A stretch of 64,000 nt of DNA from Paulownia fortunei (lineage: Eukaryota > Streptophyta > Magnoliopsida > Lamiales > Paulowniaceae), in NCBI GenBank assembly GCA_019321725.1, contig CM033108.1, positions 9,070,060 to 9,134,059 on the forward strand. Direction: 5' to 3'. The notes beneath the pieces are model-generated. The model searched no databases. It worked only from the letters and a program-made list of their open reading frames with translations, and was not told the origin of the DNA. Position numbers and translations under genes: made by a program. The stretch's first letter is position 1, and each line of letters opens with the position of its first letter. Of this stretch, positions 1-64,000 are shown in pieces.

Positions 1-1456
1 TTTATATGATATTCCATTAATAATTATAAATAACTTTTGAATATTTTTTTAATTATACTTAAATATTATAAACATTTATAAAATGGAGTGTTATTGGCTG
101 ATTGAAGGTTGGAGGTGTTGGTCTTGGCTAATTAGAAAAAGAGACACAATTTTGTAAGTGGACTTGGTTTTATAATCCACACCCCATAATACCATAAATA
201 CATATACATGTTAATCTCAGCATAAAATTTATTAATTAGTGGGTCTTAAATTTAAAACTTACCATGCATATTAGTTACAATTTAGTCTGATAGGGAAACT
301 TGTAAATTTAATACCGTAAATTGTTTCTGTAGATTTAGTTTTGATTATTAAGAGCAAAAGATTTGTGATTTTTTGGTGAACTGATCAAATACGTTATATA
401 TCAAAATTGATAAAGTAAAGATTTATTGAATATTCGATTATAAGTTTGCAATGATATTAAATAAATACTTCAACTACAATTTTTTATGTAAAATTTAGGT
501 TTAAATTCATTTTACCCTTTGTACTAGCTATAAGATTAGTATAATTTCCTCTTCTACTTATAAAAGCCGTAAATATTCCCCTAAACTTAAAAAAATATAC
601 ATTGATGAACAAAAATACTAAGTTAAATACAAGGATAAATTCACTTTACCCCTCTATTATAAATTAAATAGCACTTTGTCTCTTTTACCATCAAATGTCA
701 ATTGCCCCAAATTTGATTCAACATACTTTACTAAATAAACCTTCAATTAATTAAACTAAATAAGTAGCAAAATATAATTTCAATTGTATAGAGAAAACAC
801 ATTAAATTTAAAAAATGACCTCAATTAATTTATATCACTACGATCTTGTATATATCGATTTTTTTCTATTTTCTACGCTCGAAAGTTCTTAATTGCAAAA
901 ATATATTTATATTTGTTTAATTTTTAATTTTTCTTTTACAAATAAATAGCTATACATTGAAATTAAATTAGTTAATATGTTTGAGGTATGAATGTGCACC
1001 TTACATAATAAATTTTTTATATTATTTATGATGTCAACTAATTTAATTCTAAATTTTAATACTTACTATTCAAATAAATTAATATTAAATTAACATAATT
1101 ATGCATAGACAAATCAGTATTTTAAATTTATAAACACCTAAGAAATTATTATATGTCAGACTTCTATTAATATTTTTATTTGTACTCATTGCATTGTTCA
1201 TTGTTAAATATTTCTAATAAAATTAATCATTTATTTTTTAAATGTTATATTATTTATTAAGATAAAAGTGATAAAGCTGTTTATATTACTATTTATAATA
1301 AAACATGTACGTATATATGCCTTTTTATTTAATATTGGTCAATGAAAATAAGGTGTGTCCGCGTGTGTGTCTGTGTGTGTTATTGTATATATATTTTAAT
1401 ACATATTTAATTGTTGATTCAATGTGTTGCTATTCATTTGTGAAGTGCCATCAAAA

Positions 1457-1493
<37 letters not shown>

Positions 1494-2942
1494 CTAATGC
1501 AACTAAGATTTTTGAGTGAAAAAATTAAAGGGAATCTACATATACATATATGTATATGAGAAAATAGTCGTAGAAATTTACATGAGACAATCTGAGACAA
1601 ATGTGCACGCTATTATAATCATATTTTGTTAATTACCTAATTTAGACTTAATTGAAGGCTAGTTTTTATTTAATAAAATTAGTGTTGTATATAAAATTTG
1701 ATATCAAATTAATATATTTGCTCGTAGAAGGGGCTATTGTGCTGTATAAGTTATCATGAATTGAATTTATTTAATTTATAGGTATTATTATTCATCAATA
1801 TAATTTTTTTTTTTAGTTTAGAGGAGTATTTAAATTTTTTATTAATAAATAGGAGTAATTGATACACAAGTGACTTTTAACCCTAAAATTGATCAAATCT
1901 AAATAGATGAGAAGATCATGAATTAAATTAAGTTTATAATTTGGAAAACAATAGTAAAAATAAGAGTCGAACTGCAAAACAGCCCCAACCCAAATGGACT
2001 GCAAAAGTACAGTTTCAATATTTGTGGAACTCGACTTGGGGTATAGTATTTTAATACTGCAAATTTTGAATGGGGCCGAAATATTAATACCACCAGTTCG
2101 CAGCGGGTACATTGTCCTCGAGCTACAATATTTCTCTCACCCAACAATTTTGGCTCCATCTCTGATTTGAATCATAGCTTGAGGGCTCTTTTACTCGAAT
2201 CATATACATATTTCTTGAAGATCAGCAAATGAAGATGCATAGTTTAATATTGACATTTACATTCTGATTCCACTGAGTTGATAGATAGAGAAACTAGAAA
2301 TAGAAAATACAAAAGAAAACACAAAAGGTGCTTTTACCCAAAATATTAACAAAAAAATAAAAAATAAAAAATAAAGTCTCACACACTGCTTCAACGAAGC
2401 AAAATTTTGAAAACCCCCACCAACCCCAACAATTATTTATATGATTATTGAGTGTTTTGTTCGAATATAGAAATGTAGAAAGTTTTGTTGCTCCAATTTG
2501 AATCAACTAATAAGTTTGTCTCTTCAATGTCAATTAACTCTCTATTTAGATATCTTCCGAGCCCGAATTACAATCTCATTCTTTTGCACCCCTGAAAATG
2601 AATGCTAAAAGACTTTTACACAAACTTATCAGCACTTCGTATAGACATAAACCTCGCAACATACCCTGAACTCAGCTTCATTATGCATTTGAATAAAGCA
2701 GCAATCAGCGGAAGAAACAATCTCTGGGCATGTCATTTACATATTTATCATACTGATACACGAAAAGCTAAGCTTTCCAACCCATAATACACCATTAGAG
2801 GAAATCCCACAAATTTCACACCACAGATATATCGATGCTAACAATACCAACTTTACTACATGCAGTACATTAGATACGATAACAAACTATAGTACAACAC
2901 ATGGTAAGGACACATTAAACGTGTCGTGGATACATAGCAAGT
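1..2942. other. AT-rich intergenic DNA
   Basis: No coding region is supportable here. The sequence is strongly AT-rich, and the short ORFs have low-complexity composition and no recognisable domains. It contains a TA microsatellite (see its own entry) and lies beyond the 3' end of the minus-strand GPI-anchored protein gene. A 3' UTR and polyadenylation region for that gene should lie just below 2943, but I cannot fix its end. Confidence 0.6.
1458..1490. repeat. (TA)n microsatellite
   Basis: Uninterrupted alternating TA tract of about 33 bases, in AT-rich intergenic DNA. Confidence 0.95.
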
Positions 2943-5900
2943 TTAATACAAGAATACCAGAAATAGCATCAAGAAAAGAGATGACAGGTAGTGGCTCGAA
3001 GCAATTATAAGGTTACAGGCTCCACTGGCAAAGCTACCTCCACGGGTGCTTGTGGTTAACACTAAGACGGTCCAATCATCTTCAGTCCCAATGCCAGCTC
3101 CTGTAAACCTGGAGTCATTCAAATATCTTGAATTTTGAGACTCTGTGTAGTTTGTGAGCACCAGAGTCGCAACCCGATGGGGCACACAAACAGGCAGTAT
3201 CATCCCATCTCTCGTGGTGTTGACGTCTATGTTGCATTTCTTTAGAACACTCGGGTAGTTCGAAATCAGTTGCGATTGTGTGGGTGGTGCAGTGTTGGAT
3301 GTGCAGTGTTTGTCCTCTAATTGGTTGGCTATTTCATCAGCAACACAATTGGCATTATCATGCTTCGCAAGAGCTGGAACGTTTGATGATTGCCTGAAGC
3401 TGTTGATTCCCTGAAGTAGATGATCTTCCTCATCTGCAGGAGGTAGGTATTAAAAGTGATATACTCATATATATGCAAAAGCACAAAAATAAGAAGCCAA
3501 GATAGAATTAGAACTCCAAATGCATGCTGCAGACAATAACCTAAAATGACATGTGTTAAGCCATCCACAAGCGCCCACTCCTTGAATTGAAGGCAACAAA
3601 TAGAAGAATTTGCATAGTACCCATAATTTGTGCTTTGTACTCTAAATGGTATCCCCGAATGCATGGATAATGAAAAATCAAGTGACGAGAGATTGTTAGA
3701 ATAAAAGAAAGATAACCAGATCACATAATACTGCCAAAGCTTTCACTGAATAAAGAAAGTATCTTATACTCATTTCATATATCACTTCGCATATGAGTTC
3801 CCCATGATCTCCAGATCTGAACTAATTTAGCATTCGGAGGATTTTAACTGGGGTTATCCAAGCGAGCTTAACGTGTGTTATCGTTTTAGGTCCCCAAGAA
3901 CTCAAGTTCCCGAGTTTGGATCATCTCAGCACGAACTTAGGTACATTTATTTATCTCCAAGGTCGAACTCACTGATTTATCTCCAAATCAAATACGCTAA
4001 TCTTTCAAGAGCTCAAATCAATGAGAAGGTTAGGACAATGTCGACTCTTCGTAACCTAGAACTCCAGTATGTTATGTGTTTGTACCTACATCCCATGGCG
4101 GTAAAGCATCGATATTACACCGAGGCAAGGTCATGGTGAGAGACAGAATCAATTTAAACAGAGACATGTTTGTAAAAATGGCTGGACTAGCAAGTATAAC
4201 ATTACCTAACAAAACTGTATTTGTAGTTGTAGGAGAAGTGTGGAAATAAAAAACATGTGATTTCGAGTCCAATCATTGATATTTCCATCCAAAGAGAGGA
4301 AAGGTTCACATTTGTTAATATAGGAAAATATTCCATTTTCTACTTGATTCAAGTTCTACTCAAAACCATACTAGCTCCAAGAAAAGATGAGATAAAAGGC
4401 AAAGGTTCCCTAAATCTCTGACATGAATAAATAGAGGTCAATCTGAAAAACTATAATTTTTTGCTTCAATTATATTTATGGTTTGTTTGTATTAATAGGG
4501 TTTTATAAAATGTAAGCAGAAGATTCACATGTCTTGACTCATTAAATTCTGAGAAACATATTTTGTGATCTTCTCATATTTAAGGCTTTGTTTAAATCTG
4601 CATTCGATATTTTAAGTTTCTTAAGAATTTTAGTTTTTAAGCCTAGCTGAAGTCTGAGTAGTTGGGTACACATAAATCTATGTGCATTCCTAATGAAGAG
4701 CATATTCATAGAAGCAAATATGATTACCATGATAAGATATTTTCATTTGTGTTAGTTCGTCTAGCACCTATCAGTTGGGATATGCCCTCGGGTTCAACTG
4801 CGAGAACACTTTCACATACCTTAGATTTTATTATGCATAGACTGCCAATAGCCTTAACGCACTATTGAATAAGCTTTTGGTAAAGTTCAATTAAACAAAT
4901 AATTTTTATGGACGTGAATTTTGGGATTTTTTCCCAAACTTTGGTATCGCGATGAAATACTGTTCGTGGAGCCCTAATATGACTTGATTTGACGACAAAG
5001 ATATTCTCAGCCCAATGGCAAGCCTTTGCCTTGGGCCATACTAGCTTTCCTGAATTTATAATTCACAAAGGGCAAAACCCACGAAAAAAAGAAGTAAAAA
5101 ATCGTATAAATTATATCTAGTAGTGCTGCCATAAATTAACGCACATCTTTACTTTTGAAGTAATAAAAAATATAACCAAGACAATTCATTTTGTCATTGC
5201 CGAGTCAGGAATGGCATGACAAGGTTAAGGAATATTTCCATATGATTAGTTGATGTGATTATATGACTACAGCCACACTGGGTGCACAGCAACAAATATG
5301 TGATTGTTCTACTAATACAATTTCTCAGTTAGATAAGATTCCATGTTTTATCCTGAAAATTCTTCAGCAATGAAATCGTAAATTTAGAAATTCACAAAAG
5401 GAATGTCAGATATCTCTATCATTCCATCAACAACCCCAAAAAACTAGTCCTATAATCAGATATAACAACTCAATAACACTATGCATGCATTCAATAACCC
5501 CATTATACCATACATTTAGCAAAATACACAACACTTGCTACACTTATCAAGATTTTGCTATATCCATACCGGGTTGTAAAGCATAATTTTGTTCTTAAAC
5601 TTGGTAAGGGTCTATGAATTTGCAATCTCCAAATAAAGAAAACAAACAAAACAGAAATAGGATTTGCTAGCTGCCACTATTTTCTAACTGTTTCATCCAA
5701 ATAATTTTCTTCTACAGCCTCCCTCTCTTTGTCCGGCAGGCGATACTAATACCATAATGTCAATATAAACATTTATGGTCGACAAGATCTGTAGCAGACC
5801 ACTAACTTAATTAGAAGTTTGAATTCCAATACATTCTGCACTTCTTTAAGAAAATAAATTCATTACTTAAGATGCCCAAAAGAACCGTTTCACATACAAC

Positions 5901-6150
5901 CAATTTTCTTTACCTCATTGAGCAATCTGCAGGATGTATGGTTCGTTAATTCATTCTGGCATACCAAACATTAATTAACTAGCAAGGAGTCGTGAGTAAG
6001 AGAATTACCAAGTGCAAATTCACACATTCTTAATCTGAGAGAGAGAGAGAGAGAGAGAGATGTACCATCAGAGTGCACCGGCACCGACAGTAGCAACAGG
6101 ATGGCATGCACCAGCAGAAGGATAGCAAGGCGAGCCCCAAAAGACTCCAT
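2943..6150 (-). CDS. GPI-anchored secreted glycoprotein, At5g19250/At3g06035-like, two exons
   Basis: Two minus-strand exons, 6150-6066 and 3433-2943, join in phase 1 at codon 29. They give 576 nt, or 191 aa plus TAA. Splice sites are canonical: GATG/GTACAT donor and CTGCAG/ATGAGG acceptor. Residues 1-27 form a signal peptide (MESFGAR, then a Leu-rich core). An acidic DDEED start of the mature chain follows, then a domain with Cys at 58, 72, 95 and 111 and N-glycosylation sequons at about 100 (NTT), 123 (NYT) and 134 (NDS). The last 19 residues are a hydrophobic tail ending LFLMLFLVFLY, fitting GPI transfer near the SGAC/ASS stretch. Motifs LPVCVP, LVLTNYTESQ, GIGTEDDW and VLTTSTRGG match the plant glycoprotein membrane precursor GPI-anchored family, whose biochemical function is unknown. 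Location is inferred to be the outer plasma membrane or wall. The frame is intact, and this is the only probably functional host gene in the window. Confidence 0.87.
3434..6065 (-). other. Intron 1 of the GPI-anchored protein gene
   Basis: About 2.6 kb between the GTACAT donor (6065) and the CTGCAG acceptor (ending at 3434), interrupting codon 29. It is AT-rich with no supportable internal gene. The ORF reading in from the exon on the minus strand (up to 3724) is partly out of frame and spans the acceptor. The intron separates the signal-peptide exon from the exon for the mature protein. Confidence 0.8.
6037..6060. repeat. (GA)12 microsatellite at the splice donor
   Basis: Perfect GA run on the plus strand, CT on the coding strand. 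It begins 5 bases inside intron 1, directly after the GTACA donor bases. Being CU-rich in the pre-mRNA, it could influence donor use; this is inference. Confidence 0.95.
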
Positions 6151-6400
6151 TTCTTTGAAAGATTCTGAACAAAAAATAGATGCACAAATATTTAGAAGAG
6201 AAGATGGGTTTGGATTGGAAGTTTATTGTGAACTGAAACTGCTTTTGGGATTATCAAGTGAGAAAAATGAAGAGGCAGACGGCAGAGTTGAGATTAATAC
6301 ACGTTGCGCCCATGCAAAGTATACACCTCAGATTTCCTCTTAAAGCCCCTCACACGTGTAGGTAATATCACCTAAATTCATATATATTCGTTCTAAACTT
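6151..6400 (-). promoter_or_regulatory. Promoter/5' UTR region of the GPI-anchored protein gene, with a G-box
   Basis: The 250 bases upstream of the minus-strand ATG hold a palindromic ACACGTGT at 6352-6359 whose core CACGTG is a plant G-box/ABRE, bound in general by bZIP and bHLH factors. It lies about 203 bases before the start codon. No strong TATA box is obvious; a weak GTATAC lies near 6320. Regulation by light or ABA is only a possibility suggested by the element. Confidence 0.45.
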
Positions 6401-7174
6401 AAAAAAGCTCGAATTTTAATTTTTTTTAGATATAATAACATATCATTTAATTAATTTAGGATGAAATTTCACTCGAAAAAAATTAATAATTTTATTTTTC
6501 CCTCTTTTTAATATATTTTAGAAAAAGGTTGCAGTTAATATTAAAATATTAAAATTTTCTTGGGATTTATTATTATAAAATAACAAATTTAAACTAAACC
6601 AACTATATTCCAAATAATAAAATTAAATTTTATACTTAATTTACTATATAAATTATTTTTTAAAATTTTACAGCATAAAACATTGGTTTTCTTTTACTTT
6701 GTGGAAATTTATTTTTTTAGTAAACAATTGCCGGATCTCGTCACTTATACAAGACTCCCTTTTCAAGAAAGCACTCTTTTGTTGAAAATTTAGGATAATT
6801 TTGTTAGGTTGCTTATAGAGAGCCGGACGTGCCCCTATATATTTTACACATTACCTATATGTTGTTTAAAATTCTGTCGAACTTTTTCTAAAATATTAAT
6901 TATTTAATAACATTTATGATAATTAAGAATAAAATTAATTAATTAAAATAATATTTTATATAGTAAACTAATTATAAAATTTAATTATACCATGTAATAT
7001 AGTTGCTTCATATTATTAAATTTAAATAAAACTTTTAAGTTTTGATCTATTAACTTCAATATTTTCAAATACACGAAAGAGATTTGACAAAATTTGTATA
7101 CTGATTATATTTTCTCAGTTGGAGGGGCCAAAAAGTGAAATTCATCTAGCCACTTTTTAAACAGCTAAAGATGA
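6401..7174. other. AT-rich intergenic DNA
   Basis: Very AT-rich stretch between the GPI-gene promoter and the left LTR of Copia A. I see no ORF, RNA gene or recognisable repeat in it. Confidence 0.6.
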
Positions 7175-7316
7175 TGTTTGACTAAAATTATTTAAAACTC
7201 TCAAAATATTTATTACTCAAATATTATTAAAAGAAGAAATACTAAATTATTCAATTTCAATACAACTTCACTCTTAACAAACTTTCCAAATCTTTTTTTA
7301 AATTCTCTTTAAAAGT

Positions 7317-7354
<38 letters not shown>

Positions 7355-7582
7355 ATTTAACACTCTAAATAAAAGCTCTATTTATATTAGTTTCTAACAA
7401 ATCTCTACAACTAAATAAACAAATAACTTAAAATCACAATCATAAAATTGTCAATTAATTATCACATAATTTTTAATAATCTCACTAACATTACCTACCT
7501 TATCTAAAATTAGAAACTTCTAAAACTTGGGCTAATATGGGCTTGATTAAGATTAGAGTTTGAAATAAGTTTATTTTCAACA
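7175..7582 (-). repeat. 3' LTR of Copia A
   Basis: Matches 11923-12326 along most of its length, for example in the ATTATCACATAATTTTTAAT block and the shared end TTATTTTCAACA. It differs by a long TC run at 7318-7351 where the partner has a mixed pyrimidine stretch. The left edge is ragged compared with the partner. Confidence 0.85.
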
Positions 7583-7639
7583 CTCCACTTTAAACTTGTT
7601 TTACGATGCAAAATGAGTTTTTCAATCTCGCAAAGTTTT

Positions 7640-10600
7640 CATACTTCAGTGGCTTGGTAAAGATGTCAGCAACTTAGTCTTGCGATTTCACATACTTTAC
7701 TTGAACTTCTTTTCTCGCAATGCATTGGTATCAAGTATCAATATGCTTGTTTCGATTATGAAAATTTTGATTTTTAGCCAAAGCTATTGCTGATTTGTTA
7801 TCAACATAAATCTCTATTGGCTCTTCTTATGACATGTTCAATTCTTTCAACAAATTTCTTAGCCAAATTACATGACTAACACACGATGTAGCAGCCACAT
7901 ACTCAACTTTACATGTTGAAAGGGTGACAATTAGTTGTTTCTTCGATATCTAAGTAAAGGCAGTGTCTTCCATGAAAAATAGAAAGCCAGTTGTGCTTTT
8001 ACAATCATTAGTATCTCCAACCCAATGGCTATCACTATATCCAACAAGTTTATAATCATTAGAAATTAAATAAAACAAGCCAAAGTTGATTGTGCCTTTT
8101 AGGTAACGAATAATTCTTTTTGCAGCTTTGAAATGTGTGGTTGTGGAGTTTCCATGTAGCGACTTACGAGTCCAGTTGCATAGAGAATGTCAGACCTTAT
8201 ACAAGTTAAATACCTCAAACATCTAACTAGACTCTTGAATAATGTTGGATTCACTTTATCTATTTCATTATCCTTGAATAATTTTACTCCACACTCCACC
8301 CGTGTGCTTATTGAATTGCAATCATCCATTTTGAATTTCTTGATAATCTCTTTTGTGTAGCCTTCTTGCCCTATAAAAATCCCATCTTCTTTTTACTTGA
8401 CTTCGATGCAGAGGTAGTACGTCATCAACCCAATGTTGGTTAATTCAAGCTCCTTTGTTATTTCTTTCTTAATTTCTTTGAACATGATTGGGTTGCTCCT
8501 TATAAAGATTAATTTATTAACATACAAGCAACTAATCAAAACATCACCATTGTTTATTCTTGATGTAGAGTGCATACTCATAAAGACATTTAGTGAAGCC
8601 TTTTTTTTGCAAATATTTATCAATTCTACTATTCCATGCTCTCGGTGCTTGTTTCAATCCGTAGAGAGCCTTTTTTAAATTTAAGACTATGTCTTCTTGT
8701 CTTTTTACCACATAACCCATTGGTTTTTCATTATAAACTTCTTCCTCAAGTACTCCATAAAGAAAGACTGACTTTACACCCATCTAATGTATTTTCCACT
8801 TATTTTGAGCTACCAAAGAAATGATTAGTCTTATTGTTTCTAATTGAGCAATTGGAGCAAACACCTCATCATAGTCAATGCCAGTTTTTTTACTATAGCC
8901 TTTTACAACTAGTCTTGTCTAATATCATTCAATTTATCTAGTAGCATTCTTTTCACCTTATATATCCACTTTACATCAATGGCTTTATGACCTTTAGAAA
9001 GTGGAGCAAGTTCCCAAGTATCATTTTTTTATGGCTCTGATTTCTTCATCCATTGTGTTTCTCCATTTTGTATTTTTCGTGCAGTTTCTAGAAAGTTTAC
9101 AGGCTTACAATCTACGAAGAGGCAAAATATGGTAAGATTTTCAAGCCTATCAATTATCTCATTCAGTTCTTGAAGACTTCTTGTACGCTCTTCATTCCTT
9201 TCAGATAAGAAAGATGGTGGTGAATTTCTATCATCAATTGACAACGGTGAAGCAGGTGGTATAGTAGGCTCTTTTCTTGACTGCTCGACAATTGTTTGTT
9301 CATCGTCTTCAAATTCAGGAGCGAAGTTGTAATATTTATATTGTGATCCCCAATCTCATTCGCATTCTTCATAAAAAATAACATCACGATTGATGATTAT
9401 CTTTTCATTATTAAGATTATATAGCTTGTAGTCTTTAGAGTTATTGTCATAACCAATGAAGATGAACTTCTCACTTTTATCATCTAACTTGCTTCTTTGT
9501 TCATCTGGTACATTACATGAGTTATGGTTCCAAAAACTCTTAAACGGAAAATGTCAGGTTTTCTTCCATTTTATGCTTCTTGTGGTGTCTTACCTCATAC
9601 ACTTCTTGTTGGTGAGTGATTTAGTAAATACACTGCACATGCCACAACTTTTGTCCATAACTTCTTTGGCATTCTCTTGCTTTGGAGAATGCTCCGTGCC
9701 ATGTTGAGAATAGTTCTGTTCTTTCTTTTTGTAACTCCATTTTGGTGGGGGGATCTTAGAACAGTGAGTGGATACCAATTTCCATTTGCTTTACAAAACT
9801 CTTTGAATTCCTTTGAAGTGAATTCTTCTCCTCGGTCAGATCTCATTACTTTGATCTAAAGACCACTTTCTTTCTCTACTACAGCTTTAAACTTCTAGAA
9901 TACTTCAAAGACTTTTGATTTTTGCTTCAAGAAATAAACCCACATTTTTCTTGAAAAATCATCAATGAATAGTAAAAAGTAATTACTTTTACTAAATGAA
10001 CTTGACTTGATAGGATCACAAATATCTACTTGTATGAGCTCAAATAGCTTCTGGGTTATAGAGTTTGACTCTTTTGGAAAGCTTCTCTTGAATTGCTTCC
10101 CAAGTAGATATTCTTCACAAAGTTGGTCGGGGTGGTTGATGCAAGGCAAACTTCTCACCCTCTTCTTTTGAATAATAACTTTAGTCCTCTAAAGTTGAGA
10201 TGTCCAAATCTCAGATGTCATAACCACGATGAATCTTTATAGCATGCCTTGAGATATTTAGCCACATCTGTTTGAATGTTAAGTAGGAACATTCTATTTA
10301 TTGACATTGGTACCCTCATAGTCAAGTTATTCATATTGTCTTTTATAGAAAAGTTGTTGTCTTTTTAGTGAATATCATAACCTTTCTCTAAGAGTTGTCC
10401 CAAATTTAAAATATTTATTTTCATGTTGGGTACATAATAAACATTTGAAGTAAATTGATGTCTCCCATCTTTGAAGTGAATAAGAATTTTACCTCTTTCC
10501 TTTACCACTATCTTAAAATCATCACCGAAAGAGACATTTTCCACACATATGATTGCTAGCACCAATGTTGAGGTACCATGTGCTTTTTTGCCCTTCATTA

Positions 10601-10770
10601 TTGTCGTTGCATGCTAGCAACAAAATATTGGCTCCATCTTTTTATTTTTTTTTACAATCATTTACTTTAATATTAAGGTTTCTGTAATCTCTAGCACAAT
10701 ATCCAAACTTCTCACAATTATACATCAAACTTGAGATTTGTTATACCTCGAGTTTGAATTGCCTCTACCA
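7640..10770 (-). pseudogene. Copia A protease-integrase-RT-RNase H remnants
   Basis: Read leftward on the minus strand. A degenerate zinc knuckle near 10735-10680 (YNCEKFGYCARDY) has lost its His and last Cys. A protease C-terminal/pre-integrase part lies at 10598-10365. Integrase core pieces at 10158-9895 (FIDDFSRKMWVYFL) and 9846-9595 (SDRGEEFTSKEF, SPHQNGVTKRKNRT) keep recognisable D and E motifs. RT spans 8783-8393 (LKKALYGLKQAPRAWN), but the catalytic YVDD is replaced by YVNK. An RNase H-side linker is at 8329-8099 (NPTLFKSLVRCLRYLT), with RNase H remnants down to about 7640. Stops and frame changes separate the pieces. Confidence 0.88.
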
Positions 10771-10835
10771 CAACCCCTCGTAAAGCTTTCACGTTTCTCC
10801 TAGTTATTGTTGGAATTATTATTGAAATTCCAACA

Positions 10836-11540
10836 TCATCTATGACCATAACCATAACCTCTTTCACGTTGGCTTCTATTATTGTTGAAGTTTTCTTCAT
10901 TATTGGTTAGCTGGACTTCTATCTTAAGGAGTTGATCAATGACACCTTTTTTTTTTTTCTTTTCTTTGTGACCTTGCAGCGAATCCAAGAGTTGTTCAAT
11001 CGTTATTGTTTCTAGATCTTTAGTTTGCTTGATGATAGTTGTGATACTATCAAACTTCGCATCTAGAGATTGAAGAATTTTCTGCATGATAGCTATATCT
11101 TATAATTTTTCACCATTTTTCTTTAGTTGATTGGAAATGACTAATACTCTAAAAAAGTAATCAGAAACAAACTCAGATTATTTCATATGCAACAAATCAA
11201 ACTCTCTTCTTAAAGTTTGAAGTCGTACCTTCTTAACCTTTTCTTCTCTTTTGTAAGAGACTTGGAGCATGTCCCACACTTGCTTAGCGGAGGTAGCACT
11301 TGAGATTTTCTCAAAGCCATCATCATCTAAAGCTTGGTAGATGAGGAAGACATCCTTCTTGTCTCTATTTCTTAAGTCCTTCAAACTATCCTTTTATGTG
11401 TTGGATAGTGTTGACTCGTCTTTGGGCTCGTCATAGCCTTTCTCCACGACTTCCCACACATCATGTGCTCCAAGAAGTGCCTTCATTTTGATATTCCAAT
11501 TGTCAAAGTCGCTTTCCTTGAATTATGAAACTTGGAATGT
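10836..11540 (-). pseudogene. Copia A gag (UBN2-type) remnant
   Basis: Minus-strand gag polyprotein pieces: DNWNIKMKALLGAHDVWE near 11500, then SATSAKQVWDMLQVSYK and VRLQTLRREFDLLHMK within 11384-11178, then ILQSLDAKFDSITTIIK within 11087-10836, followed by an Asn/Arg-rich tail. These are standard features of the plant Copia gag (UBN2/DUF4219 type). Interrupted by in-frame stops at several points; not functional. Confidence 0.85.
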
Positions 11541-11905
11541 TGCCAAGTTACTATTTTCTATTAACTCTCAATAAATTGTGAAATTTGAAATTTTGACTCT
11601 ATGGATGGATCTGAAATACTGAAAAACCTTTGGTTCTTAGGTTAAAATTTGGGTTTGGTCAATGCCTGGTCAAATCTTGGTCAACAGTGGTCAACGATCA
11701 AAGTTAATCGTTTAACTTGATTAATGCTCGGTCAAGAGCTCCTTGAGTCGGTCAATGGGTTAAATAACTCGGTTTGGCTCAACATGACTTGATTCAACTC
11801 AGTGAGTTAGCTTATAAACTTTCGATGTAGCGTAGTGGCGCTTCAGAACCTCGATTTGACTGATTTTTTTTCAGTAGTGTGTTCGTCTCAACGAACTCTT
11901 GTTTG

Positions 11906-11919
11906 TGGCTCTGATACCA
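11906..11919 (-). other. Primer-binding site of Copia A (tRNA-iMet type)
   Basis: The minus strand reads TGGTATCAGAGCCA, complementary to the 3' end of plant initiator tRNA-Met, 3 bases inside the right LTR. It sets the element's orientation. Confidence 0.92.
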
Positions 11920-11922
11920 CTT

Positions 11923-12326
11923 TGTTGGAAATTTGTCACTCAAAATATTGATCACTCAAATATTATTACAAAAGAGAATACTTAAACTATTCAATCTCAA
12001 TACAACTTTACTCTTAACAAGCTTTCCAAATATTTCTCTAAACTCTATTTAGAAACTTTGCTTCTAATCACTCTTATTTTTCTCTTTTTTTTTGATGATT
12101 TAAACTCCAAATGAAAGTTCTATTTGTACTAGTTTCTAGCAAATTTCTACCACTAAATAAAAAAAATAACTTAAAATCACAACCATACATTTGTCAACTA
12201 AATTATCACATAATTTTTAATAATCTCACCGACATTACCTACTTTACCTAAAATTAGAAACTTGTAAAATTTAGACTAATATGGACTTGATTAAAATTTG
12301 GGCTTGAAATAAGTTTATTTTCAACA
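11923..12326 (-). repeat. 5' LTR of Copia A
   Basis: 404-base terminal repeat. In plus-strand sense it starts TGTTGGAAAT and ends TTTTCAACA; it lies next to the primer-binding site. Similar to 7175-7582. Confidence 0.87.
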
Positions 12327-12680
12327 CTGCTATATGTTATTAACTCCTACATAATATAAAATATTTACGAAGTTTATAAAACACTATATTTAAATTTAAA
12401 AATAAGTTTTTGAAATCTTTTGGTGAATAAGATCATAGAGTTTATAATATAATAGTAACATCAATTTTGTAATTATTATAGTCAAAACTAAAAAAGTTTG
12501 TTAAAATTTTAAAAATAAGTTAGGAACTCCTTAATTTTTTTGAACTCATTTATTAAATTTTTTATCAAAAATGAACATTTTTATAAACTCTCAAATATTT
12601 TGTAAAGTATTTTAAAAAGTTCACCCTACCTCTAACATACAAATGTATAATACTTGGTTAAGTTTATATAAAATGTTATA
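12327..12680. other. AT-rich spacer between Copia A and LOG-element 1
   Basis: About 350 bases of AT-rich DNA with no ORF or recognisable motif. It ends in the TCTAT target site of the following element. Confidence 0.6.
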
Positions 12681-12685
12681 TCTAT
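12681..12685. other. 5' target-site duplication TCTAT of LOG-element 1
   Basis: TCTAT directly before the first LTR base is repeated directly after the last LTR base at 22314-22318. Five bases is the expected length for an LTR retrotransposon, and the match is exact. Confidence 0.92.
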
Positions 12686-14468
12686 TGATAAGTGCATATT
12701 TTGACATATTTTTATATCAAATCCTTTATATTTTCCTTACATTATTGTTGTTAATATTATTGTTTTATTAATATTTTGTGTTAGAGAATCAATGAACAAA
12801 AAGACATAAAAAATAACCAAAATAAAATCGAAGAAGACAATACGTTTTGTGAGCAAGTTGGGAAATGATATTTCATTGGATTAAAAGAAGCACCACAATT
12901 AGAAGAAAATGGTCATTTTTGCCTAAGTCCATCGTGTGTAGATTAAAATATATACAAGAAATCACTTGGACTTTGCAAGTGATTGTTGGCTTGCATTAAA
13001 TTCAAAATATGCATGTCTCCAAACTTGTGCAGTTTTCGTATTTTGAGCATAACTCTATGTTAGAATACCCTATGAACCTGAATCTTGTTTTATTTGAAAC
13101 TATAACTTTGCTAATGGAAGTTCATCCCAATTCAACCTTGATTATAGTAGAAAATACGTCCAAGTGTGTGTATTAGAAATAATCTATCTATATTGACACA
13201 TCTCCTTAAATTAAGCATAACTTTCTCTCTAGTGGTTGAAATTAGGTGATTCAAGTTGAAAATTGAATCTAATAGATAAATACACAGCTTTCATGTTGAT
13301 AACTTTTCCAAATTAGCTGATTTCATGGAGAAAAATGTGTGATAAAAATTGGATCTGAAAAGGGTATGTGAATTTAGAGTATATTTGAAGTAAATTTGCA
13401 GTGTATTTGTAGATGCCAATTTAGGCATTTTTCTACTATAAACAGGGGTTCTTGGATGTCATTGAGGATATACACAAAAACCCTTGGAGAAAGAAAGAAA
13501 GTTTTATTGTTGTCTTTCTTTAAGCTAAATTTTCTAGTAGTAATATATGTTTTCTAGTAGTAATAGAAATGTATTATCTAGTTTCTCTTCTATTTTTAGT
13601 CTTTTCTACTTTCATTATGTATTTTTAAATTTTATTTAGTTGAAGAGAAAGGGTGAACCTCTTGATGGAGGAAGACGAATAGTTATAAAGATGCATAATG
13701 TTCAGGTGTGTTGTCTTATAGTTTTAATTTTTGATTAAAATCCTTTCTTATTTTGTGGTGATTCTTGATTTATGTATTATCAATGCCACAACAAATACTT
13801 GGGTTCATTTAGCTTATTGTACAGTTCTACTCCACTGACTGCTAATGTGAAACCTTGATTTGTTGTAAACAAAGGTGTGCATAAATACTTAATCCCATAA
13901 ATAAGTGTTGATGTTAAAACTCTTCTTATTTAGTGGCAATTCTTGATTTTTATATCACCAATGACACAACAAATACTTGGGTTCATTTGACTTATTGTAC
14001 AGTTCTACTACACCGACTGCCAACGTGAAATCTTGATTTATTGTAGATAAAGGTGTGCATAAATACTTGATCCCATAAACAAGTATTGGTGATAAAAGAT
14101 AATTTGCAAACAGTAAGACAATATTATGATTACCTTAATGCATGAGCTATTTGATAACATCTTCCTATTAGAACCTTTATTATGTATGGATTCCAATAGT
14201 GACATTTAAAAGAGGCAAAAAGAATAAATAATTGTTCCTCTATCCAAAGCTCAAGAGCGTATCTCTAATCCTCATTACTTTTATTACTTTGATTTCTTAG
14301 TTATAGCATAAATATTTTTTTATAATTTAAACCACATCCAACCCATCTTTTAAAAAATATAAACCTAAAAACTTCAAAACAACTTCCCTATAAATCGACC
14401 TCGAAGTGTCGAGAAATTTATTACTTGATACAACCTGCAGTTGAGTTTGCAAACTTAAAGTTGTAGCA
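12686..14468 (+). repeat. 5' LTR of LOG-element 1
   Basis: 1783 bases, starting TGATAAGTGC and ending GTTGTAGCA. A probable TATA box (CTATAAACAG) is at 13436-13445, followed by an A/G-rich leader. A tandem duplication of about 178 bases fills 13738-14095. Aligns along its whole length with 20509-22313. Confidence 0.93.
13738..14095 (+). repeat. Tandem duplication (about 178 bp x 2) inside the LTR
   Basis: Two head-to-tail copies, about 13738-13915 and 13916-14095. Each runs from TTCTTGATTT through GACACAACAAATACTTGGGT-type sequence to CCCATAAAYAAGTRTTGRTG. The 3' LTR carries the same doubling at about 21561-21925. The related LTRs at 50.7 kb and 56.1 kb have one unit only. Confidence 0.88.
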
Positions 14469-14474
14469 AGTTTT

Positions 14475-14492
14475 TAGCGCCATTGCTGGGGA
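14475..14492 (+). other. Primer-binding site of LOG-element 1 (Athila type)
   Basis: TAGCGCCATTGCTGGGGA starts 6 bases after the LTR. It differs from the usual Athila-type site TGGCGCCGTTGCCGGGGA at three positions, all G-to-A or C-to-T changes as expected from decay of methylated cytosines. Confidence 0.88.
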
Positions 14493-14667
14493 AGGCAAGG
14501 TAAGTATTTAGGTTCATAAATGTTTATCATTTATAAATATTGTGTGTTTATTTTCTTTATGATTATATGTTCATATAATATCGTAGTCATAATTCTTATC
14601 ATTTAGTCAGAAATAATTATGAAATTTTAATTGAAATTTATTTGAATCACCGCCACACACTTCCACC

Positions 14668-15968
14668 GTGGCTAAAATTGAAAGTGTCCAAAATGAAAAT
14701 GAGAATCAACAGGTGTGTACCATGCATTATTACTTGCAACCTCGAAATTCTTCTCTTTTTTGTTTTATTTTTTCTCTCAATGCAAATAACTTTCGATTCA
14801 AGCTAGGTATGATCCTTTTACTTCCTAATTTTCATGGTTTAGACTCTCAAAGCCTTTATTTGTATCTAAAAAACTTTGATAAAGTATGTGCCACTTTTGA
14901 AGATCAAACTTGTACAAATGAGATTGTTAGACTCAAATTATTTATTTTTCTTTAAAAAGATAAAGAAAAAACTTGGTTTAACTCTTTAAAACCTAGGTCA
15001 GTGGCAAGAAATGTAAGATGAATTTTTGAAAAAATTCTTTCCAACTCATAAAACTAATGCCTTTGAAAAGACAAATCCAAAATTTTTCTCAAAATTCTAA
15101 TGAAGTTTTTTTTCAATGGTGGGAAAGATTTAAGAATTTATTGAATTCATGTCCACATAATAGTTTTGAAAAATGACACTTAATTAGTTTTTTTTATGAA
15201 GGTTTAAACTCCTTTAACAAAATAATTTGTTGAAAATTCAATGTATAATGGTGAATTTTTTTATAAAGAACCTAATAACGCCCTAGAATATCTAGACCAT
15301 TTGGCAGAAAACTCTGAATCATGACATAGTCTTAATTCTTCTTAAGGTTCTATTAGATCTAATCTTACTAATAGTAATTAAAAAAATATTATCTTAGTCA
15401 AAAAAATGATCTAAGTACTAGGATTGCTAGTTTAATAAGAAAAGTTAAGGCCATGGAACTTAAAAAAGTAAATAAAATTAGATTTGTACAAGATAAAAAA
15501 GTTTGTAGCATTTATGAACTTGTGGGATATTCCACCAATGAATACCTAAATATTGTGGCACAAACAAATGTCATGAACACATTCAAAAAGCCTTTTCATT
15601 CTCTATATTCTGAAACTTACAATCCATAATGGAGAAATCATCCCAAGTTTAGTTGGCGAGATGAGAACTATGCCTAACTACTACATTTATAAAAATCACC
15701 AAACTTTCCTTCTTATCCAGCTCCATATAGAAAATCTTTTGAGGAAACTTTGAAAGAATTTATTCATGCACAAACAAACATTAATAACCAGACTTCACAA
15801 GCCATCAATGAGATCAAAAGTACACTTTCAACATTGACAACCTCTTTGCGTACTCATGAAAAAGATAAATTTCCTGCTCAAGCTCAACCTAATCCTTCTA
15901 CTCAATGTCATGTTTCTTTTTCATGTGAATATTCAATCAAGAAAGCTAATTCAATCACAACTCTTTGA
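14668..15968 (+). pseudogene. Athila-type gag remnant of LOG-element 1
   Basis: The opening frame (14668-14955) holds the Athila/Gypsy gag block NFHGLDSQSLYLYLKNFDKV and CTNEIVRLKLF; after a stop it continues as KDKEKTWFNSLKPRS. The zinc-knuckle area near 15495-15600 reads VCSIYELVGYSTNEY followed by VMNTFKKPF and SLYSETYNP; two Cys and the His have become Tyr. Then comes a Thr/Ser-rich tail with FIHAQTNINNQTSQAINEI. Many stops; non-functional. Would have formed the capsid of the parent element. Confidence 0.88.
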
Positions 15969-16079
15969 AATAGAAAAGTTGTTGATAAAATTATTCATCC
16001 TAAGGAGAATCCAAAGTTGGTAACCACTCCTAAACCTCTATCTCATACTTATATAACACCTCTATATTTTCCTAGTAGG

Positions 16080-17166
16080 TTAGCAAATTCTAAGAAAAAT
16101 GAGCAAGAAAAGGAGATTCTTAAGACTTTTCAAAAAGTGGAGGTAAACATCCATCTTCTTGATGTGATCAAATAGGGGCCTCGATATACTAAGTTTCTCA
16201 AAGAGCCATGCACTAACAAACAGAAGTTGCGGGGGTGAAAAGTAAGTGTGGGGGAGAATGTTTATGTGGTTCTTCAAAGGAAACTCCTTCCAAAGTGTAA
16301 GGATCTAGGCACTTTTACCATCAATTATACCACTGGTAATACCATATTTGAAAAATACATGTTATATTTGGGAACATCAGTTAATGTTATGCCATATTCT
16401 ATTTAGCTTATCTAAATCTAGGACCTTTAAAAGAAACTATTATTATCATACAATTGGTTGATAGATGTAATGCAAATCCAATAGGGGTTGTGGAAGATGT
16501 TCTTGTGCAGGTGAATGAATTAGTTTTTCCTGTTGATTTTTATGTTCTTGAGATGGAGGATGACGCATGCCCTAATCCTACATGCATTCTTTTGGAAAAA
16601 TCATTCATGAAACAGCCCAAGCTAAAATTAATGTTTATGATGGCACTCTTACTATGGAGTTTGATGGCGAGGTTATAAAATATAATATTTGTGAATCTAT
16701 GAATTATCCTACTCATGTGAAGGTTGTTTCTGCAGTTGAAATTATTAATCCCAAGTCAATGTTTGAGTTTACTGGCAAGGATGGAGTGGAGGTTACTTTA
16801 CAAAAACATCTTCTTATAGAGGATTTGAAATGAAAGAAGTTGGATGTGCAAATGTTGGGAAATGTGGAAAATAATGTAATGTGGCTGGATTCGTTGCCAA
16901 AAAAATTAAGGTATTATATCTTTTATGTTGAATTACTAATATCTAATGAGAGGTTTCTATCTTCTGTGGTGTAGACACCTAAAATGGAGCTTGAACCAAT
17001 TCCACACCATCTTAAATATGTCTACTTGGGTGAAAAAGAAATATCACTAGTCAGCTTTGCTAAAGACCTCACTCAAGTACAAGTGGACAAACTTATTTGG
17101 GTACTTCAAAATTATAAGATGGTGATTGGATGGACAATGACTTTGGCAGCATATGTTGATGAGTGA
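16080..17166 (+). pseudogene. Aspartic protease region and pol N-terminal stub of LOG-element 1
   Basis: Broken frame with typical Athila protease-region blocks: DLGTFTINYTTGN, YLGTSVNVMPYS (the catalytic DLGA-type motif with its Asp changed to Tyr), then IQLVDRCNANPIGVVEDVLV, VNELVFPVDFYVLEME and KINVYDGTLTMEFDGE. From 16984 the linker to RT appears (LEPIPHHLKYVYLGE, LIWVLQNYKMVIGW) and then stops. RT, RNase H and integrase, several kb in an intact relative, are missing. The sequence passes straight into the GGGAGGCAACCCAAC motif common downstream of integrase in plant Gypsy elements. Confidence 0.85.
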
Positions 17167-17649
17167 TAAAGAAGGCAATGTCGAGTTGAGGACATTAAGC
17201 CAAACGCTTAATGGGAGGCAACCCAACGGATGGAAATGAAGACTATGAGAGCTGACAATCATAGATTTGCTTTCTCTAACTCTTATTCTCTTTTCTTTTT
17301 ATCCATTTGATTTTTTTTTACTTTTTTTCTATTTTATTTTATCTTAATCGAAAATGTGTGCTGACAATGTGGTAGGTAGTATTTTTTAAAATTGTCATGC
17401 AAGAGCACATGGTAGTCACTTTTCGATAAAGAAAACTATTGTAAAGATCTTGCAATATTGATTTAATTAACTCACTCTTTTCAAAGATACTTGCAATTTC
17501 TACAAAAGTTAGGAAAATTATAAAAAATTATGATCCTTCTAGGTTAAGTGACGGGTAACGATACTCTGTGGCTATTTAAGTCGGACTTATCAATTTTTCA
17601 AACAATTGATACACAAAAAAAAACAAAATGAAACAAAACAAAATAAAAA

Positions 17650-18156
17650 AATGCAAGTTCCTTAAGAGTGGTTTCTAAAAATTAAGAAGATAAAATTCAA
17701 TTCATTAAGGATAGACTGAGTAAGGAGTCTCTAAATGATATTCGATTGACTCTTGAGACACATTCTTGCGAATTCGTACATCATGCAATTCTTGATTTAT
17801 GGAATCACTTATGTGATGAATATGAACATTATAGTCATGGGAATCTGACATTAAAAGACTTTATTTTCCAATTTATAAGAAAACTGAATGGGAAGCATAT
17901 CCTCGACCCATAAGGGCGTTTAAGCCGTTTCTAAACGTAAAACCAAGAAAGATGCGAACCATAATCATAACTACGTGTACATTCATGTGTAGTAGTTAAT
18001 TTTTTTTCAAACTTTGTGTTGTAATTTTCAACCTTTCTGATAAAAGAAAAAAGACATGCAACAAATGTTTCCCTATTCATACCTCAATAAATAGCACCTT
18101 ATTTACTCAATTTTTACACAACTCACTTTCAAAAAAAAAAGAAAGAAAGAAAGAAA
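17650..18156 (+). other. Family-conserved non-coding segment upstream of the captured LOG
   Basis: About 500 bases, alignable with 47096-47585 in the second LOG-bearing copy, for example GGTTTCTAAAAATT and TAAAATTCAATTCATTA. Shared CTCAATAAATAGCACC (near 18084 and 47530) could be a core-promoter or 5' UTR element brought with the gene. An AAAG repeat of four units precedes the LOG start codon here but not in copy 2. No ORF. Whether it is captured LOG 5' UTR/promoter or retroelement leader cannot be decided by eye. Confidence 0.65.
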
Positions 18157-18809
18157 ATGAAAGGGTCTTCCACTCACAAGTTCAACTGTATTTGTGTATT
18201 TTGTTGAACCAATCCAGAAAAAAATAATGAGTTTATAGGGCAACCAATAATTTTGGTAGAACTTTAGTAGAAAGAAAAAATTATTTAGTGTATGGGGAAG
18301 CCAATCTGGGGTTATTGGGGAGTATTACTACTTCTACTCATGTAAGAGGAGTCAAAGTTTTAGGAGTTATCCCAAAACCTTTAACAGTACAGAATATCAC
18401 ATGTTTAATCATTGGAGATAAGCTAAAACTGTCATATATTCAGGACAGAATGCCTAATATGTTAAACAATGTGGATGCATTCATTACTCTACCTGATGAT
18501 TTTAGTACACTAGAGGAATTATTCCAAGTTGTCTCTTGGGTACAACTCAACATTCACCATAAATTTGTAGGTATTCTTAATGTTAATGGTTTCTTTGATG
18601 GTTTGCTCTCTTTTGTAGATCATGCTATAGAAAAAAGTTTTATTTCATCATCTGCGAGACAAATTCTCATTTTTGCTCCAACACCTGACCAACTGATTGA
18701 TCAACTTCTAGCATATGTGCCTGAACTTAATTCTGCTTTAGCTTGTGTGGATTGGTCCAACAGGGATAATGGTCGAAAATGCAAAATGAATTTAACTCTC
18801 AACTTGTGA
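18157..18809 (+). pseudogene. LOG-like: Captured intronless LONELY GUY (LOG) gene, copy 1, decayed
   Basis: LOG enzymes are cytosolic phosphoribohydrolases that release active cytokinin from its riboside 5'-monophosphate. The start ATGAAAGGG opens a frame leading to FNCICVFC, then a TGA stop and a 1-base deletion near 18237 break it. From 18288 it is open for 173 codons to TGA 18809. Family blocks are clear: LGLLGSITTS, GVKVLGVIPKPLT, VDAFITLP, TLEELFQVVSWVQLNIH, VGILNVNGFFDGLLSF, SARQILIFAPTPDQLI. Restoring the lost base would give about 217 codons, the normal LOG length, with no introns, although plant LOG genes are multi-exon. The nucleotide-binding PGGxGT motif has become PDDFST, destroying the phosphate-binding glycines. 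It is a pseudogene within an LTR element, on the element's strand. The parent subtype is not assigned. Confidence 0.93.
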
Positions 18810-20508
18810 AATTTATCCTTAATGGTTTCAACTAATAGTGTATATATTGTGTTGTTTCAGCTTTATTTTTCAATAAGTCACATTTCAGGTAATATTTTTT
18901 AAACTCTATTTTCGACATTGGGCATAATGTCTCGATTAGGTTGGGGAAGGAAATAGTTGATATTATGTCTTGTGTGTTCAATGTATGTTTTTTTTTTTGA
19001 AAAAAGAAAAAAAAATCAAACGTGTTTTCTTTTGGATCTGTTGAAACCATTAAAATGGTGGCAAAGTAAAGGGTATCTTTAGCACTCTTAAGATGTACTC
19101 TTATATTTATTTTATTTTTGCATAAAATGACAAGTTTGTGAAGTTTTTAACAAAAGTTTGTGAATTGTCAATTTGTTTTTGAGTCGTAGATGTTCTTCTA
19201 ACTTCAATGATTAAAATTAAGTATGAATAATGTTGTTTGATTTATGATGGGTATTGTTTTAAACTTTGATGTTGTTCTTTAGTTAATATATTTTTGCGAT
19301 AATTATACTCAAATCTTTTTACACAAATAGTTATGTTATTCGGTGTGGAGACAAGCATATCAAAATAGGTAGTTTTTATGCCTTCACTTTAATCATCACT
19401 TGAATTTTCGATATGTAGGGATTGATGTTAGAACTTTTCTTTTTGGCCTGTTGAGGTAAATGACTGATTGAACACCACTTGAAAAATGATTAAGGTATTA
19501 GGTTTTCTAGCACCATGGCCAAATCAGTTTGTTCCTCATGTGATATTCCAAGAGAACATCCCCCATAGTAAGCCACTTTGAGTTTTTCAATAAATAAGCC
19601 ATTTTTTCTGTGGTAATCATATCTTCTTACCTAGCTTAAATACACTATTATCTTACCCTTATTCTAAAAATAATTTGGAGCTTAAGATATTGCATTGACA
19701 AAGTGAGCTTGCAAAATAAATTTAGGTTGGAATAAAAGATAAGTGTGGGGGAGTTTCTTCTAAAAAAAATTACAAAGTGTTAAAAATATTATGAGTTGCA
19801 ACTAAAAATTAGATATTGCAAAATCAATAAGAATGATGAAAAGGGGTCCAATTCAATAAGAATAGGCCCCGGTGTTAAAATTCATGGAGTATGAGAATTC
19901 TTCATTGATAAACTCTATATCTCTAATCCCATGAAGTTTTTAGAACATTGCTTGCATCCTATTCTTTTATTTTTTAGCCACATCACTACCATTTGACCCC
20001 ATTACAACCTTTATTAAAAGTCTTTTGATTTTGTGTGGTTCTTTCAGTGTAGTAGAGATTTGTACCAAATGAAGAGCCTATGATGTTTAACTCTTTCATT
20101 AGAGATTAGGTGATGGTTTTGTGAGGTTATATGGGAATTCACTTGTTTGAAGCATGCATGGTTTTGTCACTATTGACAGTAACTATTCACACATACACTT
20201 GAGTATGCTTGATGTGGAAATATATTTACTTTTGATGACTAAGGGTTAGACTCAACACTTGTTTGATTTCATTTTCATATTACTTTGTTGCTTCATGAGA
20301 ATAATGGTTGAAAATTAGTTATCATATGTGTTTGTGGGTATCACCACTGGAAACCCTTACGAGATTATAACTCATCTCTGTAGGCCACCTAGGGGTTTAA
20401 AGGCTTGTTGCATATGCTAAATGCAATCGTGATTTTCTATAAAAGTGGATTAGTTTAAGTTTGTTTTAGGTTTGCTCAAGGACGAGCAAATGTTAAGTGT
20501 GGGGAATT
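18810..20508 (+). other. 3' non-coding region of LOG-element 1 with polypurine tract
   Basis: The first 180 bases match the second copy (CTTTAATGGTTTCAACTAAT-type block, then an ACATTGG...GGTTGGGGAAGG motif common in plant Gypsy 3' regions), and weaker similarity continues to about 19200. There is no supportable ORF. The region ends with GTTAAGTGTGGGGAATT at 20492-20508, the likely polypurine tract immediately before the 3' LTR. Confidence 0.72.
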
Positions 20509-22313
20509 TGATAAGTGCATATTTTTATATATTTTTGTATCAAATCCTTTATACTTTCCTTGCTTTATTCTTGCTAATGTTATATTTTTATTAATATTTT
20601 GAGTTAGGGAATCAATGAATAAAAAAAGATAAAAAATAGCCAAAATAAAATCGAAGAAGACAACACGATTCATGAGTAAGTTGAGAGATGATATTTCATT
20701 AGATCAAAGAAATATCACAATTAGAAGAAAAGTGTCATTTTTGTGTAAGTCCATCATATGTAGATCAAAATATATGCAAGAAATTAATTGGATTTTGCAA
20801 GTGATTGTTAGCTTGCATTAAATTCAAAATAAGCATGTTTTTAGACTTGTATAATTTTAGTATTTTGGGCATAACTCTATGTTCAAATGCCCTATAGATA
20901 TGAATCTTACTCTATTTGAAAGTGAAGAGATAGAACTACAAGTTTGTTGTTGGAAGCTCAGCCCAATTCAACCTTGATTATAGCAAAAATTGCTTCCAAA
21001 TATGTGCATTTGAAATGATCTATTTATGCTAACACATCTTCTTAAATCAAGCATAACTTTTATTCTAGTTGTTGGAATAAGGTGATTCAAGTTGAAAAAA
21101 TAAAGCTAATAGATAAATACATAGTTTTCATATTGATCACCTTTCAAAATCAGTTGATTCATGAACAAAAATGTATAACAATCGAATCTGAAAAGGACAT
21201 GTAAATTTAGAGTATATTTGAAGTAAATTTGAAGTGCATTTAGAGTGAACTTGGAGATACCAATTTGGGCACTCTTCTACTATAAATAGGAGCTCTTGGA
21301 TGTCATTGAGGATATACGCAAAAACCCTTATAAAAAGGAAGAAAGTTTTATTATTGTCTTTCTTTAGGCTAAGTTTTCTAATAGTAATAGAAATGTATTC
21401 TCTAGTTTCTCTTCCTATTTTTAATCATTTCTGCTTTCATTATGTCTTTCTGAATTTCATTTAGTTGAGGAGAAAGAGTGAGACTCTTAATGGAGGAAGA
21501 AGAATAGTTATAAACATGCATAATGTTCATGTGTGTTGTATTATTGTTTTAATTTTTGATTAAAACCCTCCTTATTTTGTGGCGATTCTTGATTTATGTA
21601 TCACCAATAGCACAACAAATATTTGGGTTCATTTAACTTATTGTACGGTCCTATTCCATTGACTACTAATGCGAAACCTTGATTTGTTGTAGACAAAGGC
21701 ATGCATAAATACTTACCATCCCATAAATAAGTGTTGGCGTTAAAACCCTTATAGTTTAGTGGTGATTATTGATTTTTGAATCACTAATGGCACAACAAAT
21801 ACTTAAGTTTATTTAACTTTTTGTACGATTCTACTTTATTGAGTGCTAACGTGAAACCTTAATTTGTTGTAAACAAATGTGTACATAAATACTCGATCCT
21901 ATAAATAAGTATTGATATTAATAAATAAGTATTGGTATTAAGAGATAATTTACAAAAAATAAGACAATATCATGATTATCTTAATACATGAGCTATTTGA
22001 TAACATATTCCCATTGGAACCTTCATCATGTGTGGATTCCAATAGTAGCATTTAAAAGAGATAAAAATAATAAATAATCGTTTCTCTATCAAAAACTCAA
22101 GAGCGGATCTTTAATCCTCAGTACTTTTATTACTTTGATTTTTTAGTTATAGCATAATTTTTTCTTTATAATCTAAACCACATCCAACCTATCTTTTAAG
22201 AAATATAAACCCACAAATTTCAAACAACTTGTTTGTGGATCGACCTCGGACACTCAAGAAATTTATTACTTGATACAACCTGCACTTGAGTTTGTAACCT
22301 TAAAGTTGTAGCA
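20509..22313 (+). repeat. 3' LTR of LOG-element 1
   Basis: 1805 bases from TGATAAGTGC to TTGTAGCA, aligning with 12686-14468. Clear TATAAATAGG core promoter at 21281-21290. It carries the same internal duplication at about 21561-21925, plus a short extra duplication of AATAAGTATTG near 21900-21935. TCTAT follows at 22314-22318. Confidence 0.93.
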
Positions 22314-22318
22314 TCTAT

Positions 22319-22521
22319 ATCATGAATCCAGATTAGGCTAGCTACTTGTTTTATGTCTTCACTACAACGTCCCTGTTATCAATTCTCTTTTTATCACTTA
22401 TAGGGCGTTTAGATTATATGGATTGTTAACCTGAGAGACATAATTTCTAGATATTTAGAAAACCTATTTGACAATGTGTAAATTCCTGCCCTTTACAATA
22501 TATAAGTCATTAACCTAGCCT
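22319..22521. other. Short intergenic segment
   Basis: About 200 bases between the LOG-element TSD and the MITE target site. No feature seen. Confidence 0.5.
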
Positions 22522-22529
22522 CTTCTACC

Positions 22530-22897
22530 AAGAAATGGCAATGGGACAAGTTCAAATCCTGATCCGCTGTACTTGGGGCGGGTTTTTAAAATTATAATGA
22601 ATTTGGAGCAGGTCTTAATTTTTTATTTTAAATCTTGCCCCACCTTAAACCCGTCCCGTTTAATTTTATATTTATTTTTATCTTATTATATATGTATCTA
22701 TGTGATATTATTTTTAAAGTATATTTTTTTGAAAGTTTTAATGGCATTACTTATAAAAAATATATTTTTTTATATTTTCAAATTTGTAAACAAGTCTAGC
22801 GGGTTCAACCTATTATGTTTAGGTTCATAAAAATCTTGGTAGGGCGAGTCTTAAGTTTTAGCAAATCCACTCTAAACCCACCCTTTGGCCATCTCTA
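22530..22897. mobile_element. hAT-type MITE with 8-bp TSD
   Basis: A 368-base non-coding element flanked by a perfect 8-base direct repeat, CTTCTACC at 22522-22529 and 22898-22905; 8 bases is the hAT superfamily length. The ends are imperfect inverted repeats: AAGAAATGGCAATGGGACAAG at the left, and TAGAGATGGCCAAAGGGTGG as the complement of the right end. The GGCAATGGG / CCCGTCCCG character recalls a widespread plant hAT-like MITE group. No transposase, so non-autonomous. Confidence 0.88.
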
Positions 22898-22905
22898 CTT
22901 CTACC

Positions 22906-24010
22906 CACTATTGTCTCTATCTGACCCCTGATTATGTATGAATGGTTGTTATATCTTGAGCTCTTCACCTATAGTTCAAAGTATTGGCTGATATTCGATA
23001 TGATTGGCCGCTTAATATTCGAGTCAATCCTTGTCGATAAGATAATATTAGATGATACTTATTATTCTCTAAGTTTATATGTATCGCTAATTATATTGGA
23101 TAATATCATATTGTATTGCTAATACCATAATATTATCGGCCATATTAGGATATTATCAATGATAATATTGGATATAAAATCACATTGTCTGAGATGTTAT
23201 GTCTAATAATAGAGTTTATATTTATTTGTTGGAGACATACTTTATGGAGGAGGGTTGTTTGTGTGGGTGACTAATTGTGCCAAAATGTACTTCTACCTAT
23301 ACACCGACAAACGAAGTTTAGCATTTGTACTATAATTTTCATGCGTGAAAAAATGATATAATTAATGTATTATTATACGTACAACAAATGTTTGTTGGTG
23401 TAATTCCTAGTGAAGTATTTTCTATTACAAATTTAAGTTTGGCAACAATCTACTGCATAAATTTATTCTGTAAGTTTTTACTATGTACTAATGATTAGTA
23501 ATATGTGTTACTTATAATCTTCTATAATTTTAGCTTCTATTAACATTGCCTCGTGCCGTGCCTTATTTTTAAAAAACAAATTGAGCATTTTATAATGCAT
23601 TTGTTCTATATTGCCTAATGATATCTCGATATGCTACGTTTTATATAAAACAATACAACTGCTATTATTGTTGATGCTGACTTTGAACTATGCTCATATC
23701 CTAGGGACATTTCACTCCCTAATGCAAGGCCAAAACCATAAAGTGAAGTGCAAGTGAGGCGCCTCATGACCAACTATTTCCTAAGCCTCATCCTAGTGGT
23801 TTATTCGATACCTTGAGGGTTCTACTCGAATCCATCCAAACAATGACACGTGTCATGTCTTTATCTTTATTTTAACTTTTCTTTTAATTTTTTATCTTCC
23901 TTCAACGTTAACTATGGTTGCCAATCATGGTTGAATGAAAACTTTTGAGCTGCAAATTCCAGTACATTCCACCATTTTTTCCAAAAAAATATTAAATTCG
24001 AACTTTTAAT
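22906..24010. other. AT-rich intergenic DNA with ATATTATCGGCC-like repeats
   Basis: No gene. Between about 22985 and 23185, variants of GATATTATC, ATAATATTGGATA and CGGCCATATTAGGATATTATC recur in both orientations, suggesting a degenerate short-period repeat. Nothing recognisable in 23200-24010. Confidence 0.5.
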
Positions 24011-24275
24011 TAATATGTACCCCATATAAATAACCATAATTTACAGATTTTTGTTTTTATCTTTTTCATTTTTTATTGAAAACGTCTCTTTTCTTTCTTC
24101 ATTTTTATCTTTCATATAATATTCATTCTACAAACCCATGCTTCCATTTTTTATATAGTAGCTGAAGGTATGTTGATTGTTGCATTTGCCGAAAACTCTA
24201 AGTGCCATCTATAGCCTGTTACTATCCCTATAGCTCTCTGAATCCTTATTGCCAGACTTTCCACCTTCTGTTGTG
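24011..24275 (+). pseudogene. Gene 5'-end fragment, copy A (promoter, 5' UTR, first codons)
   Basis: About 250 bases are similar to the reverse complement of 37262-37041 continued by 28658-28610. The shared part reads CATATAAATAACC (TATA-like), a pyrimidine-rich leader, then a short coding-like stretch with QTHASI and VAEGM. In copy A the start codon is ATT and the frame stops early. I do not recognise the parent protein. Homology ends near 24275 on the right and about 24011 on the left. Confidence 0.65.
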
Positions 24276-24613
24276 TAACCAATAGAGCTTTGGTGCCACT
24301 ACGGTCATGGGTCTATTGATTCGGTAGATTACGGGTAGGAAAAAAATAGAAAAGTGTTCTGAAGAAAAAATAGAAAAATAAGAAAAATGGTGGGGAACAA
24401 CGTAAACATTATGAAGGCAACGTGAATTCATTTACGATTGTTGGAGCTCTTGCCAACTCAATAAAAGCAAAGAATGTTAGGAAAATTAAGAACAAGGAAC
24501 ATAAGAAAAAAAACCTTCAAGTCTACAATGTGATTTTGCTTGTGGGATTTAGATTATGGGCTTGGTTTTGTTTAAGAATTATGAATTTATATTTTGTGGG
24601 TTTGCTTGTAGGA
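24276..24613. other. Intergenic spacer
   Basis: Nothing recognisable; a 97-codon ORF starting at 24422 runs into the Copia B LTR and has no domain character. The segment ends in the TGTAG target site of Copia B. Confidence 0.5.
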
Positions 24614-24618
24614 TGTAG

Positions 24619-25218
24619 TGTTGGAGTCCACCACATAAAGAAAAAGAAAAAAGAGTCAAAAATAGAGGGCTATGAAATGACAGCCCCCAATCCCATTCTT
24701 GATTGTTTGGTATAGAGTCAAACAATTATCCCCTCCCTTGCCTATAAAAAGGCTTGAGGAGGAGTTGCAAAATATACACCAAGCAAACACAACAATCCAA
24801 GAGAAATAGCTTGGATACAAGATAGAGAGCAAGTGTAGACATCTAGATAGAGCAATTTGTGAAAGTCAAATTGTGATAGGTGTGGGAAAACACTTGGTGT
24901 TTTTTCTCTTTGGCAATACAAAGGGATTGGAAGAGTATTTTTTGGTAACTATTAGAGTGATTGTACAAGAGTCTTCTATTCTTAAATTTGGGCATAAAAC
25001 TCAATGGTGTATTTTTCTTGTACTGAAAAATTCTCTATTAGTGAAAAATGAGAACTCTCGTGGACATAGGTGGATTTTTCGAACCACGTAAAATCTCTGT
25101 GCAATTTTATATTTTATCAGTATTATTTTTTTTTATCGTCGTTCTATTGGTGTGATTTTCTGAATATTTCTAATAAATCAAATCTCAAATTCCTAATTAC
25201 TTTCGATGTGCCTAACTA
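24619..25218 (+). repeat. 5' LTR of Copia B
   Basis: About 600 bases from TGTTGGAGTCCACCAC to CCTAACTA. Strong TATAAAAA box at 24743-24750 inside CTTGCCTATAAAAAGGCTTG. Closely similar to 26750-27346. Confidence 0.92.
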
Positions 25219-25219
25219 G

Positions 25220-25232
25220 TGGTATCAAAGTT
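25220..25232 (+). other. Primer-binding site of Copia B
   Basis: TGGTATCAAAGTT directly after the 5' LTR, a slightly changed tRNA-iMet site. Confidence 0.85.
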
Positions 25233-25267
25233 ATTTGGTTGAGACTAATATTGAGATTTGATTTATT

Positions 25268-26473
25268 ATGATGGATGGTGTGTCGATGAAAAATCCATTC
25301 AAGGTGCAACAATTTGATGACAAAGGGAATTTTACTCTTTGGCAAAGAAGGATGAAGGATCTCCTAATTCAACAGGGCCTAGCAGTGGCATTGAAGGGAA
25401 AGGAAGGAAAACCAGAAGTTATGAAAGATGCACAGTAGGAAGATTTGGAATCACACTGTGTCAGCACGATTCGGCTTTATATTGCGGACAACATTATCAA
25501 TAATGTTGTGGATGATGATTCTGAAGATTTGACACCAAAGCTGTGGGCAAAATTGGAGAACTTGTATCTTAGAAAAAAATTATCTACAAAGTTATTTCTA
25601 AAGCGGCAATTCATAGGTTGAAGATGCAGAAGGGTGAGTGTCTTATAGATCACATGAACCAGTTTAACAGACTAGTGGATCAACTGCAGAAAGTTGATTT
25701 GAAGATTGAGAAAGAAGATAAAGCCCTTTTACTTCTTATCTCACTCTTGGATTCATATGATAGTCTAGTGATGACATTGTTGTACGGGAAAGATACACTA
25801 GACCTGGAGTATGTAAAAGCATCATTGTTGTCCCATGAAAACAAAAGAAGACAAACCAGGAAGTGGAACAAGAATCTGCTTTGGTTGCTTAGGGCATGAA
25901 TCAGAATGGAAGAAAATTTGGTGGTGGATCTATGAACAGCAGGCCAGGTTCAAAGGCTAGGGGAAAGGGAAAGGTCTGCTTTGAATGCCAAGAGGAGGGT
26001 CCTTCAAGAAAAAATGTCCTTACAGAAGGAAGAATATAGATGGTGAAGGTGGCAGTAGTAATTTGGTAATAACAGATATATATGATGGAGATATTCTCAC
26101 AATCTCCACATTTATGGATACTTCTTCTCAAAATGGATGGATTTTAGATTCGGGAGGCATAATACATGTGTGCTCCATAAAAGATTATTTTGATTCACTT
26201 CAATTAAAGAGGGCAAGTACTTTGTCCTTGGGTGATGGTTCTACTTGTAGAATCATGGGATTTGGAGTGGTGAAAATCAAAATGGTTTATGGAGCGAATC
26301 GTACTTTGGGAGGTGTGGCATATGTCCCAAAAATATGAAGGAATCTAATTTTCTTGAGTCAGTTAGATTCCAGGGGCTGTAAGTATTCAGCTGGAGGTGG
26401 AGTCCTGAAAGTCACATGTGGCGGAAGGATTCTAATGATAGGAGAGAAGTATGGAAATTTGTATCATCTGTGA
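25268..26473 (+). pseudogene. Copia B gag-protease remnant
   Basis: Gag begins at ATGATGGATGG with KNPFKVQQFDDKGNFTLWQR and RRMKDLLIQQGLAVAL, then an in-frame stop at 25436. Later parts lie in other frames: ECLIDHMNQFNRLVDQL and DSYDSLVMTLLYG from 25618. The zinc knuckle CFECQEEG...FKKKCP near 25978-26020 is split by a one-base shift. The protease motif is WILDSGG at about 26137, followed by DYFDSLQLKR, LGDGSTCRIMGFGVV and YVPKI. After a stop the pre-integrase start (NLIFLSQLDSRGCKY, YGNLYHL) ends at 26473. Nothing of the rest of pol remains. Confidence 0.87.
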
Positions 26474-26749
26474 CCTCAATGGATGACTTGAAGTGGAACG
26501 CACCAGAAGACTTCGAGGGAACAGACAGGTGTGAAGAAAATCCTGTTGGGTGAGAGGATGGATCGAGGTCATCCCTCTTGGAAGTCAACTAGTGGTGTTG
26601 ATTGAGCTGTATGTGTGCGTTGGCCGACTTAAATCAGGTGGAGTTAGGACTTTATTGATTATGCATGTGCAGTGAATTTATTAAAGGCCATTCTTTTTTT
26701 GGTATTTTTGGTTTGCAGACAAAAGTGTTTTATGGTGGAGGTGGAGAAT

Positions 26750-27346
26750 TATTGGAGTCCACCACACACAAAGAAAAAGAAAAGAGAGTAAAAAATAGAG
26801 GGCTATGAAATGAAGGCCCCCCAACCCCATTCTTGATTGTTTGGCATGATACCAAATAATTGTCCCCTCCTCTTGCCTATAAAAAGGCTTGAGGAGGAGT
26901 TGCAAAATATAAACCAAGCAAACACAACAATCCAAGAGAAATAACTTGGATACAAGATAGAGAGAAAAAATAGAGAGCAAGTGTAGACATATAAGGAGAG
27001 CAATTTGTGAAAGTCAAATTGTGATAAGTGTGGGAAAACACTTGGGGTTTAAAGGAATTGAGAGAGTGTTTTTTGGTAACTATTAGAGTGGTTGTACAAG
27101 AGTCTTCTGTTCTTGAGTTTGGGCATAAAACTCAATGGTGTATTTTTCTTGTATTGAAAAATTCTCTATTAGTGAAAAATGGGAACTCTCGTGGACGTAG
27201 GTGGATTTTCCGAACCACGTAAAATCTTTGTACAATTTTATATTTTGTCAGTATCATTTTTTTATCGTCGTCCTTTTGGTGTGATTTCCCGAATATTTCT
27301 AATAAATTTAATTTTAAATTTCTAATTGCTTCCATTACGCTCAACA
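26750..27346 (+). repeat. 3' LTR of Copia B
   Basis: 597 bases. The first dinucleotide is TA where the 5' LTR has TG; the end is CTCAACA. TATAAAAA is at 26878-26885. TSD TGTAG follows. Confidence 0.92.
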
Positions 27347-27351
27347 TGTAG

Positions 27352-28609
27352 ATTATGGGGCTTTTGTTGATTATTTTTGCAATGAAATATAGCATACAAG
27401 CCTAATTTTTATTTTTCTAATTTTTCCTGTTTATGAGATTGCTTGTCGAACGCAAACTATGGGCTTTTTGTAAAAAAAATTGTGCTCTAAACCTGGTGCT
27501 TGGTGGTAAAAGACTTGTAGGCTTTTGTTTATTCATTATAAAGAAGAATACTGATTTCAAGAAATTTCCAAAACCTTCTAATGGTAATTAAAAATTGATA
27601 GCATAAATCCTTCAAGCAATTAACAATAATACTTCCAACTGAAACAAGTTGAACAAAATCTTGTTTCTAAAACCATTTTTAACATTTGGAAGGAAATTTA
27701 AATTGCACTAATCACATCCTTACAAAGGCCTTCCACCCGTGTCAAAAGGACCAGTTGGTATCGCATTATACCTCATAGTTTTGGACAAGGGCCTGGTGAA
27801 TTTACAATTTGTTGCTAATATTGTTTGTATTTGTAGTAATTTTTGTTGTAATCATAGTGAATTAAGCGAGTTATAGTATGCTCAATCTTAATATTGTTTT
27901 ATGTCTTATTTTCATGAATATTTTGTTCTCATGAATATTATGCAAGTTTTATATCATATACTTCCAATAAAATGCAATTGGCAAGAAATTTTTACTAGTT
28001 GGAGTAAATGTTCATTATATCCTTAGAAAAGAATAAATCTTGAGTTTGTTTACTGTTTGCATCCCAATCTCAATCAGAAAAAAAAATCAGACAAAACTCG
28101 CGAAAAAACTAATGCTCTGATTCTCAAAAAACTAAAATTGTGCATTTATGGAGAATGAACTCAATTTTTTTTTAAAAAAACATAACACTTGAATATATGT
28201 AAACGAAATATTACTATGAAAGTAAATATTACACCCAAACCACATTTTTTCTCATGATGATCAAGGTACGTATTTGGTAGCTGATAAAGCTTCCACCATA
28301 TAATTACACCAACTTGGGGCCCAAAATCGTCATAACCTATTGCTAATGAGGTTTTATTACCTTCACTAATAAAACTCAGTGACTTAAACTTAAGCTTGGG
28401 TAGGGCGGGGTGGGCGGGTTTAACATTTGCGGTAATGCTGATTCCACCGCCTTAGTATGAATTCCACTAGGGGAGATATAACACATGATGGATTTACATG
28501 AAGACAAGTTGTCATTGCCATGGGCTGCTGTATTTCCTTTTCTTTTCCTAAATCGATTGCAGCGCAAAGGTTAGGAGGGCACGACGAGCTAAAAGTGGAG
28601 TTCCAAACG
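27352..28609. other. Intergenic DNA
   Basis: No supportable gene. A short GC-rich run (GGGTAGGGCGGGGTGGGCGG) at about 28399-28418 stands out from the AT-rich background. Short minus-strand ORFs have no domain features. Confidence 0.5.
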
Positions 28610-28658
28610 AGGTATGGTGAAAGATGATGGCAAGGATTTAGAGAGCTACAGGGATAAT
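28610..28658 (-). pseudogene. Gene 5'-end fragment, copy B, distal part
   Basis: On the minus strand, CCCTGTAGCTCTCTAAATCC matches CCCTATAGCTCTCTGAATCC in copy A near 24235. It continues the fragment at 37041-37262 across the Copia C insertion; ATAAT at 28654-28658 is the duplicated target. Confidence 0.65.
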
Positions 28659-30657
28659 TGATAAAGTAGAATGCTCATCGCCCCAATTATATTGGGTTGA
28701 GTGTATTGTACTTTTTTTATTTTGTATAAACAATCTTATTGGAAGTATATTAGTAAAAAGCATTCTTTTTTATTTTATGTATTGCATCTTTTATTTTTAC
28801 ACATTAGATAAAGTGCTTAAACCAAATTTAACTACAGGGCATGGTTGCACATATAATGGCAATCATAAAACATACAATAAGTTTCAAGTCGAGAGTTTTT
28901 TGAGATGGGACATCAAGTGACTTAGTAAAACTCGCACATACGTTGCATGCTTGTGAGATGAGTATGTCACATTCCATTGATATTAGTGTAGAGACGCAAG
29001 TGTATGTATGTGGGTGTTTGTTAGGCAACAAGTACATCGAATATAGCCCGCAAGGAATTCTTAGCTGAAGGCTTTGCCTGTCGAAATAAAAATTTATGTG
29101 TTGCGATAGTACATGGCTAGTCCTTGGACTTAAGGCATGATGGTAGTCTTGTGTGCATTCTGCAATATTTTGATATATCTTCTAATTGCTTGACAATTAC
29201 AAATAGTGCATGTTGGGTATTATACTGGTATGCATAGAGGTTTGTTAGTCGCCAATACAGAATTTGATACTTATTTTTTAAATAATAGAACCTCCTGTGT
29301 TTTCATAGTTCGTGATTCAAAAACCTTGGCTAAGATAGAATGAATCATGATTCGTCAAGAATCATTGAAACTTGAAATAGAATCACAGTTATTAAATCAT
29401 TCAGAGTTTTGACTTATAATCTATGCCGTAAATTCAATCGAGAGATTAGTTGTCAAAAGGACCTTATGTATATAGTGCTCGCAATTGAAATAGGTTTACC
29501 CATTATTTCACTCGAGACTAATTTGTCATGATTACTTGTTAGGTGTTTACATGGATAGTGAGGTTCTTGGAACTAAAGAATTAATTCCAAGTGGATTAAT
29601 TAATTAATGAAATTAATTAAAATAAATATTATTCAGAAGTTGTAATGTTGCAAACCCAATACTAGATTAGTAGTGAACATAGGAGAGTCACACATTATGG
29701 AAAGTAATATTTCTAATTATGAGATTTATTCAATGGTTGAAAATTAATTAATTAATATTTGATATTTATCCAATAGAATTTAATATTCGGCCATTAGGAT
29801 TTATTTTATATAAATATATTTTAATAATATATTTGATATATATCTATCTTGATATTATTTGAAGAGTTCAAATTAATATCAAAAATATATGTAGATAATT
29901 TTTATGACTAATGTAGTTTCAAATAAATCCACATACATTGGAGAGAGAAAAAGAAAAGAGTTATGAAAGATTTAGAATTCTTTCAGGATCAAACTTTGAA
30001 ATAGTTAAAAATTGACAAATTCCCCAAGAGTTGGAGTAGGAGCAAATTTTCAACCCCTATATATAGAGAGAGGGTCGAGAATTGCCTAGAAATTTTGGCA
30101 AAAATGATTTTGTTTTGTCTTCTATTTTTCTCTCCAAGAAAAGAAAAGAAAAGAAAAGAAAAAGAAAAAGTGTTTTCGAAATCTTGATTTTCTTTAAAAG
30201 AAAACTAGTTTTTTGATATTTTCTTTTTATATAAATTTCAAGAACTTAAAGAATCAATCTTTATTATTCTTGAAAGTTTATTCTCGATCCATCAATTGGA
30301 TCAAAAAGGTAAAATTTACTTTGGATTCAGATTAGTAAACAATTAAAATGATACTAGCAAATCCTTTTAATTTGTATTATTTTTCATATTATAGACCTAA
30401 TGGAGGGGAGACATTTGGATCCTTGTAAGTTTTGAAAGTCCAAGATAAGCAATTGATTGCTTCATTTCCTACAGCAATCGGAATGCATAAATGGTATAAT
30501 CCAAATTTAAATATATTTATTTATATATATTCACTTGAATAAGTGCGATCGTTAGAATAGCTTTCGAATCGAGGGGATAAATTTATTTGATAAATTTATG
30601 TTTGATATTTTTTTTTAATTTTTCGTTGCACATGCCTCTACAATTCTAACGAACCCA
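28659..30657 (+). repeat. 5' LTR of Copia C
   Basis: 1999 bases from TGATAAAGTAGAATGCTC to ACGAACCCA. A TATATATAG box near 30058 is followed by an AAAAG repeat at about 30135-30170. Aligns with 34862-37040, which is about 180 bases longer, largely from extra AT-rich sequence at about 35920-36170. Confidence 0.9.
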
Positions 30658-30661
30658 ATGG

Positions 30662-30675
30662 TGGTATCAAAGCCA
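30662..30675 (+). other. Primer-binding site of Copia C
   Basis: TGGTATCAAAGCCA, one change from the perfect initiator tRNA-Met complement, four bases after the LTR. Confidence 0.88.
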
Positions 30676-31910
30676 CGATTTCGTTTATTCAGTGAATTTT
30701 AGATTTATTTATGTATACATGTTTTTAAATTATTTAAATTTATGTTTAATATATAAAATTTGATTTGCATGATTTCAGTAATTGATGATTGAGAATTAGC
30801 GGGCTGTGCAACGGAGTATGCTAGGCCCACGGGCGACCTTCATGCTACTTGTCACATCATTTTTTAGGTCCTTTTTTTATTTGTTGGAATTTTTAAAATT
30901 AAATGTTAATTTTAATAATTTCTAAAAAAAATATTTTTCTACAAAAAATTATTTTCCAAAGAAAATTATTTTCAAGCAATGAAATTATCCCAATTCAAAA
31001 AACATTATGTTTAACTACTTGATAAATTTACATGTTTTGATAATTGCATGTGATGTTAATTATGAGCATGTATGGGATGATCATGAGCTATTGGACCAAT
31101 GTGATTAGTTTTATTTAATATTTTTGGGTTTTAAAATAGGACCTGTGAGCCTCTTATTCCATTTATGTAAATTATTTATTTTTCTGCAAAGTGTAGAATA
31201 GGTGGTGAGATTTTTCTTTTTCTTTGAAAGACGAAAGAGAATTAAGAAGGAGGTTCCAATAAAGGTCCATGTTTGCATGGGATACAATTATATAATAGAA
31301 TAGGTTTTAATCTATTTTATTATCCTTAGATTGACCTTAGGTCCATTTTTGGCTCAAATAGACGGTATAAGACTGGTTCATGATCATCCATTTATTTAAA
31401 GTATGTATTAGATGCATGCTTAGGATCTTATTTAATGATTTTATGCTTGTACAATGATATTATGATGTCATACATTAAATAACCAATCTAATTTAAATTA
31501 TGATGAGGTCTTGGATAAAATTAAACCCCACTTAATTTATGAAAATTAAGTAAAAGAATTTTTAGAAAATTTAATTGCAAAAAAAATGGACAAGTTAGGT
31601 AAGATCTATTGTTCCATGCCTACCATCAAAGGTAGAGACATGACGACCGCTATCACACTTGATCACTAGCAATGAGTCATCAGGTGGTCTTGTGTTGGAA
31701 AGCTGTGATCTCTACCAAGCATTGAGATGCTTGTGGGATGGAAATCATTATTATGTTGACCATGAGTTGTGAAATTCTATTAAGGGTGATGGAATTCGAA
31801 GAAAATAGTGGGGGACATTTAGTATTAAAGACCTTATATTAAATGAAAATGTTTTTCCATAATTTACTCATTTTCTGCTTCGTGCATGTTTTGTAGATTT
31901 ATCTACTTAA

Positions 31911-32440
31911 ATGGCAAAAAATCTACTAGCAACAATCCTTGAACAAAACACATTAACTGGACCTAACTTTATCGATTAGTAAGAAACCTTAAAATAGTTC
32001 TTCAATCTGAGAGGAGGGCATATGCCCTTGATGTTGCGCCTCTTTCGATTCTACCAGAGGATATTACTTTAGAGGCTTATGCAGATTACCTACGTCATGT
32101 TGATGATAATCTACAGGCTCGATGCTACATGCTAGCATCGATATCAAATGAGCTCCAGAGGTAAAATGAGGATCAAGATACTACTTATGGGATCCTTCTT
32201 CACCTACAAGAGTTGTATGGTGAGCGTACTCAGCAGGCGAGATATCAAATCTCAAAGAAGCTTTTTCGATATCGTATGACTAAGGGCTCTTCAGTCCAAG
32301 ACCATGGATTGAATATGATAGCCCTTGTTAAAAGGTTGGCATCCCTTGGAGTCATTATGGAGAATGAACTCTATATGGACCTTTCGTTTCTATCTCTGCC
32401 TCCCTCATTTGATACCTTTGTTGTCAACTTTAACTTGTAA
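31911..32440 (+). pseudogene. Copia C gag remnant
   Basis: Starts ATGGCAAAAAATCTACTAGC and carries Copia gag blocks with stops: LLATILEQNTLTGPNF, then from 32213 YGERTQQARYQISKKLFRYR, QDHGLNMIALVKRLASLG and LPPSFDTFVVNFNL. The frame ends at about 32440. The following sequence is integrase, so the downstream part of gag is deleted. Confidence 0.85.
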
Positions 32441-32442
32441 GT

Positions 32443-33335
32443 TTGAAGTGTAGTGCTCGTGGGAACTATAACTACTTCTTAACATTTACCGATGACTTAT
32501 CTAGGTATGGTTATGTGTACCTTTTAAGGTACAAGTTAGAAGCATTTGAAAAGTTTGAAGAATTCATAATCGAAATAAAGAAACAATTTAGCTCAAGTAT
32601 AAAGGCTCTTCAATCTGATCGAGGAGGTGAATATTTAAGTACAGAGTTTTTGGATTATCTAAAAGAGAATGGGATTCTCTCACAATGGAGTCCTCCTGCT
32701 ACTCCAAAACTCAACGGAGGTGCGAAACGCAGAAATCGAACCTCATTAGATATGATTCGATCCATGATGAGTTTCAGTACATTGCCTCTTTCATTCTGGA
32801 GCTATGCCTTAGAAACGGTGTCATACCTATTAAATAAGGTGCCATCTAAAGCCATGTCTAAACACCATATGAGATGTGGTGTAGAAAGAAACCTTTCTAT
32901 AAATACCTTAGGGTATAATGGTGTGCTATTTATGTGAAGCGGCTAATAGGAGATAAGTTGGATATGAGATCCAGTTTATGCAAGTGTGTGGGATATCCAA
33001 AGGAGTTTATTGGATATTATTTCTATGATGCCTCAAAATAAAAGGTGTTTATTTCGAGGAATGCCATATTCCTTAAAGAAGAATTTCTTTTACAGAGTAG
33101 AGGCAAAGTCATGGAACTTGAAGAAATTCAAGAACCACAGTATGCCCCAACTATCGTAGTAGATAATACACTAATTGATGTTAGGTCCTCTGAGGCACAA
33201 CTTCTTCGAAGATCCAAAAAGGTCTCAAGGATATCTAAGAGATACAGCTTGTTGTTAAAGAACAAAGAAGAGGGACACCCCTTGGATAATGATCCAAAAA
33301 GCTATAGAGAGGAGATGTCGGAGAAATGGCAATAA
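32443..33335 (+). pseudogene. Copia C integrase core and linker
   Basis: An open 164-codon stretch reads YFLTFTDDLSRYGYVYLL, ALQSDRGGEYLS and NGILSQWSPPATPKLNGGAK, so the second Asp and the Glu-region context of the DDE core are visible, then LDMIRSMMSFSTLPLSFW. It lacks the N-terminal HHCC zinc domain and the first catalytic Asp region, removed by the deletion at about 32440. From 33045 a linker frame runs to 33335 (EIQEPQYAPTIVVDN). Confidence 0.87.
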
Positions 33336-33344
33336 GCAATACAA

Positions 33345-34810
33345 TCCGAGATGAACTCTATGTACTTCAACAAGTTATGGACCTTGGTGACCCACCACAG
33401 AAAATTATTCCCATTGGTTGCGAATAGGTCTACAAGCGAAAGGCTGGAGTAGATGGAGAGGTAGCGACCTATAAGGCATGTTTAGTTGCAAAAGGTTATA
33501 CTCAGAAGTAAGGAATTAATTATGGGGAAACCTTTTCACTAGTAGTGATGCTTAAATATATTCGGATATTGTTGGCTATATTTGCATATTATGACTATGA
33601 TATATGAAAAATGGATGTAAATACCGCTTTTCTTAATGAAATATTAAGGAAAAGATCTATATGAAATATCCAGAAGGCTTCATATCCAGTGGGAGCAAGC
33701 AAAAAGTTTGCAACCTCCAGAGATCTATTTATGGACTTAAATAAGCTTCGAGGAGTTGGAACATCTGGTTTGATGAAACAATCAAAACATTTGATTTTTA
33801 TAAGAACCTAAATGAACCATGTCTCTACAAGAAGGTTATTGAAAGTGCAGATACATTTGTTGTACTCTGTGTTGATGGCATCTTATTCATTGGGAATGAT
33901 ATGGGGATATTGTTGTCAACGAGTAGTTGGTTGTCTAATCAGTTTTCCATGAAGAACTTGGGAGATGAATCTTTTATCCTAGGGATAAAAATCTATAGAG
34001 ATAGATCCAAAAGGATGATCAGACTATTCTAATCCATGTACATAAACAAAGTACTAAAAAGGTTTAGTATGGAGAAATCCAAGCGAGGATTCACACCTAT
34101 GAGTCATGGGGTTTCATTTTCTAAGGCTGTCTCCTAAGACACCTGAAGAGAGAGAAAAGATGGCTCATATACCTTATGTTTCCGTAATGGGGAGCATAAT
34201 GTATGCAATACTGTGTGCAATGCCTGATATAATACATGCTCTGAGTGTCATAAGCAGATATCAATTCAATTGAGGAGAAGAACACTAAAAATCTATTAAG
34301 ATGACCTCAAGTACTTGAGAATGACTAAGGATATCTTTCTGATATACGGAAATGGAGAACTAAATCTGGAGGTATATACAGACTCTAGTTTTCAGTCTGA
34401 TATAGACAACTCAAAATCCATGTCTGGATACATATTCACCCTGAGTGGTGGTGTGGTCAGTTGGAAGAGTTTCCAAGTAAGAGACAACTGCAGACTCTAC
34501 CACTAAAATTAAATATATTGTTACATTAGATGCAACAAAAGAAATTATTTGGATAAGAAACTTCATTCAATGTTTGGGTGTAGTTTTATTTGTTGTTGAT
34601 CTAGTAATGATTTACTATGATAACAATGGAGCCATTGCGCAAGTAAAGGAGCTAAGATCTCATCAAAGATCCAAATACATAATAAAACGATATCACTTGA
34701 TCAAAGAAATCATTGGTAGAGATGACATCATTGTGGATCGAGTTACTTCAGTAGAAAATGAAGCAAACCCACATACCCTTAGTACAAAAGCTATTCGACG
34801 AACATATTGA
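33345..34810 (+). pseudogene. Copia C reverse transcriptase and RNase H remnants
   Basis: RT pieces in several frames: YKACLVAKGYTQ near 33470, MDVNTAFLNE near 33610, QRSIYGLK near 33720. The YVDD catalytic site appears as CVDG near 33870. Then NLGDESFILGIKIYRDRSK and PEEREKMAHIPYVS near 34150. RNase H region: NLEVYTDSSFQSDIDNSKSM (34350 on), SGYIFTLSGGVVSWKS and DNNGAIAQVKELRSHQRSKY, ending with RTY at 34810. Many stops and shifts. Confidence 0.85.
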
Positions 34811-34861
34811 GAACATGGACCTTAGATACATAGGTAATTGGGGCTAGGGCAAGTGGGATAT

Positions 34862-37040
34862 TATTAGAGTAGGATGCTCATCGCCCTAATTAGATTGGGT
34901 GTATTATACTCTTTTTCTTTTGTATAAACAATCTTATCAGGAATCATATTGATAAAAAGGTATTTTCTTTATTTTATATCTTACATCTTTTATTTCTGGA
35001 CATTAAATAAAGTCCTTAGATCAAATTTAGATACAGGGCATAGTCGTGCATATGATGGCGATCATAGAATATACCTCTATGACTTTGGTCTTAAATAAGT
35101 TCCGAGTCAAGAGTTTTTTGAGATGGGACATCAAATAAACTCGCACATACAATGCATTCTTGTTAGACGAGGATGTCACATTCTATTGACATTAGCGTAG
35201 AGACACAAATGCATGTATTTGGGTGTCTGTTAGGGAATAAATACACCAAACATAGCTTGCAAGAAATTCTTAGCTAGTGGCTTTGCTTGTCGAAATAAAA
35301 ATTTATGTGTTGCGATAGTACATGGCTAGTCCTTAGACTTGAGGCATGATGGTAGTCTTGTATGCATCCTGCAACACTTTGATATATCTTCTGATTACTT
35401 AACAATTACAAATAGGATATGTTGAGTGTTGCTTAACATAGAATTCGACACTTATTTTTTAAACAAGGGAATCTTCTTAAGTCGTGATTCAAAGACCTTG
35501 GCCAAGGTAGGATGAATCGTGAATTATCAAAAATCTTTAGAACTTGAAATGGAATCATAATTATTGAATTATTTTGGGTTTCTCTTATAATCCATGCCCT
35601 AGATTCAATCAGAAGGTTAATTGTCGAAAGAATCGTATGCTTATAGTGCTCGCAACTGAAATAGATTTATTCGTTATTTTACTTACGGCTAGTTTGCCAT
35701 TATTACTTGCTAGGTGTTTTTATGGATAATGAAGTTATTGAAATTAAGAAATTAATTCCAAACGGATTAATTAATTAAATTAATTGTTATTCATAAGTTG
35801 TGAGCCCACTAGTGTTTAGTAGTGAACCAAAGAGGGTCACACATCTTTATAGAAAGTAACATTTCTAATTTTGCGGTTTATCCAATGGTTGGAAATTAAT
35901 TTATTAATATTGATTAATTAATTAATTTAAGAGTTATATTTGATTTAATGGTTAAATTAAATTATTCAATTAACTAATTTAATTATTTAATTAGACCTAA
36001 TTTGATTAGGAAGTCTAATTGGAATAAATTAATTGGATTGATTAATTTGGGATTAAATCAATTGGATTAATTTATGAATTTTTTGAAGTCTAAGCCCAAA
36101 AATTAAATAGAGAATAATTTATTTAATTAACACATTTATAAATAAATAAATAAAATAGCTTAATTTTATAGGATAAAAATTGGCCACTAAGATTTATTTT
36201 AATTATATAAATATATTTTTGGAATATATTTGATATATATCCATCTTGATATTATTTGAACAGTTCAAATTAATATTAAGAATGTATGTAGACAATTTTG
36301 ATGACTAATGTAGTTTCAAACAAGTTCACATATATTGGAGAGAAAAAAAGAGAAGAGTTATTGGAAGATTTAAAATACTTTCAAGATCAAACTTTGAAAT
36401 AGTTCAAAATTAACAAACTCTCCAAAAGTTAGAGTAGAAGCAAATTTTTGGCTCCTATATGTATAGGGAAAGGAAAAAATTACCTAGAAATTTTAGCAAA
36501 AATAATTTTATTTTGTCTTCTATTTTTCTCTCTATGAAAAGAAAAGAAAAGAAAAGAAAAGAAAAAGAAAAAGTGTTTTCTTAAAATCTTGATTTTATTG
36601 TTCTTCAAAAGAAAACTAGTTTCTTAATATTCTCTTTATATCCAAGTTTCAAGAACTTAAAGAATCAATCTTTATTGTTATTGAAAATTTATTTTTAATC
36701 CATCAACTAGATCAAAAATACAAAATTTACTACGGATCCAAATTAGTGAACGATTAAAAGGATACTGACGAATTCTTTTAATTAGTGTTACTTTTCATAT
36801 TGTAGACCAATAGAGGAAACACATTTGGATTCCTGCGAGTTTTGAAAGTTCAGGATAAGCAATTGATTGCTTCATTCCTACAACAATTAGAGTGCATGAA
36901 AGGTATAATCCGAATTTAATATATTTATTTATATATATTCACTTGAATAAGCATGATCCTTAAAATCACTTTCGAATCGATGATTTGATAAAAAAAATTA
37001 ATTTTCTACTGCACATGTCCCTACAATTCTAGCGAACCCA
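34862..37040 (+). repeat. 3' LTR of Copia C
   Basis: 2179 bases beginning TATTAGAGTAGGATGCTC (first dinucleotide mutated from TG) and ending AGCGAACCCA. An AAAAG repeat lies at about 36538-36572. TSD ATAAT follows. Confidence 0.9.
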
Positions 37041-37262
37041 ATAATAACAACAGGCTGCAGAGGGCACTTAGAGTTCCAGCAAATGCAGCAAACACCATAC
37101 CTTCTGCTACTGTATAAAGAATGGAAGCATGGGTTTGCACAGTAAACATTGTATGAAAGGTTAAAATAAAGAAAGTAGAGAGATGCTTTCAATAAAGAAT
37201 GAAAAAGATAAAAACAGAAAAACTGTAAGTTAGGTTATTTATATAAGTTACATATCAATTGA
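37041..37262 (-). pseudogene. Gene 5'-end fragment, copy B, proximal part (TATA box, leader, ATG)
   Basis: On the minus strand this reads CTTATATAAATAACC (TATA box), a pyrimidine-rich leader with CTCTCTACTTTC, then ATG at 37149-37147 opening MFTVQTHASILYTVAEGM and continuing FAAFAGTLSALCSL into the Copia C target site. The frame ends shortly after the insertion at 28.65 kb. Looks like a promoter plus first exon; parent gene not recognised. Confidence 0.65.
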
Positions 37263-37330
37263 AACTATGAGCTTGTAGTGTCTGATACCTAGTCCTTTCT
37301 TTATGGACGATTTGATTTGGAAAAAAAATT

Positions 37331-37688
37331 ATTTTTATTTGATAAATATTAACAACAAAAAACATTACATCCACTCTTACTTCTGAAAAACCCATATTAC
37401 TGAAAAACCAAATGAAACTCAAACTAAGAAATATGAGTCCTAGGTCGACAATGATTTTCTTTGGAAGAACTTTATTCTAAATGGTTTGTTTGAAGATTTG
37501 TATGACTAATATAGTTCTGTCAAATCTACAAAGGAAAAATGGGATACACTTCAAAAAAAGTATAACGCTGAGGCTGCTAAAACGAAGAAGTATGCGATCG
37601 CCACTATTTGAAGTATCAAATGGCTGACGATAAATTTGTGGAGGTTCAGTCACACGAGCTACAGAAAATTGGACATGAAATTATTTAT
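37331..37688 (+). pseudogene. Copia E, 5' piece (gag)
   Basis: A Copia gag segment with two stops: DFLWKNFILNGLFEDLYD, then STKEKWDTLQKKYNAEAAKTK, then a short piece ending GHEIIY at the Copia D insertion. No LTR is recognisable upstream, so the element is truncated on the left. The rest lies at 44721-46855. Confidence 0.82.
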
Positions 37689-38131
37689 TATTGATACATT
37701 TTTTATTTGCATCCATATTTATGATTAGTTAGAGTCCTGTTTGGATAAAGGTGATGGTTATAAAAAACCCCTCCTGATCGGACTCAAAGAGTGATAGGGA
37801 TAAAGATAGTCTTTTTTGTTATCTCTTCCTACCACTATAAGATATCACAATGATATGTAATTTAACTAACAGAAAAATATTCTCTCTTCTCCATATTCTA
37901 TCTATGTTTATTCTTGGAGTATCACCAAAAAACTTAGAAATCTCCATAGTTTTAAGTTGTGTAGTTAGAAATTAGTGAATGCTCTAGTAGTATTTACTGG
38001 AGCGAGAAAGACTGTGATGATATTATTGGGAGGCTTGTAGGCGAGTTGTTCATCCGTGAATCAAATGAATTTCCACTGCTGAGGTAATATTGATTCAATT
38101 ATTATTTATATGTGATTATAAATTGCTTACA
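37689..38131 (+). repeat. 5' LTR of Copia D
   Basis: 443 bases from TATTGATACATTTTTT to GCTTACA, closely similar to 44279-44720. Confidence 0.93.
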
Positions 38132-38132
38132 G

Positions 38133-38146
38133 TGGTATCAGAGCCA
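38133..38146 (+). other. Primer-binding site of Copia D
   Basis: Perfect TGGTATCAGAGCCA, complementary to initiator tRNA-Met, one base after the LTR. Confidence 0.95.
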
Positions 38147-38429
38147 ATAGGGCTCGACCTCACCTTCGTGATTTAAATTCAATCATGAAAATAGACTTTG
38201 AAGATTATACGTATATTTGTATGTACAAATGCATGTTTAAATTCAATTGATGCATAATATTGATGTCATATTGTAAAACATGAAAAGATATTTTTTTGGA
38301 AATTAGTGTTTGCCGGAAAAGCGCACCGGAGAACGGCTGCCCACGAGGCGTTAAATTTTTCCTTTATTAAAAAAAGGAAAAAGAATAAGGTTGTTGCTGC
38401 TGCGCCACATGATAAACAAAGCTTACAAA

Positions 38430-38512
38430 TGGCTGGTGTGTGCCAGCCACATGCTGGCACACGCCAGCACAAGCTGGCAAAGCCAGCTGCTACTGGGCAC
38501 TTGCCAGCTGGC
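38430..38512 (+). repeat. GC-rich hairpin array in the Copia D leader
   Basis: Three adjacent perfect 7-bp inverted repeats, then a palindrome. TGGCTGG/CCAGCCA at 38430-38449 (6-nt loop); TGCTGGC/GCCAGCA at 38452-38469 (4-nt loop); AGCTGGC/GCCAGCT at 38472-38488 (3-nt loop); GCCAGCTGGC at 38503-38512. All share a GCTGG/CCAGC core. The array lies between primer-binding site and gag, where packaging or dimerisation signals are expected; function is inferred only. Confidence 0.88.
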
Positions 38513-39198
38513 GGCCTAGTGGCGTGCGGGCCAGGGGCCGAGGGGAAAAAAATTAAAAATTTTGCCAAATGGGCAGAATTTAATTTTTATTTTTTCTGCC
38601 TATTTGAACATATAGAATTTATTTTTTAAAATTTTAGAATTATTTTTAGGCTTAAATTTGTTTTAATTGCATTTTTTGTGATTATGCCATTTTATCCAAT
38701 GCGATTATTTATCAATATGCATAAAATGGGAGTTGACATTCTGGGTGCTCATGTATGTTATGTTTTTATAATTATTTTATTTGAGAGATAATTAATGAAA
38801 ATGGTGGTAATACGGTATTCCAATTTTAAATTTATGTACTAGGTCTTAAAAAATATAATTTTTTTTGAATGTATTAATGAGGCCATTTTTTTGAGGCCAT
38901 GTATATATATATATATATTTTTAGGGATATGTTTTGTTAATTACCACCATAAGCCAATAATTGTCTCGACATGATCCACCAAATGTCAACTCAAGATTAT
39001 TATTTGTATTTAATGTATGCATTTTTTATGGACATTTTAATTTTATTCATGAATCAGTAATTTTTTATTGTGATCTTTAATTCGGTGGGAGATGATTACT
39101 AGCCTTGGTGGTGAAATTTTCGATCTAACTGAATTAAAAAAAATGATAAATATTTACTTGAATCCCGGTACCTAACTTATTGCGCATATTATACAGTA

Positions 39199-39935
39199 AT
39201 GGATGCCCAAGTAGCTTTTTCTAATCTCTATGGTACTGGCAAACTTGATGGCCAGAACTATGCAATGTGGCATAGAAAAATTCAATTTTTGTTGCACAAA
39301 GAAAAGATCCTTGATCATCTCACCACTACTATGCCATGCCAACTGACCCAGAAAATGGACCAACTACCAATATCGTCATCATATGGATGCGTACAATAAG
39401 TGGGTGGATCAAGATACGAGTGCGCACTTTACTATGTTGAGCTACATGCACGATAATCTGATCCGTGAGTTTGAACAGTATCCTACAGCTAGAGAGCTGT
39501 GGGATGTGTTGAAGGTCAAGTACGGTAGCACTTCGGCTACAAGACTGAGGGCACTAACCCTTAGGTTCAACCAGTACGTGCTTGACCCGAAGCACTCAAT
39601 GACCCAACATCTTGATGTGATGAAGGATATGATTCGAGAGCTTCAAAATGCTGGAAGTGAGCTCACTGATGAACAACAAGTTTTGGTTGTCCTAAGGTCG
39701 CTACCTGAGCAGACTTGGGGACATGTTAAGCTTGTGCTTACGCATAATGAGCAAATCCAGACATTCGACAGTGTTGCCAGTCATCTTAAGCTTGAGGCTG
39801 ACTATCGAGAGTCGGAGCGAGCATAAGCAGCAGCTCTTGTCGCACATTCTGGACAGCGTAAGCCCAATAAAGGCAAATACTGTACAGAAGGATGCTGGAC
39901 AAAGCAGTGGTCAAAGCCAGAACTTGGCCCTATAA
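39199..39935 (+). pseudogene. Copia D gag
   Basis: Start ATGGATGCCCAAGTAGC opens AFSNLYGTGKLDGQNYAMWH and KIQFLLHKEKILDHL. A shift near 39383 leads to the 147-codon block with FTMLSYMHDNLIREFEQYP, LWDVLKVKYGSTSATRLRAL, LDVMKDMIRELQNAG and VLVVLRSLPEQTWGHVKL, ending at 39826. These are canonical Copia gag (UBN2-type) features. Near-complete but frameshifted. Confidence 0.88.
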
Positions 39936-39947
39936 GGTGACAAGTCT

Positions 39948-40937
39948 ATGAAGCGTCGTCGAGGCAAGAGGGGTGGAAAAAAGAAAGATAAGTGTTTTAA
40001 CTGTGGAAAGTTAGGTCACTTCGCTCGTGATTGCACTGAGCCAAAGAAGGTAAGACCCACTCCTAGCTCTCTTAGTTCATTCGTATGTTCGCATGTTTTT
40101 GTTGCTAATTCTCTCCTTGGTTGGATTGTAGACACAGGGGCAACAAAACACGTGACAAGGGATCGAGCAGGATTTATAGATTATCATCGAGTGTCAGCAT
40201 GCAGCCATTACATTACTATGGGGAATGGCGCACAAGAGGAGGTTCTTGGAGTTGGATCATACCAGCTCAAGCTCGGCACTAGGCGAGAGCTACTCCTTAG
40301 TGATGTGCAATATGCACCTAGCATTCGATGTAATTTACTTTCAGTTAGTGCACTTTCTCAACATGGCTTTTCTTTCTTATTTGAGGAACCAGCTTGTCTA
40401 TATTTTTATGGCAAAGACCTTTATGGCTTAGGATTTATGAATAATAGATTTTTCATGTTAGAATTATCCAATGATTGCGTTTCTTATATTTTTTCGACTG
40501 TTGATGCTATTTCTGATTCTATTAAGTGGCATGCAAAATTAGGGCACATAGGACAAGAAAGGATAACTAGGTTAGCTCGAGAAGGTTTTTTAGGCCACCT
40601 CGCTAAAGTCAACCTTTCTATGTGTGAACCATATCTAGCAGGAAAAGCTTGCCGGAAGCCTTTTGGAAAGGCAAAGAGGGCTACTCATCCTCTAGAGTTA
40701 GTCCACTCGGATATATGTGGACCCATGAATATGAGGGCACGACATGGTGCATCCTATTTTCTCACTTTTATTGATGATTATTCATGCTATGGGTCAGTAT
40801 ATCTCTTATCTCATCGGTCAGAAGCGCTTGATTATTTTAAGCGATTCTTGGCAAAGGTTGAGAACCAAAGAGATAGGAACCTCAAAATTCTACGTACTGA
40901 CAGAGGGCGAGAATATTTGTCTGATCAGTTTAGATAA
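39948..40937 (+). pseudogene. Copia D zinc knuckle, protease and integrase N-terminal half
   Basis: A 329-codon open block. Zinc knuckle CFNCGKLGHFARDC (perfect CX2CX4HX4C) at residues 16-29. Protease catalytic motif WIVDTGATKHV near residue 60. Pre-integrase and HHCC region KWHAKLGHIGQERI ... CEPYLAGKACRKPFG near residues 195-240. Integrase core with HSDICGPM (first Asp), FLTFIDDYS and LRTDRGREYLS. It ends in a TAA at 40935-40937 inside the core, so the DDE domain is cut between second Asp and Glu. Confidence 0.9.
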
Positions 40938-43180
40938 ATGTGTGAAGAAAAAGGGATCATCAGACAATGACGATTCCACACTTCGCAACAAAATGGGGTT
41001 GCAAAAAAGGAATCGCATACTTTTAGATATGGCCAGATCAATAATAGCGCAAGCAAATCTTCCAATATCATTTTGGGGTGATGCAATTTTGGCCGTTGCC
41101 TGTATATTGAACTGTGTGCCTTCTAAGTCAGTTTCTTCGACACCCTATGAGATGTGGCATGACAGAAAACCTAGTTTAGAAGGCTTGTGCCCTTGGGGGT
41201 CGGTTGGGTTTGTTCACAACACTGCTTATAAGCATGGGAAGCTTGGCCCTAGAGTGGTCAAACATATCTTTATAAGGTATTATGATCACTCAAAGGCTAT
41301 GTGATGTACGGTGAATACCCTGATGGAGGAATAACTGAGATTGAGTCCCGTGATGTGAATTTCCTCGAGAGGTTTTTTCGACCATTGGTGAAGTCAAAGG
41401 GGCCCTTGAACTGTATGAGTTGCAAGATCCTCAAGGTAGCGCTCCAATCCTTGGCGAGGGTGAGGCTTTGTAGTCTTATCCAGTAATTGGCGGGATAATG
41501 CAAGCGACCTTAAATTCAGTATGAGTGACCCACTGGAAGAAGACTCTCAAAATCCACAAGTACGTAAGAGCAAATATGGAAATATACCCCATCGGCGTTA
41601 TGAAATCGAAGGGGAATCTTTCATATGTGCTTCTGTGGATGTTGATGAGCCAGCCACTTATGAAAAGGCTATGACTTCTCCAAATGCAAATGAGTGGATA
41701 GCTGCTACGAAAGAAGAGTTGAGCTCGATGGCTAAGAACCATGTTTGGGGCTAGTCGATCTTCCATCTGGACACAAGATCATTGGGAACAAATGGGTTCT
41801 AAAGGTCAAGCGAAAGTCAGATAGATCAATCAACAAGTATAAAGCTCGACTTATGGCGAAGGGTTATACCCAAAGAGAGGGTATAGATTATGAAGAGATA
41901 TTCTCCCCAATGGTGAGGTTTGCCTCTATTCGCCTCATATTAGCTATTGTACCCACCTAGATCTGGAATTATTTTAGATGGACGTCAAGACAGCATTTCT
42001 CAATAGTGAGTTGGATGAGGAGATCTACATGGATCAACCTGTTAGATTTCAGGAAATAGGACAAGAGCGCAAAGTATGCCGCTTGAAACATTCTATTTAT
42101 GGACTGAAACAATCATCCAGATAGTGGTACCATCGATTTCATCAAGCTATCACTATGATAGGTTTTATAATGATCGAGGAAGACCATTTGTGTATGTCAA
42201 AAGAAGTGGGAGGAATTTCTTAATACTCTCACTGTATGTGGACGATATTTTGTTGGCTGGGAATGATATGGAGATTATCGCCACTCAGAAGTGGTTGTTC
42301 TCTACTTTTGAGATGAAGGACATGGGAGAAGCTGAATACATACTTTGTGTTAAGATACATCGGGATCGTTCTAGAAAACTCTTGAGTTGTCTCAAGAGGC
42401 TTATATCAAGAGGATTATAGAACACTTCTGTATGCATAATGTTAATCCTGTTGACACACCCATGTATAAGAAATGTGTTCTTACCAAAGAATTATATCCT
42501 AAGACAGAAAAAAAAAGGAAACGCATAGCTAAGGTTCCATATACGAGCGCAGTAGGGAGTTTGATGTACACAATGATGTGAACTCGACCAGACCTGTGCT
42601 TTGCAGTTGGAATGGTGAGTAGATATCAAACTAATCCTGGATACGACCATTGGACCATGGTCAAAAGGATACTTAGATATTTGAAGAGAACAAGTGATCT
42701 CGCTTTGTGCTACCATGGAGGTAGTTTAAAGCTAATTGGATATAGTGATGCTGATGGATCAGCGGATAGAGATGAGCACAAATCCACATTGGGATATGCA
42801 TTCTTATTGGGAGGCGTTACTATCACTTGTGTAGCAAGAAGCAGCCATGTATCTCTTTATCCACCATGGAGGCCGAATACGTTGCTTGTACATCAGCAGT
42901 TCAAAAGGCTATCTGGTTGAGGAGATTCCTACAGAGTCTATGCATTACGACGTATGTTGATGATGCAGTTGTTGTCTATTGTGATAATACAGCTGCACGA
43001 GCATATGCTAAGGACCCCAAGTATCATGGGCGTACTAAGCATATTGACACCAGATATCACTTCATTCGAGAAAGCATTAAGAAAGGTCAAGTTGTTCTAA
43101 GGCATATTCCTACTAGCGATATGGTCGCTGATCCTTTTACTCAAGCCTTTGCGGAGAGATGTATTCCAAAGGTATGTTAG
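40938..43180 (+). pseudogene. Copia D integrase C-terminal half, reverse transcriptase and RNase H
   Basis: Continuation in several frames. Integrase end: QQNGVAKKRNRILLD near 40985-41035 and LPISFWGDAIL. RT: VDLPSGHKIIGNKWVLKVK (41748 on), YKARLMAKGYTQREGIDYEE, MDVKTAFLNSELDEEIYMD near 41980, and the intact catalytic LSLYVDDILLAGND at about 42228-42270. Then YTSAVGSLMYTMM with a stop at 42579. RNase H: SRYQTNPGYDHWTMVKRILR, LIGYSDADGSADRDEHKSTL, STMEAEYVACTSAVQKAIW and YCDNTAARAYAKDPKYHGRT, to TAG 43180. At least five frame breaks. Confidence 0.9.
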
Positions 43181-44278
43181 TAGTATGGGACTTCGTAGGA
43201 TTTGAGTTTATAAGCCTGTATGAACACTTTGTTGATTAATGAGATTTTTTTTTCTTGTTAAATTTGTTAGTGTACTGAGTCTATTATGAATGTCACCAGG
43301 CTTAGATTGACCCACTCACATGGACAATCACTTGGCGCTTTGACAGTGAGTAGGATGAGACTCAAAGATCATGTTTGCACTATTGGGAGGGACGCGAATG
43401 ATTACCTTGACACTTGGAATAGCGAGGAAGGTTAAAGTCTAATTCATAGTCGCCTTGGCATGAGGCCAAGATGAGAACATACTTGATCAATTATGAAGTA
43501 TGTAAACTTCATAAAAGCCTATCTATAGCCGAATGTGCGAACTACTGTATGACACTTTGGAGAGTGACTTATGATGGTATGCAGTTTAGGCGCTTGGATA
43601 GCGACTGGACTAAGATTCGTATGATTAAGGGCGTGGCATGCCCAAATTGAGTGGGAGCTCCATCATAGCATGTATTCATACTACATGTGCTTTGAGATGA
43701 CTTTATAAGTGGATGACTGAATGGATCATGGATCCTGCTTCGTCACTGTGTTGAGCTCTTAATATATTTTTCATACCCTTTAGGACTCTGGACCGTGTCA
43801 TGAGGTGTAAGCTTGATGATGCTACTTTAGCATATTTTCAATGACCACATTTGATCCGGTTTATTGGAGCGTGACTAAGAAAGCTGTCAGACCAAGCTAA
43901 TTGACATAAGGGGCCAAGAAAGAGCTAAGTTGGTACGCACTTTTGTTCTATGGCTCATTAGCCAACCGACTGAGTTAAAAATGTGTTTGACATAGTCATG
44001 AGCATAGATACATAGCTGAGAGAGTCAAGCATGCTCTACTCATTATAGATAGAGATCAGAGATGCTTCATCAGTGCGACTGCGACACATAGTTGAGGTAC
44101 ATAGTGAGTTTTGAGTTGTAGAGTTATGTTAATTAGGAAATGACTTAATATAACTCTTCTCACTTGTTCCTTTCTTGCTTGGTTGCACGCCTTATTCCCT
44201 GTATGAAAAAAGAACGTGAGATGAGAATTATGGAGATGTGATTCGAATAAGTCGAGTCAAATATGTATGAGTGGAAGA
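43181..44278 (+). other. Long 3' non-coding region of Copia D
   Basis: About 1.1 kb lies between the end of RNase H and the 3' LTR, unusually long for a Copia element. No ORF over 60 codons. It contains recurring CGCTTGGATAGCGACTGGAC / GGCGCTTTGACAGTGAGTAG-like words. It ends in AGTGGAAGA, the probable polypurine tract. Confidence 0.75.
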
Positions 44279-44720
44279 TATTAATGTATTTTTTATTTAC
44301 AACTATATTTATGATTAGTTAGAGTCCTATTTGGATAAGGATGATGGTTATCAAGAAACCTCTCCTGATCGGACTCAAAAGTGATAGGAATAGAGAGAAT
44401 CTTTTTTGTTATCTCTCCCCTACCACTATAAGATATCACAATGATACGTAATTTAACTAACAGAAAAATATTCTCTCTCCTCCATATTCTCTCTACGTTT
44501 ATTCTTGGAGTATCACCAAAATTTTAGAAATCTCTACAGGTTTAAGGTATGTAGTTAGAAATTAGTGAATGCTCTAGTAGTATTTATTGGAGCGAGAAAG
44601 ACTGTGGTGATATTATTGGGAGGCTTGTAGGCGAGCTATTCATCCATGAATCAAATGAATTTCTGCTGCTGAGGTAATATTGATTAATTATTATTTATAT
44701 GCGATTATAAATTACTTACA
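44279..44720 (+). repeat. 3' LTR of Copia D
   Basis: 442 bases from TATTAATGTATTTTTT to ACTTACA, followed by the TSD TTTAT at 44721-44725. Confidence 0.93.
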
Positions 44721-46855
44721 TTTATGAAGGTTTGTCTCCAAATGAACAATAGCAAGTTGTTTTAATTGACAAATTGCCCCGAGTTGGAAAGATTTAAGAG
44801 TGTTCTCAGGCATAAAACTAACAGTTTTCGTTAGAAAGTTTGATCACTCATCTTCGTATTGAAGAAGCCTGCAAATAGGATAAAAAAAATGATTTACTTG
44901 TTGTTTCCAACAACAATGCTAAAAAGGAATCCACCACTTCTATTCTGAAACCCAAAGAGAATAACATGAGAATCAGAATGGCAACCATAACAACCAAAGT
45001 CGCAATAATCAGAACAAGAATGTTCCACAGAATCAGAATGGATAGCAACCCCATTCAAGGAATGATTCATGACAGTTTACATGTTATAACCATAACAAGC
45101 CTGGCCATTTGGCTCGAAACTACCAGAATAGGTGTTATCTTATACCACAGGCAAATCTTATCGAAGAGCAACTTATTGCTATGATTATAGAAATCAACAT
45201 TATTGGAGAATCTGAAGGGTGGTGGGTAGACACTGGTGTTTCTCACCATATTTGTTGTTATCATGCTTTCTTTAAGTCCTATTTTGAAACTGAGGACAAT
45301 AAAGTGTTGTTAGGTGATTCCCACTCCACTATTGTTGTTGGTATTAGTGAGGTGTAATTAAAGTTTACCTTTGGAAAGGCTTTTGTTCTTAAAGATGTTC
45401 TATATATTCTAGAGAAGAGGAAAAACTTAGTTTTGGGCTAACTTCTCGACAAAGTTGGGTTTACTCAAACTATTGGGCTAATTTGTATACCATTGCTAAA
45501 AATGATGATTTTGTTGGGAAAGGGTATGCTACTGATGGAATGTTTAAATTGCATGTATAATGCTAATAAAATTGCACCTTCTGCTTACATGTTATGTTCT
45601 TTTAATACTTGGCATGTTAGACTTTGTCATGTTAACAAACGCATCATTAAAAACATGAGTAACTTATGACTTATTCCTAAATTGGGTATGAAAGATTTGA
45701 AAATGTGAGTTTTGTAGTCAAACTAAGATTACCAAAACCCCACATAAATCGGTACTTAGAGAAACTGAACCATTTGATTTAATTCATTATGATATTTGTG
45801 AATTTGATGGTATCTTGACAAGAAATGAAAAATGCCACTTTATTACTTTTATTGATGATTGTTTTGATTATACGTTTGTTTATCTTATGAAACATAAAAG
45901 TGAAGCGTTTGATATGAACAAATTATTTGAGACAGAAATTTGAAAATCAATGTAAGAGAAAAATAAAAAGATTACGTAGTGATTGGAGCACTAAATATGA
46001 TTTTGGTACTTTTATTGATATTTATAAACCCACAGGATTATTCATGAAAAAACTACACCATATTCTCCTGAAATGAATGGTAAAGCTAAAAGAAAAAATA
46101 AAGCTTTTACTAATCCATAGTTGTTGTTTTACTTAAATCTGGTGTTGCTTCTCAATGGTGGGAGAAATTTTGTTGGCTATTTGTTATGTGTTAATTAGAA
46201 TTCCTAAATCATAAAGTAAGATTTCTCCTTAATAAGTTTTAAAAATAAGAAACCAAATATGTCTTATTTTAAAACATGGAGTTGTTCGGCTTATGTTATA
46301 ATTCATGATCCTAAAAGAAACAACTTTGCAAGTAGAGCATATGCATGTGTATTTATTGGTTATGATGTGAATAGTAAAGCTTATAGATTTTTTGACTTGA
46401 ATGCTCATGTTATTGTTGAATCAAATGATGCTAATTTTTATGAACATAGGTTCACTTGTATGTTGAAGAATAGTGGGGGCTTGACATTTAGTAATGTGCC
46501 TATAACTACAATGTATGAATCTAACAAGGAATTAGAATCTAAACTTAGGAGAAGTAAACGTATTCGAATCACTAATAATTATGGTTCTGAACCTAGGAGA
46601 AGTAAACGTATTCGAATCACTAATAATTATGGTTCTGAACCTAGAAGAAGTAAACGTATTCAAATCACTAATAATTATGGTTCTGATTTCTCTGCATTTA
46701 CTTTAGAAGATGATCTTCAAACCCTCCAAGAAGCCTTGTCCTCCTTTTTAGATGCTGACTTTTGGCAAGAAGCTATAAATGAAATTGCATCAAATCCGGA
46801 ATATGCATATTTACATATAATATATGATTTTATTTCAATTAATGAAAATTTTTAA
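44721..46855 (+). pseudogene. Copia E, 3' piece (gag end, protease, integrase, start of RT linker)
   Basis: Resumes the gag interrupted at 37688 (YEGLSPNEQ, then QVVLIDKLPRVGK). A degenerate zinc knuckle near 45075-45115 (CYNHNKPGHLARNY) has lost its second Cys and last Cys. Protease is at about 45220 (WWVDTGVSHHI, DTGA changed to DTGV). Integrase pieces include HFITFIDDCFDYTFVYLM near 45837. From 46259 a 198-codon ORF covers the integrase C-terminal part (FKTWSCSAYVIIHDPK, VFIGYDVNSKAYRF), a threefold repeat, and the first RT-side block FWQEAINEI. RT, RNase H and the 3' LTR are missing. Confidence 0.85.
46546..46689 (+). repeat. 48-bp in-frame tandem repeat x3 in Copia E
   Basis: Three adjacent copies of a 48-base unit encoding RRSKRIRITNNYGSEP. 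The last copy has Q for the second-last R and ends SD. It lies in the linker between integrase and RT. Copies are nearly identical, so the duplication is later than most of the element's decay or has been homogenised. Confidence 0.93.
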
Positions 46856-47095
46856 ATTTTCGTTATGCTTGCAATTCTGTAATTATGCGAATCCATCAAC
46901 TTATGCACAAAGATATCGTATGGGACATACGATAGATAATTAAAGTAAAGGTAAGAGTAGCAGATGAGTTTTCATATGAATTTTCAAACTTGTTTACTAT
47001 GTACATGCTTGATTTTGGTAAAAGCACATATTCAGAAAAATAAAAGGTGAAAAAATATAAGTTTGTCAAAATGGGCTCGATGGAATTGCAACACA
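46856..47095. other. Junction between Copia E and LOG-element 2
   Basis: About 240 bases matching neither the Copia frame to the left nor the corresponding part of LOG-element 1. No feature seen. LOG-element 2 is therefore truncated at its 5' side around 47.1 kb. Confidence 0.5.
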
Positions 47096-47585
47096 AAGCG
47101 TTGTTCCTTAGGAATGGTTTCTAAAATTCGAGAAAATAAAATTCAATTCATTATGGATATATTAAGTAATAAGTCTTTAGATTGTATTATATTGACGCTT
47201 GAGACACATTCATGAGGATTAGTATATCATGTAATTCTTGATTTATGAAATCACTTCAGGGATGAATATGAGCGTTATATTCTTAAAAATCTGACATTAA
47301 AAGACCCTATTTACCTGTTTATAAGAAAATTAGATGGGAAGCATATCATCGATCTATAGAGGGTGTTTCAGCTATTACTGGACATAAAACTAAAGAAATA
47401 TGTGAGCCACAATTACAACTACATGTATATTCACGCGTAAGTAGATAATTTTTAAATTTTGTGTGTCCTTATTTTCAACCTTTCTGACAAAAGAAAAAGA
47501 CGTGCAATAAATACATTCCCTGTTCACACCTCAATAAATAGCACCGTACTTACTCTATTTTTGTACAACTCACTTTCAAAAAAAA
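47096..47585 (+). other. Family-conserved segment upstream of LOG copy 2
   Basis: Aligns with 17650-18156. Shared words include AAAATTCAATTCATTA, CTTGAGACACATTCNTG and CCTCAATAAATAGCACC. The AAAG repeat of copy 1 is absent, leaving a plain A run before the ATG. Confidence 0.7.
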
Positions 47586-48212
47586 ATGAAAGGATCTTCC
47601 ACTCGCAAGTTTAATTATATATGTGTCTTTTGTGGAATCAATCTAAGAAAAAATGATGAGTTTATATGGGCAACCAATAACCTTGATAGAATTTTAGTAG
47701 AAAGAAAAAATCATTTAGTGTATAGGGGACGCAGTTTGGGGTTAATGGGGAGTATTGCTACTTCTGTTCATATAGGAGGAGTCAAAATTTTGGGAGTTCC
47801 TATCACAGGTATAACCATCGGAGATGAGCTAAAAGTGTCACATATTTAGGACATAATGCCTAACATGTTAAATAATGTGGATGTATTCATCACTCTACTT
47901 GGTGGTTTTGGTACACTGAGGAGTTATTCCAAGTTATCTTTCGGGCATAACTCAACATTCACCAGAACCTGTAGGTATTCTTAATATTAATGGTTTCTAT
48001 GATGGTTTACTATTTTTTATAGATCATGCTGTGGAAAAAGATTTTATTTCACTATCTGCGAGATGAATCTTCATTTATGCCCTAACACCTGACCAATTAA
48101 TTGATCAACTTCTACCATATGTGTCATAACTTGATCTAGCCTTGGCCTGTGTGGTTGGTCCAACAGGGATAGTGGTCAAAAACGTAAAATGAATTTGACT
48201 ATCAGCTCGTGA
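47586..48212 (+). pseudogene. LOG-like: Captured intronless LOG gene, copy 2, decayed
   Basis: The start ATGAAAGGATCTTCC is open for 87 codons through FNYICVFCGINLRKNDEF, NNLDRILVERKNHLVY, GRSLGLMGSIATSV and HIGGVKILGV, then a 24-base in-frame deletion removes the PKPLT region, followed by ITIGDELKVSHI and a stop. This copy preserves the N-terminal part that is broken in copy 1. Later, LLGGFGTL keeps the glycines of the PGGxGT motif but has Leu for Pro, and a frameshift follows. Fragments of the C-terminal half continue to TGA 48212 in changing frames. The same 5' and 3' flanks as copy 1 show common descent from one capture event. No cytokinin-activating enzyme could be made from it. Confidence 0.9.
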
Positions 48213-49608
48213 AATTTATCTTTAATGGTTTCAACTAATAATGTGTTTTTGTGTTGTTTCAACTTTATTTTTTTTAATAAGCCACATTTTAGGTGATATC
48301 TTTTAAACTCTACTTTTCTATATATTTTCAACATTGGGGATAATGTCTCAATTAGTTTGGGGAATGGGATAGTTGATATCATATATTATGTGTTCATTGT
48401 ATATTTTTCTAGTTTTTTTAAAAATAAAATTCCAGCGTGTTTTTTGTGTCCGTTGAAATCATGAGTAAGGGTAGCGAGAGTAAAGGATAAACTTTTTGAC
48501 ACTCTTGAGACGCATCCCCATATTTTTTTTTGCATAACATGGCATGTTTATGAAGTTTTTAACTTATATTTTGTGACTTGTCAAAATATAATTACTACCC
48601 TCTTTTTGTTAGAGTCTAAGGGTACTACTATCTTGAAAAAAAAAAAGAAATTGGTCTTGTGCACGTCCTAAGCCTTGTGGAAAGATTGGTTAAGATACAT
48701 ATAATTAAAAATTCCAACCATGTTAAAACGTCTACTTTTTTTATTCATACATCTTATGTGAATAAGTGGAGAGTTCGAGAAAATAAGCATTCTAAACTTT
48801 AATTAATCATTTGAATTGGCTTCGTTGCAATTTAAGATGTTTAATTATGTTTACTTGCATGTGGAGAAATGAATTGGGTAAACATGTGTAGTTATTTATT
48901 TCTATTAAAATATTTCATTTTGTAACTAGTGATGTGAGTATAATTATAAATCCTTCTTTTGATCTTCTATTATCATGCGAGTCATGTTGTATACAAAAAC
49001 AAAAAAACAAAAACCAAAAACCAAAAACCAAAAGCAAAAAGCAAAAAACAAAAAACAAAAAACAAAAAACAAAAAACAAAAACAAAAAACAAAAAAAATT
49101 AAAAAAAACTTCACCATTTCATTTTCAGGTTAACCAATGAAATTTCGGGGTATATTTCGATAAGATAGACTAGATATTTCATATTTTGTGACTATCTATT
49201 TTATACTTAATTTTAGTTTGAATGCTTGTCCTAAATTATTTAAGTCATTTCTCTAAGTATTTTAACTGTTTTCTAACTTCATGAGTGAACACCCTACCAA
49301 CTTAACTGACAAACACTTACCTATGAGGAAAATGAGTCGAGGCTTTCTCATAATTGATTTTGAAGTTATATATATATTGGTTTGTGGAATAAAAGGTTGG
49401 TTTAGTACACATACATATATCTTTTGAAAATTCTAAAGAAAAAAAAATCTTGATTACAAATGTGATTCTGACAAATGATTGTTTGTGATTGTTAGACTAT
49501 TTTACATATTTCTTTTAAATTCTGACCATCATGCCATGTTCTTTTTTATTTGTCTTGCATTTTATTACGCTATAATTACCAGAGACTAATAATAAGTTGG
49601 TTGGGGTG
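48213..49608 (+). other. 3' non-coding region of LOG-element 2
   Basis: The first 380 bases match LOG-element 1 from 18810. After a CAAAAA-rich tract the sequence is AT-rich without ORFs. It ends in AAGTTGGTTGGGGTG at 49594-49608, a plausible polypurine tract. Confidence 0.65.
48996..49100. repeat. (CAAAAA)n-type tandem repeat
   Basis: About 15 tandem copies of CAAAAA/CCAAAAA/GCAAAAA. It produces a meaningless Lys/Gln/Asn-rich ORF, which I do not call as a gene. Confidence 0.93.
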
Positions 49609-51241
49609 TGACGAACATTTAAAAGTATAAAATTGATTAGGATTTATAAAATTATTTGCACTTTGAAATTATCATTATAACTCTAATTAAAGCATTTTTG
49701 TTTTAGGAATAAAATGAGAAATCAACATAAAAAATGAGATTAAAATATTTTATCTTCTTTTGTGCAGGTTATAGAGAAACTAGCGTAACTTTTAATTTCA
49801 AAATAGTTATGGGTTAATTATGGAGGCTATAGATTGATAAGTCATTCTCTACAAGTCCATGTAGACTTTGGATCCTATACTAAACATGTAAGGATTAAAG
49901 AAGTTGGATTACAAGTGGTTGTACAAAATGAATCACCAAAAATTCGGATCAGAGTTAAGCCCAATCCTGACCTATTTTACCAATTAGATTTTATCTCTTA
50001 AACCAAAATTAATTTTGACCTGAAATCTGGATATGTTATACAAAAGAGGTAGATAAACAAGTCTGTTAAAGACAAAAAGTGAGAAAATATGTCAAAATAG
50101 TCAATAAATATGCTACAATGTGTTGCTAATGTTGAAGGATATCTCTTGAATATGATTTGGTAATTTAACCATATATCTCTCCTCATGCAGCCAAATTTTA
50201 CAAATAATATATGAAAATATATCAGTATAAAAAGATCTAGAACTTTTATTCTTTTATTCATCATCAAAATCTAGTTGTATCCAGCCTAAAATTCAATTCA
50301 ATCGGGTAGGTGGAAATTTAGAGAATTTGGTGTAACAACTTACCAACTCTTGACAACTAGCATACCATTTGATTGTTTAACTCATTCATTATATATTTGG
50401 CCCCTAGCATACTCTAGGCACTATATATAAGTAATATATTAATCTTGTAGGGGGGGTAGAGAATTTCTTTAAGCTAAATTTTCTGGTAATAATGTAAGTT
50501 TTCTAATAGTAATGTAAGTTTTCTAGTAGTAATAGAAATGTATTCTCTAGTTTCTCTTTTATTTTTAGTCTTTTCTACTTTCATTATGTTTTTCTAAATT
50601 TTATTTTACTAAGAAAAAGGGTGAATCTCTTGATTGAGGAAGAGGAACGGTTATAAAGGTAGATAATATTTAAGTATATTGTATTATTGTTTTACTTTAA
50701 ACCGTACTTGTTTTGTGGTGATTTTTTATTTATGTATCATTAATGACACAACAAATAATTGGGTTCATTTAACTAGACGTTTGATTACTACACTAACTGC
50801 TAATGTGAAACTTTAATTTATTGTAGACAAATGTATACTTAAATACTTGATCCCATAAACAAGTGTTGGCGTTAAGAGATCATTTGCAAATAGTAAGACA
50901 ATATCATGATTACCTTATTGCATGAGCTATTTGATAGTATCTTCCCATTGGAACCTTTATTATGTATGAATTCTAATAGTGGCAATTAAAAGAGGTAAAA
51001 AGAATAAATAATTATTCATCTATCCAAAACTTAAGAGTGAATCCCTAATCCTCATTACTTTTATTACTTTGGTTTTTTTTAGTTATAGCATATTTTTTTT
51101 AAACCTCATAAAGCCCATTGTTTTTTAGAAATATAATCCCAAAATCTTCAAACAACTTCCCTGTAGATCGACCTCGGACTCCTGATAAATTTATTACTTG
51201 ACACAATTTGTACTTAGGTTTGCAACCTTAAAATTATAGCA
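49609..51241 (+). repeat. 3' LTR of LOG-element 2
   Basis: Probable start TGACGAACATTT after the purine tract; end AAATTATAGCA. The last 780 bases align with the last part of the LOG-element 1 LTRs (TTTCTAGTAGTAATAGAAATG, CTAGTTTCTCT, GAGCTATTTGATA), but with one copy of the unit doubled there. The 5' part differs from LOG-element 1 and resembles the fragment at 55630. TATA box CTATATATAA at 50421-50430. Confidence 0.75.
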
Positions 51242-52385
51242 AATGCTACCTAGCACAAACTTGTACCACACTATCCTTAATGCCATAAGAGTGAAGTGAT
51301 GGTAGTAGCTAAACAACAAGGACTCATGCAATAGCTTAAAAGGTTGAGAAAAATACAAAGATAGATTAAGAAAATGGGAAGAAAGAGATTATAAGTACTA
51401 GCATCTCCAACTTTGTTGAAAATCATGGAGAAACAAACCAAGAAGAAGATAAAAACATAAAGGATCAGAATTAAAACTGTAGAGGCTTTATCCCACGCCT
51501 TGACCGGTTATGCACCTCGACTAGCGACTTTGGCCTACCCCTCGTCGGCAAACTTATCTCATACCTCGACAGGCTATGTGCCTCAATCGACAATCTCAAT
51601 TGTACCTCCACCAACTTTGTATCTCGATTGGTGGCCTTAATTGAGGCCAATTCATATAGAATATTATGAAAATAACATGGAGGGCAAAGCAATAGCCAGA
51701 GAGGCACTAAGATAAAGGCATTAGCTCGAAGACATTACCTTCCACTTGGTAAAGTGATTCTATAAATGCAAGGAGTATATGCAACATTTTAGCTGGCAAC
51801 CAATTTGAAGCTAACAAAAGGTGAATTAAAATATCTCCGTGTCAACCTAAAGTCTGGATGTGGATGAATTTTACAACTAGTGGAATCAATTTTATACCCG
51901 AAAACTCGCCAAAGAGCATGATCAAGTGTACAACAAAAGTAAAGTATGAACCACAACTGAGTGGAGAAAGTAAGAAGACTACCTGCCATGCCTCCACCAA
52001 GTTGGAGAGTAAAGGGGGAATCAAAGGCACTATACAGAACAAGGTAAAAATCAAGGCTGAAAGATGAAGTTAGAAAATACTCATTTTCAAAGTCCACCCA
52101 AAGGTTAAAAAGAAGCCAAGGTACTAGAACTAGAGAATTCAAAAATAAACTTTTTTGAATATTTTATTTCACTCCCAATCACATATTTAGCCATTTTTTG
52201 GCTAAAGGTTACCTCAAATAAGTTTATGTAATTTCAAGTACATTAAAAATTATCCAAATTAATTAAGCATCCAACCAAAAAGTCTGGTAAGGGGCGCCTT
52301 ATTTGAAACTTTGAAAAAGTATCCCAGAAATTTACAAATACTCCAAAGAGGCCAAAAAAACTATAATTTGCCCTATAGATCATAA
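51242..52385 (-). pseudogene. Downstream remnant of a minus-strand Gypsy-type protein gene
   Basis: Nearest the solo LTR, the minus strand reads ANYSFFGLFGVFVNFW (52380-52290), a variant of ANYSFFNLFGVIYKFL on the other side of the LTR. Further left are a 117-codon ORF (52142-51789) and a stretch with repeated TCGAGGTGCATAACC-like words (51480-51630) reading SLVEVHNRSRRGIKPL. I do not recognise domains in these; they are placed here by orientation and context only. Confidence 0.45.
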
Positions 52386-52390
52386 ACAAC

Positions 52391-54211
52391 TGATAAGTGC
52401 ATATCACTACATATTTTATTATCAATTCTTTTATGTTTTTTTTTTTTTTTCTTGTTAATATTAGGCTTTTATTAATAGTTTAAGTCTAATAGAAGGTTTG
52501 GAGTCAAGGAACCAAAAATGAGCTAAAACAAAGTTGAAACAAACATTTTTAGGCTAAAATTTAGAGAGTCATGCATTACTACACTGTTCTATGGTGTTGG
52601 GGTGCCATTTTCAAGTGCAAACCAGACAGACTTCAGAAGCGGAGGTACTGGGGCACCACTCTTTAGCTCCACGACTCCATATTTTAGGGCTACAGCCACA
52701 CAAATTCAGAATTTTTTTTGCCATAATGCTACTGCGGCAGTATTTATATTTTGGGCAATTTTTTCTTAGAAGTCCTATTACCCTGATTTTTTACTAATTA
52801 AAAAGTTAAAAGATAGGACTACAACTTCCATGCTAAACTTAGCCCAATTTTATTTAATTTCAAAGAGAAAAATCAGGTTAAAGAGTCGATAGTGGACTGA
52901 AACTTCTAGATGTAGCACATCTTTTTATTTTTGGAATATTGTCTCTACATGTGTGATATTGAGTTGATTCAAACAACTATAGAAAGCTAATTGACAGAGA
53001 TATGAGACACTAAAAGGCAATTCATTAGGGATAAAGGTTAAAAATCAATTACAAGATTCTAAATAGTGAAGTTGATAGAGAATGAGGCATTGAGGCGCCA
53101 TCTAACTGTAGATTTTAGAAAAGAAGGCGTTGAGGTGCCAATTTGCGAAAAAAATAAATTAATTAAAATACGACTTTTGCTTTGTTGTTTTTTATCTTTT
53201 TGAAGGAGTATAAATGGTAGAAGACCTAGAGACTTGGACTTGTTCTAATTCTGGGACTTTGGCATTAAGGAATAGAGAAGTGAAAGGAGGCTTGGAGAAA
53301 AATATTCATCTCCCATGAGGAATTCTTCATCAACATCATATTTCTTTTTCCTTTTGATTTCTTTGACATTCTTAGTTTCATTTGTCTTGAAATAGATTTG
53401 TGTAATTAAATTTTTGATAATATTCCCCACTTTTCTATATTGAGGTTGTTTATGTTCTTTTACAATTGATTTCTTCATGCTTATTTTCCTTTTTTATTTA
53501 GGTGTGCAACCAATTAGGGCTTGAGAACTACCAATAACTAGATTAAAAATCTTAATCCATAATTATCTTAAATTTTTAATCATGAGTAGTAAGTTATAAT
53601 TAATGATTATGAGATGTTTTTGTTAATTGTAATGAAGAACATAACCTAAGTTGAACAATCCGAGCTTGTGTGTTTGTTGCTTAGACCAATCTGTCTTTTT
53701 TGTTTTAATGCTTCAATTGAATTGAATCTAGAGAGTTCATTCTGGGTTGTTTGATTGTTAGAAAATTAGATAGAGAGCTTATTCTCTCTAACAACAAATT
53801 AAGAAAAAATTGGGATAAGAGAGCTTGTTGTTATCTACGGTTGGTAATTTTAATGGAAATTTAGGAATAATATTGATGCTAATTCAATATTCACTGTCTA
53901 GTGGTAGAGTATAAAACCTTAACCAAACCTTTATCACTATTATGTTCATTTACTTGATTTTCATTCTTGGAATTCTAGTTTTATTTTATCTTCTGCAATT
54001 GAGATAATTGATTTAAACCCCCTCCCCAATTGTACTTAAGTCCACTTGTTGCGTAAGTGGGCCTTAGGTCATTAATAGTGAGTCAAGTTGATAGTTTTAG
54101 AGTCAATAGTAAATTAAATTAGCCTCGATTTTCATGGGAATAATCCGTACTCGCACCATACTTATTAAAAGCATTTTAGAAGTAAGATTTAATTTAGTAT
54201 GTCTGATGACA
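52391..54211. repeat. Solo LTR, 1.8 kb
   Basis: Starts TGATAAGTGCATATCAC, like the Athila-type LTR start of LOG-element 1, and ends near GTCTGATGACA. No internal region follows; both flanks belong to the same minus-strand coding remnant. ACAAC occurs at 52386-52390 and again at 54209-54213, a probable TSD although it overlaps the expected CA end, so the right border is uncertain by a few bases. Strand of the LTR inferred as plus from TG/CA and the start similarity. Confidence 0.7.
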
Positions 54212-55104
54212 ACCTACCAATAGCTTCCCCAAAGTACCTTTCATAAGCTAGGGAAAGGAATTTATAAATGACTCCAAAGAGATTAAAAAAGCTATAATTG
54301 GCCCAGGAGACCATAAATAGCATCCTCGGGGAACTTCATGCCCTTAAACTTGCAAATGATTCCATTGAGGCCAAGAAAGTTGATTTGACCCCAAAGCTGC
54401 TCCTTCTAATGACCTCTCAAAGAGGCATCCTTCTTGAGAAACTTACAACCTAAATAGGGAAAGTAGTGAAAATAAGAGGTACAAAAGCTATCTAATATGA
54501 TGGGCAAGCTCAACTCCTTGGAACGATGCAAAAACTTTTTGAACCACAAGAAAGAGTTAGTGTGAATTGACTAATACTAAGCCCAAAACTATTGATAATA
54601 TCAACCAATGAAGGATGTGGGAAAATAGTGAACCCAAAAGAAAAGAAGGTGAAATAGGCTATAAAATTATTCAAGGAAAGAGGCATAATCCTCTGACCTT
54701 TAGAAAGATGTTCAAACTTAAAGAAAGAAGAAACACCAATCTTTTTCTTCAAAAGCCTAAATTCTCCAAATGAAAGGGTGATACCGTAATTTTTTGCATC
54801 CATCGCCATATAACGAACTTTAGGAAGGGACTCAATTGTCCCATCCTCTATGTTTACTCAACCTCAATGATCACAATAGGATGAGAGAACTACCCATGTT
54901 ATGTGAATGAGAACTTTTAACAATCCTCATAGATTCACCACTAAGTATCAAGAGAATCAGAAAAACACTCAAAAGTTGTTGAATCGCTTTGATCACATCC
55001 CAAGAGTGATCTAGAATATCAGATGGACCCCTAGCAGAAGAAGGGCTAAAATCACATAGGCAATGCGTCCACTGCCAATGATGGCCGATGTCGATGAGCC
55101 TCAA
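54212..55104 (-). pseudogene. N-terminal part of a plant Gypsy-type transposon protein (Transposase_28-like)
   Basis: The minus-strand ORF 54809-54510 reads NYGITLSFGEFRLLKKKIG, then LNNFIAYFTFFSFGFTIFPH and PSLVDIINSFGLSISQFTLT. The arrangement 'position in field, basic loop, FGLSISQ' is typical of the plant family known as putative gypsy-type transposon, Transposase_28. Downstream, after shifts, ANYSFFNLFGVIYKFL precedes the solo LTR. Upstream (55104-54871) an ORF covers Ser/Pro-rich leader sequence without a domain. Decayed; lineage assignment moderate. Confidence 0.55.
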
Positions 55105-55559
55105 TTAGTTGTAGCCAAGATAGGACCTCGACACGGGTTGGCCACGGCTCGATAGCCTCAATTGTTTCTAATCAAGGCAATGGTGCATTGGCTAGCAATA
55201 GAGGAGTCGAGGTAGCCCCATTTTAGTGGGGTTGTGGTGACACCATGACTATGATCATGCTAGTCGAAGGTGCCTCGACCCGATCTTGCTCCACCAATTG
55301 AATTCAAAATTATTCCCCAAGTTTGATGAGAAGTGAAAGTTTTTCCCCCTTCGAGATCCATGAAATATAACACCTCTCACCTAAAAATTCCATGAGAAGA
55401 AAGAAAAAAGAGATAAGTTTCTTGCAAAAAAAGGAAGACATGAACAATGAAAAATACGACTAGGAAAGGGAATAGATATTACCTCGTGAAGACGTCCTAA
55501 GTCAACTATGAGCTCTTCTAAAGGAAAATGCAATATCCTACTATGATAGACATCTTATT

Positions 55560-55612
<53 letters not shown>

Positions 55613-55629
55613 ATAATTCCAAGAAAACC
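55105..55629. other. Intergenic or transposon-flank DNA with a TA/TG microsatellite
   Basis: Contains recurring CTCGA words (CCTCGACACGGGTTGG, GGCTCGATAGCCTCAATTG) like those at 51.5 kb, and a composite (TA)n(TG)n microsatellite at 55562-55612. No gene seen. Confidence 0.55.
55562..55612. repeat. (TA)n(TG)n composite microsatellite
   Basis: About 15 TA units passing directly into about 10 TG units. Confidence 0.95.
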
Positions 55630-56664
55630 ATTATTGCATCTACTCACTGAAAGATCTACAATTTTTGGTATTTATGCATTATCAAAATCTGGTTGTATCT
55701 AATCAAAAAATAAAATTCAATTCAATAGGTGAGGACTTGGTGTAACAACTTACCAATTCTTGGCAACTAGCATACCACTTAAATTAACCCCTCCATTATT
55801 TTTTTGGCCTCTAACTTACTCAAAATACTATAAATAGGTCATGTATTAAGCTTGTAAGAGAGGGGGTAGAGGGTTTCTTTAGGGTAAGTTTTCTAGTATG
55901 TATGTTTTCTAATAATGTAAGTTTTTTTGTAGTAATAAAAATGCATTCTCTAGTTTCTCTTCTATTTTTACTATTTCCTACTTTTATTATGTCTTTCAAA
56001 ATTTTATTTTTCTAAGAAAAAAGGGCGAACCTCTTGATGGAGAGAGATGAATGGTTAAAATGATAGAAAATATTTAAGTATGTTATATTATTATTTTGAA
56101 TTTTGATCTAAAATCTACTTTTTTGTAGTGATTATTGATTTATATATTTTCAATGGTACAACAAATACTTGGGTTCATTTAACTTAGTGTATGGTTTTAC
56201 CCCACCAACTGCTAATGTAAAACCTTAATTTTTTATTGACAAAAGTATGCATAAATACTTGATCCCATAAATAAATATTGTCGTTAAGAGATAATTTACA
56301 ATAGTAAGACAATATCATGATCACCTTATTACATGAATTATTTAATAATATCTTCATATTTGAACATTCATTATGTATGAATTCCAATAGTGGCAATTAA
56401 TAGAGGTAAAAAGAATAAATAATTATTTCTCTATCCAAAACTCAAGAGTAGATCCCTAATTCTCAATATTTTTATTACTTTGATTTTTCTTTAGTTACAA
56501 CATACATTAAATTTTTCATATATTTTGAATCATATAAACTCCATCTTTTTAGAAATATAAATTTGAATTCTTTAAACAACTTCTCTGTGGATCGACTTCG
56601 GACTCTCGAGAAATTTATTAATTAATACAACATGCACTTGGATTTGCAATTTTAAAGTTGTACC
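55630..56664 (+). repeat. LTR fragment of the LOG-bearing family, third locus
   Basis: Aligns with about 50220-51241: ATCAAAATCTNGTTGTATC, GGTGTAACAACTTACCAA, the TATAAATAGG box at 55829-55838, TTCTCTAGTTTCTCT and the end TTAAAGTTGTACCA. One copy of the 178-base unit. The 5' part of the LTR is missing and no internal sequence follows, so it is a truncated solo LTR or fragment. Confidence 0.8.
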
Positions 56665-56822
56665 ATTTTTCTATTTAAGACACTCTCACTTGAATGTAAG
56701 TGTCATTTAATGCACCTAGAACCCCTATTAATAACAGAATGTCAATTCACTCGGATATAGTCATGCTAATGTATGGGAATAATCTAAAAAATTATAACAC
56801 GTTATTAAAATTGGTAGTTTAC
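56665..56822. other. Spacer, possibly intron of the Harbinger-type gene
   Basis: Begins, on the minus strand, with the GTAAAC donor of the exon at 56823 and runs into the LTR fragment. No acceptor or second exon is visible. Confidence 0.5.
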
Positions 56823-57151
56823 CTTAAATAATTTCCACCCCTCATTTGTGCAATCTTCTTGGATAGGCACCAATTTTGCAAGAAGTATAATATGTAGCTT
56901 AAGTAATGCTTTAAGGACAACATTGAAGTACTTACTTATTGTATACCCAGATCTTTTGAAATTATGATGAACAATTCCTATTTTTTTATGGTGAGCCAAT
57001 ATACTCAAGAAAATTGCCACTTGCTCACTTACTTGGATATGTCTTGTAGGAATAAGTCCGCTTATATTTTCTAGGAGGAAATACAACCGGGCGAATGAAT
57101 TTCTATTCATTCGTAGTTTGTCTATACAGGACACATCATCGATATTAATAA
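56823..57151 (-). pseudogene. PIF/Harbinger-type transposase exon fragment (DUF8040-like N-terminal domain)
   Basis: The minus-strand frame reads DDVSCIDKLRMNRNSFARL, YFLLENISGLIPTRHIQVSE, QVAIFLSILAHHKKIG, VHHNFKRSGYTISKYFN and VLKALLKLHIILL. This is the helical N-terminal domain of plant Harbinger-type transposases and their domesticated relatives: 'C-I-D-x-L-R-M', 'SEQVAIFL' and 'RSG-TISK-FN' are its usual landmarks. The exon ends at KLFK with a canonical AAG/GTAAAC donor at 56823/56822. A stop lies upstream of 57151. The catalytic DDE part should follow in the next exon but is absent, apparently cut off by the LTR fragment at 56664. Confidence 0.72.
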
Positions 57152-57721
57152 TCTATTGCAAGTGTTCAATTTAGTATGGTACTTGTTTCTCACGCTATAA
57201 CCCACTACCTTTGCCTCTTCTATATACAAATAACGATGGACATGTGCATGGTATGCATGAATAAATGGTAAATAAATAATTTAATATGTGACACAATTTC
57301 CTCAACTACTATAAGAATGTCTTGATACTTCTTATCTAGATCCATCTTACAAGTCACTGTAATAGAATTCATAAGTATGTATTAATTTAATCATAAAGTT
57401 ACTGAATTAATAACCGATTAGGTACAAATCAGACTCCCCACTGCTTACTATGTGATCGTAAACATACAATTACCATGAATAATCTCATTATACACTAAAT
57501 TAATGATCAAACTACTTAATATGTGATAATAAGCACACACCCATTGCTTATTATATGATAGTGAACATACTGTTACTGAATTAATAAGTTAGATTATATC
57601 TATTCAAATTGAACGATGGCATTATTCTGCATAAATAATAAGCTTTAATAGTTAAACCATTTTCATTCTTATATGATGTCAAACAATGCTTAACTATCTA
57701 ATCTAACAAAGAATAGGGCAT
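57152..57721. other. AT-rich intergenic DNA
   Basis: The first 100 bases upstream of the Harbinger exon read YHTKLNTCNR-like sequence in broken frames and may be its 5' part. Then GTGATAATAAGCACACAC / GTGATCGTAAACATACAA-type words recur at about 57450-57570. No gene. Confidence 0.5.
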
Positions 57722-57847
57722 TGCTACTGCATATGAAGTCTATCCACCTAATAGTGTCATTGTTCGTGCTGTTACAAGTTTTAACAATAAGTCCAAATAA
57801 TTGCATTTGAAGTATCCACACAATACCTCCCTAAATCATGCTATTAC
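57722..57847. repeat. Degenerate tandem repeat, left of Copia F
   Basis: About one and a half units of an approximately 85-base repeat: CTGCATATGAAGTCTATCCA, ATGCTATTAC and CCAAATAATTGCAT are the landmarks. Units recur at 62824-62930 right of Copia F, which is inserted inside a unit. Confidence 0.75.
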
Positions 57848-58306
57848 TATTGGGAAATTATAAAAATTTTCGAAAAATCAGATTAGTGAGAACAAAAAAA
57901 CACACACAAATTTGATAACGGAGTTCGGCCAATAATGCCTACGTCTCCAGACCTACTGCAAATTGTTTTACTAAATGGAAAAAAATACAAGTATTTACAA
58001 CACTTACAACTCACAACCCACACAAAAAAATTTTATCACAAAATTCTTTCACAAGCTTTCTCTTAAGCTTTTCTCTCTTCATAAAATTCTTTCATAAGCT
58101 TTCTCTTAAGCTTTTCTCTCAAACTCTCTCTAATTCTTTAATTTTGGAATATTATACAAATAAGAGTTATGGGGTTTATATAGGCTTCAAAAAATATAAT
58201 TTGGTGAAATTTAGGTAAGAAATTAGGTTAGACACCTTAATTGATAATTGCCTAATATTAGGCACCCTTTATTTTTAACCAAAATGTTTGGCCATTTTCT
58301 TGACAA
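57848..58306 (-). repeat. 3' LTR of Copia F
   Basis: 459 bases from TATTGGGAAATTATAAAAA to TTCTTGACA in plus sense. It is longer than the partner because of a 44-base tandem duplication (ATAAAATTCTTTCATAAGCT and partner ACAAAATTCTTTCACAAGCT) at about 58037-58125. Confidence 0.92.
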
Positions 58307-58376
58307 TCTCCCACTTGAAGACTGATTTCAATCTATCTTCACATCTCGATCTATGCAGCAGATCTTTTCAATCTTG

Positions 58377-59620
58377 TTATTCTTGCAAGCCAACTAAAGT
58401 TGAACACAACTTCAATTTATGGATAGCCACCGTCTTTATCAATATATCTACTAGATTCTTACTTTCTTGGATCTTCTCTAGTATTAGCACCTCATCTTCT
58501 AATAAAGATCTAATAAAGTGATAATAAAGTCCAATATACTTGGTTGTGGAATGAAATACTGAATTCTTCGCCAAGTGTATCGCACTCTGACTATCACTGT
58601 GCAAAACATACTTCTTTTACTTGAATCCTAACTCAGTTAACAAACTTTGAAGCCATATCATCTCTTTACTAGTTTCAGTCACTGCTACATACTCAACTTC
58701 TGTGTAGTAGATAGAGTGACAATCTTTTGTACTGCGATATCCAACTAACAACTGTAATTCCAACAGTGAATATATAACCGATGATGCTTCTTCGGTGATT
58801 GACTTCACCTCCAAAGTCTGCATCTACGTAGCTTTGTACTTTTAACTCTCTTTTTCCAAAGCACAAACATTTTCTACCGTGCCTTGTAAATACCTCAAAA
58901 TCCACTTGACTGCTTATCAATGAGCTTTCCTGGAATTTGACATAAACCTGCTAACAACTCCCATTCATGGCTAATGTCTGGTCTCATGCAGACCATTGCG
59001 TACATCAAACTTCTAATAGTTGAGGCATAAGGAACCTTAGCTATGAACTCTCTCTCTTTCTCCGTCTGAGGGGACTGATCCTTTAATAGGCAAAAGTGAC
59101 TAGCCAAGGGTGTGCCGACTGGCTTGGCGTTGCCCATATTGAATCTCTACAAAACACAGTTGATGTACTCTACCTGAAATAACTGCAACAACACTCTCTG
59201 CTTATCTCTTGTGATTTGCATTCCAAGAATCTTCTTCGTTGGACCCAAGTCTTTCATGTCAAACTCCTTTGATAATTATTGCGTCAACTTTCTGATATCA
59301 TCTATATTTGAACCTGCTACTGACATATCATCAACATAAAGTAGTAAAATGATATAACTGGACCTGTATCTCTTGAAGTAGCAACAGTGGTTGGCGTTGC
59401 ACTTTTGGAAACCTTCTCTGTGCATGAAGCCGTCAAAATTCCTGTACCACTGCTTTGGGGCTTGTTTCAGGCTATACAAGCTCTTCTTAAGTTTGCACAC
59501 CACGTTCTCCTTTCTTGTTTTTGAGAAACCTTCTGGCTGATACATATATATCTCCTCATCCAAGTCTCCGTGAAGGAATGTAGTCTTCACGTCCAACTGT
59601 ACAAGATAAATATCTTCACT
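58377..59620 (-). pseudogene. Copia F reverse transcriptase and RNase H
   Basis: RT block at 59596-59276: MDVKTTFLHGDLDEEIYMYQ, PEGFSKTRKENVVCKLKKSL and an intact catalytic site LLLYVDDMSVAGSN. Then AKPVGTPLASHF and FIAKVPYASTIRSLMYAMV within 59137-58895. RNase H in three pieces: KVQSYVDADFGGEVNHRRS (58840 area), YYTEVEYVAVTETSKEMIW with its TEAEY-like motif (58617-58823), and MHSDSQSAIHLAKNSVFH with TKYIGLYYHFIRS (58604-58377). Frame changes between pieces; otherwise well preserved. Confidence 0.9.
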
Positions 59621-59776
59621 TACAATAATACTCTATACTATTCTGATGGTATTGAGCTTCACAACGAGAGCAAAAACATTGGTGTAGTCAACTCATTTCT
59701 TCTGTTGGAATCCTTTAACAACTAGTCAAACTTTGTATCTCTTGGAACCATTATGCTCCTCTTTCACCCAATACAC

Positions 59777-61250
59777 CTATTTGTTGTGAAGTGCCTTCTT
59801 CCCTACGGGTAGTTCAATTAGTTCCCATGTTTGGTTTGTGATTAGAGGTTTCATCTCTTTTTTTATGGCAAGCTCCCACTTGCTAACATCTTCAGTCTGA
59901 TAAGCTTCATCATAGCATTCAGGCTCCCCTCCATCAGTCAACAAGAGATAGTTCATGTATTTTTTGTTAGGTATATGAGGTCGACAAGACCTTCTCAATA
60001 CATGAGCTGGAGTAGAAGGTTGCCGTGTGTTAGACTGCTGTGCACTATTCTGTCCAATGATTTCCTTTAGTTGATGACTTGCTACAATTAGCTCTGTCAT
60101 GAGACTATCTGGGACATCATCAACATTTACATTTATAAATATTGACTCACTCTGCACTAAGTCGTTGGAGTTTGTTTTATGCATGTCCTTGTACATCACC
60201 TTTTCATTGAAAATCACATCTCTGCTATGGATCATCTTCTTGTGTTCGTCATCCCAAATTCGGTAGCCAAACTCATCCTCGCCATAGCCAATGAAGGTGT
60301 ATTTCTTAGATTTGGGATCAAGCTTATTCCTGCCTTGATCACTAATATGCACATATGCTACACAATCGAAAACTTTTAGATATGATAGTTTTACCTCTTT
60401 TCTGCTCCATACCTCCTCTGGTATTTTGTGCTCCAATAGAGCTGATGGGTCTCGATTGATCAAGTAAGCTGCTATATTGACTGTTTCTACCCAGAACTGC
60501 TTCGGTAGACCTAATTGTATACGAATGCCTCTAGCTCTTTCTGTCAACGTTCGGTTCATACGCTCAGCTACACTATTGTATTGAGGTGTACCTGGCATGA
60601 TTCTTTCCATTATGATCCCGTGCTCATAGCAAAATTTCTTGAATCTAGTGTCTTTATATTCACCACCATTATCAATTCTGAGCTTTTAAATTTTTAAATT
60701 TATCTCATTTTCAATCATAGATTTCCATCTTTTGAAAGCCTCAAACACTTCAGACTTATACTTTAGAAAGTAAACCCATACCTTTCGAGAGTGATCATCA
60801 ATGAAAGTCACGAAATAGTATTTTTCACCAATGGATAAGATGGTTGTTGGTCCCCAAATATCAAAGTGAACAAGCTCTAGCCTTTTCTTATTTAGGGTTT
60901 TGCCACTTATTTAAAAGTTGGCCCTCTTCTGCTTTCCAAGTATGTAATTTTCGCACATGTCTATCTTAACTGACTGTAGACCTGGAAGTTTTCCCTATCT
61001 TAACTGACTGTAGACTTGGAAGTTTCCCCTTTGAGTGCATAATTTTTATCCATTTTTCACTTATGTGGCCTAGCCTCTGGTGCCACAAATTTGGAGTTTC
61101 ATTGTGTCCTGTAACTGCAATCGAACAGCGTGCTCCTCCTGTCATGTAAAGAGTGTCACTCTTCTTGCCTTGAGCAACCGTCATTACACCCTTTGAAATC
61201 TTCCAATCATTATCATGGAATATCATAGTGTAGCCTTCGCTAGCTAACTG
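59777..61250 (-). pseudogene. Copia F pre-integrase, integrase and linker
   Basis: Pre-integrase at 61226-60966: NLWHQRLGHISEKWIKIMHS (HHCC His pair). The middle of the core at about 60960-60620 is in broken frames (WVYFLKYKSEVFEAFKRW-like, with NGGEYKDTRFKKFC). The open block 60610-59777 begins GTPQYNSVAERMNRTLTERA (normally GIxxQxTxPxTPQQNGVAER) and continues WVETVNIAAYLINRDPSALL, VFDCVAYVHISDQGRNKLDP, FIGYGEDEFGYRIWD and WELAIKKEMKPLITNQTWEL, the lead-in to RT. 277 codons are uninterrupted. Confidence 0.9.
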
Positions 61251-62330
61251 CCTACTGAGATTAAGTTCTTTTTCAGGTCAGAGATATATCTGACATTCTT
61301 CAGCTCCCAAACAAACCTATTCAACTTAATCTTCACTACACCTTTGCCAACAATAGCACATGGTTGATCATCACCAAAATATACTTTTCCAAGATTTTTG
61401 GGGACATACCTCTCAAAGAATTCTTTCTGCGAAATAGCATGGAATGATGCTCCAGAGTCTAATACCCAAGACTCTTCCTTACTCTCTAAAGAGCATATCA
61501 ACGCATCATCTCCTTTTGAGATGGAAGTAACATTTGCCTCTGCCTTCGCCTCTTGGTCCTTTGGTGCATTCTTGCATTGATTTTTGTAGTGCCCGATCTT
61601 CCTGCAGTTCCAACACTCAATGGTTTTTGAGTTATGAGAATTACTGGGATTCTTGGATTTGGACCTTCTGTCCTTTGATCTACCACGGTAGTTTGATCTG
61701 CCACGTCCATTCACTCTGGTTGAATTTCTTCCTCTTGACTCTGTATGTAAAATTGAAGAGGTTGATGATTCACCTGAATCTCTTCGTAGGATCTCTTCAC
61801 TGAGAACTAAATCACAAACATCATCAAATTTCAACTTATTGCTTCCGACAAGCTACTCACAACCATGACAGTAGCATTCCAGCTTTCTGGTAGAGAAGAT
61901 AAAAGTATTAATGCTCGTACTTATCATCGAATTCAATTCCAACTGAACTCAATTGGGTTGTGACTATGTTAAGTTCATTGAGATGTTGAGCTACCGATGC
62001 GCCTTCCGTCATCCGCAAATTGAATAAATGCCTCATCAAGTGAACTTTGTTTGAGGCTGATGGGTTCTCATATATACTGGAGAGAGCCGCCATAAGACCC
62101 GTCGTAGTCTTTTTCTTTGCTATGTTGAAAGCAACATTATGGGATAACGTCAATCGGATAACTTTAAGGGCTTGTCTGTTGAGAAGATTCTAGTCTTCTT
62201 CCTTCATAGCATTTGGCTTCTTCCCTGAGAGAGGTTGGTACAGGTTTGTTTAATACATATAATCCTCTATTTGCATTTTCCAGAACCCAAAATCTACGCC
62301 ATCAAATTTCTCGAGTTTCACCTTCCCTTC
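61244..62330 (-). pseudogene. Copia F gag, zinc knuckle and protease
   Basis: Gag: ALSSIYENPSASNKVHLMRH, FNLRMTEGASVAQHLNELN within 62153-61908. After a shift the 196-codon block 61834-61244 carries an Arg/Ser/Gly-rich stretch, a zinc knuckle CWNCRKIGHYKNQC (intact CX2CX4HX4C), the protease catalytic motif SWVLDSGASFHAI, and KVYFGDDQPCAIVGKGVV plus LKNVRYISDLKKNLIS. Start codon region near 62330 is degraded. Confidence 0.9.
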
Positions 62331-62392
62331 ATCTGTGACCATCGCTCCCACTCGAATTTGACTTCCTCCGAATCGTTTCTAACTATTCTTGG

Positions 62393-62405
62393 AGCTCTGA
62401 TACCA
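62393..62405 (-). other. Primer-binding site of Copia F
   Basis: The minus strand reads TGGTATCAGAGCT, matching the initiator tRNA-Met end, two bases inside the right LTR. Confidence 0.92.
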
Positions 62406-62407
62406 GT

Positions 62408-62823
62408 TGTTGGAAAATTATAAAAATTCTCGATAAATTAGATTAGTGAGAACGAAAATAACACACACAAATTTGATAACGGAGTTCAGCTAATAATGCC
62501 TACGTCTCCGGACCTGCTATAAACCGTTTTACTAAATGGAGAAAAATACAAGTGTTTGCAATACTTATAATTCACAACCCATATAAGAATTTTTCTTTAT
62601 AAAATTCTTTCACAAGCTTTCTCTTAAACTTTTCTCTCAAACTCTCTCTAATTCTCTAATTTTGGGATGTTATATAATGATAGTTAGGGAGTTTATATAG
62701 GTTTCAAAAAATATGATTTGGTAGAATTTAGGTAGGAAATTAGATTAGACACCTTAATTGACAATGGCCTAATATTAAGCACCATTCATTTTTTACCAAA
62801 AATATTTGGACATTTTCTTGACA
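62408..62823 (-). repeat. 5' LTR of Copia F
   Basis: 416 bases from TGTTGGAAAATTATAAAAA to TTTCTTGACA. Single copy of the 44-base segment doubled in the other LTR. Confidence 0.92.
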
Positions 62824-62930
62824 ATCACAAGGTAGAAGGGTACTGCATATGAACTCTATCCACACAACACCGTCATACTTCATGCTATTACATGGTTAAG
62901 AAAGGTCCAAACAATTGCATATAAGAAAAA
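62824..62930. repeat. Degenerate tandem repeat, right of Copia F
   Basis: Continues the unit cut by Copia F, then a further unit: CTGCATATGAACTCTATCCA, CATGCTATTACATGG and CCAAACAATTGCATAT match 57722-57847. Confidence 0.75.
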
Positions 62931-64000
62931 TAAGAAAGAACTGGAAGCTGCATATGTCTAAAAATTTCATCTATTTCTTTCAACTACAAATCTAGCATTT
63001 GATCTACATACATTTGAGTTCAAACACATACGAACATAAAAAATAATAAAAGTGGATGCGCATTATTAAAATTAAAGGTCACAACAAATTTATACTGTAA
63101 ATAAATTGATGTACAAACACAAAACACATTATAACTATAGAAATTTTGCAAACATAATTTTATTCATGTGTTTCTATTCTAAGTTTAAACATAAAAAAAC
63201 ATTGCAGTTACTCCTATAAGGAATGATTCGACTATCCTCAATTGTAATGGGGACGACTACGACAATCAAATGACGAATGCAATAAAGAGTCTTGTGCCAG
63301 GCTTCACAACTCCTGCAATAAAGACAAATGCAAGGTGCTCCAACAAATAAAATGAAAATAAGGACGTAATTCTAGAAAATATGACAAGTTTCCAAAATGA
63401 ACGACTCACATTGGGACTAGCTCAGATGAATGGGATTTACGGCAAGACCTAGAGTTTTGCAGTACAACAATGGCCTTTTATATGCATACAAGTGTAATAC
63501 CATGTTATTTGAAGGTCGTTTTCATTAATGCATTTTGGTCTTTAGGTGTAAAGATGTACATTCACATTTAATTACTCATTGCCTAATTTTCATATTACAC
63601 TATCTTTGGGGTGTTAGGTTGATTAATTGTCCGCAAATGAATAATTCTTCATCAGTCAAAAATCTGTGATGAGCTAAAGTCATGCATACTAATTGCTTGA
63701 CCAAGCCTAATCCATTTGTCTATCAACCTTGATCCAACAAATAAAATGAGGATTTAGTATATGATACTATCTATAAAAATCTTATTTTGGACTAGAAAAT
63801 TACTTTATGGAGGTGGAATCCCACACAAAATGGGAGAACCATTAAAATGAGAAAAGTGTGTATTTGAGGCCTTGTTTGTTTTTATTTTCATTTTTTTTAT
63901 TTTTCTATTATTTAAAATATAAAAAATATGTTTATTAAATTTTCAACAAATACCACTTATTTTTATTTTTATATCTATAACCATCAATTTCAAATCTGAA
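62931..64000. other. AT-rich intergenic DNA at the window end
   Basis: No supportable ORF, RNA gene or repeat. Slightly less AT-rich patch at about 63215-63310; nothing recognisable in it. Confidence 0.5.

Follow-up and report, generated by a model that had tools for sequence, protein, structure and literature searches.

A broken LOG-family gene in an LTR retrotransposon of Paulownia fortunei, probably one dead copy of an accessory gene that resides in an Athila-like lineage

Most extra genes carried by plant LTR retrotransposons have no known domain, according to the available part of a 2022 screen of LTR consensus sequences (PMC9289625). The same part records the YgdH domain, which is found in LONELY GUY (LOG) proteins, for two species of Citrus and, once one filter was switched off, for Populus trichocarpa as well, in agreement with a 2011 report (Steinbauerova et al. 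2011). A LOG relative inside Ty3/gypsy elements is already known. No LOG-related words were found in the accessible text of three articles on plant elements (PMC11963269, PMC7264820, PMC6317226). The altered pocket, the C-terminal tail, the clade, and the amplification in Lamiales described here were not found in print by a literature search that left most subscription journals outside its reach.

We analysed a 64,000-nucleotide stretch of Paulownia fortunei DNA (GCA_019321725.1, contig CM033108.1), referred to as the window, in which a broken LOG-family gene is enclosed by an LTR element at 12686-22313. The preliminary description had placed the gene inside an Athila-like element with a TCTAT target-site duplication (TSD), and we located the LTR pair, both TSDs, a primer binding site (PBS), and a polypurine tract (PPT). 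The features are as follows.

12681-12685, no strand: left TSD, TCTAT, read from the sequence
12686-14468, plus strand: 5′ LTR, which pairs with the 3′ LTR
14470-14491, plus strand: PBS, which we take to be tRNA-Asp-like; relatives have TTTTTGGCGCCGTTGCCGGGG at the same place
14492-16009, plus strand: decayed gag region, from DNA alignment to three relatives
16010-17340, plus strand: remnant of different origin, unalignable to relatives C1, C14, and C16; presumably protease/RT-start-like
17341-17536, plus strand: remnant resembling the integrase zinc-finger region of the relatives (78-79% over about 197 bp)
17657-18156, plus strand: cassette 5′ of LOG, common to the second window copy and the relatives
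18157-18809, plus strand: broken LOG-family gene, with an open part at 18231-18809 and an N-terminal part at 18157-18230 that has an in-frame stop and a frameshift
20495-20508, plus strand: PPT-like stretch adjoining the 3′ LTR, at the same position in relatives
20509-22313, plus strand: 3′ LTR, which pairs with the 5′ LTR
22314-22318, no strand: right TSD, TCTAT, read from the sequence
47586-48212, plus strand: second, decayed LOG copy, found by tblastn with family proteins

The two LTRs (12686-14468 and 20509-22313) are 85.8% identical, with a K2P distance of 0.161 and 12 indel events. With substitution rates between 7e-9 and 1.3e-8 per site and year, this distance places the landing of the element roughly 6-12 My ago. 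Its matches to copies C1, C14, and C16 from elsewhere in the genome cover gag, short stretches around 17341-17606, and the LOG cassette from position 17657 onward. The gag stretch (14469-16009) shares 84.6-86.0% DNA identity with these three relatives; the C16 ORF that it matches is a PF03732 gag, and the C16 ORF that matches 17341-17536 contains Integrase_H2C2. A Pfam scan of the single decayed pieces of the window element recognised no gag or pol domain. The segment 16010-17340 gave no blastn match at E 1e-5 to the upstream stretches of the three relatives. The window element lacks most of pol and has a mosaic look. Recombination with another family is possible for the unalignable segment. 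The upstream cassette holds a 75-aa ORF (17686-17913) that matched no Pfam family.

Translated matches bear out the proposed LOG homology: 18231-18809 matches the PF03641 profile at E 2.9e-26 (92.6 bits against a curated cut-off of 27), and Arabidopsis At2g37210 (PDB 2a33) aligns over 163 residues with 0 gaps (E 2.3e-39). The gene also lies in the element's own sense and has no intron, as first described. Its description as a full-length coding sequence holds for the extent, from an ATG at 18157 to the last base of the stop codon at 18809, but not for a working frame. Codon 17 (18205-18207) is an in-frame stop, a frameshift at about codons 25-30 leaves the N-terminal part in a different frame from the rest, the open frame is limited to the 192 codons of 18231-18809, and the PGGxGTxxE motif of the family is eroded to PDDFSTLEE. 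Catalytic Arg99 and Glu122 (CgLOG numbering) are both present, and the C-terminal tail, MNLTLNL, was scored as near LxLxL with no exact match. The stretch 18157-18809 is a dead copy that no longer encodes a working protein. Neutral decay simulated from complete copies over the LTR age gave a mean of 1.3 stops and 2.4 indels (the latter slightly too high, as the simulation was fed 13 LTR indel events instead of 12) and an expected residue identity of 82% (95% range 76-88%). The window LOG shows one stop and one frameshift and is 72.6-73.5% identical to five existing copies, so it may have been intact at landing, with some older divergence.

The second LOG copy in the window, which the family proteins matched at 47586-48206, is 46.8% identical to Paulownia fortunei protein P0001 (tblastn). 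Its cassette (47103-48584) is homologous to 17657-19171, flanks included, with 78.5% DNA identity over 1,546 columns. It carries four in-frame stops, a 24-bp deletion, and frameshifts, and these lesions differ from those of the first copy. Comparison of one window copy with the other showed no coding constraint: the ratio was 0.59 (bootstrap 0.36-1.02), and shifted-frame controls gave 0.35 and 0.53. The 58 aligned bp upstream of the ATG are 91% alike in the two window copies. We do not claim a conserved promoter of its own for LOG, since up to 46 bp 5′ of the start in other copies are without clear conservation. The stretches 50231-51241, 52391-52485, and 55650-56665 hold two LTR ends related to the LTRs of the 12686-22313 element (78.6% identical to each other) and an isolated LTR start. 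No PBS follows either of the two ends, which are therefore 3′ or solo LTRs, and one of them probably closes the element of the second LOG copy.

The window contains other elements as well. A copia-like element at 37689-44720 has gag-pol ORFs at 39347-43180 between repeats (37689-38131 and 44279-44720) that are 90.8% identical. Direct repeats of about 2 kb (28651-30659 and 34855-37042, 76-81% identical) surround a copia-like integrase ORF at 32434-32937, and together these are probably a further LTR element. A small non-autonomous LTR element at 24621-27331 consists of repeats (24621-25202 and 26752-27331, 86%) around short gag-like ORFs. The likeliest candidate for a piece of a host gene in the window is a 168-residue ORF on the minus strand at 2943-3449, whose CAP-domain match is only sub-threshold.

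A search of the Paulownia fortunei genome returned 150 scored matches from 3,815 first-look candidates, and the matches other than the window copy are 70-76% identical to the window LOG. In this genome LOG has no intron, follows integrase and precedes the 3′ LTR in the sense of the element, and has multiplied along with it. We aligned 90 genome copies with the two window copies. A complete 217-codon ORF is present in 37 of the 90 genome copies read, a fraction that is no genome average because the copies came from the listed matches and the first 50 were chosen nearly all for open frames. Ten genome copies were taken with their flanks (10 kb upstream and 6 kb downstream): the same LTR flanks LOG on both sides in five, LTR sequence is present on the downstream side only in four, and C815 has LTR sequence on neither side. 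LTR identity is 96.3, 97.9, 98.3, and 99.8% in C1, C14, C786, and C16, respectively, and the elements span 11.35-12.08 kb. The TSDs are clear in C1 (TCCAA) and C14 (GCAAA), 4 bp long in C16 (ATGA), and imperfect in C786; copy C7 sits in a tandem arrangement.

In C16, the only relative scanned, Pfam domains occur in the order gag, RVT_1, RNase H, integrase zinc finger, integrase core, LOG, so that the Ty3/gypsy order of gag, RT, RNase H, and integrase is present. Three C16 pieces, including the one expected to hold protease, matched no family, and pol is not one clean frame because its open frames overlap. Scanning the C16 ORFs (one element, pieces of at least 133 aa) turned up only one RNase H domain. 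An additional RNase H (aRH) marks the Tat lineage, according to the accessible part of PMC6317226, and the single RNase H, seen in this one element, would fit Athila over Tat. C16 is also the youngest dated copy, and the N-terminus of its LOG is broken. It moved with a broken LOG; movement thus does not depend on every copy having a working one, perhaps because the proteins act in trans.

On C3 and C52, host LOG genes are split into fragments spread across about 3 kb. In the C3 gene an exon break falls inside PGGxGT, while the element copies are uninterrupted; the exon-junction comparison confirmed that the host gene is split at several points and that the element LOG is intronless. In peanut, most LOG genes comprise 7 exons separated by 6 introns (available text of PMC13257298). 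Against host LOG protein P0218, the element copies reach only 43-52% identity, measured within the aligned part.

The nearest named proteins to the window LOG come from Paulownia (71-74%), Rehmannia (51-60%), and Orobanche species (41-58%), the last including two protein clusters of 244 and 328 members. A profile search brought in, among the best 120 matches listed, many unnamed proteins as well as proteins of Populus, Diplodiscus, and Xanthoceras. A maximum-likelihood tree with 66 rows places the 30 element-type LOGs, which come from Paulownia, Rehmannia, Orobanche, Populus, and Diplodiscus, in a single clade (100/98) and 23 canonical LOGs in a clade of their own (100/99). Paulownia (Paulowniaceae) groups with Rehmannia and Orobanche (both Orobanchaceae; 98/91), and Populus groups with Diplodiscus (both rosids; 99/90). 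The canonical sample consisted of LOG1/LOG3-like proteins together with a single LOG8 and a Striga protein labelled LOG5. Genome contigs yielded at least 579 relatives; the 80 that were kept are bacterial by title, with 15 used in residue counts and 8 in the tree. A pattern search of viral contigs matched 27 stretches, none of them a relative. With the element-type LOGs in a single clade apart from the sampled canonical LOGs, one old acquisition is the simplest reading. Genomic context was read in Paulownia alone; for Rehmannia, Orobanche, Populus, and Diplodiscus, origin in an element is taken from the clade and copy number, plus the published Populus elements.

The 30 element-type LOGs have five Xanthoceras segments as their sister group (98/93). 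Xanthoceras is a rosid, so this position is at odds with the host tree, and its LOGs may belong to an element lineage that is older or may have been acquired separately. In Xanthoceras P0242 and P0243, two LOG segments that keep the canonical pocket are joined by a stretch resembling retroelement gag-protease. Such an inter-LOG stretch is present in two of the three Xanthoceras models. The best window match of the P0242 stretch is 16068-16160 of the LOG element (E 2.6e-4), a sign of LOG within related elements in Xanthoceras.

In CgLOG, catalysis is proposed to depend on the pair Arg99 and Glu122, the adenine is held by Met96, Lys100, and Glu121, and a putative prenyl pocket comprises Met96, His97, Lys100, Glu125, and Trp129 (PMC4979012, in the part available). 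We counted these residues in 173 of the 224 listed relatives and in 81 of the 120 canonical LOGs (start Met, 205-230 residues). Arg99 is present in 161/173 relatives, Glu122 in 168, and both in 157. The PGGxGTxxE positions are likewise kept (G115 in 163, G116 in 169, G118 in 168, T119 in 164, and E122 in 168). His97 is present in one relative, and Lys100 and Glu125 in none (0/173 each); all three are changed in 172/173 relatives and all present in 81/81 canonical LOGs. Leu, Ile, or Met occupies the position of Lys100 in 171/173. Trp129 is present in 131/173, with Arg in its place in 33 of 35 Orobanche proteins. Three Xanthoceras proteins retain the canonical pocket.

Relatives in the clade mostly end in a basic stretch and LxLxL. 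This motif lies within the final 12 residues in 131/173 relatives, 0/81 canonical LOGs, and 0/35 Orobanche proteins, a count made without bacterial LOGs, whose rows are match segments lacking true ends; among the Paulownia copies it is found in 87/90. One form of the EAR repression motif has the consensus LxLxL (PMC9956375, accessible part). A structure model (mean pLDDT 70.6, 17 rows), used only for the fold and the disordered tail, has AtLOG3 as its closest PDB match, and residues 202-217 form the disordered tail. The sequences are related, so the residue and tail counts are not independent events, and most simply the pocket and tail changes arose at the base of the clade.

Selection was assessed by counting changes along a tree of 91 copies and comparing N/S with the value expected under the same mutation spectrum. 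With all copies included, internal branches had an N/S of 0.65 (P 0.001) and terminal branches one of 0.85 (P 0.009), with no clear difference between the two (P 0.066); the values are lowered because copies were chosen by protein similarity. Complete ORFs alone gave 0.59 on internal (P 0.014) and 0.84 on terminal branches (P 0.15; difference P 0.21), and for broken ORFs alone the internal value was 0.61 (P 0.0003) and the terminal value 0.89 (P 0.049), which differ at P 0.019.

We consider it quite likely that an accessory gene resides in an Athila-like Ty3/gypsy lineage and that the window LOG is one of its dead copies. The LOG coding sequence would have been acquired once, before the asterid and rosid copies split, probably via spliced RNA, and would afterwards have spread by retrotransposition with weak purifying selection. 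The preliminary description instead had this very element taking up a host LOG mRNA during reverse transcription. A LOG without introns between LTRs with a TSD, and the introns of the host LOG genes, would suit such an event, but a recent capture is highly improbable: it is contradicted by the 150 scored genome matches, the shared flanks of the second window copy, an identity of just 43-52% to host LOG, and the position of the window LOG in one clade with the asterid and rosid LOGs of other genera. It is also unlikely, though less so, that LOG is an old passenger useless to the element, with complete ORFs marking young copies and the altered pocket marking early decay. The two window copies give no coding signal against each other, terminal branches are close to neutral (0.85), and C16 was recently mobile despite its broken LOG N-terminus, although proteins may have been supplied in trans. 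A passenger would not be expected to show complete ORFs with the same catalytic residues in asterids and rosids, an internal N/S of 0.65, and pocket replacements and a tail that recur across families.

The product might still activate cytokinin: intact element LOGs would release the active hormone, host cells would keep dividing, and transposition would be favoured. The LOG fold, with a model closest to AtLOG3, the retained catalytic Arg and Glu, and the canonical pocket of the three Xanthoceras relatives are consistent with this role. We nevertheless regard it as quite unlikely, given that Lys100 and Glu125 are replaced in 173/173 and His97 in 172/173 relatives and that, in the accessible part of PMC4979012, alanine at AMP-binding or catalytic residues of CgLOG nearly abolished activity. 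Judged from its sequence, the element LOG is probably no longer a cytokinin-activating enzyme, and the initial label of a hormone-activation gene is doubtful, the cytokinin pocket being altered in relatives and the window copy being dead. Tentatively, the intact protein could be a nucleotide 5′-monophosphate phosphoribohydrolase or nucleotide sensor of altered base specificity, made in the host, with a tail that may recruit TOPLESS-type corepressors. We are more doubtful that the lineage rebuilt the LOG pocket for another nucleotide and added a basic TOPLESS-recruiting tail, making an accessory, retained in both asterids and rosids, that would manipulate host nucleotide signalling or silencing, not cytokinin.

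Several proteins in the element clade are named as cytokinin-activating enzymes, including Populus P0287 and P0321, Rehmannia P0013-P0017, and Orobanche minor P0096, and these are probably misnamed transposon genes. The two Populus proteins bear the name cytokinin riboside 5′-monophosphate phosphoribohydrolase, and the Orobanche clusters (244 and 328 members) would inflate hormone-gene counts in parasitic plants; annotations of this kind call for caution.

Canonical LOGs such as AtLOG3 (2a33) and AtLOG8 (1ydh) share with the element LOG the fold, PF03641, the catalytic Arg and Glu, and, in most intact element copies, PGGxGTxxE. The element LOG differs from them in being intronless, in its replaced His97, Lys100, and Glu125, in its basic and LxLxL tail, and in its place inside an LTR element. 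That place, in sense between pol and the 3′ LTR, is also where Athila and other plant LTR elements carry aORF-3S or env-like ORFs (PMC7264820, in the part available); unlike these env-like or unknown proteins, the element LOG has a recognisable enzyme fold. The fold is well studied and its active-site residues are defined, so the role of this accessory becomes testable. An m6A demethylase domain in orchid Ty3/gypsy elements is likewise a host-type enzyme domain fixed in elements, but it is another enzyme and a recent acquisition (accessible text of PMC9289625), whereas the element LOG appears old. Closest are the Citrus and Populus elements with YgdH, which also hold a LOG-family domain in Ty3/gypsy elements, and the Populus LOGs fall in the same clade here. 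The available part of that report (PMC9289625) gives presence only, to which the present analysis adds complete Lamiales elements, copy numbers, a tree, the pocket, and the tail.
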